NCBI GenBank assembly: GCA_030867875.1
Contig: JAOWCC010000019.1
Coordinates: 75,296,861-75,360,860, forward strand
From: Actinernus sp. WN-2022
Lineage: Eukaryota > Cnidaria > Anthozoa > Actiniaria > Actinernidae
Length of the DNA stretch: 64,000 bases
Direction of reading: 5' to 3'
Positions 1 to 64,000 of the stretch are shown here, piece after piece. The translations under genes and the position numbers were made by a program. Within the stretch, counting starts at the first letter, position 1. Every line of letters begins with the position of its first letter. The notes beneath the pieces were generated by a model that saw nothing but the letters and a program-made list of their open reading frames with translations, ran no database searches and was not told the origin of the DNA.

Positions 1-149
1 TTGAAAATTACCATATGGTAATTACTGCCAAAGGCAATAAAATGTTAGGATTTATCAAGCAAAACTTTAATGCAGGAAACTTAAATTGAGATGCCTTGAA
101 ACTGTTATGTATTTCTTTGGTGCACTCAAATCTGTGTAGAATAATATAG

Positions 150-1085
150 TAATAGAAAATATTGTAATAGAAAAATCCAGAGAAGAGCTAGTACTAGGTT
201 TATATGTAAAAACTCTGGCCTTAACTACACTGAACGTCTACTGAGATTGAACCTGTTACCAATTAATTACTGGCTAGAATACCTAGATCCTATTTTTTTC
301 TTTAAATGTAAATCTGGCAATTTCAAGTTAGATATACACATTTACTTATCTTTTTGTAATAGCCGTACTCGCTGCTCTGAATCAGGCCTCAACCTTAATA
401 TACAGAAATCATGAACTTCTCATTTCAGAGATTCATTTTTCATCAGAATTGTACACTCGTGGAATGCTTTACCCGTTGATGTTAAATCCAGCACTTCTCT
501 CAGAGTTTTCAAAAAATAGGCTAAATCTTTTTTCTTAGAAAGACAACACTATTTTTGACCCTGACACTATTCGTACATGTACGTACAAAACTAGTATGTC
601 CTAAGTGTTGTCAAATTAATGTTGGTTTGTAGCTGTTAAGTCGGTATTTTTATTTATTTGTTTGTTTGCTTGCACATTTACCTATATACATTTGAATGTC
701 TAATTATGTTTTCTTTACTACTATATCAGGGTTTTCAATAGAAGCCGGCGAATCTCGCCGGGTATTTTACATGAAATCGGCGCCTACTTTGTTAATTAAA
801 AATTCCCAAAAAATTAGATATTTGCGCCAATGGCGCTCGATGCTCGTCGCCTACTCTTCAAGTTTTGTCATTTCAAATGTTATTGAAAACCCTGCTATAT
901 AGCAATTTTCATTAATTTCTGTACACTCTGATACAAATATTTTTAACTGGGTAGCACAAGGGTGGGGCTAGAGTAACAATGTTCTTATAGCGGTGGGGGT
1001 TGTGGTGTTCTGTATCTACATTTGTAGTAGGGGACCTTGTGTCCTATTATACAAAACATAAAATAAATAAATAAAATAAATTAAT
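150..1085 (+). mobile_element. 3' end of a degenerate L2/CR1-type LINE
   Basis: Non-LTR retrotransposon remnant. Around 430-510 one frame reads DSFFIRIVHSWNALPVDVKS, the typical end of CR1/L2 reverse transcriptase ORF2 (R-x-x-x-x-WN-x-LP, then a Phe-Lys-Lys stretch and a stop). Upstream, 200-330 has degenerate matches to the preceding region, with stops. The 3' part ends near 1060-1085 in an (AAATAAAT)n tail after a GGGGACCTTGTGTCC block, as many L2 tails do. It cannot be autonomous. A separate MITE interrupts its 3' UTR. Confidence 0.65.
727..894. mobile_element. hAT-like MITE inside the LINE 3' UTR
   Basis: A 168-bp insert with terminal inverted repeats CAGGGTTTTCAATA and TATTGAAAACCCTG. 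It is flanked by 6-bp direct repeats CTATAT at 721-726 and 895-900. CAGGG ends suggest hAT, although hAT normally makes 8-bp duplications. The interior is GC-richer than its surroundings (GCCGGCGAATCTCGCCGG). It has no coding capacity. Confidence 0.6.
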
Positions 1086-1409
1086 AAGTATTAGTCTTTG
1101 GCAAGTTCCTTTCATGTGGCACTAAACCACAGGCAGCCTATTATGTTACATGTACATTATTTAATTCAAAACCTGACCCAAAATTAAAATAAACCTAACC
1201 TTCTCCGATTGTATAAAACAGGGAAATGACGACTGAGCTTGTCTAGGGTGAGAAACCCCAAGTAAACAGCTGACTCACAAGGATGCAAACAAACAGTTAC
1301 AACTGATGAACTTCCCATGCATCATAACAATCTCGAGGCTGGTGACAGTTGAATGGCCAGTCAGAAGACGGGTAAGAAACAGTATTTTTAAAAGCTAATA
1401 GACTCTTCT

Positions 1410-1546
1410 CACACGGCGGCCATGTTGAGTCCCAGGAGAATTATAAACCTTTGTTTATTTGCGTTACTAAACTCGTTCTGAAATTGCTCAGTGCGAGGCT
1501 AGTAACACAACATCTATTGTTTCTAGCCAACATGGCCGCCACGTTA
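1410..1546. mobile_element. MITE with CGGCGGCCATGTTG ends
   Basis: Short inverted-repeat element with ends CACGGCGGCCATGTTG and CAACATGGCCGCCACGT. Its interior contains GTTCTGAAATTGCTCAGTGCGAG, which recurs in inverse orientation in the element at 45434-45921, so both belong to one family. There is no coding capacity. Confidence 0.5.
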
Positions 1547-1555
1547 GAAGGGTCT

Positions 1556-2118
1556 ATCGATCACTGCAAGCTAAATTTAACCACTGACTGCAAAGCATGC
1601 TGGGTAATCCAACCAAACAATGGCATAGCCCTCATTTTCATTCTTCGACATAATTATATACTATTAAAGTCTAAAGCCATTTCGACCTACATGTAATAGC
1701 TTCATTTTTTTTAAATTGGAATCAATGGCAAGTAAATTTTGTCCAATATTCTTTAAAAAGCTGTGATAGGTGGTAGCTCCAGACATCCATTTATAAAGCC
1801 CACGGCAAGATGACTGAAGAAATTTGAGAAAGTGCTGATTGAAGCTCTCATCAGACTTAACGATGATGTCCAGCACTCTATAAATGGTGAACAATTCTGA
1901 CAGTATTACCCCAATCAAACTTCACACCATCTCCATCATTGGCAATCCAATGACAACACATCCAAAATGACCAACTAAAACCTTTGAGCCACCAGTATTA
2001 TAGGTTAGTTGAAAATCCATGGTAACAGTGAGTACATTTTTCTTAGGGGGGAGGGCGGCCGGTTCCTTGTAGTCTAGAAAGAGCCAAAAATGAGTTAAAA
2101 ACTTTTGGGGTTGAGACA
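1556..2118 (+). repeat. Truncated copy of the TTAA element at 15893-16940
   Basis: About 560 bp align along their length, with indels, to 16310-16945. Shared landmarks are GCAAAGCATGCTGGG, TCTAAAGCCATTTCGACC, CATTTATAAAGCCCACG and CTTAGGGGGGAGGG. The 5' part of the longer copy is missing. The terminal GGGGTTGAGA is a decayed form of the other copy's GGGGCTGAAAGGGTTAA end. Confidence 0.6.
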
Positions 2119-2119
2119 T

Positions 2120-3540
2120 TCAGAATTAGAATTAGCCAAAAATTTACTGTATTTTGTATTTATGAATACAAATTATAGATGTGCAAGCCACTTGATGTCA
2201 CATGTAATTAGTAAAATTATCTTGAATGGCATAAATGTTTTTGCACGATTTTGACGATTATGCCTGACTTCAACACAAAGAAAAATAATGTTTGTGCTCT
2301 CCAAATTTGTTTTTTTATTGTACAAAATGACTAAGGAAGACTAACATTTAATAAAATGAAATATTATCTGTGAGGGGGGCGGGCAAATTGCTGGGGGGTC
2401 ATTTTCAAAATATGAGCTATTGAGGGGAGGAGGGTGGGGGGGGGGGGGGCATTTTAAGATTTTTAAAGTTAAGGTGGGGGGTCATTTTACTCTAGAGTTC
2501 CTTTCGCAAAAAGTATGCATTTCCGTTAATTAACACGGTACACTGCATACAAGATCTTTATAGCACACCTCTCATTGGTACCTTTGTATGTTGTTGAAAA
2601 CTCGATAATTAGGTGTTAGTAGAACCACAAAAAGCGGTGATGTGACTACAAACCATTGTCTTGTATACTTTACATAATTCAGGGCTGACATAATATCTGT
2701 GTACTGAATAGCAATACTTTATTTATAGTACAGCCTAATCGCAAACCTTTTGGCAGAATCAATATCAAAATCTTCGTTTTACTAAACTTCATAACATACA
2801 TTTGAATACTCTGCCTTATACATTGTGGCATGTATACAAGTGAGAATAGTACTAGCGCTGGAGAGTCTTGGTTGCGATGCTTTGTCGTGAGTGGAAATCA
2901 CAGGCGAATTTAGAAATCCATCAAATGGATTATCTGATTACGTCAACTATACCACACACACAAAGGACAAACAAGACCGATACAGTGTATATGATATTTA
3001 ACTAAGAGAAGTATGATTTGTGTGCGTATGTACATAATTTCAACCTCACCAGTTCAGATAATACCGTTTGCGTTCAAAGACAGGGATCAATCACTGTTCA
3101 CTTCTAGCTTTTGCGACTTGAGTTGAAATCTTAGTAAAGCTTGGCATTGGTTTGACTGGTTTAGTCAATACTTCCCAGTTGTATAATCTCAAGACAGACA
3201 AGAGTGCCAGTTTTAATAATTAAGGAGATTACTTGGCGTTAAACAGCCAACAATAGACCTTTATCACGCTGGCGTGACATGAAATATTTGATTTAATGGC
3301 TAAAGGAGTTAACATTTTAGCAAATTTGTGACATCAATATTTCGTAAATGTGAGAATTTTCCATCGAAAGCCCCTAAAAGTCCTGTCAGCCCTAGAATAT
3401 CTGAACATCTTGGTATTTCAGCAAAATAATGGTTATAAAGAATCATAGTGGCTCAAATGCTGGAAATCAATCTTTTGCCTGAGAACTTAAAAGACCAAAC
3501 GATATTGAATCTGATTGGTTGATCCTGTCACATGTTGAGT
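2120..3540. other. Non-coding stretch, nothing recognised
   Basis: AT-rich sequence with a G-rich tract at 2370-2450 (a run of about 14 G). I see no exon with splice sites, no RNA gene and no clear transposon ends. Confidence 0.5.
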
Positions 3541-3553
3541 GTGATCTGATTGG

Positions 3554-4560
3554 TTGGCGGTGAAAAAGCTCGACTTGGAAAAGGAACACTTGCGATTTAA
3601 GACTTGTGCCAGCCAGAGGCTACCCTGGCTCGAAATCGTCGGTGCGAGCGAAGTGAGACCAGTTGATCAACTTGATTTCAGCACGAGTCGCGAAGCGACG
3701 AACCTCTGGCCGCCCGAGTTGAGATTTTCGTTTCTTCCGGTACAGAATCTGTACCTCGTCCCCAATTGGTTGATTGAGTTGTGGCCATGGAAACTGAGGC
3801 ATTTGGATCAAAGGAACAGTTTGATTGGCTTTCAGTCTTGAGATCGTGTTACAAACCGGTTTACGAGTCTTGACAAATTATACACAAACGTTAATGTTTC
3901 ACAGTGCTGTACAATTTAGCCTCGAAATAAACGAGTTGAAATCTGTTCATGTTCTTGAAGCGGCGTGATGTCTTCTCAGTACGGCCTACTGGCTAAGGAA
4001 AATCGCTGATTGGAGCAACTACAGAATTGATTTTCCAACTCGTACCTGGTATTTGCTTCTTCCTTCACGTTCGCTGATTATCCAAAACGAGCAATTGTAC
4101 TGGTGGTTTGCCCTCTATATGCCGTGATTTACTCCCACATAACAGAGCTACAAATGTAGAACAACGAGGAATCAAAGCATGCTCATTCGGAGATCCAAAC
4201 ATCAAACCCGACGAAGTAAATCGAGGAGAATTTTCCTTTATCTTCGCAAATCCAGACGACCGCATGTTTTATGTTTTGAATCACACACTACTGCACCACA
4301 TGAAAGTGACATGCAAATTACCGCCATGTCGAAACCAGTTTGACTGGACTTGTAAACATAAAAGCGAGGCTATGGGCACGAGATTGAGGCTGGCTATTCG
4401 AGCGGCCAGAGGGGCTCAACGGTCGTCACGCAAAACAAAACTCCTTGGGGGAATCAAAACTTTTCGATCGCGGCACATTACAGTATATTCGTACCTGAGC
4501 CCCTCTGGAACCAGGGTAGCCAGAGGTCTGGCCCAAGTAATAAATAAATAAACACTTGCG
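3554..4560. repeat. Repeat-derived region with unrecognised open frames
   Basis: The phrases GCCAGAGG and CCTCTGG recur in both orientations (3612, 3700, 4403, 4503, 4518), with a local pair GGCCAGAGGGGCTCA / TGAGCCCCTCTGG at 4403-4507. A 147-codon frame (4108-4551, +) begins at TTG, not ATG, and overlaps a 66-codon frame on the other strand. I recognise no domain on either strand. I read this as old transposon sequence. Confidence 0.3.
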
Positions 4561-4651
4561 ATTTCTGACTCGTGCTGGCCAAATGCCTGGCCGAGTAAAA
4601 AGGAAGTGTTGATGAAAGGACACCATACTGTCATGATAACTAACTAGAAAA

Positions 4652-4711
4652 CACCCTAATTGGAAGTCTCATGCATTGTGTGAGATTGTGGGTTCGAATC
4701 CCACAAGGGTG
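4652..4711 (+). repeat. tRNA-like SINE fragment (no D arm)
   Basis: A 60-nt tRNA-like unit. The T arm GTGGG-TTCGAAT-CCCAC is perfect and contains a B box (GGTTCGAATCC). The 3' acceptor strand AAGGGTG pairs 6 of 7 with CACCCTA at the 5' end. An anticodon-like stem TCTCA/TGAGA is present, but there is no room for a D arm. A related copy lies at 9785-9843 on the other strand, and the flanks share weak similarity, so it is more likely a tRNA-derived SINE head than a working tRNA. Confidence 0.5.
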
Positions 4712-4714
4712 GAC

Positions 4715-5930
4715 GTTGTTGGTTTGGCACACATTTCTGCCAGTTTCTTCAGTTAGTTTTCCCACAGCCCACTTTGTTTTGTTACTAGTGAGATTTAATT
4801 ATATATTTTAGTTGTCATTTTTTCAATAGTCTGGTTTATATATAATACATGTATATATTATTAGGAAGAATAGCCACACAGCAATTTTCAGAGAACTTCA
4901 CCCCAGTTAAATTCAATGTGTACAATTTAACTCAAACAGTGGATATTAATTATTTCTTTTGTTGAGGCAGATATAACCATAACAGCAGATTTATGACAGA
5001 GCTACATGTAGAGAAGACATCTTGAAGTTTATCCTAATCTGTTTCAGCACTGCTGGCCGACCTGCTGTAGCACTGTGACAGCTTTCTTGGGTAATTGTTT
5101 TATAATACCCTGCACACCAGAGGTTCATCAATTAGGGACGAGCTTGAAGTTGGATGTAAGATAGTCTAAACATGTTTGACCAAATGTTCTCTCGTTTGGT
5201 TGCTTTATTCTTTGCTGGCAGAACTTTGCACCTTAAACTCAGAATGATGAAAGAAGTACCGTAGTATGTCAGGAAGCTAGGGTAGTTTTATAACTGCATT
5301 CACCCAATAAATTAATATCATGGACACACAGACAGGTCATGGTAGAGCCTGGTTCTCATTGCATACTGGCGATGTCTGGTGTCTACTGCTCGCAAACCTC
5401 AGGTCCTGCCAGCATGTCTTCAAAGCTGATCTGAGTTCAAGTTCACCAGCATGTTTCCATTAATAAGCTTGTACATATATGCTCCAAAATTTGACCATTA
5501 TGCTTTTGAGTAATTCTCCGGCCTTATGCTCCATTCCCTGCTTATTATGCCAGCAATGCCCTGGGCAGTATTATTTGTTAAATTCACATACCAGATATAT
5601 ACATCGCATAACAATAAAGTGCATGCAATAATCAACCCATGTTTGTTTTTAAATGTCAGACATGCCATTCTATAGTTGTCTGCTATGTGACCATGATGCC
5701 CCATGCCAAGCATGATCATGCAACATACTTTTTTTTTTTGTGGTTATGGGTATTTTTTATATTTTGTGATTTTTTTATGGCATAAATGTAATATAATTAT
5801 GATAACTTGTGTCAATTTGTGGTGATTGTGATGATTATGATAGTGTTGAGGTATGAGGTTAATATTATTATAGTGTTATACGGGAAGAGGATAGTGAGAT
5901 TAGTGAGACAATTATTAGTGAGATTTAAAG
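4715..5930. other. Non-coding stretch, nothing recognised
   Basis: AT-rich, with homopolymer T near 5730 and simple TATG/GATT-rich sequence at 5760-5930. I see no exon, RNA gene or transposon end. Confidence 0.5.
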
Positions 5931-5941
5931 ATGATATTGAG

Positions 5942-6732
5942 TAGCCTGAATTCCAGCCGTCTCCTCTGGGTTCGTTCCTCCCGAGAGAGACGTCTGAATT
6001 CAATAGCCGCTAATGCCGTCCTGTGACGTCACTACCAGAAAACCTGGTAGTGATTTTTGATTGGTTCATATTCTATAATTTCGCATAATTATCATAATTA
6101 TCAGCCGAGGAGTCGGCAGGATTCACTTTGGACTCGCGATTGTTGATCTTTGAGTTTCAGTGGAGTGATTGTCTTTGGCAAAGACCTTGAATTCGTAAGG
6201 AAAACATCTGGAAATGGATTGAAAGACCGGCCGACTAACCTGTAAACATGTACATTTTATTGCGTCGCGTCTGCGGGGTTGTTGACAATCGATTATTTGT
6301 TCACACTCCATTATCCTTTCATGTTTTTCTACTTTTCTGTTGCATCATTTACATAGGTAATATCTCGTAGCCGTGTCGATTCGAACGGCAGATCGCGAGA
6401 CATGTACAAAGATCAACGGAAAGACAAAGATCAACTGTACTTTGCCTCCAAATATAATATAACGATTTGTTGCTTCGGAAAGGCTATCACAACATAAGAG
6501 GCACTTGAGAAGCAAATGATGGAGATATATAATATAGGTAAGACTTTTATTTTGGTCGGCATAATCTCAAATAAATATTTCTCACGAACTTTTACTACCG
6601 CCGTGACAGTTTTATTTGCATAAGTTAAATTGTTAATCCGCCTTGACGTCACTGGACGGCATTAGCGGCTATTGAATTCAGACGTCTCTCTCGGGAGGAA
6701 CGAACCAGAGGAGACGGCTGAAATTCAGGCTA
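5942..6732. mobile_element. MULE-like element, 791 bp, 9-bp target duplication
   Basis: Terminal inverted repeats of about 95 bp begin TAGCCTGAATTCCAGCCGTC and end with the near-perfect complement finishing AAATTCAGGCTA. Both arms contain the GACGTCTCTCTCGGGAGG block. Perfect 9-bp direct repeats GATATTGAG flank it at 5933-5941 and 6733-6741. A 9-bp duplication with long inverted repeats is the hallmark of Mutator-like elements. The interior has no transposase, so it is non-autonomous. Confidence 0.85.
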
Positions 6733-6959
6733 GATATTGAGGGATATTGATAATTATAATTGAATTAATTTACGGATGCATGATGAGATTTAAGTTATGG
6801 AGGAATGATCAGTAAAAGTTTGGAAGTATGATTAGTAAAATTTTGGAAGCATGATTAGTAGAAAATTTAGGTGATATGGTATACAGCAGTAGAATTTGAT
6901 TTAATTTGAATGAAAATAATGAGATAATAAGATTAAATAAAATAAAATAAATAAATACA

Positions 6960-8580
6960 TAACTGTCATGTAGTAAGAACGATTAGATGTTATGATAATA
7001 ATTTATATGCTATGAGAAAACATGACATATAACCCTTTGATTCCATTTGATTATACAGACAGACAGACATATTTTATTTGGTGTTTTGTACATGCAAGTA
7101 CTTCGATTATAGGATCTATAGCAAGTACTTTGATTATAGGATCTATAGATATCAGTCATGCTCATGCTACAGAGGATGACTGTGTACCAGCGATCCTCCC
7201 TGGCCAAAATCACTAGTGAATTTGCCCCCCTTTCCAGTGATTTCACCCCCTCCCTCCAATCTTTTAAGGATATGAATACATGTTTTCCTTATTATTACTG
7301 TAATGTATTGGACGTGGAGAATAGTAATGCAAAAAGCTATCAGTAATGTGTATAAAGACAAAAAAAAAAATCAATTTTAGCTTCACTTTTCTTCAACAAA
7401 ATTCATGTTGGTAGCTACGGTAAACGCTGCAATTTTCATTTGCGCCGTAAACTGGGCTATAATGGCAGACTTAATGTGCTGTGGCTGTCTTCCACTGGAT
7501 TATTTCTCAGACGTACCACACTACTCTTTTCACTCAAAACTCCAGAAGAGTCACTGCCTGAAGTGGCACCATCTCACCATTGAAAGAAATTCTGACTGGT
7601 GAAAGCTTGAGCCCTTCATGCTATATATGGTTCAGCAGTACGTAACTGCATGGGTTGGACTGATGGAGAAGGTATTTTACTACATACTTAGACAATATTA
7701 CTGGTGAAAGAAAGAATAATTATTAGTTATATACATTATCTTAAAGGTGCACTTTCCAAGCCCAAAATAATGATAAGCTTTCTCATAATAAAACAAAAAT
7801 AACTACTCGGATAAGTAGAGTATGTTTCCAGGTATACTGGAGAAAGAGAATTTTGATGAAGGATGGCAAAGATTTGAGTTGGTGTAAAATACTATTTTAA
7901 GAGAAATTTAGAGCAACTTGAAATCGGTTCAGTGTTAATTCAAAAATCAAGTTTATCAAATGATAATAATTTATTAGATGTTATGATAATAATTTATATG
8001 CTATGAGAAAACATGACATATAACCCTTTGATTCCATTTGATTATAGGATCTATAGATATCAGTGATGCTCATGCTACAGAGGATGACTGTGCCTATATA
8101 ACATTGGAGGATTGTATTCGCAAGATGTTAAAACATAACTGTCACTGTCTGGATACTTTTATAATCCTGGAAGATTGCAATTGACCTATGACCCACCCAA
8201 AAGTTGCCTATTATACCATCAAAAGTCTACATTATACTACATACTTGCCTATTTTGCCAGCATAATTTATGCTCTGTGCTTTTGCACGTCTATTATGCTA
8301 AAAATTATGCTGGCATAATAGATGCAAGCCTAGCTGGTACTCCCGGTGTACCAGCAACCCTGGCCAAAATCACTAGTGAATTTGTCCCCCCCCTTCCCTC
8401 CAACCTTTTAAGGTTATGAATACATGTTTTCCTTATTATTATTACTGTAATGTCTTGGACGTGGAGAATAGTAATGCAAAATGCTATCAGTAATGTGTAT
8501 AAAGAAAAAAAAAAGATTTTAGTCTAAAATTCATGTTGGTAGCTACGGTAAATGCTACAATTTTCATTTGCGTGAGCAGT
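6960..8580. repeat. ~1-kb duplicated segment
   Basis: 7000-7190 is repeated at 7985-8095 (shared ATGCTATGAGAAAACATGAC and GGATCTATAGATATCAG). 7195-7440 is repeated at 8350-8580 (shared TGGCCAAAATCACTAGTGAA and TTCATGTTGGTAGCTACGGT). The first copy alone contains a CAGACAGACAGACATATTTT segment near 7057, which resembles the minus-strand LINE tail at 26040. The intervening sequence differs, so the duplication has been rearranged by later insertions. Confidence 0.6.
7740..7962 (+). mobile_element. MITE family 1, copy a (5' part)
   Basis: One of six copies in the window of a ~330-bp family with TTAAAGGTGCACT ends. It holds the 5' half (CCAGGTATACTGGAGAAA, then TTTAAGAGAAATTTAGAGCA) and is broken near 7960, where the duplicated segment begins. 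The 3' half appears with copy b. Confidence 0.6.
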
Positions 8581-8790
8581 GCAACAAGAAACTCAACAAG
8601 GGATCTACAATCTACTCCTATAATTTTCATCAATCTTCAAATGATTAGTTCAATGTTAGTATTTATTGCCTGAAGCCAACATGTAGATATGTCATTATTG
8701 TGGATAAACTTAAAGGCTTTCAATTGATAGCCTACTTTGAAAAAACTTTGCCGAATAAAGGAAGTGTTAGGGCCTGGACATTATTTAGCA

Positions 8791-8811
8791 GTAGGGGGGG
8801 GGGGGGGGGGG
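8791..8811. repeat. Poly(G) tract
   Basis: A run of about 20 G, closely followed on the same strand by C-rich sequence (8885-8960). It is likely to slip in sequencing and may form a G-quadruplex. Confidence 0.6.
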
Positions 8812-8967
8812 AGTCTACTAGATTTGCATTGTGGCTAGCCCAAAAAATTGTGACCCTGCAGTTCTCTGGTCTCACAAAATAATGACCCTCCCCTTAGATA
8901 AGCCTATAAAAGAGGAGCATAAAAAAATGGTGACCCCCCTACAAATCCCCACCACCACCACTAAATA

Positions 8968-9345
8968 ATGTCCGGTCCCTTACTGAAATCACAGACCGAA
9001 AAAGCTTTTTGGAGCACTAAAATCAAAGACATGCTAACCCAAATTGGTTTTGGAAATATCTGGTTCGACCAAGAGTTAAATGATGTCCACCTAACCTCGA
9101 ACCTACTAAAAATTAAGCAAAGGATTAATGATATAGAATTTCAAGTCTGGCTGGGGGATCTACATAACGACAATAGAAGCGACCCTAACCAGCAGAATAA
9201 ATTGAGAACATATTGCCTTTTTAAAGTCACATTTTCTTTTGAAGGCTATTTATCAGAGGTTAAGAACCTAAGTACAGAAACGCCCTCACTAGATTTAATA
9301 CAAATAAGCAATCATTTGCTAGAAATAGAAAAGGGCAGATACTGA
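8968..9345 (+). mobile_element. C-terminal fragment of a LINE-type ORF2 protein
   Basis: An open frame of 125 codons, stop included in the interval. The end of the protein contains NKLRTYCLFKVTF, a Y-L-x-x-V-K-N segment, and ISNHLLEIEKGRY. This K-L-R-x-Y-x-x-F-K ... R-I-S-x-H-x-L-x-I-E-x-G-R-Y pattern is one I associate with the C-terminus of cnidarian retroelement polyproteins. The reverse transcriptase core is absent. A family 1 MITE follows at once. The family is inferred from memory of the motif. Confidence 0.5.
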
Positions 9346-9356
9346 TAAGCTAATGA

Positions 9357-9690
9357 TAAGAAGGATGGCAAAGACTCGTGTCAATGTAAAATACTATTTT
9401 AAGAGAAAATATTTAGAGCAACTTGAAATCGGTTCAGTGTTAATACAAAAATCAAGTTTATCAAATAAGCTTTTGTAATCCACTTTAATCTTTGCCATTG
9501 TCTCTCAAAAAAGTATGAAAATCATACCAGGACATTCACATGGTATTTCTCTTCTATCTCAGGGTGTTATTTTTGTAGTTTGTAAAGCATATCAAGATAT
9601 TCACATGGTATTTCTCTTTATCTCTGGGTGTTATTTTGTATTTTAAAGAAGCTTGAAGGTTCAAATTAGATTGACAGTGCCCTTTAAAAA
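9357..9690 (+). mobile_element. MITE family 1, copy b
   Basis: It lacks the 5' tip, starting at GAAGGATGGCAAAGA, but has the complete 3' half through CTATCTCAGGGTGTTATTTT and the terminus ATTGACAGTGCCCTTTAAA. An internal tandem duplication repeats the ACATTCACATGGTATTTCTC segment (near 9530 and 9597). Confidence 0.65.
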
Positions 9691-9784
9691 AAGCAAAATA
9701 CACCTCAAGTTAGACAGTCGTGTAATTGGACAGTTTCCAATATATAGCAAAACCTGGTAGACACATGACAACCAACTTAATTTT

Positions 9785-9843
9785 CACCTTTGTGGGATTT
9801 GAACCCACAATCTCACATGATGTAAGACTACCATTATAAGGTG
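9785..9843 (-). repeat. tRNA-like SINE fragment (no D arm), second copy
   Basis: Minus-strand relative of 4652-4711. It has a T arm GTGGG-TTCAAAT-CCCAC, acceptor strands CACCTTA and AAAGGTG (6 of 7 pairs), and a 5-bp anticodon stem TCTTA/TGAGA with loop CATCATG, which lacks the usual U33. Only about 9 nt replace the D arm. A decayed SINE head is more likely than a functional tRNA. Confidence 0.5.
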
Positions 9844-10249
9844 TATTATTGTTGGCAAATCGATGTGGTCTATTTCTACAGAAATAGAATTTATCACACA
9901 AATAACCTGCATCATTCTTGACTGATTTTAAATTCTCTCAGGTGGCCCACACAAAATAAAACTAAACAAGGCTATTTTCTTGTTTATCCTTTGTTTCATG
10001 ATGAAACTTACGTCCTTTTACACATACTGACTTTATAATAGACAAAAAAAGCCTTTAGCATTAATTCATATTTCTGTTGCAAAGTGTTAATAAACAGTTG
10101 GCCAACACATTGCCGGTTGGATCATAAAGTACATTTTTCCCATACATGTACATAATTATACATACTTTGTAACCCCATTTTTTTGCTCAACAGACCCTTC
10201 ACCTCATCAACCTTACGGATGCAAACAAAGTGGTTTTCTCAGATGACGT

Positions 10250-10625
10250 ACCATACTAGCCAGGCACCAAAAGCCCAGAAAATCTGGGTTTTACGGGATT
10301 AAAGCTGGTTAAGATACCGGGGTTTACCTGGAATACATTCTGGGCTTTTGCTGGATTTAGCCAATGAGAAATTTTCCAGAAGCCTGGAATTCTTGGTACA
10401 GATAAATATGTGGTTATTCCACCTGAATTCCAGGGTAACCCTGAAATTTTACTTCCTGTGTTTAGTAAGGAAATTCCAGGGTTAATAGCCCAGAAATTCC
10501 AAGGTAAGCCTGGTTAAATGCCAGTATAAGCTAAGAAATGGAGTAAGCCCGGATATTTTGGGGTCTGCCTGGATATTCCAGGGTCAGCCCAGATAATCTG
10601 GGATCAGCGAGTTAAAATAAATTGG
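10250..10625. repeat. Hairpin-rich low-copy repeat (CCAGG/CCTGG/CCCAGA)
   Basis: Many short palindromic phrases recur here: CCCAGAAAATCTGGG, CCCAGATAATCTGGG, and several AATTCCAGGGT/ACCCTGGAAT variants. Nothing codes for protein. The class of repeat is unknown; it could be the core of a degenerate tandem array. Confidence 0.4.
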
Positions 10626-11777
10626 TACTGTAACTTATTAAATACATACAAAATTTCCATTATTTAAGATAAGCTCAGGTTACATAAATCAGTTGTTGTC
10701 TGGAAAAATTCTACTGATCAGCTTTCAAGCTGATGAAGTCTAAAATGTATTTTAGTCTGATAACTAAAACATGGTTACCAAACTAAAACATACATGTACG
10801 TGTATGGTGTATTTATTCACTTATAAATGGACATTTGAAAATGTTTTAGAGGAGAAGCTGAAGGTGAATATGTCTTAGGGGTAGGCTTAAATGTACATGT
10901 TTTGTAGCTGTTATTTTTATCCCTACTTTCCCTTTCCCTCTCCCCATTTCCTCTCCCCATTCCCCCTGGGCTAGGCCGGACCAACACTCAGTGTCTTGAA
11001 ATAACAGAGTAGAAGGTGCTGCCTTTATATAACACATTGTACAGTAAATGGTTAGACCTTCCCATCTTCTCCAATAAGGACATAGAATCGTAGTGTCCCC
11101 AATAATTATTAGCTGCAAAGCTAAATATGTTGACAATTAAATAATGTCACTTACTTAATACATGTATGTACATGTACGTATACTGATCAAATCAAACATC
11201 AATATGCCCCTACATTTGACTTGTTTTCATTTTCGTGTCTGGGAGTATGGAATTTGACATTGGTAGCTGTCCTTGGCGTGAGGAATTTGACACTGGATGG
11301 GAGGGGTGGGGGAAATTTGAACAAGTTGTCTTGATTTCATGTTATGTGCTGCGTGCTTTCCTCAATTGAAATCATGGCGGAATTGGAGCTGGGAGGTCAC
11401 TTTAGACAACTTCAAAGGGCAAAATTCTGCTTTTGTAACTGACTACATGTATCTTAAAAACAAAGAGACACCAAAAGCTTTGGGCTGTATTTGAAGGTAT
11501 TAACTTCTCTTGAAACATTTTAGTTGCCCGTTCGGGCAACTACAGTACCAAACTTACTTGCCTGACTGAAATGTTTAGTTGCCCTGGCAAGCGGGCAACC
11601 GTTAATGTTGAGACCTGTGTTGTTGCACCTGCACAATTAATATGTTGTCATAAGACAACTAGTACATAAAGCTGTATTTTTTTCACAGGTTTATCCTTTT
11701 ATGCACCTACATGTAGCTTCCAGTATTAGTGTAAACTAGTAGTAGTAATTTATTTACAATGTGTACAGTCAACTAAT

Positions 11778-12120
11778 TAAGGTTACTGGATACCTTCAAA
11801 ACGAAAAGATGGTGAACATTTTTTTCCGCACAGAAATGTAGTTTTAGTAGTAGTGTCTCCTATACCAAAAACTCCATTAAAAAATATTTTTATTGACGGA
11901 GAAATATTTTAGGAGTCGGAGCTTCTGAAAGCCATCTCACTAGATCGGAGAAACGGGATCATGGAAAATTCAAGATTTTCAAAGAATTCATTTTTTTTTT
12001 ATTCTTGTAGCCAATTTTATAAGCTTTAACATGATACATGGATGCTTTATCTATGATGTTTCCTGGAGGCGCTACATAATTTACACTGGAAATGCACCCT
12101 GAAGGTATCCGGTAACCTTA
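11778..12120. mobile_element. MITE with TAAGGTTACTGGATACCTTCA ends
   Basis: A 343-bp element with a ~20-bp terminal repeat, TAAGGTTACTGGATACCTTC on the left and its complement, one mismatch, on the right ending GGTAACCTTA. The flanks are AT-rich, so a TA or TTAA target is possible. It is non-coding, with a poly(T) run inside. Confidence 0.65.
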
Positions 12121-12159
12121 ATACAGATAAATAGAGGATGAAAATGTTATATTAAATTC

Positions 12160-13080
12160 TAAGAATACAATCAATGTTTGCTTATTTACAATTAGATAAT
12201 ACTAGTAATATTAATGATAACACTATAATGATATCAACAACAACAACAACAAATCATAATAAATAATAATAAATGTAGAGTATTTCTAAATATCGCACTT
12301 GCTAAGGTAAAATATATCTACATGTAGGTGACACACATGCTAATAGCACCATGTGCCATTGATGATAACGCAAGTTTATCTATTTTAGACTTGAAAATAA
12401 CCGGGGAAGAAATACAGGTAATACGAAATTTGTTAGGTAGGCTATTCCAGAGTCTAATTATTATGTAAGCAAAATAATTATGAAAATACTTAGACTTATA
12501 GTTTGACAACTGAAGAATCATATCTCCCCTACGATTGTATGTGCTAGCCTGGAATGAAAAGAATTGTTTGATATATTTTGGTGGGATGTTGTGGACACGA
12601 ATTGCGGTCGTTTCGACTCGTAGGCGATATGACTGGAATCTGTGGACACACTTGTGTAACAGTAGCAGAGACTGGACGTACCAGTGCCAGTGGTGCTCTT
12701 AGGGCTTATAAGCTCAACCATGTTCAATAATTAAGCTATCATATGAGGTAGTTTTTGCTAGTTTCAGCAATGTCCTGATGGCGTACTGGTTAGTCAGCTC
12801 GAGTTTATTGGATAGGCCAGGAGTTATGCCAACTAGAACTGTAGAATAATACTTTAAGTGTGGTAGAATAAAAGCCTTATATATTTGCTACCATAACTTA
12901 ATTCAGTTGGAATAAAGTTCCTGACCCTCCTCAACGTGGCTACTTTAGCATTAACCTTATTTGAAATCAACTTCACTTGCTTTTTAAAAGTAAGGTTACT
13001 GTCGATAGTTAGCCTGAGAAGTTCGATGTTATTAACAATGTTTAGAGGTGGACCATTTATTTCTGTGAACAACTGGTATT
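12160..13080 (-). mobile_element. CR1-like LINE fragment, 3' end of ORF2
   Basis: Minus-strand frames give pieces of a CR1-type ORF2. At 13072-12854 is IELLRLTIDSNLTFKKQVK, the post-catalytic reverse transcriptase segment (L-G-x-x-I-D-x-x-L-x-F). At 12521-12318 is AYIIIRLWNSLPNKFR followed by a FKSKI motif, the ORF2 C-terminus. The pieces are in different frames with stops, so the copy is dead. The 3' UTR runs to about 12160 and includes an (AAC)n/(TAA)n simple repeat. Confidence 0.65.
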
Positions 13081-13660
13081 AAATAATTTAAGGTTATTAG
13101 CTCCCGTCCCAGAGGAAAGACTTTATAGACTAAATAGGAAGTAAATGTCTAAGATATGAAGATATGTATCTAAACAACAAAAGTTAAAGGTTTCTTACCT
13201 CAAATTACTCACGCATTTGGCATTGATGAAGAAAGAAAAATTACGCGTACATCTTTCGTATCTTTTAGAACCGACGCCATTTTTATGTAAACTGAGCGCG
13301 AAAGGGCACTTGGGATACTAGTAGAGGAGACCTGGTACTAGCCAAAGAACCAGCGAATCAAATGAGCGAATGTCTGATGGCGTACACATGCTGACGTGAT
13401 AGGATTTAAATTTCCCGATGGCGAAGAAATCCGTTGAATGAGAATGCGGGCTGAAAATTCCAAAAATTGCACTTTCTTCCCGCACCGCATTAAGAAAATA
13501 ATGTTCTACTGTACTGCTTATTTTGTTAAGACCTTAATTCATCTGATGGAGAGGCTTAAGAAGGTCAAAACGAGTTATTGGGGCCTTGAGGCTTGAGCAT
13601 GAAGTATGAAGCATGGCGCCACACAGACAGCGAAACTAACGAAAGCCAAACGTTAAGGTC
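13080..13660. other. Non-coding stretch, nothing recognised
   Basis: No exon with splice sites, RNA gene or clear transposon end was found. It leads into the candidate exon at 13667. Confidence 0.4.
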
Positions 13661-13666
13661 GTAAGG

Positions 13667-13810
13667 ATGACTGACAGATGTTTTCCCTGGCCTACAGTGA
13701 TACCACCAAAGGCAAAGGTGATACCGCCTATTCCTCTCAAGTCCTTCGATTATACCTTTTTAGATCTGACGAAACATCCGTCGGACCTTCGACTTTTCAA
13801 GCCAACTTGA
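13667..13810 (+). CDS. Candidate 47-residue ORF, unknown function
   Basis: ATG 13667 to TGA 13808. The product starts MTDRCFPWPTVIPPKAKVIP and continues with a balanced, proline-rich composition and no low complexity, unlike the random frames around it. The ATG has a reasonable context (AAGGATGA). A GTAACT splice donor follows at 13901, so the stop may lie in a first exon with an intron in the 3' UTR. Alternatively, the overlapping frame from ATG 13678 may be the real one, since it stays open to that donor. I recognise no family. Confidence 0.3.
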   Translation: MTDRCFPWPTVIPPKAKVIPPIPLKSFDYTFLDLTKHPSDLRLFKPT

Positions 13811-14133
13811 GAATCATACTTCTTAGCAAGACGACGAGGTCGCAGCGTTGGCGTGTTTCACACCCTGGCCCCTGCCCCTGGTCCCGTACAGAAAAAAAAG
13901 GTAACTAGTTTGACACATTGGCATTTTTATCACCCAGTATTTTCCTGCCAAAGTGCTACTGTAGGTTCTCTTCTAATACAGCATTCACCCATGAAAGTCC
14001 ATCATTACAATAAAAATAATGTTCTACCTGTCTGAACATCGTGCTTACATGTAAAATATATAAAAAATATTGTAATAATAAATAACAATCTTAAACTAAC
14101 ACTAATACATTATTATCTAGCCAATTGCAACAT

Positions 14134-14308
14134 CAGGGTTCTCAGTAGATTTTCGTACAGGAGGGCATAAACTTTATACAGGTGCCACACTTCAGCATTT
14201 TTGTAAAAGTTAGCACACAAAGGCAAATTTCATAGCCAAAACAGGTGGCTACTTTCTCCTTGATAGGCAGTGGAATTCAATGGTTGCTGGCTTCTACTGA
14301 GAACCCCG
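14134..14308. mobile_element. hAT-like MITE
   Basis: Ends are CAGGGTTCTCAGTAGA and TCTACTGAGAACCCCG, 15 of 16 complementary. Flanks GCAACAT and GCTACAT resemble an imperfect 7-8 bp duplication. The ends resemble the element at 727-894. Confidence 0.5.
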
Positions 14309-14738
14309 CTACATACAAATGTATATAAGTAACACTGTCTTGTTAAAAAAGCAGTAATTAATAGTTCTAATAATAATATGCTAAAAACCATATTCTTTAA
14401 TCCTTTGTCTATATTTGTTGCTCATCATTGGATGCTCATCATATCTTTTAGGTGTTAAAATCACAGGTTTGGTATCGCTTAGGATGCTTACATTTGTAGT
14501 CAACACGGTATCTTTTAGAGTTGCATGTTTGCACAAAATATTGAAAAAGATATGTTAGCACCAGCACTATATTATGAGCCTGCCAGATGAGATGTAGACA
14601 TGTAGCTTTGGAACTGACATTGACAAATTTCAGAGATGCCATTGTCTTTGAATGGTATATTTTAGGAGTCAAAATTAAAGCTTGAGCCATGCCCAGATTG
14701 GTATCTTTTTGGAGTTGAATTCAATTTTCCACCCCTAT

Positions 14739-15394
14739 CATATGGGCCACGTCAGGCAAAAAGGGCCCGGACGACATTCAAGTTAAATAATTCCTACATA
14801 GGTGTTCCTAATAACAGGTTGAAGATTGTATTGTATTCTTGACGAGAAGCGCTACATATAAATGTCAGTTGCAAGAAATTGACAACACAAATCAGGGGTG
14901 AAATTTATGTGATTTTGATGCAAGGGCCCGATTACAAATATGACCACAAAAATTAGGAATCCTGTCAGAGGGGATGATTTTGATGTATGACATTCATTTA
15001 TACCTGCTGGCATTAAAGAGTATAAAATAAATAAGATGAACAAGATGATCACTTTTTGGCCAAAAAATGTCTTTTCTGCAGTCATTCTACTCCCCGTAGC
15101 TCATAATATGATTTTAACAACAGTACAAGTTATACCTTAAAACAATCGTCTGATGATAAGGAATCATTTGCGCCTGCTAAAATTGTGATCACACCCTCTT
15201 GTAAAAATATCGTAAATTTCGTCTTCGATTTCACTGGGCAATTTCATGAAATCAACACTACTTGATAGTAGCACAATGTGGCGCTCGCGATGCATATTGT
15301 GATCGCACCACAGGTATAGAAAACATGGTACAATTTCAAAATACATTTACATATTATGTCGTCCGGGCCCTTTTTGCCTGACGCGGCCCATATG
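14739..15394. mobile_element. Non-autonomous DNA transposon with 39-bp inverted repeats
   Basis: Left end CATATGGGCCACGTCAGGCA, continuing to GGACGACAT at 14777; the right end at 15356-15394 is its complement with one mismatch. The 655-bp element has no transposase. Target duplication is unclear because the ends overlap a CATATG palindrome. Confidence 0.7.
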
Positions 15395-15892
15395 TGACCC
15401 CCATGGGTACAGCCTTGGCTGTGAAACACACCATAAAATCTGGGCCACTGCCCACCTCAATCATGTAATCACAGAGTAGTTTGCTATGCTAGCCCGATTT
15501 GGAGAGACCGGACCAGCCGGACAAGCCTGCCTCGTGATCACGTGCATAATATTATTGTCCTTGTGGCAGCCATTTTAAACAATGACTTCCTACCAAAAAT
15601 GTTCACACCAATACCAAACTGAAACACAGCTTGGCAAACTGGGCCAGCCCACCTGAGTCATTTAATCAGGCTCTTGCTGGCATATACTGGAATATTTGGC
15701 TTAGTTTTAGGTGGTTTTGTGTTGGACTTCCTGGTCTGTTATGCATTAGTCAATTCCAGCGGTGCCCATCCCCCCTGGGCTAATCCCCAGGAATTTGTCA
15801 TTTTTTTCACAGTGGATACGAACAGGGTACTCTAATGCTCCACGGATGGGCACAAAATATTGCAACAAGCCCTGACTATGGAGACACAGTCA

Positions 15893-16940
15893 TTAACCCT
15901 TTCAGCCCCAAACATGACATTTGTTGTATTTTACTGGTTACTTGCTTTGAGGATTTCAGTCTGGCTAAGATGAAAGAGCAAGGCCCTGAGATTGCCACAC
16001 AACATAATGTATAGACATGCAAATGATCCTACTGAACTGCATTTAGGCATATTAAAATCGAATCATTCCAATGATCGAAATTCTACTTTCTTTGCAGAAG
16101 TTAACTACAGTTTACATTATATCATTTCAGAAAAAAAAAGACTAAAATCACACTTACAGAAAAAAATTGTTTTCCTCAGATACTAAATTTTCTTACAAAA
16201 ATGCATGTTTCACATCAAATATAGGCTTTCAAGTTTCCACTAACCTCACTTTCTGTCCCTGAACACTGAAACTTGCCCAGCATCAAGCCACCATTCCATA
16301 AGCACTTCAGAGCAAGCTAAATTCAACCACTCTGACCGCAAAGCATGCTGGGAAATCGAATTGACTGGCGGCATAGTACTCCCCCCTTCTTCATAATATA
16401 TACTTTAGTCTAAAGCCATTTCGACCAAATAGCTTCATAAAGGAATTAATGGCAAGTACAATGTAAATGTTGTCCAATATTCCCAAAACACTATGTAGGT
16501 GGCTCCAGACCCCCATTTATAAAGCCCACGCTAAAGTGACAGAAGACGTCCTGGCCCATTCATGAGTGGGAAATGAGGCTCTTTCTCCATCACAATAACA
16601 CTGGCACAGACTCGGTTCTTTGAGAAAGTGCTGATTGAAGCTCTCATCCGACTTTAATAATGATGTCCTCCAGCACTCTATAAATGGTGAAAAAGGCTTT
16701 AAAAAGCCTTAAATTCTCAGTATTCCTCCAAACAAACTTCCTGCCAGCTCCCTAGTAATCTGCAACTGCATGCTTTCAAAATGGCCGTCTAAAAACTTTG
16801 AGCCCCCAGTATTATAGGTCAGTTGAAAATTCCATGGTAAGAATGACTACAGTTTACTTAGGGGGGAGGGAGGGTGGGTGGGTTCTTTTTGGTCTAGAAA
16901 TAGCTACACATTAGTTCCAAAAGCTCGGGGCTGAAAGGGT
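15893..16940. mobile_element. TTAA-bounded element, ~1.05 kb
   Basis: The left end TTAACCCTTTCAGCCCC is the exact complement of the right end GGGGCTGAAAGGGTTAA. TTAA at both tips suggests TTAA-targeted insertion (piggyBac or similar). No transposase is seen. A truncated relative is at 1556-2118. Confidence 0.65.
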
Positions 16941-16944
16941 TAAG

Positions 16945-18200
16945 CAACATTTTGCAACTAATTTGTTTTAATGCCCATAGGTATTTTGACATCATTACAA
17001 CTTATTTTACAGTTCTCTCTATCTGTATACCAAGGCATGAAGTCTGAAAATAGGAGATTAAAGAATATGACCCACGTGCACATGATTGACTGGATAAAAT
17101 ATTATCCAAAACAATAATTATCGTAATATTGATGTCAGTAAATAATTTTAGCATTCAAACATGGACAAGGAGAGCATACATGTATATGTAACAGCATCAT
17201 TGTGAATGTTTCCTGCAAAAGGTCTATTCATTCACTTACTTTTGTACACATCCATTGGGTACTAAGTTATCCAATTACATATGAGTGATAGTTACAAAAT
17301 AAAAAATGAATCCACAAAGATTAGGTCGTTATTGTTCTATATGTGATTGGATAATCAATGCACAATGCATGCATAATAAAGTATGCAAATAAATTAACTT
17401 AGGGGTTACAAGTAATTTCTAAACTACTTTGGAAAGGTTACCTGCATTTATATGTACCCTAACTCTCTCTTCCAGGATTTGCAAAAAAACATCTTGTTAT
17501 TATAAATTTCATCTTCGTTTTGGCAGTTATATTGTAATTAGAAATTATAATTTATGGCATTTGAACATTTATCTTAGTTTATTATCCACTATTTCAGTGC
17601 CACATACAAGTTCAAGACCCAAAGGACAAAAACAAGAACAAGATGAAGGAATTGAAGGCATGGTTGAATTTAACTCAGTGTTGCTGTCAAAGAATGACAT
17701 TGCAAAACGTTAAGAACGAATTTCACCAGGACCTTCTAAATATAATTTTTAATTAACACTTTATTATAATTTGTTAAAATCAGTGTAGATACAGTCCACT
17801 ATCTCAAAATAGGTTGTCAAGGAAATGGCAAGTGACGAGTGAGTGAGACCAAAATTGATTGTGGTTGTAGCTAACACCAGGAGCCCATTACTAACACTCA
17901 GGAAAGTTGGTTTGTTTGGGGCCAAAAAGCCTCTGTCAGTAGAATAAAAAAATATTTCTACATTTCAAAGTTTGGATTAAACTACATTTATATAAGCAAT
18001 AATCCTTTGATGCTTGCAGTTTGCCGGCTATGACGTTTGTTAAAATAGGCAGGTGTATAATTACAATATGCACATGCAACACAGCCACTGACTATCGGCA
18101 ACCTTGCAATCTGCTTGATTGGCTAACTATGCACTCTCTATTTGCATTAGATCTAGCATGCACATGCAAATGATCACTGGGCATTTTACATTGGTGAGGG
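16945..18200. other. Non-coding stretch, nothing recognised
   Basis: AT-rich. A frame at 17429-17713 has no recognisable domain and no convincing splice context, so I do not call it a gene. Confidence 0.4.
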
Positions 18201-18204
18201 CTAA

Positions 18205-18455
18205 ATAGTCCAGTATTACCACTGAATGCAATGCCTACAGACGCATGTATGCAGGGTTAGCCTCATTCTGAAGTTAAACATAAATACCAGCGAGAAGGTG
18301 GAAAATGAGAAACTACAACAATACGCAGAGTTGTGAATAGCCCACCTTCTCGCTGGTATTCATGAATGTTTAACTTCAGAATGAGGCTAACCCTGCATAC
18401 ATGCGTCTGTAGTCCTTGCATTCAGCGGTAATTTTCGAATACGAAACTGGACTAT
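18205..18455. mobile_element. Foldback MITE, family 2 copy a
   Basis: Nearly the whole 251 bp folds back. The left arm TACAGACGCATGTATGCAGG continues to AACATAAATACCAGCGAGAA; the right arm is its complement. Outer ends are ATAGTCCAGT and ACTGGACTAT. The left arm lacks about 15 bp (TTTTCGAATACGAAAC) present in the right arm. Confidence 0.65.
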
Positions 18456-19208
18456 TGATAGAATGGTCAGGCTACATGATTATGCTGACACAATAATTAG
18501 AATACAATTAGACTAGTAATTATATATTGCTCCATTTCAGTTTCTCTAGACTTTGATAATGCCAGCTACAACAAAGCATGTAAAGCTGCTTCAAATGTCG
18601 TATACAAATATAGCTTAGGCCAATTAAACATTACAGACTGAGGTTTGTATGGCTAGGTGGCAAATTATATACAAACATCTTTAAATTTGGCTAAATTTTA
18701 TAGGACTAAATTTCTTGTTTAGTTTTTTCCTATTGCCTTCAAACTTGCCACATTTGCTAAATTTGGCCTTGTCTTTTGATTTACGTAATTTTCATATTGA
18801 TCAGCTCAAGTACGCATTGGGTTTTAGAAATGCACCATATAAGAATGTAAATATTATTATATTGTTATTAAGTGCAATTTATGTTAATTAATGAGGTAAA
18901 ATGTAAACTGAATTACGTATTCTGAAAACACCCTATGCTTGGTTAATTGCAATCAATCACCAGATAGTCGACAAACAAGATATGGCGGCCATGTTGGTTG
19001 ACAGCAACAAGAAGCCAACAACAAATATTTTGTTAACGTCGACCAACATGGCTGCTATGACATATGGTGCAAATGAAGAATAGAGTTGCTTGTCTATAAT
19101 TTCACAGTTCGGTTACCTGTTAGCAAAGTACTGGCTAAAAGCAGTGTCTAGTGAAATGTCAGTAGTATGAGTAATTATAAATCCTTTGATTCTAAAATCA
19201 CCACAACT

Positions 19209-19342
19209 AATAGAGTTTTGTATTAGAAAATTAACGCTGAATGCAATGACTACAGACACATGTATGCAGGCTAACCCTGTGTACATGCATTTGTAGTCAT
19301 TGCACTCAGCGGTAATTTTCGAATACGAAACTGGACTATTAA
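19209..19342. mobile_element. Foldback MITE, family 2 copy b
   Basis: A shorter relative of 18205-18455. Both share AACGCTGAATGCAATGACTA-type arms and the right end GTAATTTTCGAATACGAAAC followed by TGGACTATTA. It keeps the left-arm segment lost from copy a. Flanking TAA/TTA is compatible with a 3-bp target. Confidence 0.6.
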
Positions 19343-19463
19343 CAGCACCATTCATCACCTGTTTACTAACAGTGATAGTAATATATTTTGATTTATACAT
19401 GTCACATGTACATAAGAAAGGAAATCTTTATTAAAACTATATGATGTAAGCATAATTATTTTC

Positions 19464-19622
19464 CCACATACTTTCTTGCATTTGCAAATGTGTTTGTCCA
19501 ATCATATTCAAAAGCATCTCAACAAATACATGTGAACAAACGAAACCACAAAGTCATGACACTATTGAATATGATTGGACAATCACTGCATTTGCATGTA
19601 CATGGAAGTGTGTGAGAAAATA
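19464..19622. mobile_element. Inverted-repeat element
   Basis: The arm GTCCAATCATATTCAAAA pairs with TATTGAATATGATTGGAC. GCATTTGCAAATG pairs partly with CTGCATTTGCATG further out. Short, non-coding, MITE-like. Confidence 0.4.
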
Positions 19623-19766
19623 TGCAAGCACTCTGGCACTTCTCATTGTAATTAATGTAATATTAAATCGAATTAATGAAATGAAACTATGAATAATGAA
19701 TTCATTAATGCTTGACCTGGTTTACTGTATTAACAAAGGCTAAACAAATCCAGATAAAAACTGCAT

Positions 19767-20517
19767 TCATACCCACTTGTGGGGACATAGACATGATTAC
19801 ATGCCACACTTGTGTGAACCAGAGTGTAATACATGTGGTGGGGAACTGTTCAATATAAAATTATCATTTATTAATGTCGGATTCAGCTACATATACTGCT
19901 TAAAGTAGTTTTCTTTGAAATTTCTAGTGGGTGTTATGTAAGATTGAGTAATAATTCATCTTTTGGCCTGAGACAATGTACTGGTTCAAGTTTCCATGTT
20001 CCATTTAACAATTAAAATATGTTCTAAAACAATTGGTACAACTGGTGGTATATTAGACCAGGCCATGTGGGGTACAAATAGACTAATAAGATCTATGTGA
20101 GATTATGTCCTAAGAAAATATTGAAAATTGAAATAATCGTGAAACATGTCGGTCCCCACAAGTTGTGTATCTACATAATATCAACCCTGGGTGTAAACTA
20201 AAATGAAGCCCTTTGTAGCAAATCTAAAATTTGTTTCTTGAACTACCAATGATACTTAACAATTCCATGTAGGTGGCAAACCCATTGGAAGAAAATTGAT
20301 TTACACACCAAAAAATACTTGTGGGGACTTCACTCAAAAAACATACACACCAGTCACTTCTGGGGACTTCCATTTTTATTGTGGAAAACAGCTTGTCTCC
20401 TCAAATCCAGCATTTTGGAGACATGATACTTCTGGGGACCTGAAAATGTCCTCAGAAGTATTGAGGTCCCCACAAGTCTGGTGTGTAATCATGTCCATGT
20501 CCCCACAAGTGAGTATG
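19767..20517. mobile_element. DNA transposon remnant with CACTTGTGGGGACAT ends
   Basis: The left end TCATACCCACTTGTGGGGAC continues to ATAGACATGATTACA. The right end is the complement of TCATACTCACTTGTGGGGAC and what follows. Inside, ACTTSTGGGGAC recurs at about 20320, 20357 and 20430 as subterminal repeats, a likely transposase-binding pattern. No transposase frame is seen. Confidence 0.6.
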
Positions 20518-20979
20518 AGTACAAACTTACATACTTACTTACATACATACTTACTTACATACCAGTCCACTAGAACTCATACTAAAATCAGAATCAAAAA
20601 CCATTACCACTTTTAAATTGACTAATAGAATGAAACATGAAACATTTTCAGCTTTGTATCATCTTGAAGAAATCTAGGAAGAAACGGTATAACTCCATAC
20701 ATTGCACTTGATTCGCCTAAATTTACGTGACATTCTTTTGGGAGTTACCAGCGTAAAACAACATCAAAGCAACCCTAATTGCTTCTTTACTTTTGTAACT
20801 TGAATAACAAACTAAATAAATGATAAATTTTAACGATAGTTATTAAGTAACTAAATAGGTTGAGCGAGAGTATAAATATCACATAAATTTGAACAATTTT
20901 TGAAGGCATGTGTGAACTGAGCAACTTTTCTAAATAAATGTGACAAATGAGTTATAACTTCAATTCAGAGCAAAAATAC

Positions 20980-21232
20980 CTTCTTTCTCCAGTTGTAACT
21001 GATAGATAATTTCTTGCAAATCCTTCATTTCTTCTTCGTATTTTTTCATGCTGTTTGTTTTCCTCTTCTCCAGTCTTTCGACCGTTGTTGTAAGCGTTGC
21101 GTTCTCTCGCCGTTCACTACATGAAAAAGCTTTTCGTTTAGTTCTAGACGAGAAGTGATAACAAATCATCGCCTCTCTCTCGTTTTCTCTTGGCGGTCGG
21201 CAAATTTGCTTCATATTAGCACTCCACTCCAA
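20980..21232 (-). CDS. Candidate coiled-coil exon
   Basis: An open frame from ATG 21232 runs 84 codons to a splice donor (GAAG|GTATTTTTG, exon end 20980). The last 45 residues are strongly helical and charged (e.g. MKKYEEEMKDLQEIIYQLQL), with leucines spaced as in a coiled coil. The first 35 residues look less like protein, so translation could begin at an internal ATG (codon for the M of MKKYEE), or the exon could start at an acceptor ending TTCATGTAG near 21119. The rest of the gene was not found. No family is named. Confidence 0.4.
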
Positions 21233-21484
21233 ACTCGTCTCAGAATGTAGTACCTCAAGTTTAAAACACTGATCATTCGAATTTTTCTAACCAAAGTCTT
21301 ACTGTACGATATCACGCTCAATGTTTTCGCATGGTTGCTAGACACAAACAAAACATCCCCACTTTTAAGGTCGTTGTGTAGAATCCTACAGAATTGTTTT
21401 TCGCTATGGTTAATTGAAATGAGATCGAGAAAAACCTCGCGATTGGTCAGTGTCTTTGTTATTAGAGACAGGGGTGTCATTTGC

Positions 21485-22400
21485 TGTTGCTTGTTGTGGG
21501 GATAATTGGTCGAAGATTTCCCAGCTTTGAAAAATGTCTCACGTCCAGCACCATGGGGAATATTTTTTTCTAAAAAAGCGAAGGAACTATTGATTCGACA
21601 ACAGAAATATCGTTTTCAAAAACAATTGCAGTGCACATATTATTCTGTAAGCGTTGAATAAATTCCTCTCGACATGCATGTGTATACGGTGGGAGACCTG
21701 CTGATTTAGTTGTTATAAATATGTTTTGAATTCGAGATAATTGCATGTTTATTTTAAATTCGGTTAAATCAAATATAGTAATTTACTTAAATAATGTACG
21801 TATAAAAATACTGATCACTGGAGATACGATGCCCGATCTATCTGAAGCTCTATGTCCAATTATATTATTTATTTCAATGATCTCTGGTACGTCTGAAAGC
21901 AGTGAAGAATGTTGGAGACTTACAGTACTTTTACATGTCTTTATACATGTCAGAGCTACCGATAAAGCGGCTGATATACTTTAAGCAATTACATTAAATG
22001 TCTTTACTAACTGCCTATCACGAATATATTTATTTCTTTGTCAAAATCGCCTTAGTTTTTTCACATATGGATGTTTTGAACTTTCATGTTGCAAGACTTC
22101 ACTAACAACACTAGAAATTTGCATTTTGACAATGGTGGCAAACCTTTTGGAAACTGAACCTTTCCATGTTCACCCACCCGAAGTTATGGGACTTTGGTAA
22201 ATTTCAGAAGACCGGACAGGGTAAAGCCAAAACAAGCCTGAACCATTGAAATGAGAATGAAACTTGTTTGCTAACAATCGCAGCCGTCTGCACGAAGGTT
22301 CGGTTGCTTTTAAAAATCCTACCCTGGGCCTTACCAGAGATTTATTACCTCTTTATCTACACTAATTTAAGGCGCGAGTCAGCAAGGGGCGAAGCGATGA
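21485..22400. other. Non-coding stretch, nothing recognised
   Basis: No supported exon or transposon ends. Open frames here are short and compositionally random. Confidence 0.4.
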
Positions 22401-22407
22401 GAGGACG

Positions 22408-22561
22408 AGAGAATCTCACTTCCATTTTCGGATCTTCTCTATTTCACGTGGCATGATTCAACCAATCGTGACGGCGCTGACAGATCACGTGAAATAGAGA
22501 CCCAATCGGCAACAAGGTACAAATCTTGTACCTGATCCGAACATAGAGGTGAGATTCTCAC
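22408..22561. mobile_element. Nested-hairpin MITE
   Basis: GAGAATCTCACT at the left pairs with GGTGAGATTCTCAC at the right. Within it CTCTATTTCACGTG pairs with CACGTGAAATAGAG, and TTCGGATC with GATCCGAA. Non-coding. Confidence 0.45.
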
Positions 22562-22974
22562 CCGCCACCACCAGTTGTTCGAAAATAAGTTCAAAATATG
22601 TAGCCGAACCTTTGAAAGGGGAATACAAATTGTTGTCAACCATGACAGGGGTTGATGTCTGGAGTGAATATATTATGGTTCAGCTGATTTTTAGAATGAA
22701 CCTCTATGATGTGTTACATCATAGTTCTAGCGTTAGTTACGATCACGTACATGTATTTGAATAAAATCTCGACAGAAAACATAGATAACTGCCGGTATCG
22801 TAACCGACAGTTCATGTACTCTGTCTGTGGGTTTGTTACACCTGAGCCCAGTTGTCCGAAGCCCGATTAGCGCTAAGCCTGGATTAAGTCTTAACCCATG
22901 GTTTTGGTTCTCTTGGTAGAAGGTATTTGTTTCCAAATCTAGCACGACAAGAAGAAAAGTACTTGTTATTTCTC

Positions 22975-23155
22975 CTCTAGGAATAAGTGACTTCTACTTT
23001 CTGCAACATGTTGCTGAAACTTGCAACATGGAAATTCGTTGCGTGACAAGTTGCACGCGCGGGTGGTAATACGAGCAACATCGCGCTGCAACTCGCAACG
23101 TAACATTGTTGCGCGAGAAGTTGCAAGAAATGTTGCGCGTATTACTTCACCTTAA
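22975..23155. repeat. GTTGC/GCAAC-rich block preceding the satellite (copy 1)
   Basis: Dense short inverted motifs (GCAACATGTTGC, GTTGCGTGACAAGTTGC, GCAACTCGCAAC) end at ACCTTAAGGC, exactly where the 44-bp array begins. A related block at 24760-24912 also ends in ACCTTAAGGC before satellite units, so block plus array form a repeated module. Confidence 0.5.
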
Positions 23156-24240
23156 GGCTTCGCATCCGATTGGAAGGCGCGCGAGACTCGAATGACTAAG
23201 GCTTTGCATCTGATTGGATGGCACGCGAGACTCATGTGACCTAGGCTTCGCATCTGATTGGATGGCGCGCGAGACTCGAATGACTAAGGCTTTGCATCTG
23301 ATTGGATGGCGCGCGAGACTCATGTGACTAAGGCTTTGCATCTGATTGGATGGCGCGCGAGACTCATCTGACTAAGGCTTCGCATCTGATTGGATGGCGC
23401 GCGAGACTCATGTGACTAAGGCTTTGCATCTGATTGGATGGCGCGCGAGACTCATGTGACTAAGGCTTCGCATCTGATTGGATGGCGTGCGAGACTCATG
23501 TGACTAAGGCTTCGCATCTGATTGGATGGCGCGCGAGACTCATGTGACTAAGGCTTCGCATCTGATTGGATGGCGTGCGAGACTCATGTGACTAAGGCTT
23601 CGCATCTGATTGGATGGCGCGCGAGACTCATGTGACTAAGGCTTCGCATCTGATTGGATGGCGTGCGAGACTCATGTGACTAAGGCTTCGCATTTGATTG
23701 GATGGCGCGCGAGACTCATGACTAAGGCTTCGCATCTGATTGGATGGCGCGCGAGACTCATGTGACTAAGGCTTCGCATCTGATTGGATGGCGCGCGAGA
23801 CTCATGTGACTAAGGCTTCGCATCTGATTGGATGGCGCGCGAGACTCATGTGACTAAGGCTTCGCATCTGATTGGATGGCGCGCGAGACTCATCTGACTA
23901 AGGCTTCGCATCTGATTGGATGGCGTGCGAGACTCATGTGACTAAGGCTTCGCATCTGATTGGATGGCGCGCGAGACTCATGTGACTAAGGCTTCGCATC
24001 TGATTGGATGGCGTGCGAGACTCATAACTAAGGCTTCGCATCAGATTGGATGGCGCGCGAGACTCATGACTAAGGCTTCGCATCTGATTGGATGGCGCGC
24101 GAGACTCATGTGACTAAGGCTTTGCATCTGATTGGATGGCGCGCGAGACTCATGTGACTAAGGCTTTGCATCTGATTGGATGGCGCGCGAGACTCATGTG
24201 ACTAAGGCTTTGCATCTGATTGGATGGCGCGCGAGACTCT
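23152..24240. repeat. 44-bp satellite array, about 25 copies
   Basis: Unit AAGGCTTCGCATCTGATTGG followed by ATGGCGCGCGAGACTCATGTGACT. Variation is limited to a few sites (GCGCGC/GCGTGC, TTCGCA/TTTGCA, ATGTGACT/ATGACT), which indicates recent homogenisation. Each unit holds an ATTGG (inverted CCAAT) and a GGCGCGCGAGA block. 44 is not divisible by three, so it is not a coding repeat. Confidence 0.9.
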
Positions 24241-24361
24241 GTGGGGTGTTAGATGTACCAACGTTCTTTGCAACTTGCAATGCGATATACTTCAGCCCGC
24301 CGCCAGATAGTTACAATCTTCAGCAGAAACTCCTCAATACAATAAAAACAATTCAATTACA

Positions 24362-24715
24362 ACATATGGCAACATGGCCGCGGATCGCCATATGAAAGCG
24401 ATGTGTCTTTTACTGTTTTTAGAGTTGGAATATGAAGAAGAAAACGATAAAGAGACGCAGAACAACGTGGTTAAATCATGGACGACTGTTCAACTCACTC
24501 AACAGCTCAACCTTCTCTGCATCCGTCAACTTCGTATTTATATTTTCGGCGACGCCAAATAAGCTGTTTCCTTTGTCTACCTCTTCGCCGGGAAACGTAA
24601 ACAAATCCATCTTGGATTGCGGCGCGAATATCACCTTCTCTCCCCTCTCCCATTGGGCTATAGCTATGAGAATTTTGATTGGTTGTTTCGCCAAAATTGC
24701 AACACAAGTAAAGAG
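24362..24715 (+). mobile_element. Possible Harbinger-type transposase 5' remnant
   Basis: ATG 24374 opens a frame with the segment MCLLLFLELEYEEENDKE, then, after a frame change, RRRTTWLNHGRLF. A leucine-rich, acidic start followed by an Arg-Arg-Trp block recalls the N-terminus of PIF/Harbinger transposases. The resemblance is short and frameshifted; no catalytic domain is present. Confidence 0.25.
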
Positions 24716-24759
24716 GGATGTTGGTTAGGGTGAGCGCAGCGTTGCTAAAAGTAGAAAAT

Positions 24760-25070
24760 CGTTCTACTTTCCCTGCAACTTGTCTCGCAATTTTTCGAGA
24801 CTTGACGAGTTGTAAAGAGGGGTGTTACACGCGCAATTTCTTCTGCAACTTGTCTCGCAATGGCGTTGCGTTGCATGTTGCAAGAAAAATTGCCTCGTGT
24901 AACAGGACCTTAAGGCCTTGCGTCTGATTGGATGGCGCGCGAGACTCACATGACTAAGGCTTCGCATCTGATTGGATGGCGCGCGAGACTCACATGACTA
25001 AGGTTTCGCATCTGATTGGATGGCACCCGAGACTCATGTGAATATAGCTTGGCTTTTGATTGGATAGCGC
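24760..25070. repeat. Second GTTGC block plus three to four diverged 44-bp units
   Basis: TTCTACTTTCCCTGCAACTT to ACCTTAAGG repeats the module of 22975-23155. It is followed by satellite units with CACATGACT instead of CATGTGACT and a decaying last unit (GGCTTTTGATTGGATAGCGC). Confidence 0.6.
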
Positions 25071-25079
25071 GCAATATTT

Positions 25080-26035
25080 TATCTCCTCTTTGTGAATGAA
25101 TATTTAAAATACTTTACTAGATTCTATGTAATTAATTTTGATTTTAAAATATATACTTATAATATATATGATATATATAGACAACGCCCGAAATATAAAG
25201 CCCTTGGAAGTTGGACAAGTTGAGTTAGTCATGGACCAAGGTAGCTGGGTCAAAATGAAATGAGGCGTTTCGGCCGAACAATAAAACACGTGTATATAAC
25301 ATGGTAAACAAGGAAGTACAACTCTTTTTATACTTTAAATTTATCTATGCTATGCCCAATTAATCGTCCGGTAACTCTTGATAGACAGTAAATATAAACT
25401 TATAATACTTATATCTGTTCATTGGCATAGTTCATTTTGCACTTTCAAGGTTAATATTAGTATAAATGAACGCCATTTTAACAAAATGGATATCCCCATG
25501 ATATTACAACCCATTTCAGCAGTGCTACGTGTATAACCAGTGTTTCAAGTTTATATACAATCATTCGTCATACTCATTCGACATAATCATTCCACGCAAA
25601 TTTCCACCACTTCTGGTAGGCAATGCATGTTAGCGAACTCTGTCGGATAATTGAATGTGAAAAGCACCTACATTATTCGATTCAGTACCTCAAAACCACG
25701 ATAAACAGTGAGCCTGGTTACAGTGGAATGATTGTGTCGAACTGACTACGTCGAATGAATGCTCTGTGCACGTAACACTGAAATCGGTTGTAAATTCGTA
25801 GTAAACCGTGATGAACCGCCGTAAGAACAGTCCGCATAAGATCATTGAAGGGAATAATGAATATGTGAAAGTCGGGGTAATTCAGACCATGTTGCCAACC
25901 AATCATATCTCATATAGCGCTCTATTGAAGGACTCCTGACCATATAGTACAATGGACCTTATTCATATCACATGCCCGCGCAGGAAGAAGTCTGGTGACA
26001 ATGGTATCAGAGCGAGGCTAGTTGTCCCAATGATC
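25080..26035. other. Non-coding stretch
   Basis: AT-rich (ATATAT near 25140). The only structure seen is a weak inverted pair TTCGACATAATCATTCCAC (25577) / GTGGAATGATTGTGTCGAA (25723). Confidence 0.4.
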
Positions 26036-26330
26036 AGACAGACAGACATACTTTATTTATACACGGTTAAGAACGTCAATACGAAGCTATATACGATTTA
26101 AAAACAGTACATGACTCAATACACACAATCTAAAAACAGTACATAACTCAATAAAGTATTTACCGTGTGGGAGTCCGGTGATGAGAATAGGTCGTCAACG
26201 CCCCTCTTGAAACATGAGAGAGACGTTAGTGTTCTCAGTTTATCAGGAAGCCCGTTCCATAAGGTAGCTCCAGAATAGCTAAAGCTGCGTTTTAGGTAGT
26301 CAGTTTTTGGCATAATTGGAGCCGATCAGA
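26036..26330 (-). mobile_element. LINE 3' end, CR1/L2-type
   Basis: The minus-strand frame 26313-26116 includes YLKRSFSYSGATLWNGLPDK and a S-L-x-x-F-K motif, the standard C-terminus of CR1/L2 ORF2. The 3' UTR ends at 26036 in (CTGT)n, the same tail as the fragment near 7057. Confidence 0.7.
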
Positions 26331-26635
26331 ATTTGTTTAGTTTCCGTCGTACCGTACTGTTGTGTTCTTTTGTGTCATAGGGAATTTAACGTTATTTCCC
26401 ACCATCGACTGTAGATTTTTCTCTTCCTGTGACAAGCTGACAACTGGTCTCCTTTGATGCCTTTATGAATAAGGTCAATACGGTGCAAATTTCTAACTTG
26501 ATTTACTGTTCTTTGGCGTGACGTCGTGGTTGATCTTAACGACATCGTCTATCTTAGCATCGACATATCGCGATCGGGGGACAGCATCGCGACGATCTTA
26601 CTTTTGTCATGTAAGTTTATATGTTATGTCAGTCG

Positions 26636-26948
26636 AATCTATTGAACCTCCAAGTTTCTTTAAAACAAAACTACAAAAATAACACCCTGAGATAGAAGAG
26701 AAATACCATGTGAATGTCTTGCATTCAAACTTTTTCGATTGAGGATGGCAAAGATTAAAGTGGATTACAAAAGCTGATTTTAGAAACTCGATTAGGGTTC
26801 CAGTGAACCGATTTTAAAATAAGTTGCTCTAAATTTCTCTTAAAAGCAGCATTTCTCATCGACTCGAATCTTAGCCGTCCTTCATCAAAATTGTCTCCCA
26901 TTTTCTCCAGTATACCTGGAAAGCATACTCTGGTAATCTGAGTAGTCA
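26636..26948 (-). mobile_element. MITE family 1, copy c
   Basis: Reverse orientation: ACACCCTGAGATAGAAGAGA, then ACAAAAGCTGATTTTAGAAA, then CCAGTATACCTGGAAAGC. It lies immediately 3' of the doublecortin-domain gene and could affect its 3' UTR. Confidence 0.7.
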
Positions 26949-26996
26949 TTTGTGTCTTTCGGCATGAGAATGTTTATCATTTATGGCTTCACAGTA

Positions 26997-29048
26997 TTAG
27001 GCATCATGCGAGGCCCTCTCGGCAAGATTCCCAGGTGCACCACTCTTCACGCTCCCATTGCTCTGCATTGCATTCTTAGAGTTGTTCGTATCGCTTGAAC
27101 CTGCCGGTGGTTCATTCGTTTTACCAGAACTCGGTTTCGCACCGTCATCGTTCTTTGAATCTGGGTTGGGATCGTCTTTAGCTGCGTCATTTTCATCACC
27201 AGCTTTGCCTTCTGCCTCGCTATTATCCTCATCACTTGAAGACTTATCTTCTTTATCTTTTTCTTCCACGTCACTGTCACTGTCACTGTCCTTATCACTT
27301 GGCGGATCTGCCTCGGATTCCTGTTCAACTACGGAGGCCGCATCAGGAGAACTAACATTTTCACTTTGTGGAGAGAGTGCGTCAGCCGCTGGAGGCGATT
27401 CCTTCGCATCTTCCTTTGCCTCTTCATCGTCATCGCTATCTTTCACTTCGGTTTCTTTTCGTGCTTCGTCGTCAGGACTCGGGCTCTGCTTACTATCGTC
27501 AGTTACGACGTCATCAGCATTTCGGTTTTCCAGGATGGCTTCTTCATCACTGCCTAACAACGCTTCCTCCGTTGTTAGCACTTCTTCTTCTACGACTTCT
27601 CCAGTATCGTGAACTTCTGGAACATTTTTCTCTTCTTCTTTCTCTTCCTCTTCCCTTCGCGGCCTCTCCTCTTTATTCTCTAGTCCATTTACCCAAGCCT
27701 CTTGTTGATTTAAGTTATCTGCGATGGTTTCTTCCCCTGCTTGTACTGTCTCGCGAATTCGCTGCTCTAAGGTTTTCTCGGTATCGTCTTTCCCTTCTTC
27801 TTCTAAATACGTCACATCTTCGACGGTTTCCGTAATTTCTTCGTCGACTTCCTCTGCCGGCACGTCATCGATTAGTTTCTCAGTAAGAGTTTTCCGGTCA
27901 TCGAGTATCATTTCACCCCACTCGTGCTGCATCCCACTAGCGTTATACAGTTTTTTCGCAATCGAATCCCTCTCAGCAGCCTCGAGTTCACCAATATTAG
28001 GAGGTATCAGTTCACCAGTTTCGGATGGCTTGTCGGAAGTCGATTCCTCAACGGCTTTACGGAGGGCTTTTACTTGGGAAGGCAAGTTAAAATCTGGGGA
28101 TTCCTCACCGAAGAGCGGCGGAGTTGCTGATAGCGTATAGTTATGAAAACTCTCCTGCTTTTGTGATGTTAGCGTTTGTTCTTCTGAAGTAGGATTTGCA
28201 TTTGAATTCCTTGTGGACCCGACAGCCATGTTTGAAGTAGAATTAAGGTGAGCTACACGTGTATGGTTGTCTTGTTTTGGCGGTCTCTTTGGTTTATACG
28301 CTTGTGCTTTAGGATTCTTCTTTGGCGACTTATAGCCTCCGGTATATCCTCCCTGACTGTATCCTATCTGCGGTGACTTAGTGAATTGGAATCCTCGAGG
28401 ACTCAAGCCGAAATTCTCGTAGTCCATCAACTTGAACGTACAACCCCGTTCAACTACTACATATTTCCCATCGTGTTGTATCTGAGACGGCTCGAGCATT
28501 TGCCTCCCATCTAGGGCAAACAACTTTGCGATGGCGAAATTACAGTCTATGTTACTCTCTTGTAAAGCGATCAGAACCATTTCCATACTCGATAGCGTTT
28601 TTCTCTTAAGAACAATCTTTCTCGCTGGAGTCATTGTGTCTCCATTACGAAATACATGAATGCGTTTTAAAGCCAGTTTCTCTCCTTCGTACACTTTCTT
28701 AGCTCTCCCTGAAGATGGCAACTGGTTTCTCCAAATTGGAGGGAGTCTTGCAGTCCTTCTAGCCTTGATTTCTCCGTATTTTATTCTCTTGAAGCTTTCC
28801 CTCCCAACCGCGACATATCTACCGCCGTTTTCGAGATTTTCCACGCTCTTGATAGCGTGTCTTCCTTGGGGCGTGAATATTCGCTGGACAGCACAGTTGT
28901 ACTGAGTGAAAAAAGTTGCTGTGTCGAGAAATGCATCGAAGCTTCGATAATACCGGTTATTTACGACGACCTCTTTTCCAATAAAGTTCTGGTCACCGTT
29001 TCTAAAGAGAGTGATTCTCATTGCGTGTGGCACACCAACGTCGGCCAT
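26997..29048 (-). CDS. Doublecortin-domain protein, DCDC2-like
   Basis: A 683-residue protein from one uninterrupted coding exon. Two doublecortin (DCX) domains are tandem: residues 10-93 (RITLFRNGDQNFIGKEVVVN ... GGRYVAVGRESFK) and 128-211 (KRIHVFRNGDTMTPARKIVL ... DGKYVVVERGCTFK). DCX domains bind and stabilise microtubules; in DCDC2-type proteins they act mainly in cilia. A basic linker (220-270) follows, then from about 355 to 660 a very acidic, low-complexity tail rich in Glu, Asp and Ser, likely disordered. The start is supported by a strong 3' splice site (TTTTCTTACATCAG, exon from 29060) 12 nt before ATG, so a non-coding 5' exon lies further upstream and was not located. Human DCDC2 is shorter (about 480 residues). 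The two-domain order fits DCDC2, but the exact orthology is inference. Confidence 0.9.
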   Translation of the reverse strand: MADVGVPHAMRITLFRNGDQNFIGKEVVVNNRYYRSFDAFLDTATFFTQYNCAVQRIFTPQGRHAIKSVENLENGGRYVAVGRESFKRIKYGEIKARRTARLPPIWRNQLPSSGRAKKVYEGEKLALKRIHVFRNGDTMTPARKIVLKRKTLSSMEMVLIALQESNIDCNFAIAKLFALDGRQMLEPSQIQHDGKYVVVERGCTFKLMDYENFGLSPRGFQFTKSPQIGYSQGGYTGGYKSPKKNPKAQAYKPKRPPKQDNHTRVAHLNSTSNMAVGSTRNSNANPTSEEQTLTSQKQESFHNYTLSATPPLFGEESPDFNLPSQVKALRKAVEESTSDKPSETGELIPPNIGELEAAERDSIAKKLYNASGMQHEWGEMILDDRKTLTEKLIDDVPAEEVDEEITETVEDVTYLEEEGKDDTEKTLEQRIRETVQAGEETIADNLNQQEAWVNGLENKEERPRREEEEKEEEKNVPEVHDTGEVVEEEVLTTEEALLGSDEEAILENRNADDVVTDDSKQSPSPDDEARKETEVKDSDDDEEAKEDAKESPPAADALSPQSENVSSPDAASVVEQESEADPPSDKDSDSDSDVEEKDKEDKSSSDEDNSEAEGKAGDENDAAKDDPNPDSKNDDGAKPSSGKTNEPPAGSSDTNNSKNAMQSNGSVKSGAPGNLAERASHDA

Positions 29049-29070
29049 TCTGTGTCTGTTCTGATGTAAG
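29049..29070 (-). promoter_or_regulatory. 3' splice site before the doublecortin-gene ATG
   Basis: On the minus strand a pyrimidine tract ends in ACATCAG at 29061, leaving 12 nt of 5' UTR before ATG 29048. It shows that the mRNA leader is spliced. Confidence 0.65.
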
Positions 29071-29564
29071 AAAACAGAGAATTGATTAAATAATTATATT
29101 TTAATTGTTTCTGTCGGTAGTCCAATTGAGGACTCGAGCCTTTGGTGCATTCAGACGAACTTGGCATGCAGTTGGCATCTATACTTGCATGTCAGATGAT
29201 TTATTGACTTTATTCAAATTACGCCGGGCGAGACTTGTTATGTCTTGCAAGTTTAAGAGCTATCAAACAGTGTTTAATTCTCGGTTGTTTCTTCAAAATC
29301 ATCAAACTTTCAAAATTCAGGTGCAAGTAATTGCCTTCGGTCAAGCAAGTGTAATCATTTTGAAGACGCGAGTATACAATGTCTGACGGCATATGCCACT
29401 GACTGTCTGGCGCCAATTAAGATCGATACTATATTTACTTATCCTTCATTATAAAGTCGGTATTCGAGACTGAATTAAGCTGGGGGGCTTTTCCGTTTTT
29501 TCTCGTTTCCAAAAATAAACGAAGAGCGAAAAGAAACAACCTTATAACTCATTACAAAATATAG

Positions 29565-29922
29565 GATTTAAAGGTGCACTGACAATCGAATTGAACCTTC
29601 GAGTTTCTTTAAAACCAACTTCAAATATAACACCCTGAGATAGAAGAGAAATACTAGATGTAAATGTCCTGATATGTGTTTCAATCTTTTTCGATAGAGG
29701 ATGACAAAGATTAAACTGAAGTGGATTACAAAAGCTTACTGCTAGAAACTTGATTTCGGTTACAGTTAACCGATTTCGCGTTCGGCTCTCAATTTCTCTT
29801 AAAGGCAGTATTTTCATCCACTCAAATCTTTGACATTCTTCATTAACATTGTCTCAAATTTACTCCAGTATACCTGGAAAGCTTACTCTGCTAATCTGAG
29901 TAGTTATTTTTGTCTTTCGTCA
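29565..29922 (-). mobile_element. MITE family 1, copy d
   Basis: Full-length reverse copy from TTTAAAGGTGCACTGACAAT to CCAGTATACCTGGAAAGC. It lies just upstream of the doublecortin-domain gene, within a possible leader intron or promoter. Confidence 0.75.
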
Positions 29923-30620
29923 ATTGTGCCCCAGCACAATTGATATGTGAATTGAAAACATTGGTGCATTATCTTGGGAACGCTGTTTCATATTGTTTGG
30001 CGCAGTCCGGAAATTTAGAAAAAGATGTGTCCAACAAAAGCGTCCGATGAGAAACAATCATTTGGTCGAAAGTCGATATTTGTTCTCTCACAGAAATAAA
30101 AGTCCGGAAAATAGGTTTTTGCTGTTTTCTTCCGCTTTCTATGACGCACTGCTCGTTATAAGGCTAGCAGATCTCCGTTTTAAACATGGCTGAGAATACG
30201 TTTTACAATTAAATCAGAGTCCAATTAAATGGAGGAAGTTTTGTTATTGCACTCAGAGAAGTTTCGAAAAGAGCCAATTAAAATCCTCAGAGAAAGTGGT
30301 AACGCATAATGAGATGCAAACACCCACTGTTCAGAGAAGCGACTATATTCAAGATTATATTATACCTTACAAATAATCCATCAATTAAATGTGTCTACCA
30401 GGGTCACGTGCATGCCAGCCCAATATTTTTAGACAGCAAGCTATCTATGAAACAGTTCGCTTGACTCTGTTTACGCTGTTGTGTTCAGTTATTGATTGTA
30501 GGCCGATTATATACATAAGACACTTATAGGTTTCATCCTCGTCCACTATGGAAAATATTTAAGTCTCGACTTTTAATATTAGACTCGACCTTCGGTCTCG
30601 CCCAATATTGAAGTCTCGAC

Positions 30621-30989
30621 TTAAAGTGCAAGTATCATGTCAAAAAAAAATGTACTATTGTGCTTGTTTCTCACAAAAAGAGATTAATATTCCAAATTTT
30701 GTAATATTTCTGGCATTTAATCCCTAATTTTGGTTACCTTTCATGGATCCTGTGACGTCATAAGATGAATCAACTCCCTCCCTTGAGAAAACTACTACAA
30801 TAAAATCCCGTAGGTTTTCATTGTGACATCACAAGATGAATCAATCCCGCAATTCGGGTAGCGTTTATTCTAGTTTAATTTCTGCTCCTGCCTCTCAAAG
30901 AAAACTAAATTAGATAACTGAAGTATATCAGAAATAGAATTTTGGGCAAAAAGAGTTCATGTTGTTTTATAGCGCTACTTGCACTTTAA
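30621..30989. mobile_element. TTAA-ended MITE
   Basis: Ends TTAAAGTGCAAGTA and TACTTGCACTTTAA are exact complements. Inside, GTGACGTCATAAGATGAATC and GTGACATCACAAGATGAATC form an internal direct repeat about 75 bp apart. Non-coding. Confidence 0.6.
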
Positions 30990-31021
30990 ATATTTTCCCA
31001 TATTGGGCTCGGATGAATCCA

Positions 31022-31188
31022 ATTCACTCTTTTCACCTGGTGGCCATCTTGGATTCAAATCGAGGCAATCCTTTGTTTTTGCCAGGTGAGCCTCATTTTG
31101 ACTATCCCTCACTACGAGGCTGACCTGGCAAAAACAAAGGATTGCCTCGCTTTGAATCCAAGATGGCCACCAGGTGAAAAGAGTGAAT
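31022..31188. mobile_element. Foldback MITE, 167 bp
   Basis: ATTCACTCTTTTCACCTGGT at the left is the complement of the right end. Pairing continues through GGCCATCTTGGATTCAAA and CGAGGCAATCCTTTGTTTTT, leaving a loop of about 30 nt. A full hairpin is expected in single strands. Confidence 0.75.
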
Positions 31189-31449
31189 AGGTGTCTGCAT
31201 CATACTCCTTCTCACCCCATAACATTTGCAAAATCGTAATATGTTTCCGGTCGGCTAACATGGTCGACTGTTGTCCCATTTCTGTTAATCTTTGCACTCA
31301 AATGAGTCAGTTTGCATGTGACAGTGGGTTACTGGGTGATGCAATCTCTCGGCCAAACACACACATCCCACATGTGTTAGGCGGATGTGCGAGGATAATC
31401 AAGAGAATCGGTGATGGAGATCTAGGCGCGCGGAGTATTTTAGGCATAT

Positions 31450-31570
31450 GCATTCTCAATTCAATTCAATTTTATTTTGCACTTATCGATAGAGCAAGTT
31501 ACAATGTGAGAATAGAAGATAATAAATCAAGAGGAAAAAAAGAAAAGAATATGAAAAAATAGTTACATAT
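31450..31570 (-). mobile_element. Probable LINE 3' tail
   Basis: Read on the minus strand it ends AGTGCAAAATAAAATTGAAT followed by TGAAT repeats, a common LINE tail form. No coding portion is preserved. Just beyond, 31610-31690 holds a short inverted pair (CAGACCCTTCTCTTAT / ATAAGAGAAGGGTCTG). Confidence 0.35.
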
Positions 31571-31915
31571 AAGTGTGCAGCGGCCAAAGTGGCAGTGCTT
31601 TCGAGTTGGCCTCTGCGACCCAGACCCTTCTCTTATTTCTTTCTGCGCATGCTCGAGACATAAGAGAAGGGTCTGGGGTCGAGAATGAGGCATATGAACT
31701 TGAAATATCGATTGAAAATGAGGCATTACATGACCTTAGTTTCGCGCTTCCGCGCATGTACGAGTTAAAAAACCTTGCATTTTACGACTCGGCTTCAACG
31801 GTACACCGAGTATAAATGAATATCAACATTTATTAGAGTACGCCAGAGAAGTTTGATGGCGTGGATTTATGTCACCTTTTAAAAATTAGAAAATCTTCGA
31901 AAACAAGGGTAGTCC

Positions 31916-31972
31916 AGTCTCGTACCAAGAGTTGCATCTCCACCGAGATGGAGCTCTGAGTACGAGACTGAA
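31916..31972. repeat. Short hairpin element
   Basis: CAGTCTCGTAC pairs with GTACGAGACTG around an internal CATCTCCACCGAGATG hairpin. Confidence 0.45.
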
Positions 31973-32741
31973 TTTAGCTTTGCGGGTCATATAAAACTCT
32001 GCACTGGATTGGAGATATCAATAACTTAATACCATTACACACTTTCGGCACAAACAAACTTCCCAGTATCACTAATCTTGGCAGACTCTTCAGTTAGCGT
32101 CGAAGCATTCATTAGTGCAACTAGTGACAAACGGCACTACATCTTAACAAGCTAGGTCGGTGGTGAGTTTGATTTCGTGGCGTGGTTACAAATTAACAAG
32201 GGTTTGCCTTCATTTCATTTTAGATTTACAAATAACTTGAAGTCTGTCATCAGTGACAACCAAAGTTTAGCGCTAAGAACGAAATGAAAGCAAACCAGTA
32301 AGGTTTATTGATGAGCGAAAGTATAGTGGTTCTAATCCTGATTCCGTACTCAGTGAAGAATTCGTTTGTCTAGGCAACTGAATGAACAACGCCAACACAA
32401 GCATGAAATAACTGATACGAACCATGCAAAATTCACTGGCTTGCCTAATGAATAAAATACATTAAGATGAAACTCCAAAAAACTAACACAAAAATCCAAT
32501 ACAGGTTGCTAGGTTACGAGGATTAGCCTCAGCTTTAAGGAGTATTCTACTACAACGAATTTAATATTGTATTCGCAAGAGTTTATTATATACGCTGAGC
32601 TCGTTTCCGCACTTGAAATAGCTCGCTTCTCGTTTTGTTGTATGACTAATAAAGGTTTATCAAATGCGACACTAAGTCTTGGCTTTGTGTTCAACTGAAT
32701 ATCACTAAAAGCTCCAACTACAAACTGAATGTTCACTTTAC

Positions 32742-32805
32742 CTGATTCGAGGTCATTAAGAATTCCCTTCCGCGATGCCTTCACATTTTGATCAACATAT
32801 ATTCC
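32742..32805 (-). CDS. Candidate internal exon, unknown gene
   Basis: The minus strand shows a pyrimidine-rich acceptor (CATCCTTACAG) and a GTAAAG donor around 64 nt. The only long open frame reads GIYVDQNVKASRKGILNDLE. It may follow the candidate at 33611-33655 in phase. A partly similar peptide (GIYIDVN) is encoded at about 33790 on the same strand. No family is recognised and no start or stop was located. Confidence 0.3.
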
Positions 32806-33610
32806 CTGTAAGGATGAGTTTGGATTAGATTTTCAGCTAGAAATCACAGAAGAGTCCAGCGTCTGATTGATAAGATGTTCTACATTTAATTTATGTCTTG
32901 TGTATAGTATGTTGGGCTTTAAGTCCATGATCAACAAACGAGAAAGACGCGAGGCCATTGAGCTGAATATTCAAAACATCACTGTGAGAAAATATCATTA
33001 TGCGAAAGGTTTTCAGTACACCAAATGCTGCCAAAATACAATCAATATGCAGCCATTTATCTCAATATCAAATGACAAATGTCAGATACCAAAAATGGCT
33101 GAGAATAATTACTGGTACTGAATATTGGCGCTCGCCCCTGACAACGAGTAAATAGAACTCCGAATTTGATAATCACCGCATGTTACGTACGCCGCGATCG
33201 ACAAGCACTGGAATCTCTGGTTTATTAAATTGAATTTAACATACAGGTATAAATATATGGGATGGAATGTGATTTTATATTGAAAAGTTTAATGAAAGCT
33301 TGTTACAGCTCTTGGAAACAACATGGCAAACGTTGAATATAATATTTCTGATATCGTTCATGAATCCCGAGATGAATCCTGATTCAATCAAACATGAAGA
33401 CTCATCGTTGATCAAAATATAGTTCTTCCCGCAAGATATCAGTACAATTGTACCATAGATTGAACGATTTTATAATGTTTAATTGAAGTCGTACAAATCG
33501 TGTGATCGAATCGATAACCTAACGTGTTAGTCACAAAAGTTTCGTTTTCGTGTACACGATATTTTTGTACGACTAAACTAAATTAAACATATATATTGCT
33601 ACAATCTTAC

Positions 33611-33655
33611 CGGTTTTCTCCGCGCTTCTTTCCGTAAATCCGTAAATTTAGCTTT
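33611..33655 (-). CDS. Candidate short internal exon, unknown gene
   Basis: The 45 nt end in a strong donor (AAACCG|GTAAGA) and follow a pyrimidine tract (TCCTCTTCCTCGTTTAAAG). The frame reads KAKFTDLRKEARRKP and joins the exon at 32742-32805 in phase. If this is instead a non-coding first exon, the donor could still be real. On the plus strand a Kozak-type AAGATGG at 33748 opens a 17-codon frame ending at a GTAATA donor, so a bidirectional promoter is possible. Confidence 0.25.
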
Positions 33656-34491
33656 CTTTAAACGAGGAAGAGGATTTATCGACGTCTTTTAAATCTCTAG
33701 GGAGTAATTCTGCTGTAACGGAAGGTTCCGAACTGTTTTCTCCAAGATGGCCGTTGACCGTGACAGATGGGAGATTGACGTCTATGTAGATTCCGGTAAT
33801 ACTTCACGGCATGCGACCTTCTGTTTGTGTTAATTGTTCGCTAAGCAAAGAAAACCTCGCTTAATGATTACCAATAAATCTGCCTTTCATCAGACAAGAA
33901 AGCCCCTTGGCGCAACTTATATGTGATTGATCACAAATTCACAATGGCAGCTTTGATAATCCTAGAAATTACCTTTTGAAACTTTCCAATCAGTATAGGC
34001 TTTACTTGTTTTTGTTTTGTTGCGAGGGACTGGAAAAAAAGCCAAACTTAATTAGCATGGTAAGCTCCGTATCGACAGAAGTCATTGCCACGGAAACACA
34101 AACAGATTTGATCAGTATCCATACTAATTAAAGTTCAAAGTTTCAAAAGGCAATTTCTAGGGTTATCAAAATTGCCCTCGTGATCTATCAGTCACCTTTC
34201 ATAAATGTCAAAAAGTGTATTGAAAATATCTGAATCACAAATTAAATTCAAAAACACAGGACTTGGAAGAAAATAAAAATCCTCTGAGTTTACCCTGCGA
34301 GCAGAGGTTTCTCATCTCCTTGCCTTTCCTGTCGCCGAAAGAAACCTCTGCCACGAAACGATTGGTTTTCCCGTTGAAAATGTGCCACGGTATCTGGATT
34401 GCCATTGGCCGAAAAAAAATGAGACGGTAAACATTGTAGATTCATTGTTATGGCGCGTATTTCTTGTCAAAATTCAATTCGACATGCGTTA

Positions 34492-34772
34492 TCAAAGTTC
34501 AACATTCGTCATTATAGTTTAGTCACCGATCGTTATTAAAGTTCGACATTCCTTGTTAGAGTTCGACATTCGTTATTAAAGTGCGACATTCGTTATTTAA
34601 GTCAATATTAGAGTTTGACATTCGTTGTTAGAGCTCGACGTTCGTTATTAAAGTTCGACATTCGTTATTAGAGTTCGAAGTTCGTTATTAGAGTTCGAAG
34701 TTCGTTATTTAAGTTCGACATTCGTTATTAAGAGTTCGAAGTTCGTTATTCAAGTTCGACATTCGTTATTCA
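34492..34772. repeat. 20-21-bp tandem array, left foldback arm
   Basis: Variants of GTTCGACATTCGTTATTAAA, about 13 units, with GAAGTTCG and CAATATTAG variants. A shorter inverted counterpart is at about 36250-36440 in the right arm. Confidence 0.75.
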
Positions 34773-34871
34773 ATGAGACTGGGTCGAAATTTGGCAGAGC
34801 GAGGAAACTGGGAAACGTGCTTAACACATTTTCCTCTCTGGCTTTACAGCTAAAGATGTTTTCCTCTCTAG

Positions 34872-35018
34872 GGTACAGTCTCTTATTCAATTTCTAAACA
34901 ACTTTGATGGCTTTGAGTTTGATACAAGAAATCTGGATAACTTAATTACGCGTGCTAATATGTTGTATCACCATGCTGTACGTCTCGCATCAGTTGACAT
35001 GGTTACGGTGGCTTATAA
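34872..35018 (+). pseudogene. Captured coding segment in the foldback arm
   Basis: A splice acceptor (TTTTCCTCTCTAG) precedes an open frame including VQSLIQFLNNFDGFEFDTRN and ANMLYHHAVRLASVDMV. The right arm (36233-36059, minus) has the same frame with an 18-codon stretch (starting GESTINKLRS) that the left arm lacks, but it has lost the acceptor. This looks like an exon captured from a host or element gene. I do not recognise the family. Confidence 0.45.
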
Positions 35019-35033
35019 GGGCATCATGAGAAA

Positions 35034-35180
35034 CCGAGATACGAGAATCCGAGATACGAGAATCCGAGATGCGAGAATCCGAGATGCGAGAATCCGAGAT
35101 GCGAGAATCCGAGATGCGAGATGCGAGATGCGAGAATCCGAGATGCGAGAATCCGAGTTGCGAGAATCCGAGATAGGAAT
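35034..35180. repeat. 15-bp tandem array (left arm)
   Basis: About ten units of CGAGAATCCGAGATG with single-base variants. The mirror array is at 35880-36055. As multiples of three they stay open in several frames (RIRDA or RESEM repeats), so long frames here are not evidence of a gene. Confidence 0.8.
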
Positions 35181-36980
35181 AGCGGGGAGGCCTGGGACCT
35201 AACTACAGTCCATGAGAAATTCGTCAAAATAGCGCGGATTTAACATTTTAAGAGCTTTGGGTTAGGCTATAGGTATATCTCGGCGATCGTAGCGTAATTT
35301 TATATGGCAACCACTCTCCAGCGATCGACACATTTCTGAATGACTGTAAACTGACTTATCAAAACATTCCAAGATGCCACGGAATACTAAAAATAATTCC
35401 CAAATCTGAGCTATTAATAGTAAACATGGTTATCCAAGGGTCCCCGGGGGTAGGGGTAGTCTAATGTTTTCAACAGGAACCAGGTTTTTTTGGCGGGGGA
35501 AATAACTGTTATTGACCAAGAGAAAATGTTAAATGCACCGCTATGTCGTGGTTTCAATTAACTGGTGCATAATAGGCCGACTCTTGTACAGAGCTAAGTT
35601 GCTTTAATCTATCTTGTTCGTTACTGAGTAAGTAGTCAGCATCCTCAGTACGTTGGCCCTCGACCCCCGCGATATAGTGTCCTTCTCCCATCCCTCGCTT
35701 TCTTTGGATTGGCCGAGGAATTAACAGCGTGCACAATTTACGAGGAAATCTAGCGGTGATTTGCGAAGACCGAAAGATGGAATCTCGTATAGAACAGAGT
35801 TACGTTATCTTGTTCAATAGTATGGTAAATCAACTGAATTACCACATGGACTGTAATTAGGTCCCAGGCCTCCCCGCTATTCCTATCTCGGATTCTCGCA
35901 TGTCGGATTCTCGCATGTCGGATTCTCGCAACTCGGATTCTCGCAACTCGGATTCTCGCATCTCGGATTCTCGCATCTCGGATTCTCGCATCTCGGATTC
36001 TCGCATCTCGGATTCTCGCATCTCGGATTCTCGTATCTCGCATTCTCGGTTTCTCATGATGGCCCTTATAAGCCACCGTACCCTTCTCTTGTAGCAAATC
36101 GACAATACTTCTTAGCTTGTTGATCGTACTCTCCCCGACCATGTCAACTGATGCGAGACGTACAGCATGGTGATACAACATATTAGCACGCGTAATTAAG
36201 TTATCCAAATTTCCTGTATCAAACTCAAAGCCATCAAAGTTGTTTAGAAAATGAACTTCGAACTCTAATAACGAACTTCGAACTCTAATAACGAATGGCG
36301 AACTCTAACAACGAATGTCGAACTCTAATATTGACTTAATAACAAATGTCGCACCTTAATAACGAATGTCGAACTCTAACAACGAATGTCCAACTTTAAT
36401 AACGATCAGTGACTAAACTATAATGACGAATGTTGAACTTTGATAACGCATGTCGAATTGAATTTTGACAAGAAATACGCGCCATACATTGTATGTAGAT
36501 TTTAAATTGTCCATTTCCTATTGTTATAAACGGCAGTAGAGAAAATAAAATTAATGTCCTTATTCGAAGGTGTAAATCAAAGCTTTCTCTAGGATAAATT
36601 AAGGTAGACTTATTGAACGGTAATTTCAAGGTCTTCTGTGCAGTTCAGTAAAGTAAGAAGAAGACAAAGCCGGAGTTTGAAGCCCGTTCGTATCAATCGT
36701 CGGCAAACAACAAACGCGTGACGACATAAATAACGGCTGCGAAGGTACTGTGGGCTCTTGCAAAACCAGCGAAGATCACCAAAAAGTCATGCCCGTGATA
36801 TCAAACAGGTAAAACCGGTTTGGTAACTGGTTTATCACGTGGTTTACCTCTAAGATTTTGGACTGAGATTGCAAGTGCGCATGTTCAACGGGAAAAGCAA
36901 TCGTTTCGTGGCAGAGGTTTCTTTCGGCGACAGGAAAGGCAAAGAGATGAGAAACCTCTGCTCGCAGGGTACTCTGAGTT

Positions 36981-37840
36981 CCGTGTACGTGGTTTTTCTG
37001 TTGCTGCTCGAGCAATGAAACGAAAACATCGAAAACACAGTCAGTTTCGCCCTGGTTTCACCGAAAACTGCCGAACTGCTTACGAACACAGCATCCCCTT
37101 CTTCGGATGGGAGAAGGGGATGCTGTTCGCAGGCTACAAAACTGCATGAGCTGTGGACTCAGACAAAATCAAACGTTTTGAAAACCCCAGCGATTGATCA
37201 TGATTGATGCTTCAAATGCTAAGATGCCATTGCAGATTGAGGGGGAAATTTTCTTTCAGCGTATCTATGTTATGGTTAAAAAAAATTTCTTGGTTCAAAT
37301 TCTTCCGGATACTGTTTTGCCTCCAAAATCAGCTTCCCACTTAATCTATCCTAAACCACAACATGCAGAAGAATTCTATTTAAACCGGCAGTGCCAAAGG
37401 AAACTACGTTTCACTTCATTATTGTGGTCTGTCTAGCCATGCATGCCATGGCAGTGCACTGCCAGTGCACTGCCAGTGTTGGAAATTAAACAGCAACCAT
37501 ATACATATATAAACACTGATGCCGTTACGAATAATGATGCATTTTTTACGGAATTTTAACTGAACACTGAACTAAAAAAGTATGATTTAATCACTCCAAC
37601 GTTGGTGTTGACGATTTAGATTTAACCAAAAACATGTAAGGGAGTTGAAATGTGTAACGCCCATACTTCACTTTAGTAAATAGAATGCAAGCAACCGTGG
37701 ACGACAATCCTGCTGGTGTACGTTGGATCAGTGATTGATCTAATCGGCTGGACACATGTGTCTTGCTCTTGATTATTCAGCGAACAAAAATGACCATATA
37801 TGGAATAAAATGGCAGTCGGGTTCTGTGTGTGGACTACAC
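36981..37840. other. Non-coding stretch with a small hairpin
   Basis: The only structure is AGCATCCCCTTCT/AGAAGGGGATGCT at 37090-37122. The 80-codon frame at 37194-37436 has no recognisable domain or splice context. Confidence 0.4.
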
Positions 37841-38269
37841 TGTCAAGCTACTAGACTGTATTTTCCAAATATGGTAGTTTTTATTCCGTATAGGTTTACT
37901 CCCTTATAGGTTTCTGATTTAACTAAATTAACTAAATTTAGTACCACAGTTTCTGGGAGAGCCGGACAACCGTACCGTAACCGTACTGTAACCCACACCG
38001 CGGCAAAACGTCTTGCGCATGCGCTTTTGATAAACCGCACACGTCTGATCTCCCCAGTTTCCCGCCGAAACTAAAATAAAACAGAGGCAATCACCCCTGT
38101 TTCTAATTTTAAGCACGTACGCGTATTTACGTGAAATGTTTCGCGAAAAATAAGAAAATTACTTAAAAGATGAGTGAAGAGTTTCTTAATTTGTAATTCA
38201 CTGTGAGTTTACTAAATTATAAAATCATTTACTACACGGAACCTTGTATTTGAACTCCAGAGCCTTCGT

Positions 38270-38600
38270 TCTCTCGGCCAGCGGAGCATAACGTTTTGCC
38301 GCGGTGCACATGCACAGCGGCCGTCACTGTTCACACACCCGTTTTCAAACCTTGAGAACTTTTTTGATAAATTACGAAAAAAATTTGTAAGCTCACAGTT
38401 TGAAGTTTGTTCAATTTCCCGTCGACTGAGTGAAAATAAAAAGCTTAACTTTCACGTATTTTTCTTAACTTTTGGTGTAGAAGTTCACTGTAATATGTTT
38501 TAAGATACATTTTGCGCGAGAAATTCGCGCGGCCGCCCACCAGACTGACCGTAATACGCACGCGCAGACGTTTGACCGCTGTGTGGCCGCGGTGTGACTG
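38270..38600. mobile_element. Diverged copy of the MITE at 62154-62482
   Basis: 38310-38590 aligns with 62240-62482 (GGCCGTCACTGTTCACA, CCCGTCGACTG, AAAAAGCTTAACTTTCACGT, GTAATACGCACGCGCAGACG, TTTGACCGCTGTGTG). The right end is intact and the left end is lost or rearranged. Confidence 0.65.
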
Positions 38601-38879
38601 TAACCGTGCTGTACCATATCTCTGTAGTTGATTGGATCAGCGGGATAAAAACAACAGGAAAACCATTTCAATGTCACGGCATACCCTATATAAACCGTTC
38701 CCTCACCCACAATTTCCTTCCAGGATACCAGTTCACCCGTGTTCAATAATTTACCTGTAAGTATTAGGAACTCTGCAACCTTTTCTGAATTTTGTCGGTT
38801 ATCGAAAGGATATCTAAAGAACTGCGCTGCCGACAGACTCCGTTGATTAATTTTACAATAGATACGTATAGCCATATTT

Positions 38880-39610
38880 TAATCCTTAGTACTGTTATCA
38901 TTATACATCTCAGTAATATCTTAGTCGTATTTTATCAACATTTTATATTTTACATTATTTAGATTAACAGGCGAAGAGTCACCCAGTGGAAGTACTGTTA
39001 ATAAACCATTATTATTATTTATTATTATTTTTGGCTCTGACGAAGGCTAGCGCTCGAAACGTCAGCTGCTACTCGCTCCCCACGGCGGTTAGCACACCTT
39101 GATCGTTCGTTTGCTGCGGTAGCGCCGTGCGTTTGCTGCGGTAGCGCCGTGCGTTTGCTGCGGTAGCGCCGAAAGCGTGTATGGTTACCAAAGTTTCCAG
39201 TGTTTCCTTTCTTTTTTTATAGTAATATAAAGTTGTAGCTGAGGCTAATAATGCTCATTAGTATTTTTCTCTTGCCTTTTATACATAATAGTTGTACATA
39301 GTCGTTTATATAGTTCACAATAGTTTCCATAGTCCTTTTTTCCCCTTTTTCTTATGTAATATAAAGTTGTAGCAGTTGTAGTAGTTATAGTAATATTTTT
39401 TTAATATTGATCTCATAGATGTAAAGCTACTTAGTAGAGATGCTGTGATTAAACCATTATTATTATTATTCGTAATGAGGACAATTTTGATAGTTTTAAA
39501 TCTTTACTTAAGACTCATCTTTATAAAATAGCTTTTAATTTACAATAGCCAAGGCGTCTCTTTGATACTCTTTTTAGATTCCACTTTAGAATAGTATTTA
39601 GCTTTTAGAT
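38880..39610 (+). mobile_element. Cluster of LINE 3' ends
   Basis: Two tails end in ATTAAACCATTATTATTATT-type repeats (about 39000-39030 and 39450-39470). The second is followed by NFDSFKSLLKTHLYKIAFNL and a stop (39485-39548), the end of a CR1/L2 ORF2. Between them, 39035-39096 carries CTGACGAAGGCTAGCGCTCG followed by AAACGTCAGCTGCTACTCGC, a dispersed motif also found at 57298. The whole block is insertions into insertions. Confidence 0.5.
39108..39174. repeat. 22-bp tandem repeat, 3 copies
   Basis: GTTTGCTGCGGTAGCGCCGT GC repeated three times. Confidence 0.8.
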
Positions 39611-39636
39611 TGCTTAACGACCTTTAATTTGTTAAT

Positions 39637-39756
39637 TTTCCGCTCCAATGTCCACGAACAATGGCACCAAGTCGAGGTTGGAGTAGACATTTTCATACAT
39701 TTACTGTATTTTTGTCTACCTCGACTTGGTGCCATTGTTCGGTCGAATGCGGAAAA
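39637..39756. mobile_element. Foldback MITE, 120 bp
   Basis: TTTTCCGCTCCAATGTCCAC and AACAATGGCACCAAGTCGAG at the left pair with CTCGACTTGGTGCCATTGTT and GCGGAAAA at the right. Confidence 0.7.
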
Positions 39757-40416
39757 GGTATATTATAATAGTATATTTTCCGAGTTTGAATAAGAGAGTT
39801 CAGTATGGTTTGGGGTTCGCAAAATAGTATTCGATTTTTTCCAGAATGAGGGATCGCTGGATCATGAAATTCAGGCAGGGCTTAGTTCATTTATCATTCT
39901 AGCGCCGACAGGAGTTTCGTGACATTTCGATGACGAAAACCGTGAGATTTTAGAGATGAAGGTTGTAGGTGATTGTGGTAGCAGTCTTCTGAAGATTCCA
40001 GCCTTCTCCTATTTTTAGGTGGTGAACCGAGGTGGATGAAAAACTCCTAAAAACACCCTAAAATGGATCCAAGAGAAGAAAAACCACAAAGGACACAAAG
40101 GAAACAACATGAAAGCGAAAAGGTATGTTTATTTATACATTATACACTATTTGAAAGGATTTATAAACCTTTACACATATCTTCTCGCAGTCATATTTTT
40201 CACAATTGGGCTGCCTGTGGTCCTACCTTGCCCGGCTGCGTGGCAAGCGCTGGGGGAGGGAGTGTAAACTGTATAATCTAACTTGTTATCACTTATTTCA
40301 AAACAAGACTTGTAGCATTTCTTACTCTTGACTTCATTCTTTTTGTACCTTTGAAATAATCTCGAATTTTAACATACGAATTCCCGACAGGCACGGCGAC
40401 ATAGCATTGAACTCAC

Positions 40417-40530
40417 CTCATTCCGTTCTCGTTTCGACCAATTAGATCCTCCTATCGTGACGGCATCGCTTTCAGGAATAAAAGAAGCGGCCAGGACAAC
40501 AACGAGTACGATCACTATCTTGGTGTTCAT
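40417..40530 (-). CDS. First exon of a small secreted protein
   Basis: ATG 40530 encodes a clear signal peptide: MNTK, then a hydrophobic run IVIVLVVVLAASF, then a likely cleavage after SDA (about residue 23). A short charged segment with a KRE dibasic site follows. After 38 codons a consensus donor GAG|GTGAGT ends the exon at 40417, phase 0. A TATA box lies ~100 nt upstream of the ATG. The next exon is uncertain: one candidate starts after CCATTTTAG near 40067 and stays open for 35 codons. The gene starts ~110 nt after the poly(A) signal of the cytochrome b5 gene, on the same strand. Short secreted precursors with dibasic sites in cnidarians include peptides of many roles; no function is assigned. 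Confidence 0.6.
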
Positions 40531-40629
40531 TTTGAAGAACTGCGGTCTTGGTTTGTCCTTCTTGCGATATGTGTCAGGCTTATTTGGAGCTCTTGGGTCA
40601 GTTCTGATTCCCAGCTCTCTCAGGTCCGT

Positions 40630-40636
40630 TTTTATA
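40630..40636 (-). promoter_or_regulatory. TATA box of the secreted-protein gene
   Basis: TATAAAA in the context GGTATAAAAACGG, minus strand, about 100 nt upstream of ATG 40530. Transcription would start near 40600. Confidence 0.55.
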
Positions 40637-40748
40637 CCGTCAACGGCTCTCCTAATGAGACGGCTATTTTCCGCCTATTTCCTTCGACTGATCAAAAGAT
40701 CAAATGAAGGCATCTTAGGGAATCATTTGTAAATATATAAAACTCATT

Positions 40749-40754
40749 TTTATT
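40749..40754 (-). terminator. Poly(A) signal of the cytochrome b5 gene
   Basis: AATAAA on the minus strand, 45 nt after the stop codon in the proposed last exon. Confidence 0.6.
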
Positions 40755-40798
40755 TCCTTTCCTGTTCAATTCGGGCTTCTTTGGTCGTCATGGAAGTT

Positions 40799-43700
40799 TT
40801 ACACTTCTTTATATTCACGTCGAAAAAGATGGGAGCGAACTGTTGTACCCTGGGAAGAACAACAACGACGTTTCTCTTTCATTTACTGGTATAAACTAGT
40901 CGAAATTAAAGGATAATTATGAAACTCTTTGTCAAATTTACCAGCATCTCTCCATCTTATCTCCTATTAAGATCGGTTTTAATTGCCAGTTGTTGTCTCA
41001 TTACAATCTTTACGTTAGGTTCTCTTGAGTACCTTAATTAGCTTGAATCAATATGTCCTGAGTCTGGAGAACAAGAGATGAATGAGATTGATATCCAGCG
41101 TATTTTAATTTGAGTCTGGTTCAATAAGATAAGTTAAGTACAATACATTGTTAGGAAATTATTTACAATACAAGATAACAGGGACTCAGTATGAAGGTCT
41201 TGAAGACTTGCTGGACGCCATGTTCAACAGCCATAACATAATCACGTCACTAGTTTTCGTTACCAAACAAAAACATCGGCTCTTTCTAGGTGCATCAATG
41301 TCGTCAAATTCAAAATAATGAATTTTGTATTCACTAGGGTTAGGGTTCTTTGTATTGTCGGGTATTTATTACGATATATTCATTTTTCAGTTTTATAGTG
41401 CGAGGCCACTTAATTGGAAAACGAGAACCAATCACATTGCATAACGAAAACAAAGCATTCCAACTTACGGTTATTTGATCCAATCAGTGTTGAGTACAAG
41501 GCAATAGCATTCCAACTTACGGTTATTTGATCCAATCAGTGTTGAGTACAAGACAATAGCATTCCAACTTACGGTTATTTGATCCAATCAGTGTCGAGTA
41601 CAAGACAAAAGCATTCCAACTTACGGTTATTTGATCCAATCAGTGTTGAGTACAAGACAATAGCATATTTGATCCAATCAGTGTTGCTCGAGGTTCGATC
41701 CGGTACAAGGAAAATGTGGTGAACTAGTTCGGAAGTCACGAAGTCTTCTAAATGAAGTAATTCATTGTTTTTAGTTCTCGTTGTCTTTCTCTGCTAGCAG
41801 AGGTCTCTCTCTGTCTTGGTAAAATGGAAACGAGAGCCGGAGAGAGACAGGTCTCTCTTCTCTCGTTTCCATTTTACCAAGACAGAGAGAGACCTCTGCT
41901 ATCAGGGAATCATTGTCTAATGACACTGTAAGTTATGTTTTCTGCAATAAATACACAACCGATTACCAAACTCAGTTCACACATCGTATAAAATAGAGCT
42001 ATAAAGATAGACTGATATCATGTATAGCATCTTTATTATAGAATTGTCATACATGTTATATTCCTTGCATGTACAATTCTTTATTTTATAATCCCAAATG
42101 CTTATATTAGGCTGCACTATTCAATAGCCATCAACTCATTTGGAACAAATTTCAAACAAATTATGCAATGCTTACTATGTATACATTTACGTAATTCTCA
42201 CATCCCTTATATACTTATGATATTAAGGGGGGACGTATCCCATGAGCATCTTGTCAGCTTCGTGTACACGCACAATAACTGTGCTAGAGCGGTTTTCAGT
42301 TGAGTGTAGTAAAACCAAACACAAATTACCCACAGCCAGCCAATCATAGGAGCGAGTAATCACAAGTAACTTATAAATGGCTTCCCTGTGAGCCAATGAC
42401 AAACCAAAGCAAAGCCAAAACCAATTTGCGTTTGGTTTTACTTTGGATTCTGATTGGTTGGTTTACTTTCTCAGCCAATAGCAGAGCTTAGTAAAGGCAA
42501 AACCAAAACACTTCCGACACTCAATTGAAATCCGCTCTATCTGTGACGCGAACACAGACTTTGGAGCACCGTCAACCCACCAAATGACATGACTTTCATG
42601 ACGAACAACAAAAATAATTACTCAGATTAGCGGAGTGTGCTTTCCAGGTATACTGGAGAAAATGTGAGACAATTGTGTTGAAGGATGACAAAGATTCGAG
42701 TGGATGAAAAATACTGCTTTTAAGAGAAATCTAAAGCAACTTTAAATCGGTTCACTGTAACTCTAAAATAAGCTTCTATAATCCACTTTAATCTTTGTCA
42801 TCCTCTATAGCAAAAGTTTTAAAAAGCATACCAAGACATTCACATGGTATTTCTCTTCTATCTCAGGGTGTTATGTTTGTAGTTTTGATTTGAAGAAACT
42901 TGAAGGTTCAATTCAATTGACAGTGCCCCATTAAATAAATTTTACCTAGGTAACCTAATTTTTCCTAGTCAAATTACTAATTCTCCTCCGCTATGTGACG
43001 GATTAATTCTTCTCTCGTGTCGTCTTTTGCTATCCTTTTTTCGCCTTTTCCTCTGGAAAGGAAATATCCAGTTAATAAAACGTTCCGCCCTGGGAAGGTT
43101 AAACCCCGAGAGGGGTACTCCCTGATAAAAGCTATAAGTGTACTGTGCCACTGGATGGGGTCTTGTTTTTCGGCCTTCTAGGTCTGAGATGAAGTCCCAG
43201 TTTCGTCCTCTAAGTATGAGATAGAGTATACACTTTCTGTTCAATTTTCGAATGCAATGTTTTGGCTTTTTTCTTCTCGTTATTTTTGCCCAGTAGTTTC
43301 TGGGAAATTTGAAGTTTCCGGGCTGAAATGGGATACCAAATTTAACCCTTTAGTCTGATGGGGTAGGACAAAATTTTATTTTCCTGAAAAGGGATAGGGT
43401 TTCTTAAGTCCCAGCGGAGCATCCCCAACCCTATTCCCCCCAATCTCCGGAGGGCGGGGGGGTGTTAATAGCAAACTAATAAAAAGGCAGTTTGCAAGCA
43501 CGAGTCATTTACCTTTTAGATCTTGAGTGCGTGTGTTAACCTTCCTTCTGCATATTCTTTCATTCTGTGGAGAACGGTAAAAATTTTGAGCTACTGTCAA
43601 ATCGCTAAACTCGGATATTAATAGAGAAATATATTAAATTTAAAGAAGCAACACAAAACAAGCCGGACATTTTGTCCAAAATGATACCTACGGAGTCCTC

Positions 43701-46700
43701 AAAGGGACATGGAAACTTTTAACTTTTGATGTAACTAATGCAGTTTGCCGATGCAACTTCATGTTAAATGGACATTGTCAATCGAATTGAGCCTTCAAGT
43801 TTCTTTACAACACAACTACAAAAATAACACCCTGAGATACATGTAGAAGATAAATATCAGGTGAATGTCCTGATCTGCTTTCAGACGTTTTCGACAGAGA
43901 TTAAAGTGGATTACAAAAGCTTATTCTAGAAATTTGATTTCGGTTACAGTCACTGAACTGATTTCAAGTTGCTCAAGATTTCTCTTAATAAAAGCAGTAT
44001 TTTCATCCATTCGAATCATTGCCATTCTTCATTAACATTGTCTCAAATTTACTCCAGTATACCTGGAAAGCACACATGCATGGCTAATCTGAGTAGTTAT
44101 TGTTGTTTTGGGAGTTGACAGCCGGCCCTTTATGGGGCTTTCATTTATTAGAGCAGGGGGGGGGGGGGCAACATTGCCACACAGGTGTGTGCTCAAAATA
44201 TTATCCAACTCCCCCTCCATGATACTTAAAACATTTCACACCCACTCCCCCCTTGCCTACATCTGATATTTTGTAAACCCCCCTTCTTTCCATTACTACC
44301 ACCACCATTCTACCCCAGCATGCTCTTAGTGAGATGCAATGAGCAAAGCTTTAATTCATGCTATTAAAACATGTGTAAAGTGACACCCTTGCGTAAATAA
44401 AAGTATAAGTCTTCAACATTAGTAGTACTAAATATCCCCCTTCCATAATAGCCCACTTCCGCGATTTGCTTTACTTGTCATCAAAGGTTTCAATACGAGG
44501 CCCCGTGCTAAATTAAATTTATTCTTTTCACAAAGAAAATAATAAATTTAATTTAGCACGGGGCCTGGTATTGAAACCTTTGTGCGTAACAAGTAAAGCA
44601 TATCGCGGAAGTGGGCTATTCTTCTGTGAATTTCAAACACCCCCCCCCCCCCCCCCCCCCAATCTTGCCAACCCCCCTCCTATATGACAATCTTCCACCG
44701 AACTGTACAATGTTTCTCTTGTGCTGCTGGATTCATTTCAGTAATTTAGTGATTAAGTCGGCTTGACCTATGATAATAAAACACACAGAAAAAAGATGGC
44801 GGCTCTACATTGGCCCACAATCCCTTGCGAACCTAACACAGTATAACACACAGTGTATTGGCAACATCACTTGTACTGGCTTGTTTTTAAGATTTAAAAC
44901 CTCTACAGCGATTTTATAAGGGATTTAAAGATTTTCGTGCGCAAAGGATTGTGGGTAACAGTCAAGCCATCACCTTTTAAGGTGTGGTTCTCAGTCAAAC
45001 AGTAGTGCATCACCTCTATCAGTTCCCCTATGTAATACGAAGCCATTATTTCGCTCGCCTCCTTTGAGTGTCCAACGTCTTGAAATACACCTGTGACATC
45101 ATGACCTGAAAAATATTCCCCCGTGGGAGGGGGGCACTCTTGTTTATGTTTTAATATGTATGTGTGGCGTTATCGGGTCCGGTTTTGAACCTAATTCCGA
45201 ATTCCGGATCCGGGTTTTTTCGTAAAATATGTCGAATTCCGGATTACGGACGATTCAGAACAATCGAAACAGAGAGAAAATCCGGGTTGGTGTTCACAAT
45301 AACTTGGAAATCCTGGGTTTGGAGCCGTATATTCGCGTAAAACTGTCCAGTCCAGGACCTCATGCATGGCCGCAGGTACACATACATTTATCATACAAGT
45401 GCCCCCTCCCCCACGGAATTATTCGCTCTCATCACGTGGCGGCCATATTGGCTAGAAACAGAGTTACCACGTGTAGTCTCGCACTGAGCAGCTTCAGAAC
45501 GAGGTTACCTCCCGGTCCTGGTGGTGCATTGGAGTAGTGTGCTGTAGTGCACATCTGTTGTTGTGCGCTTTCTCCCACATGGCCAGTGCGCCTTTTTGCG
45601 ACCGCACGCTCGAGAACGGTCAATGGAGGGAATCGCTTCTCGGCCTTTTGGCTAAGGTCAAGTGCGAAAGCACTTTTTCTTAGACTATCCTTTCTTTGTA
45701 ACTAGGTCCTTCTCAAGGCTAGTGCTGCCTATCTCGCAAAGTACCCGTTCTCTCTCTTTTTATTTTAAGGTAAATGAGCGACTGAAATTCAGGTTAGGTT
45801 AGGCGGGGTAAAACAATAGATTTACCACGTGTAGTCTCGCACTGAGCAGCTTCAGAACGAGGTTATACGGCGTAAAACAAAGGTTTTTATTCTCCTGGAA
45901 TTAAACATGGCCGTCGCGTGTTAAGAGAGATTATTATACGACTTGGCGTTTTCGAGTGCAAATACGGCTAAAACAACTGCAAATATGAGACCGTATTACA
46001 CAGGTCGCGAACAGGTTTGTACAGGTTTATTCAACACTTAGTGCCTATGAACAATACATTTTTATTTTAGATATCGATTTTAAATCAAGTGAATAAGTAG
46101 TATAGGAATTGGGGTTTCTGGCGCAGCACCTCGTATTTTCTGTAGAAAACAAAGTGATGGCACCCCCCCCCCCCCCCCCCCCCCCCCCGTGGAACAGGCG
46201 CCATTACCCAGAGGCAAGGCCTGTCCCCCGAGTAGGTACCATCATTTTGCTATAACTAAAAAGACAATTAGAGAATACGTACGTAGTATATATCAAATGT
46301 AAAAACATTTCGAGATGGAGGAAAGCACTTGTAGTTGGTTGATGCGTGGGAAGGTTAGGAGAGTGTACTTTCCGCCAGGTCTACCTCGATTTCAGCTACC
46401 TTTTTGCTCACCCACTTTCGGCAGCCATTTTTTTTGTGTGTCTCCTGCAAAGACCAAAATACCCCGTCCATATACATTCCCTTCTTTGGCCCGCCCCCTA
46501 GGATAGTGTATTTTGTAGCCAATTTCAGCCCTATTAGAGCTACAGTAGCACAAAATATATCGAGCGACTTTCGTACATCGAACCTACACTAGAGCAACAT
46601 GGCTGTACAAGCAACCTTCGCAAGTATGGGTATTCGAGCCAAAAAGTCCGTAGCCGCACATCTGTTGGTAGAGAATGCCTACGAGAGCAATCTCCTGTCC

Positions 46701-49700
46701 GACATCTCCAAGGTCGACTATCTAGCAGAACACGAGGGTCGAACCCACCTTCGTCCCATTCCAGGTCTTCCAACCTTTGTCGACGACGTCTATGTGTTTG
46801 GATATCTTCGGCAGGAGGACATTGTGGTGTCTCGAGGGTATGTACTCTGTACGACAGGAGAGGAAGGTACAGCAAAGTACGTAGTAGCAAGAGTGGTGCT
46901 AGCAGCACGCGAGGCTATGGGCAAAAAGGCAGATGGAACTTCGAGGAGTCACATCCCTACCAACATCCTACATACTCTCGCAACAAGGAAAGACACCCAA
47001 GGCAGTTCCATTCGGGCTACAATCGAACGGATCGAACACGGCACCGAAAAAGCAGCAAAAAGGAAGTGGAACGAACTCTACGGCAACGTCGAAGCAAAAG
47101 GTCTGTTTGTTGCGAAGGTAGATGTGTCCGACATACCCATGGACGAACTACAAGCCTCTCTACCAGCGTTCGAACGCCAGCTACTATTCCAAGGGTACGG
47201 GTTGTATTCCATCGACTATACACAGGACTTCTCTGAGGTCCTCGATCGAAAAGCGTTGGTGGAGCACCTATGCGTTTTCGAAGACTTCCGAGAGCAGGGA
47301 TCCTTCTTCGAGGCCATGTCCAATCTGGAAAAGCCCACCATCCTCGCAAATATCGATAGCGTCGGCAACCATGTGTGTACGTGGGTCCACACCAACCCAG
47401 ACGGCTACAGAACTATAACAAAGATATACAACAAGATCGTCTCGAATTTCGAAGCCGGAGAGGTCCAGACCCCAGTGGGAGGCTATCTTGCCGAGTACGT
47501 CGACTGCCCCAATCCACACCTGCGCAAAACCTTCCAACATCCAGATGTACAAGCTCGAGGCTGCACACGCATCGAGATATCGCTGTATGCCTGCCAAGGA
47601 ACTATGCTGTGTGCAACAACGGCCCAGAAGGTGGTCGACAAAGCCCTAGCGCTAGTCTCTCCAAAAGACGATCTACCAGAAGAAGAAGGACTCTTTGTGG
47701 TCCAACCTCCAGCCAAGCAGTGGGAGAATCTTGCTGCTAGCCTAGACCGATGTCTTGTGGTGGCCAATCGCCACATGGGAGAGATATTTGTGGCTTGGTA
47801 TGCACACACCACAACAGGAAGAGTCGCAGGTGTTCGGATCCTTCCTACCAAGGCCAATATCGAAGACGAACAGAAGTGGGAGAGAGCAGTCGAATGGGCC
47901 GCTGCAGACTTCGGCTTCCGAGGTTGTCCTATCTTTCGGGTAGACATTCTATCCCTAGAACCAGAAAACATCGAAATTGCGCCACTACGATGCTACACCA
48001 AGGACCCCAACTCCGACACAATTTTGGCTGCAAGCAAGAAGCCCACACAGCTACATCCAAAAGCTTCGAACCCCGAGCAGCTGTTGCCAGAGACATCCTA
48101 CATATCGTGGATCTGGAGAGACGAAAAGTGCCAGATCATCGGAGTAGCAAAAAGCATCTTCCCACTCCTGGAAGTAGATACCAACCGGCAAATCTCCACA
48201 TTGTCGAAGGCAACCGCGAGAAGCGTCTACAAGACCTGGAAGATGCATTGGCCTCGCACGAGTGGAGACAAAAAACCAAGGAACACCACGAAGCAGTGCT
48301 CCAGCAAGAAGAAGAAAAGAGACAGAATCGAAAGACAGAGTTGGAAGGTCTGCAGAAGTACGTGGAGGCACATCGATGGTATAGAAAAATATCCACACAA
48401 ACTCGGAAGCAGGTACTCGACGCACTAGACGGCCAAACCGCCAAGCTGGCATGCATTGCCCCAGACCCTGGCAACATAGCAACACCCTTTCGAATCCTAG
48501 GGTATAGACAACCAACCAAGGAACGCGCACCAGGAACAGGCGATGGAATGCGCATTGTGTTGTCCCCGGAAGATGCAGCCGGAATGGTACCCAAGACAAT
48601 CGTGGTATGGCCCACCAAAAGCCTATCCAAGGTGTTGGGAGAGTGTGTCGACGACTTCGAGATCGACGACAAAGATTGCTATGGACGTATCCTATACTGG
48701 CTCCCCACCACAAACCAGAAAAAGAGGCTATGCATTGGAGTCGAGTCCACTCGTGTATTCCAAAACAAACAGGGGTGCGATATTTCTTGGAACCCTATTG
48801 TCGTGCTCTGTACCCCCGATCCTACGAAGAAAGCCAAGCTCCAGGCCATTGCCGACAGGGCATGGGAGGCCGAAAAGCAAATACGCGCCCTAGAGCAAGA
48901 GCAAGCCCAAGCTCGGATGGCACAATCGCCTGCCCCAAAGCCAAAGGATTGTACCAAGGCATTAGATCTAGCCAAAGGAGAGTATATTTGCCGCTACTAC
49001 TCCCAGGCTATATTTCGTGGAAATCCTCGAATATTGTTGTGGTTGTATCCAATCGACAAAGATGGCAATCCCACAGCCGAAGCAGAGCCTGTATATGGCA
49101 AGTTCCTACAAGACGAGGTAGACAGAGTTGGTGGATCAGAGACACTATCGAAAGCCTTTGCCCCCATTCGCTGTTGGCTAGGAGAAGAGAGGACAACTCC
49201 ACAAAAGAAGAAGGATAGACTAGCCACACTGGTAGCAGTAGAAGCACCAATACCCTAGACAACCACAACTCCCCCATCGATTGCTAGATAGGCATGTCCC
49301 CACCTATCGGCTACAACAAACAACTCGCCCAATTCCCATCCTCTACACTTCTTTGCGGTCTCCCCAGATATATGTCCAAGTATGCCAGTGCCTTTGGCAC
49401 CAACAGCGTCCATCGTTTCCAAGGCCACAAACTCCAATTCCGAAAACTCTCGAGTAGGACCATCCAGGTATGCTTGTCGCGCCGCTACGAAGGAACGCAA
49501 AGGGAATCGAGGAGGACAACCACGAACTTTCTCGATATCCATGGCGCGGGGTATACTATGGGTGTATATACCTAGTAGGACAAATCTCCAAGACGTACGA
49601 ACTAGAAAATATATTCCCATGCAGACCACCATAGACAATTGCGATCCATAGCAGAAAATACATTCCCATGCAGACCACCATAGACAATTGCGCCAAACAA

Positions 49701-52700
49701 AAAGAAGGACCGACTTGTCACCATATCTATATGCCACTGTGTAGAAACAGATGAACAAACGAAGACTACTAGCCAAGACTAGCCAAACGCTGGAATGCTG
49801 GACTATCTGGCCAAGGCAACACAAGGCCATCCTCGTTGCACAACGAAGGAGTCTCGTCGTCGTCGTCTCGCACAAGATACAACGGTCCAAGAGCAAGAGC
49901 AGCGCACAGAGCTTTCCCCACGCTTTCTACTCCAACATCCTCCAATCCAACAGAGCACAACACACCTTTCCCTTTTTTCGGCGAGGCAAGGTATTCCTCC
50001 AAGGACGTCATGGTTGCACCCGAAGACACAGCCACTGCCATAGCGTCCCTCCAAGCCTGTATTGGATAGAACAATGGCCACTTTCCCCAAGAACCACACA
50101 CTCGTGGCATAGCCATCCTATATATACTCTGCAGATAGGAACCTCCAAATGCGCCTGCCTACCTACTAGAGAAACATCTACTATAGAATATATCCTACAG
50201 TTGCTACGATTGCTACGCAACGACAAAATGTCAAAACCCACCCAACTATCCGAAGAGCAGATACGATGTCTGGCACAGCCGCAAAGAAGAAGTATGGGAT
50301 AGGACATGCACGACTCCGACGCATATGGGGCGAAGACCAGGAAGACCCAACCATGCGCCAACTGCGGAAAGACACAGAAGAGGTCCAGAAGGAGCAGGAA
50401 GAGTATTTTGCCCCACTCGAAGGAAAGAAGCCGCATCCAAGGGCAGCAAAGAAGAGAGCTCGGCCAAAGCCCAAAGAAGAAGAAGCATGTGCAATTGCAT
50501 AGGTCGCGAACAATAGGAAGCAAAAGAAAAGAAAAAGCTCGTTGCAACGGTACGAACATAGGGAAAGAAAAAAGAAAAGCTCGTTGCAACGGTACGAACA
50601 TAGGGAAAGAAAAACGAAAAGCTCGTTGCAACGGTACGAATAATAATAATAATAATAATAACGTATTAGGAGCATCCTACAGAGTCTCGATGCTCTTACA
50701 TACTATACCTAATAGAAATAAAAATTACATGAATATATAAAAAGTATCAAGTAACTAGCTAAAAGCATCTAAAAAGAAAGGTCTTCAAACTTGATTTAAA
50801 CGTAATTAATGAATCAATACTTCGAATATAATCCGGAAGAGAGTTCCACAGTTTAGCTGCAGCGACATAGAATGATCTGTCGCCATAGGTTACAGTATTA
50901 CAACGAGGAACTGACAGTAAATTATGTGAATGTGAACGAGCTTTTCTTTTTTCTTTCCCTATGTTCGTACCGTTGCAACGAACATAGGGAAAGAAAAAAG
51001 AAAAGCTCGTTGCAACGGTACGAACATAGGGAAAGAAAAAAGAAAAGCTCGTTGCAACGGTACGAATAATAATAATAATAATAATAACGTATTAGGAGCA
51101 TCTTACAGAGTCTCGATGCTCTTACATATTATACCTAATAGAAATAAAAATTACATGAATATATAAAAAGTATCAAGTAACTAGCGAAAAGCATCTAAAA
51201 AGAAAGGTCTTCAAACTTGATTTAAACGTAATTAATGAATCAATACTTCGAATATAATCCGGAAGAGAGTTCCACAGTTTAGCTGCAGCGACATAGAATG
51301 ATCTGTCGCCATAGGTTACAGTATTACAACGAGGAACTGACAGTAAATTATGTGAATGTGAACGAGCTTTTCTTTTTTCTTTCCCTATGTTCGTACCGTT
51401 GCAACGAACATAGGAAAAGAAAAAAGAAAAGCTCGTTGCAACGGCACGAACATAGGGAAAGAAAAAAGAAAAGCTCGTTGCAACGGCACGAACATAGGGA
51501 AAGAAAAAATAAAAGCTCGTTGCAACGGCACGAACATAGGGAAAGAAAAAAGAAAAGCTCGTTGCAACGGTACGAACATAGAGAAAGAAAAAAGAAAAGC
51601 TCGTTGCAACGGTACGAACATAGGGAAAGAAAAAAGAAAAGCTCGTTGCAACGGCACGAACATAGGGAAAGAAAAAAGAAATTGCTCGATGCCAACGGAG
51701 CAAACATATGGGCAGAAAAGAGAAGTGCGTACCAAGGAATCCCACCGCCCGAGAGGAAGGAAAAAAAAGAAGTGCAATCGCGCAGACCACGACCAAGAGG
51801 AAGGGAAAAGAAGCGCAATCGCATAGGCCACGCCCTTGCGGATGCCAAAGAGCCAACCCTTGGGGCAATTTCTCTGGACCAAGGGCAATTTCCTATAGCA
51901 TTGGGGCAATTTCCTATAGCATTGGGGCAATTTCTCTGGACCAAGGGCAATTTCCTATAGCATTGGGTCAATTTCCTATAGCATTGGAGCAATTTCTTAT
52001 AGCATTGGGGCAATTTCTCTGGACCAAGGGCAATTTCCTATGTTCGTACCGTTGCAACGAGCTTTTCTTTTTTCTTTCCCTATGTTAGTGCCGTTGCAAC
52101 GAGCTTTTCTTTTTTCTTTCCCTATGTTCGTACCGTTGCAACGAGCGTTTCTTTTTTCTTTCCCTATGTTCGTACCGTTGCAACGAGCTTCTCTTTTTTC
52201 TTTCCCTATGTTCGTACCGTTGCAACGAGCTTTTTCTTTTCTTTTGCTTCCTATTGTTCGCGACCTATGCAATTGCACATGCTTCTTCTTCTTTGGGCTT
52301 TGGCCGAGCTCTCTTCTTTGCTGCCCTTGGATGCGGCTTCTTTCCTTCGAGTGGGGCAAAATACTCTTCCTGCTCCTTCTGGACCTCTTCTGTGTCTTTC
52401 CGCAGTTGGCGCATGGTTGGGTCTTCCTGGTCTTCGCCCCATATGCGTCGGAGTCGTGCATGTCCTATCCCATACTTCTTCGTTGCGGCTGTGCCAGACA
52501 TCGTATCTGCTCTTCGGATAGTTGGGTGGGTTTTGACATTTTGTCGTTGCGTAGCAATCGTAGCAACTGTAGGATATATTCTATAGTAGATGTTTCTCTA
52601 GTAGGTAGGCAGGCGCATTTGGAGGTTCCTATCTGCAGAGTATATATAGGATGGCTATGCTACGAGTGTGTGGTTCTTGGGGAAAGTGGCCATTGTTCTA

Positions 52701-55700
52701 TCCAATACAGGCTTGGAGGGACGCTATGGCAGTGGCGGTGTCTTCGGGTGCAACCATGACGTCCTTGGAGGAATACCTTGCCTCGCCGAAAAAAGGGAAA
52801 GGTGTGTTGTGCTCTGTTGGAGTGGAGGATGTTGGAGTAGAAAGCGTGGGGAAAGCTCTGTGCGCTGCTCTTGCTCTTGGACCGTTGTATCTTGTGCGAG
52901 ACGACGACGAGACTCCTTCGTTGTGCAACGAGGATGGCCTTGTGTTGCCTTGGCCAGATAGTCCAGCATTCCAGCGTCTGGCTAGTCTTGGCTAGTAGTC
53001 TTCGTTTGTTCGTCTGTTTCTACATATGGTGGCAAGTCGGTCCTTCTTTTTGTTTGGCGCAATTGTCTATGGTGGTCTGCATGGTAATATGTTTTCTGCT
53101 ATGGATCGCAATTGTCTATGGTGGTCTGCATGGGAATATATTTTCTAGTTCGTACGTATTGGAGATTTGTCCTACTAGGTATATACACCCATAGTATACC
53201 CCGCGCCATGGATATCGAGAAAGTTCGTAGTTGTCCTCCTCGATTCCCTTTGCGTTCCTTCGTAGCGGCGCGACAAGCATACCTGGAGAGTTTTCGGAAG
53301 AGGAGTTTGTGGCCTTGGAAACGATGGACGCTGTTGGTTCCAAGAAATATCGCACCCCTGTTTGTTTTGGAATACACGAGTGGACTCGACTCCAATGCAT
53401 AGCCTCTTTTTCTGGTTTGTGGTGCGGAGCCAGTATAGGATACGTCCATAGCAATCTTTGTCGTCGATCTCGAAGTCGTCGACACACTCTCCCAACACCT
53501 TGGATAGGCTTTTGGTGGGCCATACCACGATTGTCTTGGGTACCATTCCGGCTGCATCTTCCGGGGACAACACAACGCGCATTCCATCGCCTGTTCCTGG
53601 TGCGCGTTCCTTGGTTGGTTGTCTATACCCTAGGATTCGAAAGCGTGTTGCTATGTTGCCAGGGTCTGGGGCAATGCATGCCAGCTTGGCGGTTTGGCCG
53701 TCTAGTGCGTCGAGTACCTGCTTCCGAGTTTGTGTGGATATTTTTCTATACTGTCGATGTGCCTCCACGTACTTCTGCAGGCCTTCCAACTCTGTCTTTC
53801 GATTCTGTCTCTTTTCTTCTTCTTGCTGGAGCACTGCTTCGTGGTGTTCCTTGGTTTTTTGGTCTCCAATCGTGCGAGGCCAATGCATCTTCCAGGTCTT
53901 GTAGACGCTTCTCGCGGTTGGCCTTCGACAATGTGGAGATTTGCCGGTTGGTATCTACTTCCAGGTGTGGGAAGATGCTTTTTGCTACTCCGATGGTCTG
54001 GCACTTTTTGTCTCTCCAGATCCACGATATGTAGGATGTCCCTGGCAACAGCTGCTCGGGGTTCGAAGCTTTTGGATGTAGCTGTGTGGGCTTCTTGCTT
54101 GCAGCCAAAATTGTGTGGGAGTTAGGGTCCTTGGTGTAGCATCGTAGTGGCGCAATTTCGATGTTTTCTGGTTCTAGGGATAGAATGTCTACCCGAAAGA
54201 TAGGACAACCTCGGAAGCCGAAGTCTGCAGCGGCCCATTCGACTGCTCTCTCCCACTTCTGTTCGTCTTCGATATTGGCCTTGGTAGGAAGGATCCGAAC
54301 ACCTGCGACTCTGCCTGTTGTGTTGTGTGCATACCAAGCCACGAATATCTCTCCCATGTGGCGATTGGCCACCACAAGACATCGGTCTAGGCTAGCAGCA
54401 AGATTCTCCCACTGCTTGGCTGGAGGTTGGACCACAAAGAGTCGTTCTTCTTCTGGTAGATCGTCTTTTGGCGAGACTAGCACTAGGGCTTTGTCGACCA
54501 CCTTCTGGGCCGTTGTTGCAGACAGCATAGTTCCTTGGCAGGCATACATCTGGATGTTGGAAGGTTTTGTGCAGGTGTGGATTGGGGCAGTCGACGTACT
54601 CGGCAAGATAGCCTCCCACTGGGGTCTGGACCTCTCCGGCTTCGAAATTCGAGACGATCTTGTTGTATATCTTTGTTCTAGTTGTGTAGCCGTCTGGGTT
54701 GGTGTGGACCCACGTACACACATGGTTGCCGATGCTATCGGTATTTGCGAGGATGGTGGGCTTTTCCAGATTGGACATGGCCTCGAAGAAGGATCCCTGC
54801 TCTCGGAAGTCTTCGAAAACGCATTGGTGCTCCACCAACGCTTTTCGATCGAGGACCCCAGAGAAGTCCTGTCTATAGTCGATGGAATACAACCCGTACC
54901 CTTGGAATAGTAGCTGGCGTTCGAACGCTGGTAGAGAGGCTTGTAGTTCGTACATGGGTATGTCGGACACATCTACCTTCGCAACAAACAGACCTTTTGC
55001 TTCGACGTAGCCGTAGAGTTCGTTCCACTTCCTTTTTGCTGCTTTTTCGGTGCCGTGTTCGATCCGTTCGATTGTAGCCCGAATGGAACTGCCTTGGGTG
55101 TCTTTCCTTCTTGCAATAGTATGTAGGATGTTGGTAGGGATGTGGCTCCTCGAAGTTCCATCTGTCTTTTTGCCCATAGCCTCGCGTGCTGCTAGCACCA
55201 CTCTTGCTACTACGTACTTTGCTGCACCTTCCTCTCCTGTCGTACAGAGTACATACCCTCGAGACACCACAATGTCCTCCTGCCGAAGATATCCAAACAC
55301 ATAGACGTCGTCGACAAAGGTTGGAAGACCTGGAATGGGACGAAGGTGGGTTCGACTCTCGTGTTCTGCTAGATAGTCGACCTTGGAGATGTCGGACAGG
55401 AGATTGCTCTCGTAGGCATTCTCTACCAACAGATGTGCGGCTACGGACTTTTTGGCTCGAATACCCATACTTGCTAAGGTTGCTTGTACAGCCATGTTGC
55501 TCTAGTGTAGGTTCGATGTACGAAAGTCGCTCGATATATCTTGTGCTACTGTAGCTCTAATAGGGCTGAAATTGGCTACAAAATACACTATCCTAGGGCG
55601 ACGTTTGTCTACCAAAGTGGGCGGGCCAAAGAAGGGAATGTATATGGACGGGGTATTTTGGTCTTTGCAGGAGATGCAAAAAAAATGGCTGCCGAAAGTG

Positions 55701-58700
55701 GGTGGGCAAAAAGGTAGCTGAAATCGAGGTAGACCTGGCGGAAAGTACACTCTCCTAGGGCCCAAGAAGGGAATGTATATGGACGGGGTATTTTGGTCTT
55801 TGCAGGAGACACACAAAACAATGGCTGCCGAAAGTGGGTGGGCAAAAAGGTAGCTGAAATCGAGGTAGACCTGGCGGAAAGTACACTCTCCTAACTTTGT
55901 TTTCTACAGAAAATACGAGGTGCTGCGCCAGAACCCCCAATTCCTATACTACTGAATAGTAGAATGGTAAAATATATTTTGCTTTGAATGCTGTGCCGCT
56001 GAGTTAAAGAGGTTTTAAGATCCAAAATACTAATTACATGACGTCAGGGGAGGTATCTGCAATCACTTCTTAGAGGTTGTGAATGGGCGTTTCTACTGAT
56101 ATAGGAAAACAAATTTCTAACATCATTTTATTTCAACCATGGGTATAACACTGATAATTTGAAAAATTTGTTTAATTGTAACAAAACAAATTGTATAATA
56201 ATTGATGCCTCCCCTGACGTCATGTAATTAGCATTTTGGATATTAAAACCTCCTTAACTCAGCGGCACAGCATTCAAAGCAAAATATATTTTACCATTCT
56301 ACTATTCACTTGATTTAGAATTGATACCTAAAATAAAAAAATATTGTTCATAGGCACTTTAAAAGGTTTTGTAAGCGCGCGAGCCAATCAGTACCCGCCC
56401 GACCCCGACATTGGAAATCAACTGAGGATGAGAGGTTTCTTATCTCGAGATTTTCTTCAAACAGAGCAGTAACGTAAGAGAAAACAAATATTTTTTGTTC
56501 GTGTTAGCTGTCGTATAATAAACAATTTATTACACGAAAAGTTGTGTAATACGGCTGGGAATTTTTAATCGTCAATTTTTTTTTTTTCTCGCATTTCAGG
56601 CTCGAAAAAATAAAACAGACTCGTATAAAAATACCCAACCATATTACACAACTTTCCGTGTAATAACTTCTTTGTATACTGTACCTTCCCTGGTATTCAT
56701 CTTAATAATTACTTAATCATTACATCAGAACCTATAACGGTTTCATATTTCGCTTAGCCAATCAGCGTTGTATATCTCTACTGTATATAATTTCAAAGTT
56801 TACTTGTATTCTTTACTTAGCTCATATAATCGTTAACCCCTGAAGAAGGAACAGCCGTCCGATTAGCTCATATGATTTTTAAGTAAGCCTGGCAAAAGTT
56901 CGGGATTAACTCTCGCAAAGTGAAATATGACCTACGGCAGAAACTTTCGACTCAGGTTTCACATGTGTACTTCAAAGACCTCTCACGAACTGACAAGACC
57001 CCTCGATGTCACTTTCAAGAGCATTTGGCCCGGCAGTGACGTCACAATATTCAGCCGCGCGTTAACGAGAAGCTTGGAGACGAGGCTATGTTGGATACAA
57101 CACAGCCATGCAAACACAGCATGTAAATGTAACCACAGTTACCAGAAGTGACAGTTTCCGTCTATAGACCATTTTGTCAAGTATGCGCACGCAACAGGCT
57201 TGACGGGCCGTTAAATACTTCACGTGGGAATCACGTAGTGGTTTCCTATAACCCTCCCTATTATTTCAACCAATACTAAATCCAAGCTTTTTTGCTCTGA
57301 CGAAGGGCTAACGCTCGAAACGTCAGCTGCTACTCGCTTTCCACGGCGGTTAGCATACCTCAATCGACTTTGGTTGATTACACACCAGTCTAAATCCAAG
57401 CTGCCTACATGAAGTATTTCTTGGCGGGCCGTGAGTTTTGTTAGCTTTTGTTAGACTTGTTCTGATGCGACAGCCTTTGTTATTCAAATTATCGGCTATT
57501 GTTCAAAAATTGGCGGCTATTGTTCAAAAAGCGATTTGGCGGGCCAATATTGCGTGTGTATACCTGAGAAAACGGTCTATTGATTTACAGAATATTTATG
57601 TTTCTTTATGCTTCGGCCTTGCATTATTTAGCACTAGGCCACAACCTCCCTTCGTGCCTCTTATAAACACGTGCAATAAAAGTCGAACTTTTCTCTTGGT
57701 TTAGACGTTTCAGTGACTTAACTTCACAAACTATCAAGTAAAAACCTGATTTTTACGAGCCTCTCTAATGGTTACGGGATTGAATAGCCCACTTTTAATT
57801 AGATATGTTGCTTCACTAGTTTCAATAAGAGCTGGCTCCGCAACAAATTTTAAAAATGTGTTCTACTTTTGGATAATAGAATACATTTTATTTACCCCGG
57901 AGCGTCACGGTGACAAGTGAAGCACATAGAGATATCTGTAATATTATGCGAGTGCATACAAATTTCAAGTTCACGATAATATTACACATTCCTCTTGACT
58001 GTTGGACTTTTCTCTCCTGCAATTGTCTAATAGAGGTAAACAGTGACCCACCTGCATTTTCAAGCAGAATTTCCATCCCACCAGGATGCTGAATAAAAAA
58101 TAAAAAAAGCAACTCAAGCATGCATGTTAAGGCATGGTTTGAGCATGAAATCGAGGCTAAAGCTATTTTATTGAATAGAGTGGCTTATGTTTGCCCGAAT
58201 TCTACAAAAATAGTGGATATCACTAAGCTCAGCGTTCTGAGTCGTTTGAACAGATTTTGTTGTAAAATGTCTATCAGGTGACCAGCCACGTGATTACAAA
58301 ATCTGGAAATTTCATCTCAAAATGGCCCGGTTACACTGCATTTTTAAAATCCTAATCCTTCTAGCCAGTTCCACATTGTTGAAGTAACTTTGGACAACTT
58401 CATCTTTTTAATTACATCTATCAATCTTAGAACCAACCAATAAAGTATTGAAAGTGAATCAACTTTGAATAAATAATAAAGTCAAACATTTTAACGCGCC
58501 AAACAGATGACATGTGTCGACTTCGATCCCAGTTGCCGTTCGTGACTCGTGAACGTCTCTAATTTCTAGATCATGAAAATATTACCTCGTGAAGAAAAGG
58601 AGTCGCATCGTAGACGCTATCGTTGTAAACAATCCAGCAAGTCTCTACAGAACAGTGTCTCGAGACGTCCTTTAGTGAATATTCTATCGTTTTGTCATCA

Positions 58701-58723
58701 TCATTGTGAGAACTAGTCCCCAT
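40799..58723 (-). CDS. Cytochrome b5, four-exon gene spanning 18 kb
   Basis: Small heme protein for electron transfer (to desaturases, P450s and similar). Exon 1, 58723-58586 (46 codons, donor GTAATA), contains YSLKDVSRHCSVETCWIVYN and ends PFLHE. Exon 2, 58088-58052 (37 nt), begins HPGGMEILLENA. Exon 3, 45105-45014 (92 nt), contains FQDVGHSKEASEIMASYYIG. Exon 4, 40849-40799, has 16 codons and TAA after a strong acceptor (TTGTTCTTCCCAG). All junctions are GT-AG and in phase. The product is 105 residues. His47 of HPGG and His71 of VGHS are the heme ligands, 24 apart as in known cytochromes b5. No C-terminal membrane helix is seen, so the protein is soluble or uses another last exon. Exons 1-3 are firm; exon 4 rests on its splice site, stop and nearby AATAAA. 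Intron 2 is 12.9 kb and contains the large palindromic element. Confidence 0.8.
41455..41690. repeat. 52-bp tandem array, about 4.5 copies
   Basis: Unit AGCATTCCAACTTACGGTTA followed by TTTGATCCAATCAGTGTTGA and GTACAAGACAAT. The last unit is truncated. It lies in intron 3 of the cytochrome b5 gene. Confidence 0.85.
41787..41909. mobile_element. MULE-like foldback MITE, 123 bp
   Basis: Ends TTCTCTGCTAGCAGAGGTCT and the complement of TTCCCTGATAGCAGAGGTCT fold over 50 bp. Flanks TCGTTGTCT (41778-41786) and TCATTGTCT (41910-41918) are a 9-bp duplication with one mismatch. The tip CTGCTAGCAGAGGT resembles that of the 34291-36971 element, so both may answer to one transposase. Confidence 0.7.
42295..42539. 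mobile_element. MITE with TAGAGCGG ends
   Basis: TAGAGCGGTTTTCAGTTGAG at the left and the complement of TAGAGCGGATTTCAATTGAG at the right, followed inward by AAAACCAAA/TTTGGTTTT blocks on both sides. Confidence 0.7.
42608..42940 (+). mobile_element. MITE family 1, copy e
   Basis: Complete plus-strand copy from ATTACTCAGATTAGCGGAGT to ATTGACAGTGCCCCATTA. It lies in intron 3 of the cytochrome b5 gene. Confidence 0.75.
43060..43480 (-). repeat. Unclassified dispersed repeat
   Basis: Contains the phrases AACCCCGAGAGGGGTACTCC (43103) and CCCAGCGGAGCATCCCCAAC (43410), G- and C-rich and unlike the surroundings. No ends or coding domain could be assigned. Confidence 0.3.
43763..44105 (-). mobile_element. 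MITE family 1, copy f
   Basis: Reverse copy from GACATTGTCAATCGAATTGA to CCAGTATACCTGGAAAGC, then CTAATCTGAGTAGTTATT. Confidence 0.75.
44447..44620. mobile_element. Foldback MITE, 174 bp
   Basis: AATAGCCCACTTCCGCGATT pairs with the right end (GCGGAAGTGGGCTATT), and the inner arms GGCCCCGTGCTAAATTAAAT pair closely. It is followed at 44640-44660 by a 21-base poly(C) run. Confidence 0.75.
44813..44957. mobile_element. Inverted-repeat element
   Basis: GGCCCACAATCCCTTGCGAAC at the left pairs with GCGCAAAGGATTGTGGGTAAC at the right, with a few mismatches. It lies just downstream of cytochrome b5 exon 3. Confidence 0.5.
45434..45921. mobile_element. MITE family with CACGTGGCGGCCAT ends, carrying an insert
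   Basis: The left end CACGTGGCGGCCATATTGGC pairs with the right end (AAACATGGCCGTCGCGTG). A ~40-bp stretch starting ACCACGTGTAGTCTCGCACT is present twice in direct orientation (45467-45508 and 45820-45864) and brackets a ~310-bp insert that contains the U2-like sequence. The family matches 1410-1546. Confidence 0.5.
45632..45664 (+). ncRNA. U2 snRNA 5'-end-like sequence
   Basis: 33 nt match the highly conserved 5' end of U2 snRNA (ATCGCTTCTCGGCCTTTTGG, then CTAAGGTCAAGTG) with one difference (AAGGTCA for AAGATCA). The match stops before the branch-point recognition region, and a GCGAAAGC hairpin follows. I judge it a truncated U2-derived pseudogene or SINE head, not a working U2 gene. Confidence 0.6.
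46163..46188. repeat. Poly(C) tract, 26 nt
   Basis: It lies in a ~200-bp segment (about 46153-46352) found only in the left arm. The right arm reads straight from AAAACAAAGT to TAGGAGAGTG. Confidence 0.8.
46599..49258 (+). pseudogene. Gene A, left copy: large protein, possible replication initiator
   Basis: ATG 46599 opens a frame that stays open past a probable one-base loss near 48207 (GGCAACC here, GGCCAACC in the right copy). After that the correct frame continues to TAG 49258, about 886 codons in the parent. Before the break, motifs appear in the order SIDYTQDFSE (~204-213), KIYNKI (275-280) and TRIEISLY (323-330). This order (D-x-x-x-D, Y-x-K, R-x-E) recalls Rep_trans or phage replication initiators, but I see no HUH metal motif. 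The region around 720-760 is helical and charged. AAATATATCG 40 nt upstream may be a TATA box. Function is inference. Confidence 0.65.
49255..49542 (-). CDS. Gene B, left copy: 95-residue protein
   Basis: Intact frame from ATG 49542 (context GCGCCATGG) to TAG. It converges on gene A, and the two stop codons overlap in the palindrome CTAG (49255-49258). The product starts MDIEKVRGCPPRF and ends with a hydrophobic GGVVVV; a central EFVALETMDAVGAKGTGI segment suggests a folded domain. GTATATAC lies 21-28 nt upstream. No family is recognised. The right-arm copy is broken by a deletion. Confidence 0.6.
   Translation of the reverse strand: MDIEKVRGCPPRFPLRSFVAARQAYLDGPTREFSELEFVALETMDAVGAKGTGILGHISGETAKKCRGWELGELFVVADRWGHAYLAIDGGVVVV
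49769..50116 (-). CDS. Gene C, left copy: 115-residue protein
   Basis: Intact from ATG 50116 to the stop at 49769. The right arm (52651-52995) encodes the same protein with few changes and one fewer Asp in an acidic run, which supports real coding. The interior shows AWRDAMAVAVSSGATMTSLE and GKALCAALALGPLYLVRDDD. AGTATATATAGG lies directly before the ATG. No family is recognised. Confidence 0.6.
   Translation of the reverse strand: MAMPRVCGSWGKWPLFYPIQAWRDAMAVAVSSGATMTSLEEYLASPKKGKGVLCSVGLEDVGVESVGKALCAALALGPLYLVRDDDDETPSLCNEDGLVLPWPDSPAFQRLASLG
50266..50502 (+). CDS. Gene D, left copy: 78-residue basic protein
   Basis: ATG 50266 to TAG, divergent from gene C. The central part is acidic and helical; the C-terminus is strongly basic (PRAAKKRARPKPKEEE), suggesting nucleic-acid binding or nuclear targeting. 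A 24-codon frame (ATG 50228) overlaps its start. The right copy (52265-52501, minus) differs by one residue (K to T). Near-identity of both copies argues for past selection or recent duplication. Confidence 0.6.
   Translation: MSGTAAKKKYGIGHARLRRIWGEDQEDPTMRQLRKDTEEVQKEQEEYFAPLEGKKPHPRAAKKRARPKPKEEEACAIA
50515..50640. repeat. Central iterons, left set
   Basis: About three copies of a ~42-bp unit AAGCTCGTTGCAACGGTACG followed by AACATAGGGAAAGAAAAA. The core CGTTGCAACG is a perfect 10-bp palindrome. The mirror set (five copies) lies at 52040-52245. Confidence 0.85.
50641..50937 (-). mobile_element. LINE 3' end, copy 1, within the iterons
   Basis: Minus-strand end of a CR1/L2-type ORF2 with the coding motif SFYVAAAKLWNSLPDYIRSI, then FKSSLKTFLF and a stop, and a 3' tail of (TTA)n at 50641. 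It is nearly identical to copy 2. Confidence 0.75.
50938..51062. repeat. Iterons with orientation switch
   Basis: The array inverts at about 50975: CCCTATGTTCGTACCGTTGC joins AACGAACATAGGGAAAG across the palindromic core. Two normal units follow. Confidence 0.7.
51066..51360 (-). mobile_element. LINE 3' end, copy 2, within the iterons
   Basis: Nearly identical to 50641-50937, including tail and ORF2 end (stop at 51173). Because flanking iterons match too, the pair probably arose by duplication of LINE plus iterons, not by two insertions. Confidence 0.75.
51361..51690. repeat. Iterons, inner right set
   Basis: One inverted junction at about 51400 and about seven units in the left-arm orientation, with C/T variants in CGGCACG/CGGTACG. 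Long frames here are products of the 42-bp (3 x 14) period, not genes. Confidence 0.8.
51700..51862. repeat. Diverged gene-D-tail-like segment
   Basis: Purine-rich sequence with GTGCAATCGCGCAGACCACG and GCGCAATCGCATAGGCCACG, resembling the end of gene D and its flank (GTGCAATTGCATAGGTCGCG). Probably a degenerate duplicate. Confidence 0.4.
51863..52040. repeat. Short tandem array GGGGCAATTTCCTATAGCATT
   Basis: About eight units of ~21 bp, two types alternating: CAATTTCCTATAGCATTGGG and CAATTTCTCTGGACCAAGGG. It joins the right-hand iterons directly. Confidence 0.75.
52265..52501 (-). CDS. Gene D, right copy
   Basis: 78 residues, one difference from the left copy (MSGTAATKK for MSGTAAKKK). Intact. 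Confidence 0.6.
   Translation of the reverse strand: MSGTAATKKYGIGHARLRRIWGEDQEDPTMRQLRKDTEEVQKEQEEYFAPLEGKKPHPRAAKKRARPKPKEEEACAIA
52651..52995 (+). CDS. Gene C, right copy
   Basis: 114 residues, intact. Relative to the left copy it starts MAMLRV instead of MAMPRV, has V for L at one site and lacks one Asp. Confidence 0.6.
   Translation: MAMLRVCGSWGKWPLFYPIQAWRDAMAVAVSSGATMTSLEEYLASPKKGKGVLCSVGVEDVGVESVGKALCAALALGPLYLVRDDDETPSLCNEDGLVLPWPDSPAFQRLASLG
53208..53402 (+). pseudogene. Gene B, right copy, truncated
   Basis: Starts at ATG 53208 as in the left copy. A ~20-bp deletion at about 53285 shifts the frame, and a ~600-bp deletion at about 53342 removes its C-terminal part together with the end of gene A. 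The remaining frame runs on antisense to gene A. Confidence 0.65.
53343..55495 (-). pseudogene. Gene A, right copy, deleted and frameshifted
   Basis: ATG 55495; the frame matches the left copy until about residue 318. There a ~38-bp deletion (54549) removes the TRIEIS segment and shifts the frame. Further shifts occur at about 53880. The last ~150 codons are missing through the deletion shared with gene B. Near 53940 it keeps the base that the left copy lost. Neither copy can make the full protein. Confidence 0.65.
55622..55893. repeat. 135-bp direct duplication in the right arm
   Basis: AAGAAGGGAATGTATATGGA through AAGTACACTCTCCTA occurs twice (55622-55758 and 55757-55893); the left arm has it once (46355-46500). 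It lies upstream of gene A. Confidence 0.8.
55949..56316. mobile_element. MITE inserted in the right arm
   Basis: Inverted repeats of ~100 bp (GAATAGTAGAATGGTAAAAT to CCTCCCCTGACGTCATGTAA) enclose ~150 bp. The left arm has no insert at this point (AAATCAAGTGAATAAGTAGT, 46081-46100), so it came after the arms formed. Confidence 0.8.
56527..56667. mobile_element. Foldback MITE, 141 bp
   Basis: TTTATTACACGAAAAGTTGT at the left pairs with ACAACTTTCCGTGTAATAA at the right; inner arms TACGGCTGGGAATTTTTA / TAAAAATACCCAACCATA pair partly. Confidence 0.6.
57290..57385 (+). repeat. Dispersed motif, second copy
   Basis: CTGACGAAGGGCTAACGCTC followed by GAAACGTCAGCTGCTACTCG closely matches 39035-39096. 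Probably a retroelement remnant of a family I cannot name with confidence. Confidence 0.4.
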
Positions 58724-59149
58724 GACACAGCGTTAGTAGTTGCTGGCTGGTTGAGGAGGGAAGATTCTTGTGCGGCTTGAGATTTTGAGAGAAAAAAAGC
58801 GAACTTAATTGGGCTTTGGTACCAATCAGCGATGCATAGCTCATATTAAACTACTGTACTTCTAAGTCGAAACATTGGTATTGCGTATATGTGTTGTTGT
58901 AGCTAGACAAGCAAATAAATCATGATCTTTTTCACCCGTTGTATTCTGGTTGTCTGGTTCCGCAGTGTTGCATGACTGTTTCACGCACGATTGAATGTTT
59001 TCATTTATGTCATTAGTGATGCTTCATGCATGTCATCTATTGTTATTTTCATGACGAGCTTAACCCGGTTCAGGAATGCGGGTTCCCCGTCGTTTTCTAA
59101 CATTGAATACTAGAAATCTCACAGCTACGGTGGCCCACAACTGTCACGG

Positions 59150-59335
59150 CAAAAATAAGAGACTCGCGGCAAAAATAAAAGACTCACGGCGAAAGGAAAA
59201 ACCTCACGGCAAACATAAAAGACTCACGGCAAAAATAAAAGACTCACGGCAAAAGGAAAAGACACGCGGCAAAAGGAAAAGACTCGCGGCAAAAGGGAAA
59301 GACTCGCGGCAAAAGGAAAAGACTCGTGGCGGCAA
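59150..59335. repeat. 19-20-bp array, left arm of the foldback
   Basis: About nine units GGCAAAAATAAAAGACTCAC or GGCAAAAGGAAAAGACTCGC. The inverted array is at 62582-62737. Confidence 0.8.
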
Positions 59336-59508
59336 ACGATGAAAGTCCGTGGGGGTTGGGTCGAGTTTCTTCGAAGTGTACCATGGGATCCCATGGGATT
59401 TGAAAATGCTGTAAATGGGTCAGCGGTTGATCATGACACAGTCCGCCATCTTGAAACCAGTCTTCTTGAAACCCGTTTTCTTGAAACCCGTTTTCTTGAA
59501 ACATTACC

Positions 59509-59576
59509 ATGTTTTGCTGCAATTGCGGACAGCAAACGGAGAAATGGCGACAAGTTTTGCTCAAACTGTGGAAAAG
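59509..59576 (+). pseudogene. Zinc-ribbon exon, left arm (frameshifted)
   Basis: Same exon as 61660-61726 but one base longer, which shifts the frame between the two Cys-x-x-Cys pairs. ATG and donor (GTAGGG) are kept. Confidence 0.55.
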
Positions 59577-60214
59577 GTAGGGGATTTTAACAAGCCTTAT
59601 TACTTTATTACTGACAAAAAGCAGACTTTCGAGGCTTACGAGACTAGTACTACCACAGGGAGTACGCGTCCAGGCTCACAAAATAAAAAAGATATATAAG
59701 GATTTGTATGAAACTTTATTATCGCTAGTATATGTATATAGCTGATGGAAAATGATAATAAACAGCCATTAAAGTTTACATTCCACATCAAATGTTGTCC
59801 ATCTGTTGTTTCTTCGGTAGAATTTATGCTAGTGCCTACGGGTCTCTGTCCGCGTGTTGGCGGTTGGCTGTCACCACTTTGGCGAGTCACAGGTATTTTG
59901 GCTCGTTCTGGCGAGATTTTGGCGGACTCGATGCGATTTTCGTGAAAAAATTGACCCAAACTTTGAAGCCGAGATTTGAAGTTCGTCTCCTACCTTCCAT
60001 TTCTTCTTTTAATAGTATGTAGAGTAAGGGATGTAAAATTCGCCAAAATTCGCTTAAACTACGTATAGACACAGCCAAGACACATATTATAGACACCAGG
60101 TAAGTTTTATCCATTTTATTACAGTGTATTTATCGAAAAGCCAGATTTAAAAATTCCCATACAAACCCTTATCAAATTAAATTTACATAAACAGAGCTTG
60201 GGCTTCCTGTGGTT

Positions 60215-60672
60215 ATTCTCGGTCACCAATCGATAGTCGTTATTCTCGACTATAGCGATCGTCATTCTCGATCACCAATCGTTTTTTCGACCATAGCGAT
60301 CGTTATTCTCGATCACCAATCGTTTTTTCGACCATAGCGATCGTTATTCTCGATCACCAATCGATAGTCGATATTCTCGACTATAGCGAACGTCATTCTC
60401 GATCACCAATCGTTTTTTTTCGACCATAGCGATCGTCATTCTCGATCACCAATCGTTTTTTCGACCATAGCGATCGTTATTCTCGATCACCAATCGATAG
60501 TCGATATTCTCGACTATAGCGAACGTCATTCTCGATCACCAATCGTTTTTTTCGACCATAGCGATCGTCATTCTCGATCACCAATCGGGTTTTTCGACCA
60601 TAGCGATCGTCATTCTCGATCACCAATCGTTTTTTCGACCATAGCGATCGTCATTCTCGATCACCAATCGTG
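60215..60672. repeat. 41-bp tandem array in the foldback core
   Basis: About 11 units of CGATCGTCATTCTCGATCAC followed by CAATCGTTTTTTCGACCATA and G. A variant (ATCGATAGTCGATATTCTCG) recurs regularly, showing a higher-order repeat. Units are rich in CGATCG and TCGA. Confidence 0.85.
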
Positions 60673-61659
60673 AACTCGTACCACTTTTGAATGATATGGC
60701 TTCCCATACAGAGGTGAACCGAAAAATATTTTCTCGCTGAAATGCGGTTTGAGGGCTTCATGTTGTGAGCATGGGCTCCCTATGTTACTACTATTTGCAT
60801 TCGACCCTGAAAAAGTGAAAGCTGCCACACGTTTTGTTCATGTTGACGTAAGTCGTAATATAAGCGGTTTGTTTGCAGAAACCAATTTTTACCACACTTC
60901 CAAGTCTCAAAAATACCAGTAACTGTTCCAGACAATTTCTTTCCAGGCGAAATTTAGTTTCGCTGTACATTGTACATAGTTCGCTAGTGAAAAGGCTAAT
61001 TAGAAATTTAGTGTTTAATAAAACAGCGCTTTGTGCCAACTCGAGAATGAAAATGGCATCAAGCATCATGCTCTTTATGGAATGGCCAAAAAAAGGGGTT
61101 TCTCTGTAGGTTTTTGTGGTATGGGATGGGTCTTTGTTAATTATCTCCCGTATTTGGCAACGTCAAGTCAATGCTCCATGTCACTGTTACATACCGTTAC
61201 TAATGTGTAACCCACTGTACTTGTAACATAATACCGTAAAATCCCGGTTATAAGCCCCCACAGTTATGTATGGTATTTATCTAGTGCTTTATTTAGTCTA
61301 ATGCTTGATGAAAACTTTTTAGTTATGACACTCATTATACAAGATCACAAATACTGACATCCAAGTATAGATAATTTGTCTTATAGAGATATAAAATTGT
61401 AACACTTTGTCTTGAACAGGGTATGGATTTTTTTTTTTCTTAAACAGGGTAAGAGTTTCAGAGCCCCAGCGGCACACCCCTACCCGGGGAATAAACGCGG
61501 GACTAACAGACCCTTTTACGGTTTTTCCTACTAGAAGAAGCTTATAGAAGCAAAGATCCAGCCCGCTTGCCGAGGTGAATTTTTCCAACACCACAAGTGA
61601 GAATTTGTCCCTACGAACGGGCATAAATTCCAAGCCAGCTTATTTATAATCCCCTATAC

Positions 61660-61726
61660 CTTTTCCACAGTTTGAGCAAAACTTGTCGCCATCTCTCAGT
61701 TGCTGTCCGCATGTGCAGCAAAACAT
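61660..61726 (-). CDS. Zinc-ribbon first exon, right arm (intact)
   Basis: ATG 61726 encodes 22 residues with two Cys-x-x-Cys pairs: MFCCTCGQQ, a spacer, then KFCSNCGK. This is the classic zinc-ribbon pattern (C-x-x-C-G ... F-C-x-x-C-G) found at the start of many small eukaryotic and prokaryotic proteins. A donor GGAAAAG|GTATAG ends the exon. No downstream exon was identified, so it may be the first exon of an element gene or a captured host exon. Confidence 0.5.
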
Positions 61727-61778
61727 GGTAGTGTTTCACTTTCAAGAAAACGGGTTTCAAGAAGACTGCGGGTTCAAG

Positions 61779-62135
61779 CACAGGCAGCCCAAGTTCTGTA
61801 TCTTCTGTACTGTGTGACTAATACAGTTTTCCCGTATCAGATATCGTGTACTAGAAAAAAATGAAAACAGTAAAATATTGAACTTTGAAGAACTTGTCTT
61901 GTGTTATCAAGTGTTCTTAAGTATCATATTTCAATCTTAGTTTTAGTACGTTTTCTAGCTCGCTCTTTTTCAGAGTGCTAAGATTGAAATATGATACTTA
62001 AGGACACTTGATAACACAAGACAAGTTCTTCAAAGTTCAATATTTATTGTTTTCATTTTTTTCTAGTACACGATATCTGATACGGGAAAACTGTATTAGT
62101 CACACAGTACGGATACAGAACTTGGGCTGCCTGTG
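61779..62135. mobile_element. Foldback MITE nested in the right arm
   Basis: Ends CACAGGCAGCCCAAGTTCTG and its complement, with long arms through GTATCAGATATCGTGTACTA and GAACTTTGAAGAACTTGTCT and a loop of ~50 nt. Direct repeats GTTCAAG flank it (61772-61778, 62136-62142). The left foldback arm lacks it (59458). Confidence 0.75.
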
Positions 62136-62153
62136 GTTCAAGATGGCGGACTG

Positions 62154-62482
62154 CACACAGCGGTCAAACGTCTGCGCATGCGTCAAAAGTCTTGCAACAA
62201 CTGAACCTATTCCAAAACAAATTAAAAGCGAGCCGGCGGCCGTCACTGTTCACAAACCCGCTTTCAAACCTTGAGAACTTCTTTGGTAAATTACGAAACA
62301 ATTTGGTAAACTCACAGTTTGAAGTTTGTTCAATTTCCCGTCGACTGTGAAAATAAAAAGCTTAACTTTCACGTATTTTTCTTAACTTTTGGGGGTAGAA
62401 GTTCACTGTAATACGTTTTAAGGTAATTTTGCGCGGGAAATCTGACCGTAATACGCACGCGCAGACGTTTGACCGCTGTGTG
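62154..62482. mobile_element. MULE-like MITE nested in the right arm, 9-bp duplication
   Basis: Ends CACACAGCGGTCAAACGTCT and its complement. Perfect 9-bp direct repeats GGCGGACTG at 62145-62153 and 62483-62491. The left foldback arm keeps the empty site (complement of GGCGGACTGTGTC at 59439-59451). A diverged relative is at 38270-38600. Confidence 0.85.
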
Positions 62483-62754
62483 GGCGGACTGTGTCATGGA
62501 TCAACCGCTGACTCCTTTACAGCATTTTCTTATCCCATGGTGCACTTCGAGGAAACTCGACCCAACCCCACGGCCTTTTTTCTTCTGCCGCCACGAGTCT
62601 TTTCCTTTTGCCGCGAGTCTTTTCCTTTTGCCGCGAGTCTTTTATTTTTGCCGTGGGTCTTTTCCTTTTGCCGTGAGTCTTTTATTTTTGCCGTGAGTCT
62701 TTTATTTTTGCCGTGAGTCTTTTATTTTTGCCGTGACAGTTGTGGGACACCGTA

Positions 62755-63570
62755 CTATTCGGAGTCAAAAGTAATACGAAAACTTTTCCATTGAAGAATT
62801 AGCCCAGAAACTGGTCTTGAAGACTGCGAATCGTTGGTGTTAGCTCACGATTTCCGGTGTGATTGCCGTCAGAATCTTTTGTTTCGTTGTTCAAGTCACC
62901 GCACAGAGTTTATATCTCGGCTAATATTCGCGCAAAGGAAGGAATTAAGCGAACCTTCCCCGGCAGAACAAATACCAATTTAAACGATGTACCTGACCAG
63001 CCACGTAGTACGTGTTAACGTAGAAGTACTTCGTACTGAGTTTTTGCGGCCAGCCGGAGTCGAAGTCTTGTTCTGGCCTTTTGCCTGCCACAGCTCTTTG
63101 ATCTTCATATAAGCAATTTCGTAGCCAGATAAAGGTCGTAGAATTAAAGGGGATACCATTGCCTTTTACTATCGACTGCTGTCCCAAAGACGACTTGACC
63201 TTGCGAAGTTGCCGGCCAAAACTTGAAATTCATGCGCCTATTTCGGCGGTAAATCGAATATTAACTATTATTCTAATTCTCAGTAGGGAACTACATACAC
63301 AAGGCGAACGGTGTCCTGCCGATGACAGATCAGGCGATTTATTTTTCACTGCCTGAACACTCTTAAAACCACAAGGTGCGAGTGTTGACGAGATTTGCGG
63401 TTTACAAAATGAATTAATCCTGACATCCAGCAGCGCATTCCTGAACCGGTGTTACGTATCTTCTGGGAATGCTAAAAACAATGCTAAATCGTTATCTATT
63501 GTTTTTACGCTTTCAAGCTCGGACTTTCATATCATACGAAATTCGCTTGATAACGACGACGACGAAAAAC
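62755..63570. other. Non-coding stretch, nothing certain
   Basis: A minus-strand frame at 63187-62945 ends near a possible donor (GTCAG|GTACAT) but shows no domain. No RNA gene or transposon ends are seen. Confidence 0.35.
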
Positions 63571-63571
63571 A

Positions 63572-63962
63572 ATAAAGCTCCTGTCAAACGTCTCAACATT
63601 CTCTCCACATTTGTTGACAGCCGATGTTGAAGCCGTTTGACGCCCCTCTCGACAATGTTGAGTGGTGTTGAGACATGTTGAGAAGAGTTTGTCTCAACAT
63701 TTCTTTCGTTCTCGCTCTCTCAACTTTGTAGAACACGCGCATGTGCACTATTGCAACTACACAACTCACAAGATGGCGGCGCACGAGGACGTTCTAGAAT
63801 TTAGTGAGGAATTGGAAGAAAGCCGGGGTAAGCGAATCCAACAACAGGAAGTCGATCTCCTCATCAAGATCACGGCTGTGGACGAGCGGGATCTGATTAT
63901 CAGTCCCAGACCTCACGCATCTCACTTGTTGAGCATTTGTTGAGGCTGTTTGACAGGAGCTT
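63572..63962 (+). mobile_element. Harbinger-like element containing a first-exon-like frame
   Basis: Ends AAGCTCCTGTCAAAC and GTTTGACAGGAGCTT are complementary and are followed by TCTCAAC/GTTGAG blocks, with TA-rich flanks. Inside, ATG 63773 (AAGATGGCGGC context, YY1-like) begins MAAHEDVLEFSEELEESR and reaches a GTAAGC donor at 63830. The frame also stays open to 63943. It may be the first exon of the element's own gene. Nothing catalytic is visible before the window ends. Confidence 0.45.
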
Positions 63963-64000
63963 AGTGGTACGTGAAATTGTAGTAATATGTCGAGATAACC

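Follow-up and report, generated by a model that had tools for sequence, protein, structure and literature searches.

The window analysed here, 64 kb in length, contains two inverted arms that were identified by self-comparison, a left arm at 46096–50640 (plus strand) and a right arm running as an inverted copy from 55953 to 52127 (minus strand), the whole element occupying 46096–55953. The arms were 98.4% identical (54 differences in 3,384 aligned positions over six ungapped blocks), with indels in addition, including approximately 600 bp of the left arm that were absent from the right. As the arms differ at 54 of 3,384 positions and by independent indels, the two halves have decayed separately, after the palindrome was formed. 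The main genes of both arms point toward the centre, where GTTGCAAC is present in 18 copies (13 + 5) within a 42-bp repeat unit; the repeat arrays of the two arms (50523–51724, plus strand; 52037–52244, minus strand) have opposite orientations. An inverted duplication with genes facing a centre of iterons, as described in a previous sequence-only reading of this DNA, was therefore borne out. The left array was interrupted by two copies of a sequence of approximately 296 bp with an (AAT)n tail (50640–50936 and 51067–51362), duplicated together with the iteron array as a 426-bp tandem; a frame in it resembles the C-terminus of a LINE.

Comparison with other genomic copies placed the ends of the element at 46096 and 55953, both with the terminus 5'-AGTAGTATAG, directly flanked by target-site duplications of GAATA (46091–46095 and 55954–55958). 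A repeat of approximately 118 bp further out was considered as the element's own end and dropped, as the other copies place the termini further in. The outer ~55 bp on the left (46040–46095) and ~405 bp on the right (55954–56358) represent an older inverted-repeat (MITE-like) host sequence in which the insertion took place, and the far arm of this older repeat has the uninterrupted sequence predicted from both flanks joined by a single GAATA. Thus, of the extent proposed earlier (46037–56366, with shared outer ends), the palindrome stood, but the outer ends belong to the host repeat. The insertion lies between minus-strand exons near 58.09 kb (HPGG) and 45.07 kb (GHS) that look like cytochrome b5 by motif recognition only, and the assignment to a cytochrome b5 intron holds to that extent.

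Several other repeats were observed in the window. A second inverted duplication of approximately 2.7 kb (34291–36971) aligned over 95 bp at 95.8%, 238 bp at 94.1% and 411 bp at 75.9%, and contained inverted 15-bp tandem arrays. A 44-bp tandem repeat was found at 23153–24243 (25 copies) and 24911–25072 (3.7 copies), inverted 20-bp tandem arrays faced each other across ~3 kb (59144–59447 and 62483–62736), and a dispersed repeat of ~330 bp, about 76–82% identical, occurred at 26641–26967, 29566–29922, 42596–42936 and 43764–44109. The minus strand at 26997–29093 encodes a single-frame doublecortin-domain protein of 698 aa (Pfam DCX, E 3.2e-25), which suggests that the host is an animal.

The frames in the first ~2.66 kb of each arm constitute one gene, designated gene A, with different breaks in the two arms. 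In the left arm, a first part with a predicted TBP-fold Rep_trans-like domain (46599–48206, plus strand) is followed in another frame by a second part (48215–49258, plus strand), while the right-arm gene is broken and incomplete (53337–55495, minus strand); that this is one gene and not two follows from its relatives, which are single proteins spanning both frames. Three smaller genes are predicted between gene A and the iterons: C1 (95 aa; 49255–49542, minus strand), recognised from its frame and from copy comparison; C2 (~115 aa; 49769–50116, minus strand, and 52651–52995, plus strand, in the right arm), recognised by copy comparison; and D, a 78-aa open frame with a basic C-terminus (50266–50502, plus strand, and 52268–52501, minus strand, in the right arm), based on a codon model and copy comparison.

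Further copies were sought by searching the host assembly, translated in six frames, with the segment 46599–48206 of gene A. This gave 631 candidates, of which 81 were scored and all 81 were matches. Counting neighbours less than 20 kb apart, 48 of these matches formed 24 facing pairs, window included, compared with no diverging and one tandem pair; the remaining 33 may include matches with missed partners and are not a count of single-arm copies. The copies fell into two subfamilies, approximately 90% and 56% identical, with a few intermediates. Besides the window element, 20 of the remaining 23 pairs were retrieved, half of these pairs as arm halves and the other ten as their ends. Termini were located on both sides in 15, and perfect 5-bp target duplications were present in 14 as well as in the window element, 13 being found by script and that of C1380:42.3M, where the script took an internal match, being read from the alignment. 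The duplication of C1100 matched at four of five positions, and no terminus pair was found in C917, C685:3.4M, C635:35.0M, C1706:26.0M and C888:5.07M. Two copies with common flanks, C235:42.8M and C235:43.1M, were counted as one insertion. The copies compared share AGTAGTA ends, and the combination of terminal inverted repeats with a target duplication of fixed length (5 bp) is that of TIR DNA transposons. Because facing pairs with 5-bp target duplications recur, the palindrome itself is the inserting unit. The element in the window thus represents a single, decayed member of a multicopy and presumably mobile family in which the facing-pair form recurs and whose copies reside in the genome as their own mirror image.

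Arms were compared with each other over 2.6 kb in nine of the 24 pairs, the nearest copy being sought among those nine. In five independent young elements the arms differed at 0–4 positions, compared with 13–27 differences to the nearest of the nine, and in C917 at 29 of 2577 compared with 178 of 2582. The C235 duplicates had 1–2 differences between arms and one to each other, and are thus as close as their own arms. A count of 170 in 2495 for C635:16.7M, obtained with a fixed-offset slice, arose because the slice crossed an insertion; BLAST gave 99.2% over 2740. The arms are ~75 bp apart at the centre in C1312:166M and C1706:66.0M, with up to ~1.1 kb between them elsewhere. Arms of one copy are therefore much more alike than the copies compared, and either the palindrome is remade each time from a single template or gene conversion is very efficient.

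Comparison with other genomic copies lends support to genes A, C1 and C2 and weaker support to D. The sequence-only reading of four genes per arm is amended in that the frames of the first ~2.66 kb are one gene. C1 was found in 11 of 27 loci, representing eight distinct copies that all belong to the window's subfamily. C2, conserved in both subfamilies, was matched in 20 of the 27 (78–82% identity over full-length matches), with 57 nonsynonymous to 116 synonymous pairwise changes; a protein database search with C2 gave 13 candidates, none at E<=1. D was present in three of the 27 loci, many of which end short of it. A codon model trained on gene A gave 0.23 bits per codon for D, 0.07 for C1 and 0.004 for C2, which supports D, hardly C1 and not C2, leaving C2 to the comparison between copies. 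In the ~56% subfamily a protein of 161–164 aa occupies a place similar to that of D, with a match to its first 60 residues in every one of the subfamily's 14 halves; it gave a weak match to HTH_28 (E 0.004–0.005, below the cut-off), and its likeness to D is by eye only (tblastn E 0.53). In one copy of this subfamily (L050) a 25-bp central repeat (22.8 copies, from base 5901) replaces the 42-bp iterons.

In the ~56% subfamily gene A (841 aa) was open in five of the six left arms inspected. When 7,994 candidate proteins were scored against gene A, 195 reached E<=0.1; the 120 listed included sequences named as from Elysia crispata, Nematostella vectensis, Actinostola and a Thiodiazotropha MAG, the last possibly clam host DNA. 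Between the arms of the window, 30 of 37 gene A substitutions were nonsynonymous (27.3 +/- 2.6 expected without selection) and look neutral, and likeness of the arms was rejected as a sign of selection or of coding. Across five young copies, nonsynonymous changes accounted for 39 of the 65 biallelic sites compared with 72.5% expected (P 0.02), suggesting modest selection on gene A between copies. Genes A and C2 are conserved between genomic copies.

The predicted structure of gene A has the TBP-like catalytic fold of the Rep_trans initiators (PF02486), and residues near-invariant among its relatives, namely acidic residues, Y-N-K and R-x-E, follow in Rep_trans order. By conservation and order, these supply the metal ligands D (N'), D (motif I) and E (motif IV), and the catalytic-tyrosine Y-x-K of motif III (YxKxxE), with Y277 in 120 and K279 in 118 of the 120 listed relatives; the last E of YxKxxE has a different spacing. 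Motif I RxD and motif II T/S-x-Y/E-x-G, as defined for Rep_trans (PMC5714925), were not found, gene A having S-I-D and C-T-W instead. A relaxed motif chain occurred in two of 200,000 shuffles of gene A, the chain having been chosen after inspection of the sequence. Structural Z scores were all below 8, with TBP, which is not a nuclease, scoring highest, and Foldseek alone gave no significant PDB match. No sequence link to Rep_trans was detected by Pfam, BLASTP, a PDB profile search or hhalign against a narrow profile of five plasmid Reps. A single-sequence structure prediction (pLDDT 34.9) and the fold search made from it were uninformative, as were searches of PHROGs, NCBIfam and Rfam, and BFVD gave three matches below 1e-3, two unnamed and one to an uncharacterised phage protein. 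A strong match of gene A with a transposase, LINE or host family already known would have spoken against the sequence-only reading, but none occurred in Pfam or NCBIfam, and the description as a compact palindromic element with no recognised transposase agrees with the Pfam results for the frames tested. Together, structure and conserved residues indicate that gene A encodes a putative tyrosine nuclease with a TBP fold and a relationship to the rolling-circle initiators of the Rep_trans type.

We consider it probable that the element is a eukaryotic DNA transposon inserted as a palindrome, with inverted arms, a gene set in each and a repeat-bearing centre, encoding a Rep_trans-like gene A and remade by replication. 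The A protein would bind the central repeats, nick through the tyrosine of the Y-N-K motif and prime synthesis; one arm would serve as template for both via a hairpin at the centre, giving a fresh palindrome in each cycle. For insertion, a cut with a 5-bp stagger would be introduced, either by A subunits acting as a pair on the two identical ends or by an enzyme acting in trans. A 5-bp duplication implies a staggered double cut, the identical ends would suit a paired enzyme, and iterons with the core CGTTGCAACG would suit binding of the predicted initiator, although the central repeats of the ~56% subfamily differ. Recopying through the central hairpin would account for the identity of the arms. 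Several points count against this explanation: the missing sequence link to Rep_trans, the structural Z scores below 8 with TBP on top, the unconserved motif I Arg and motif II, the modest selection on gene A between copies, and an arm comparison that covers nine of the 24 pairs. In addition, to our knowledge rolling-circle initiators do not leave target duplications, and gene conversion could equalise the arms without replication.

The main rival, which we regard as unlikely yet the strongest of those considered, is a foldback-type TIR transposon whose palindrome is inherited as a fixed unit and moved by a transposase (A or one in trans), the arms being equalised by gene conversion. Terminal inverted repeats and 5-bp target duplications would fit this, as would a Galileo copy with TIRs of 4.2 and 4.7 kb and tandem repeats (PMC4168063); however, no known transposase domain was found in the proteins tested, the arms are near-identical in each young copy compared, and gene A has the look of a replication initiator. 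That look, together with the compact overlapping genes, is also what would be expected of a virus or extrachromosomal replicon that had integrated as head-to-head dimers, using its own or a borrowed enzyme. Among the 120 listed relatives, 12 of 49 full-length ones are on contigs of 3.9–5.0 kb, and contigs of <=10 kb carry full-length frames more often (40 of 63) than those of >50 kb (8 of 46), although such short contigs may be mere assembly fragments. The constant ends, with 5-bp duplications at many insertion sites, argue against dimers, as do the proteins tested, in which neither a capsid nor a helicase domain was found, and we judge this origin improbable. The queries used recovered no free viral or plasmid form from IMG/VR, INPHARED, PLSDB or GTDB contigs, collections in which animal elements are scarce; DNA motif scans gave 13 matches in IMG/VR and six in GTDB, with no relative among them. 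The proposal of an integrated dimer of a small replicon hence retains its replicon-like aspect, through the resemblance of gene A to Rep_trans in fold and active site, but not its one-off character, the family being multicopy with 5-bp duplications.

It is similarly doubtful that gene A is a TBP-like DNA-binding protein and not a nuclease, the chemistry being performed by another factor. The near-invariant acidic residues, Y-N-K and R-x-E in Rep_trans order oppose such a role, and TBP is not known to have a site of this kind. That the palindrome is an inverted duplication of host DNA, or arose in assembly, is contradicted by the results and is very improbable: palindromic reads and joins are a familiar assembly problem, but the arms differ by substitutions and independent indels, and the form recurs in 24 facing pairs with target duplications, so an artefact was rejected.

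The transposon interpretation extends, more tentatively and at somewhat less than even confidence, to palindromic transposons that replicate through a hairpin, as a class of mobile DNA new to eukaryotes. In these a TBP-fold (Rep_trans-type) tyrosine nuclease, of a kind so far reported from bacteria and archaea, would remake the palindrome at each transposition and insert it through a staggered cut of 5 bp. Although palindromes of great length tend to be unstable, a multicopy transposon here inserts as a palindrome of ~9–10 kb with nearly identical arms, providing a natural system for asking how long palindromes arise and are tolerated. If gene A encodes the nuclease to which its fold and active site point, animals too would possess the second great class of rolling-circle initiators, within a transposon, and TBP-fold initiators would be present in all three domains of life. 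The size of the protein family (195 at E<=0.1) makes the question directly testable.

Among known systems, Replitrons and Helitrons (HUH transposons) are similar in being eukaryotic elements with a nuclease resembling a replication initiator, but HUH enzymes have another fold with the tyrosine on a helix, and these elements are not known to be palindromic. In parvoviruses, head-to-head dimers are replication products. The proteins tested gave no Pfam match to the parvovirus NS1 helicase or a coat/capsid domain; the likeness to parvovirus-like elements in animal genomes lies in their hairpins (PMC3198968). Galileo and other Foldback-like TIR transposons share TIRs of 4–5 kb, tandem repeats in one copy and target duplications, but normally have a P-superfamily transposase between the TIRs (PMC4168063), whereas here the gene set is in both arms; Pfam detected no DDE transposase among the window frames and the L042/L048 proteins, a set that does not cover the centres of most copies. 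Rep_trans has been described as apparently confined to bacteria, the fold being extended to archaea by Rep-Arvir (PF25227), which occurs in archaeal viruses and plasmids and is likewise a TBP-fold initiator seen by structure, with a conserved tyrosine (PMC13107129); none of the proteins tested here matched PF25227. Among the papers listed for Rep_trans in eukaryotes, none deals with such an enzyme from animals, judged from title and first lines of the abstract; an entry in Repbase or Dfam under a different name is possible. The Rep_trans initiators themselves (PF02486; pT181 RepC, pC221 RepD, RepSTK1) are alike in the TBP-like fold, the tyrosine on a beta strand and the order N' Asp, motif I Asp, Y-x-K and R-x-E. 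Gene A, by contrast, lacks detectable sequence similarity to them, the motif I Arg and motif II, has some 500 extra C-terminal residues including a long helix, and belongs to an element of animal genomes that is flanked by target duplications.
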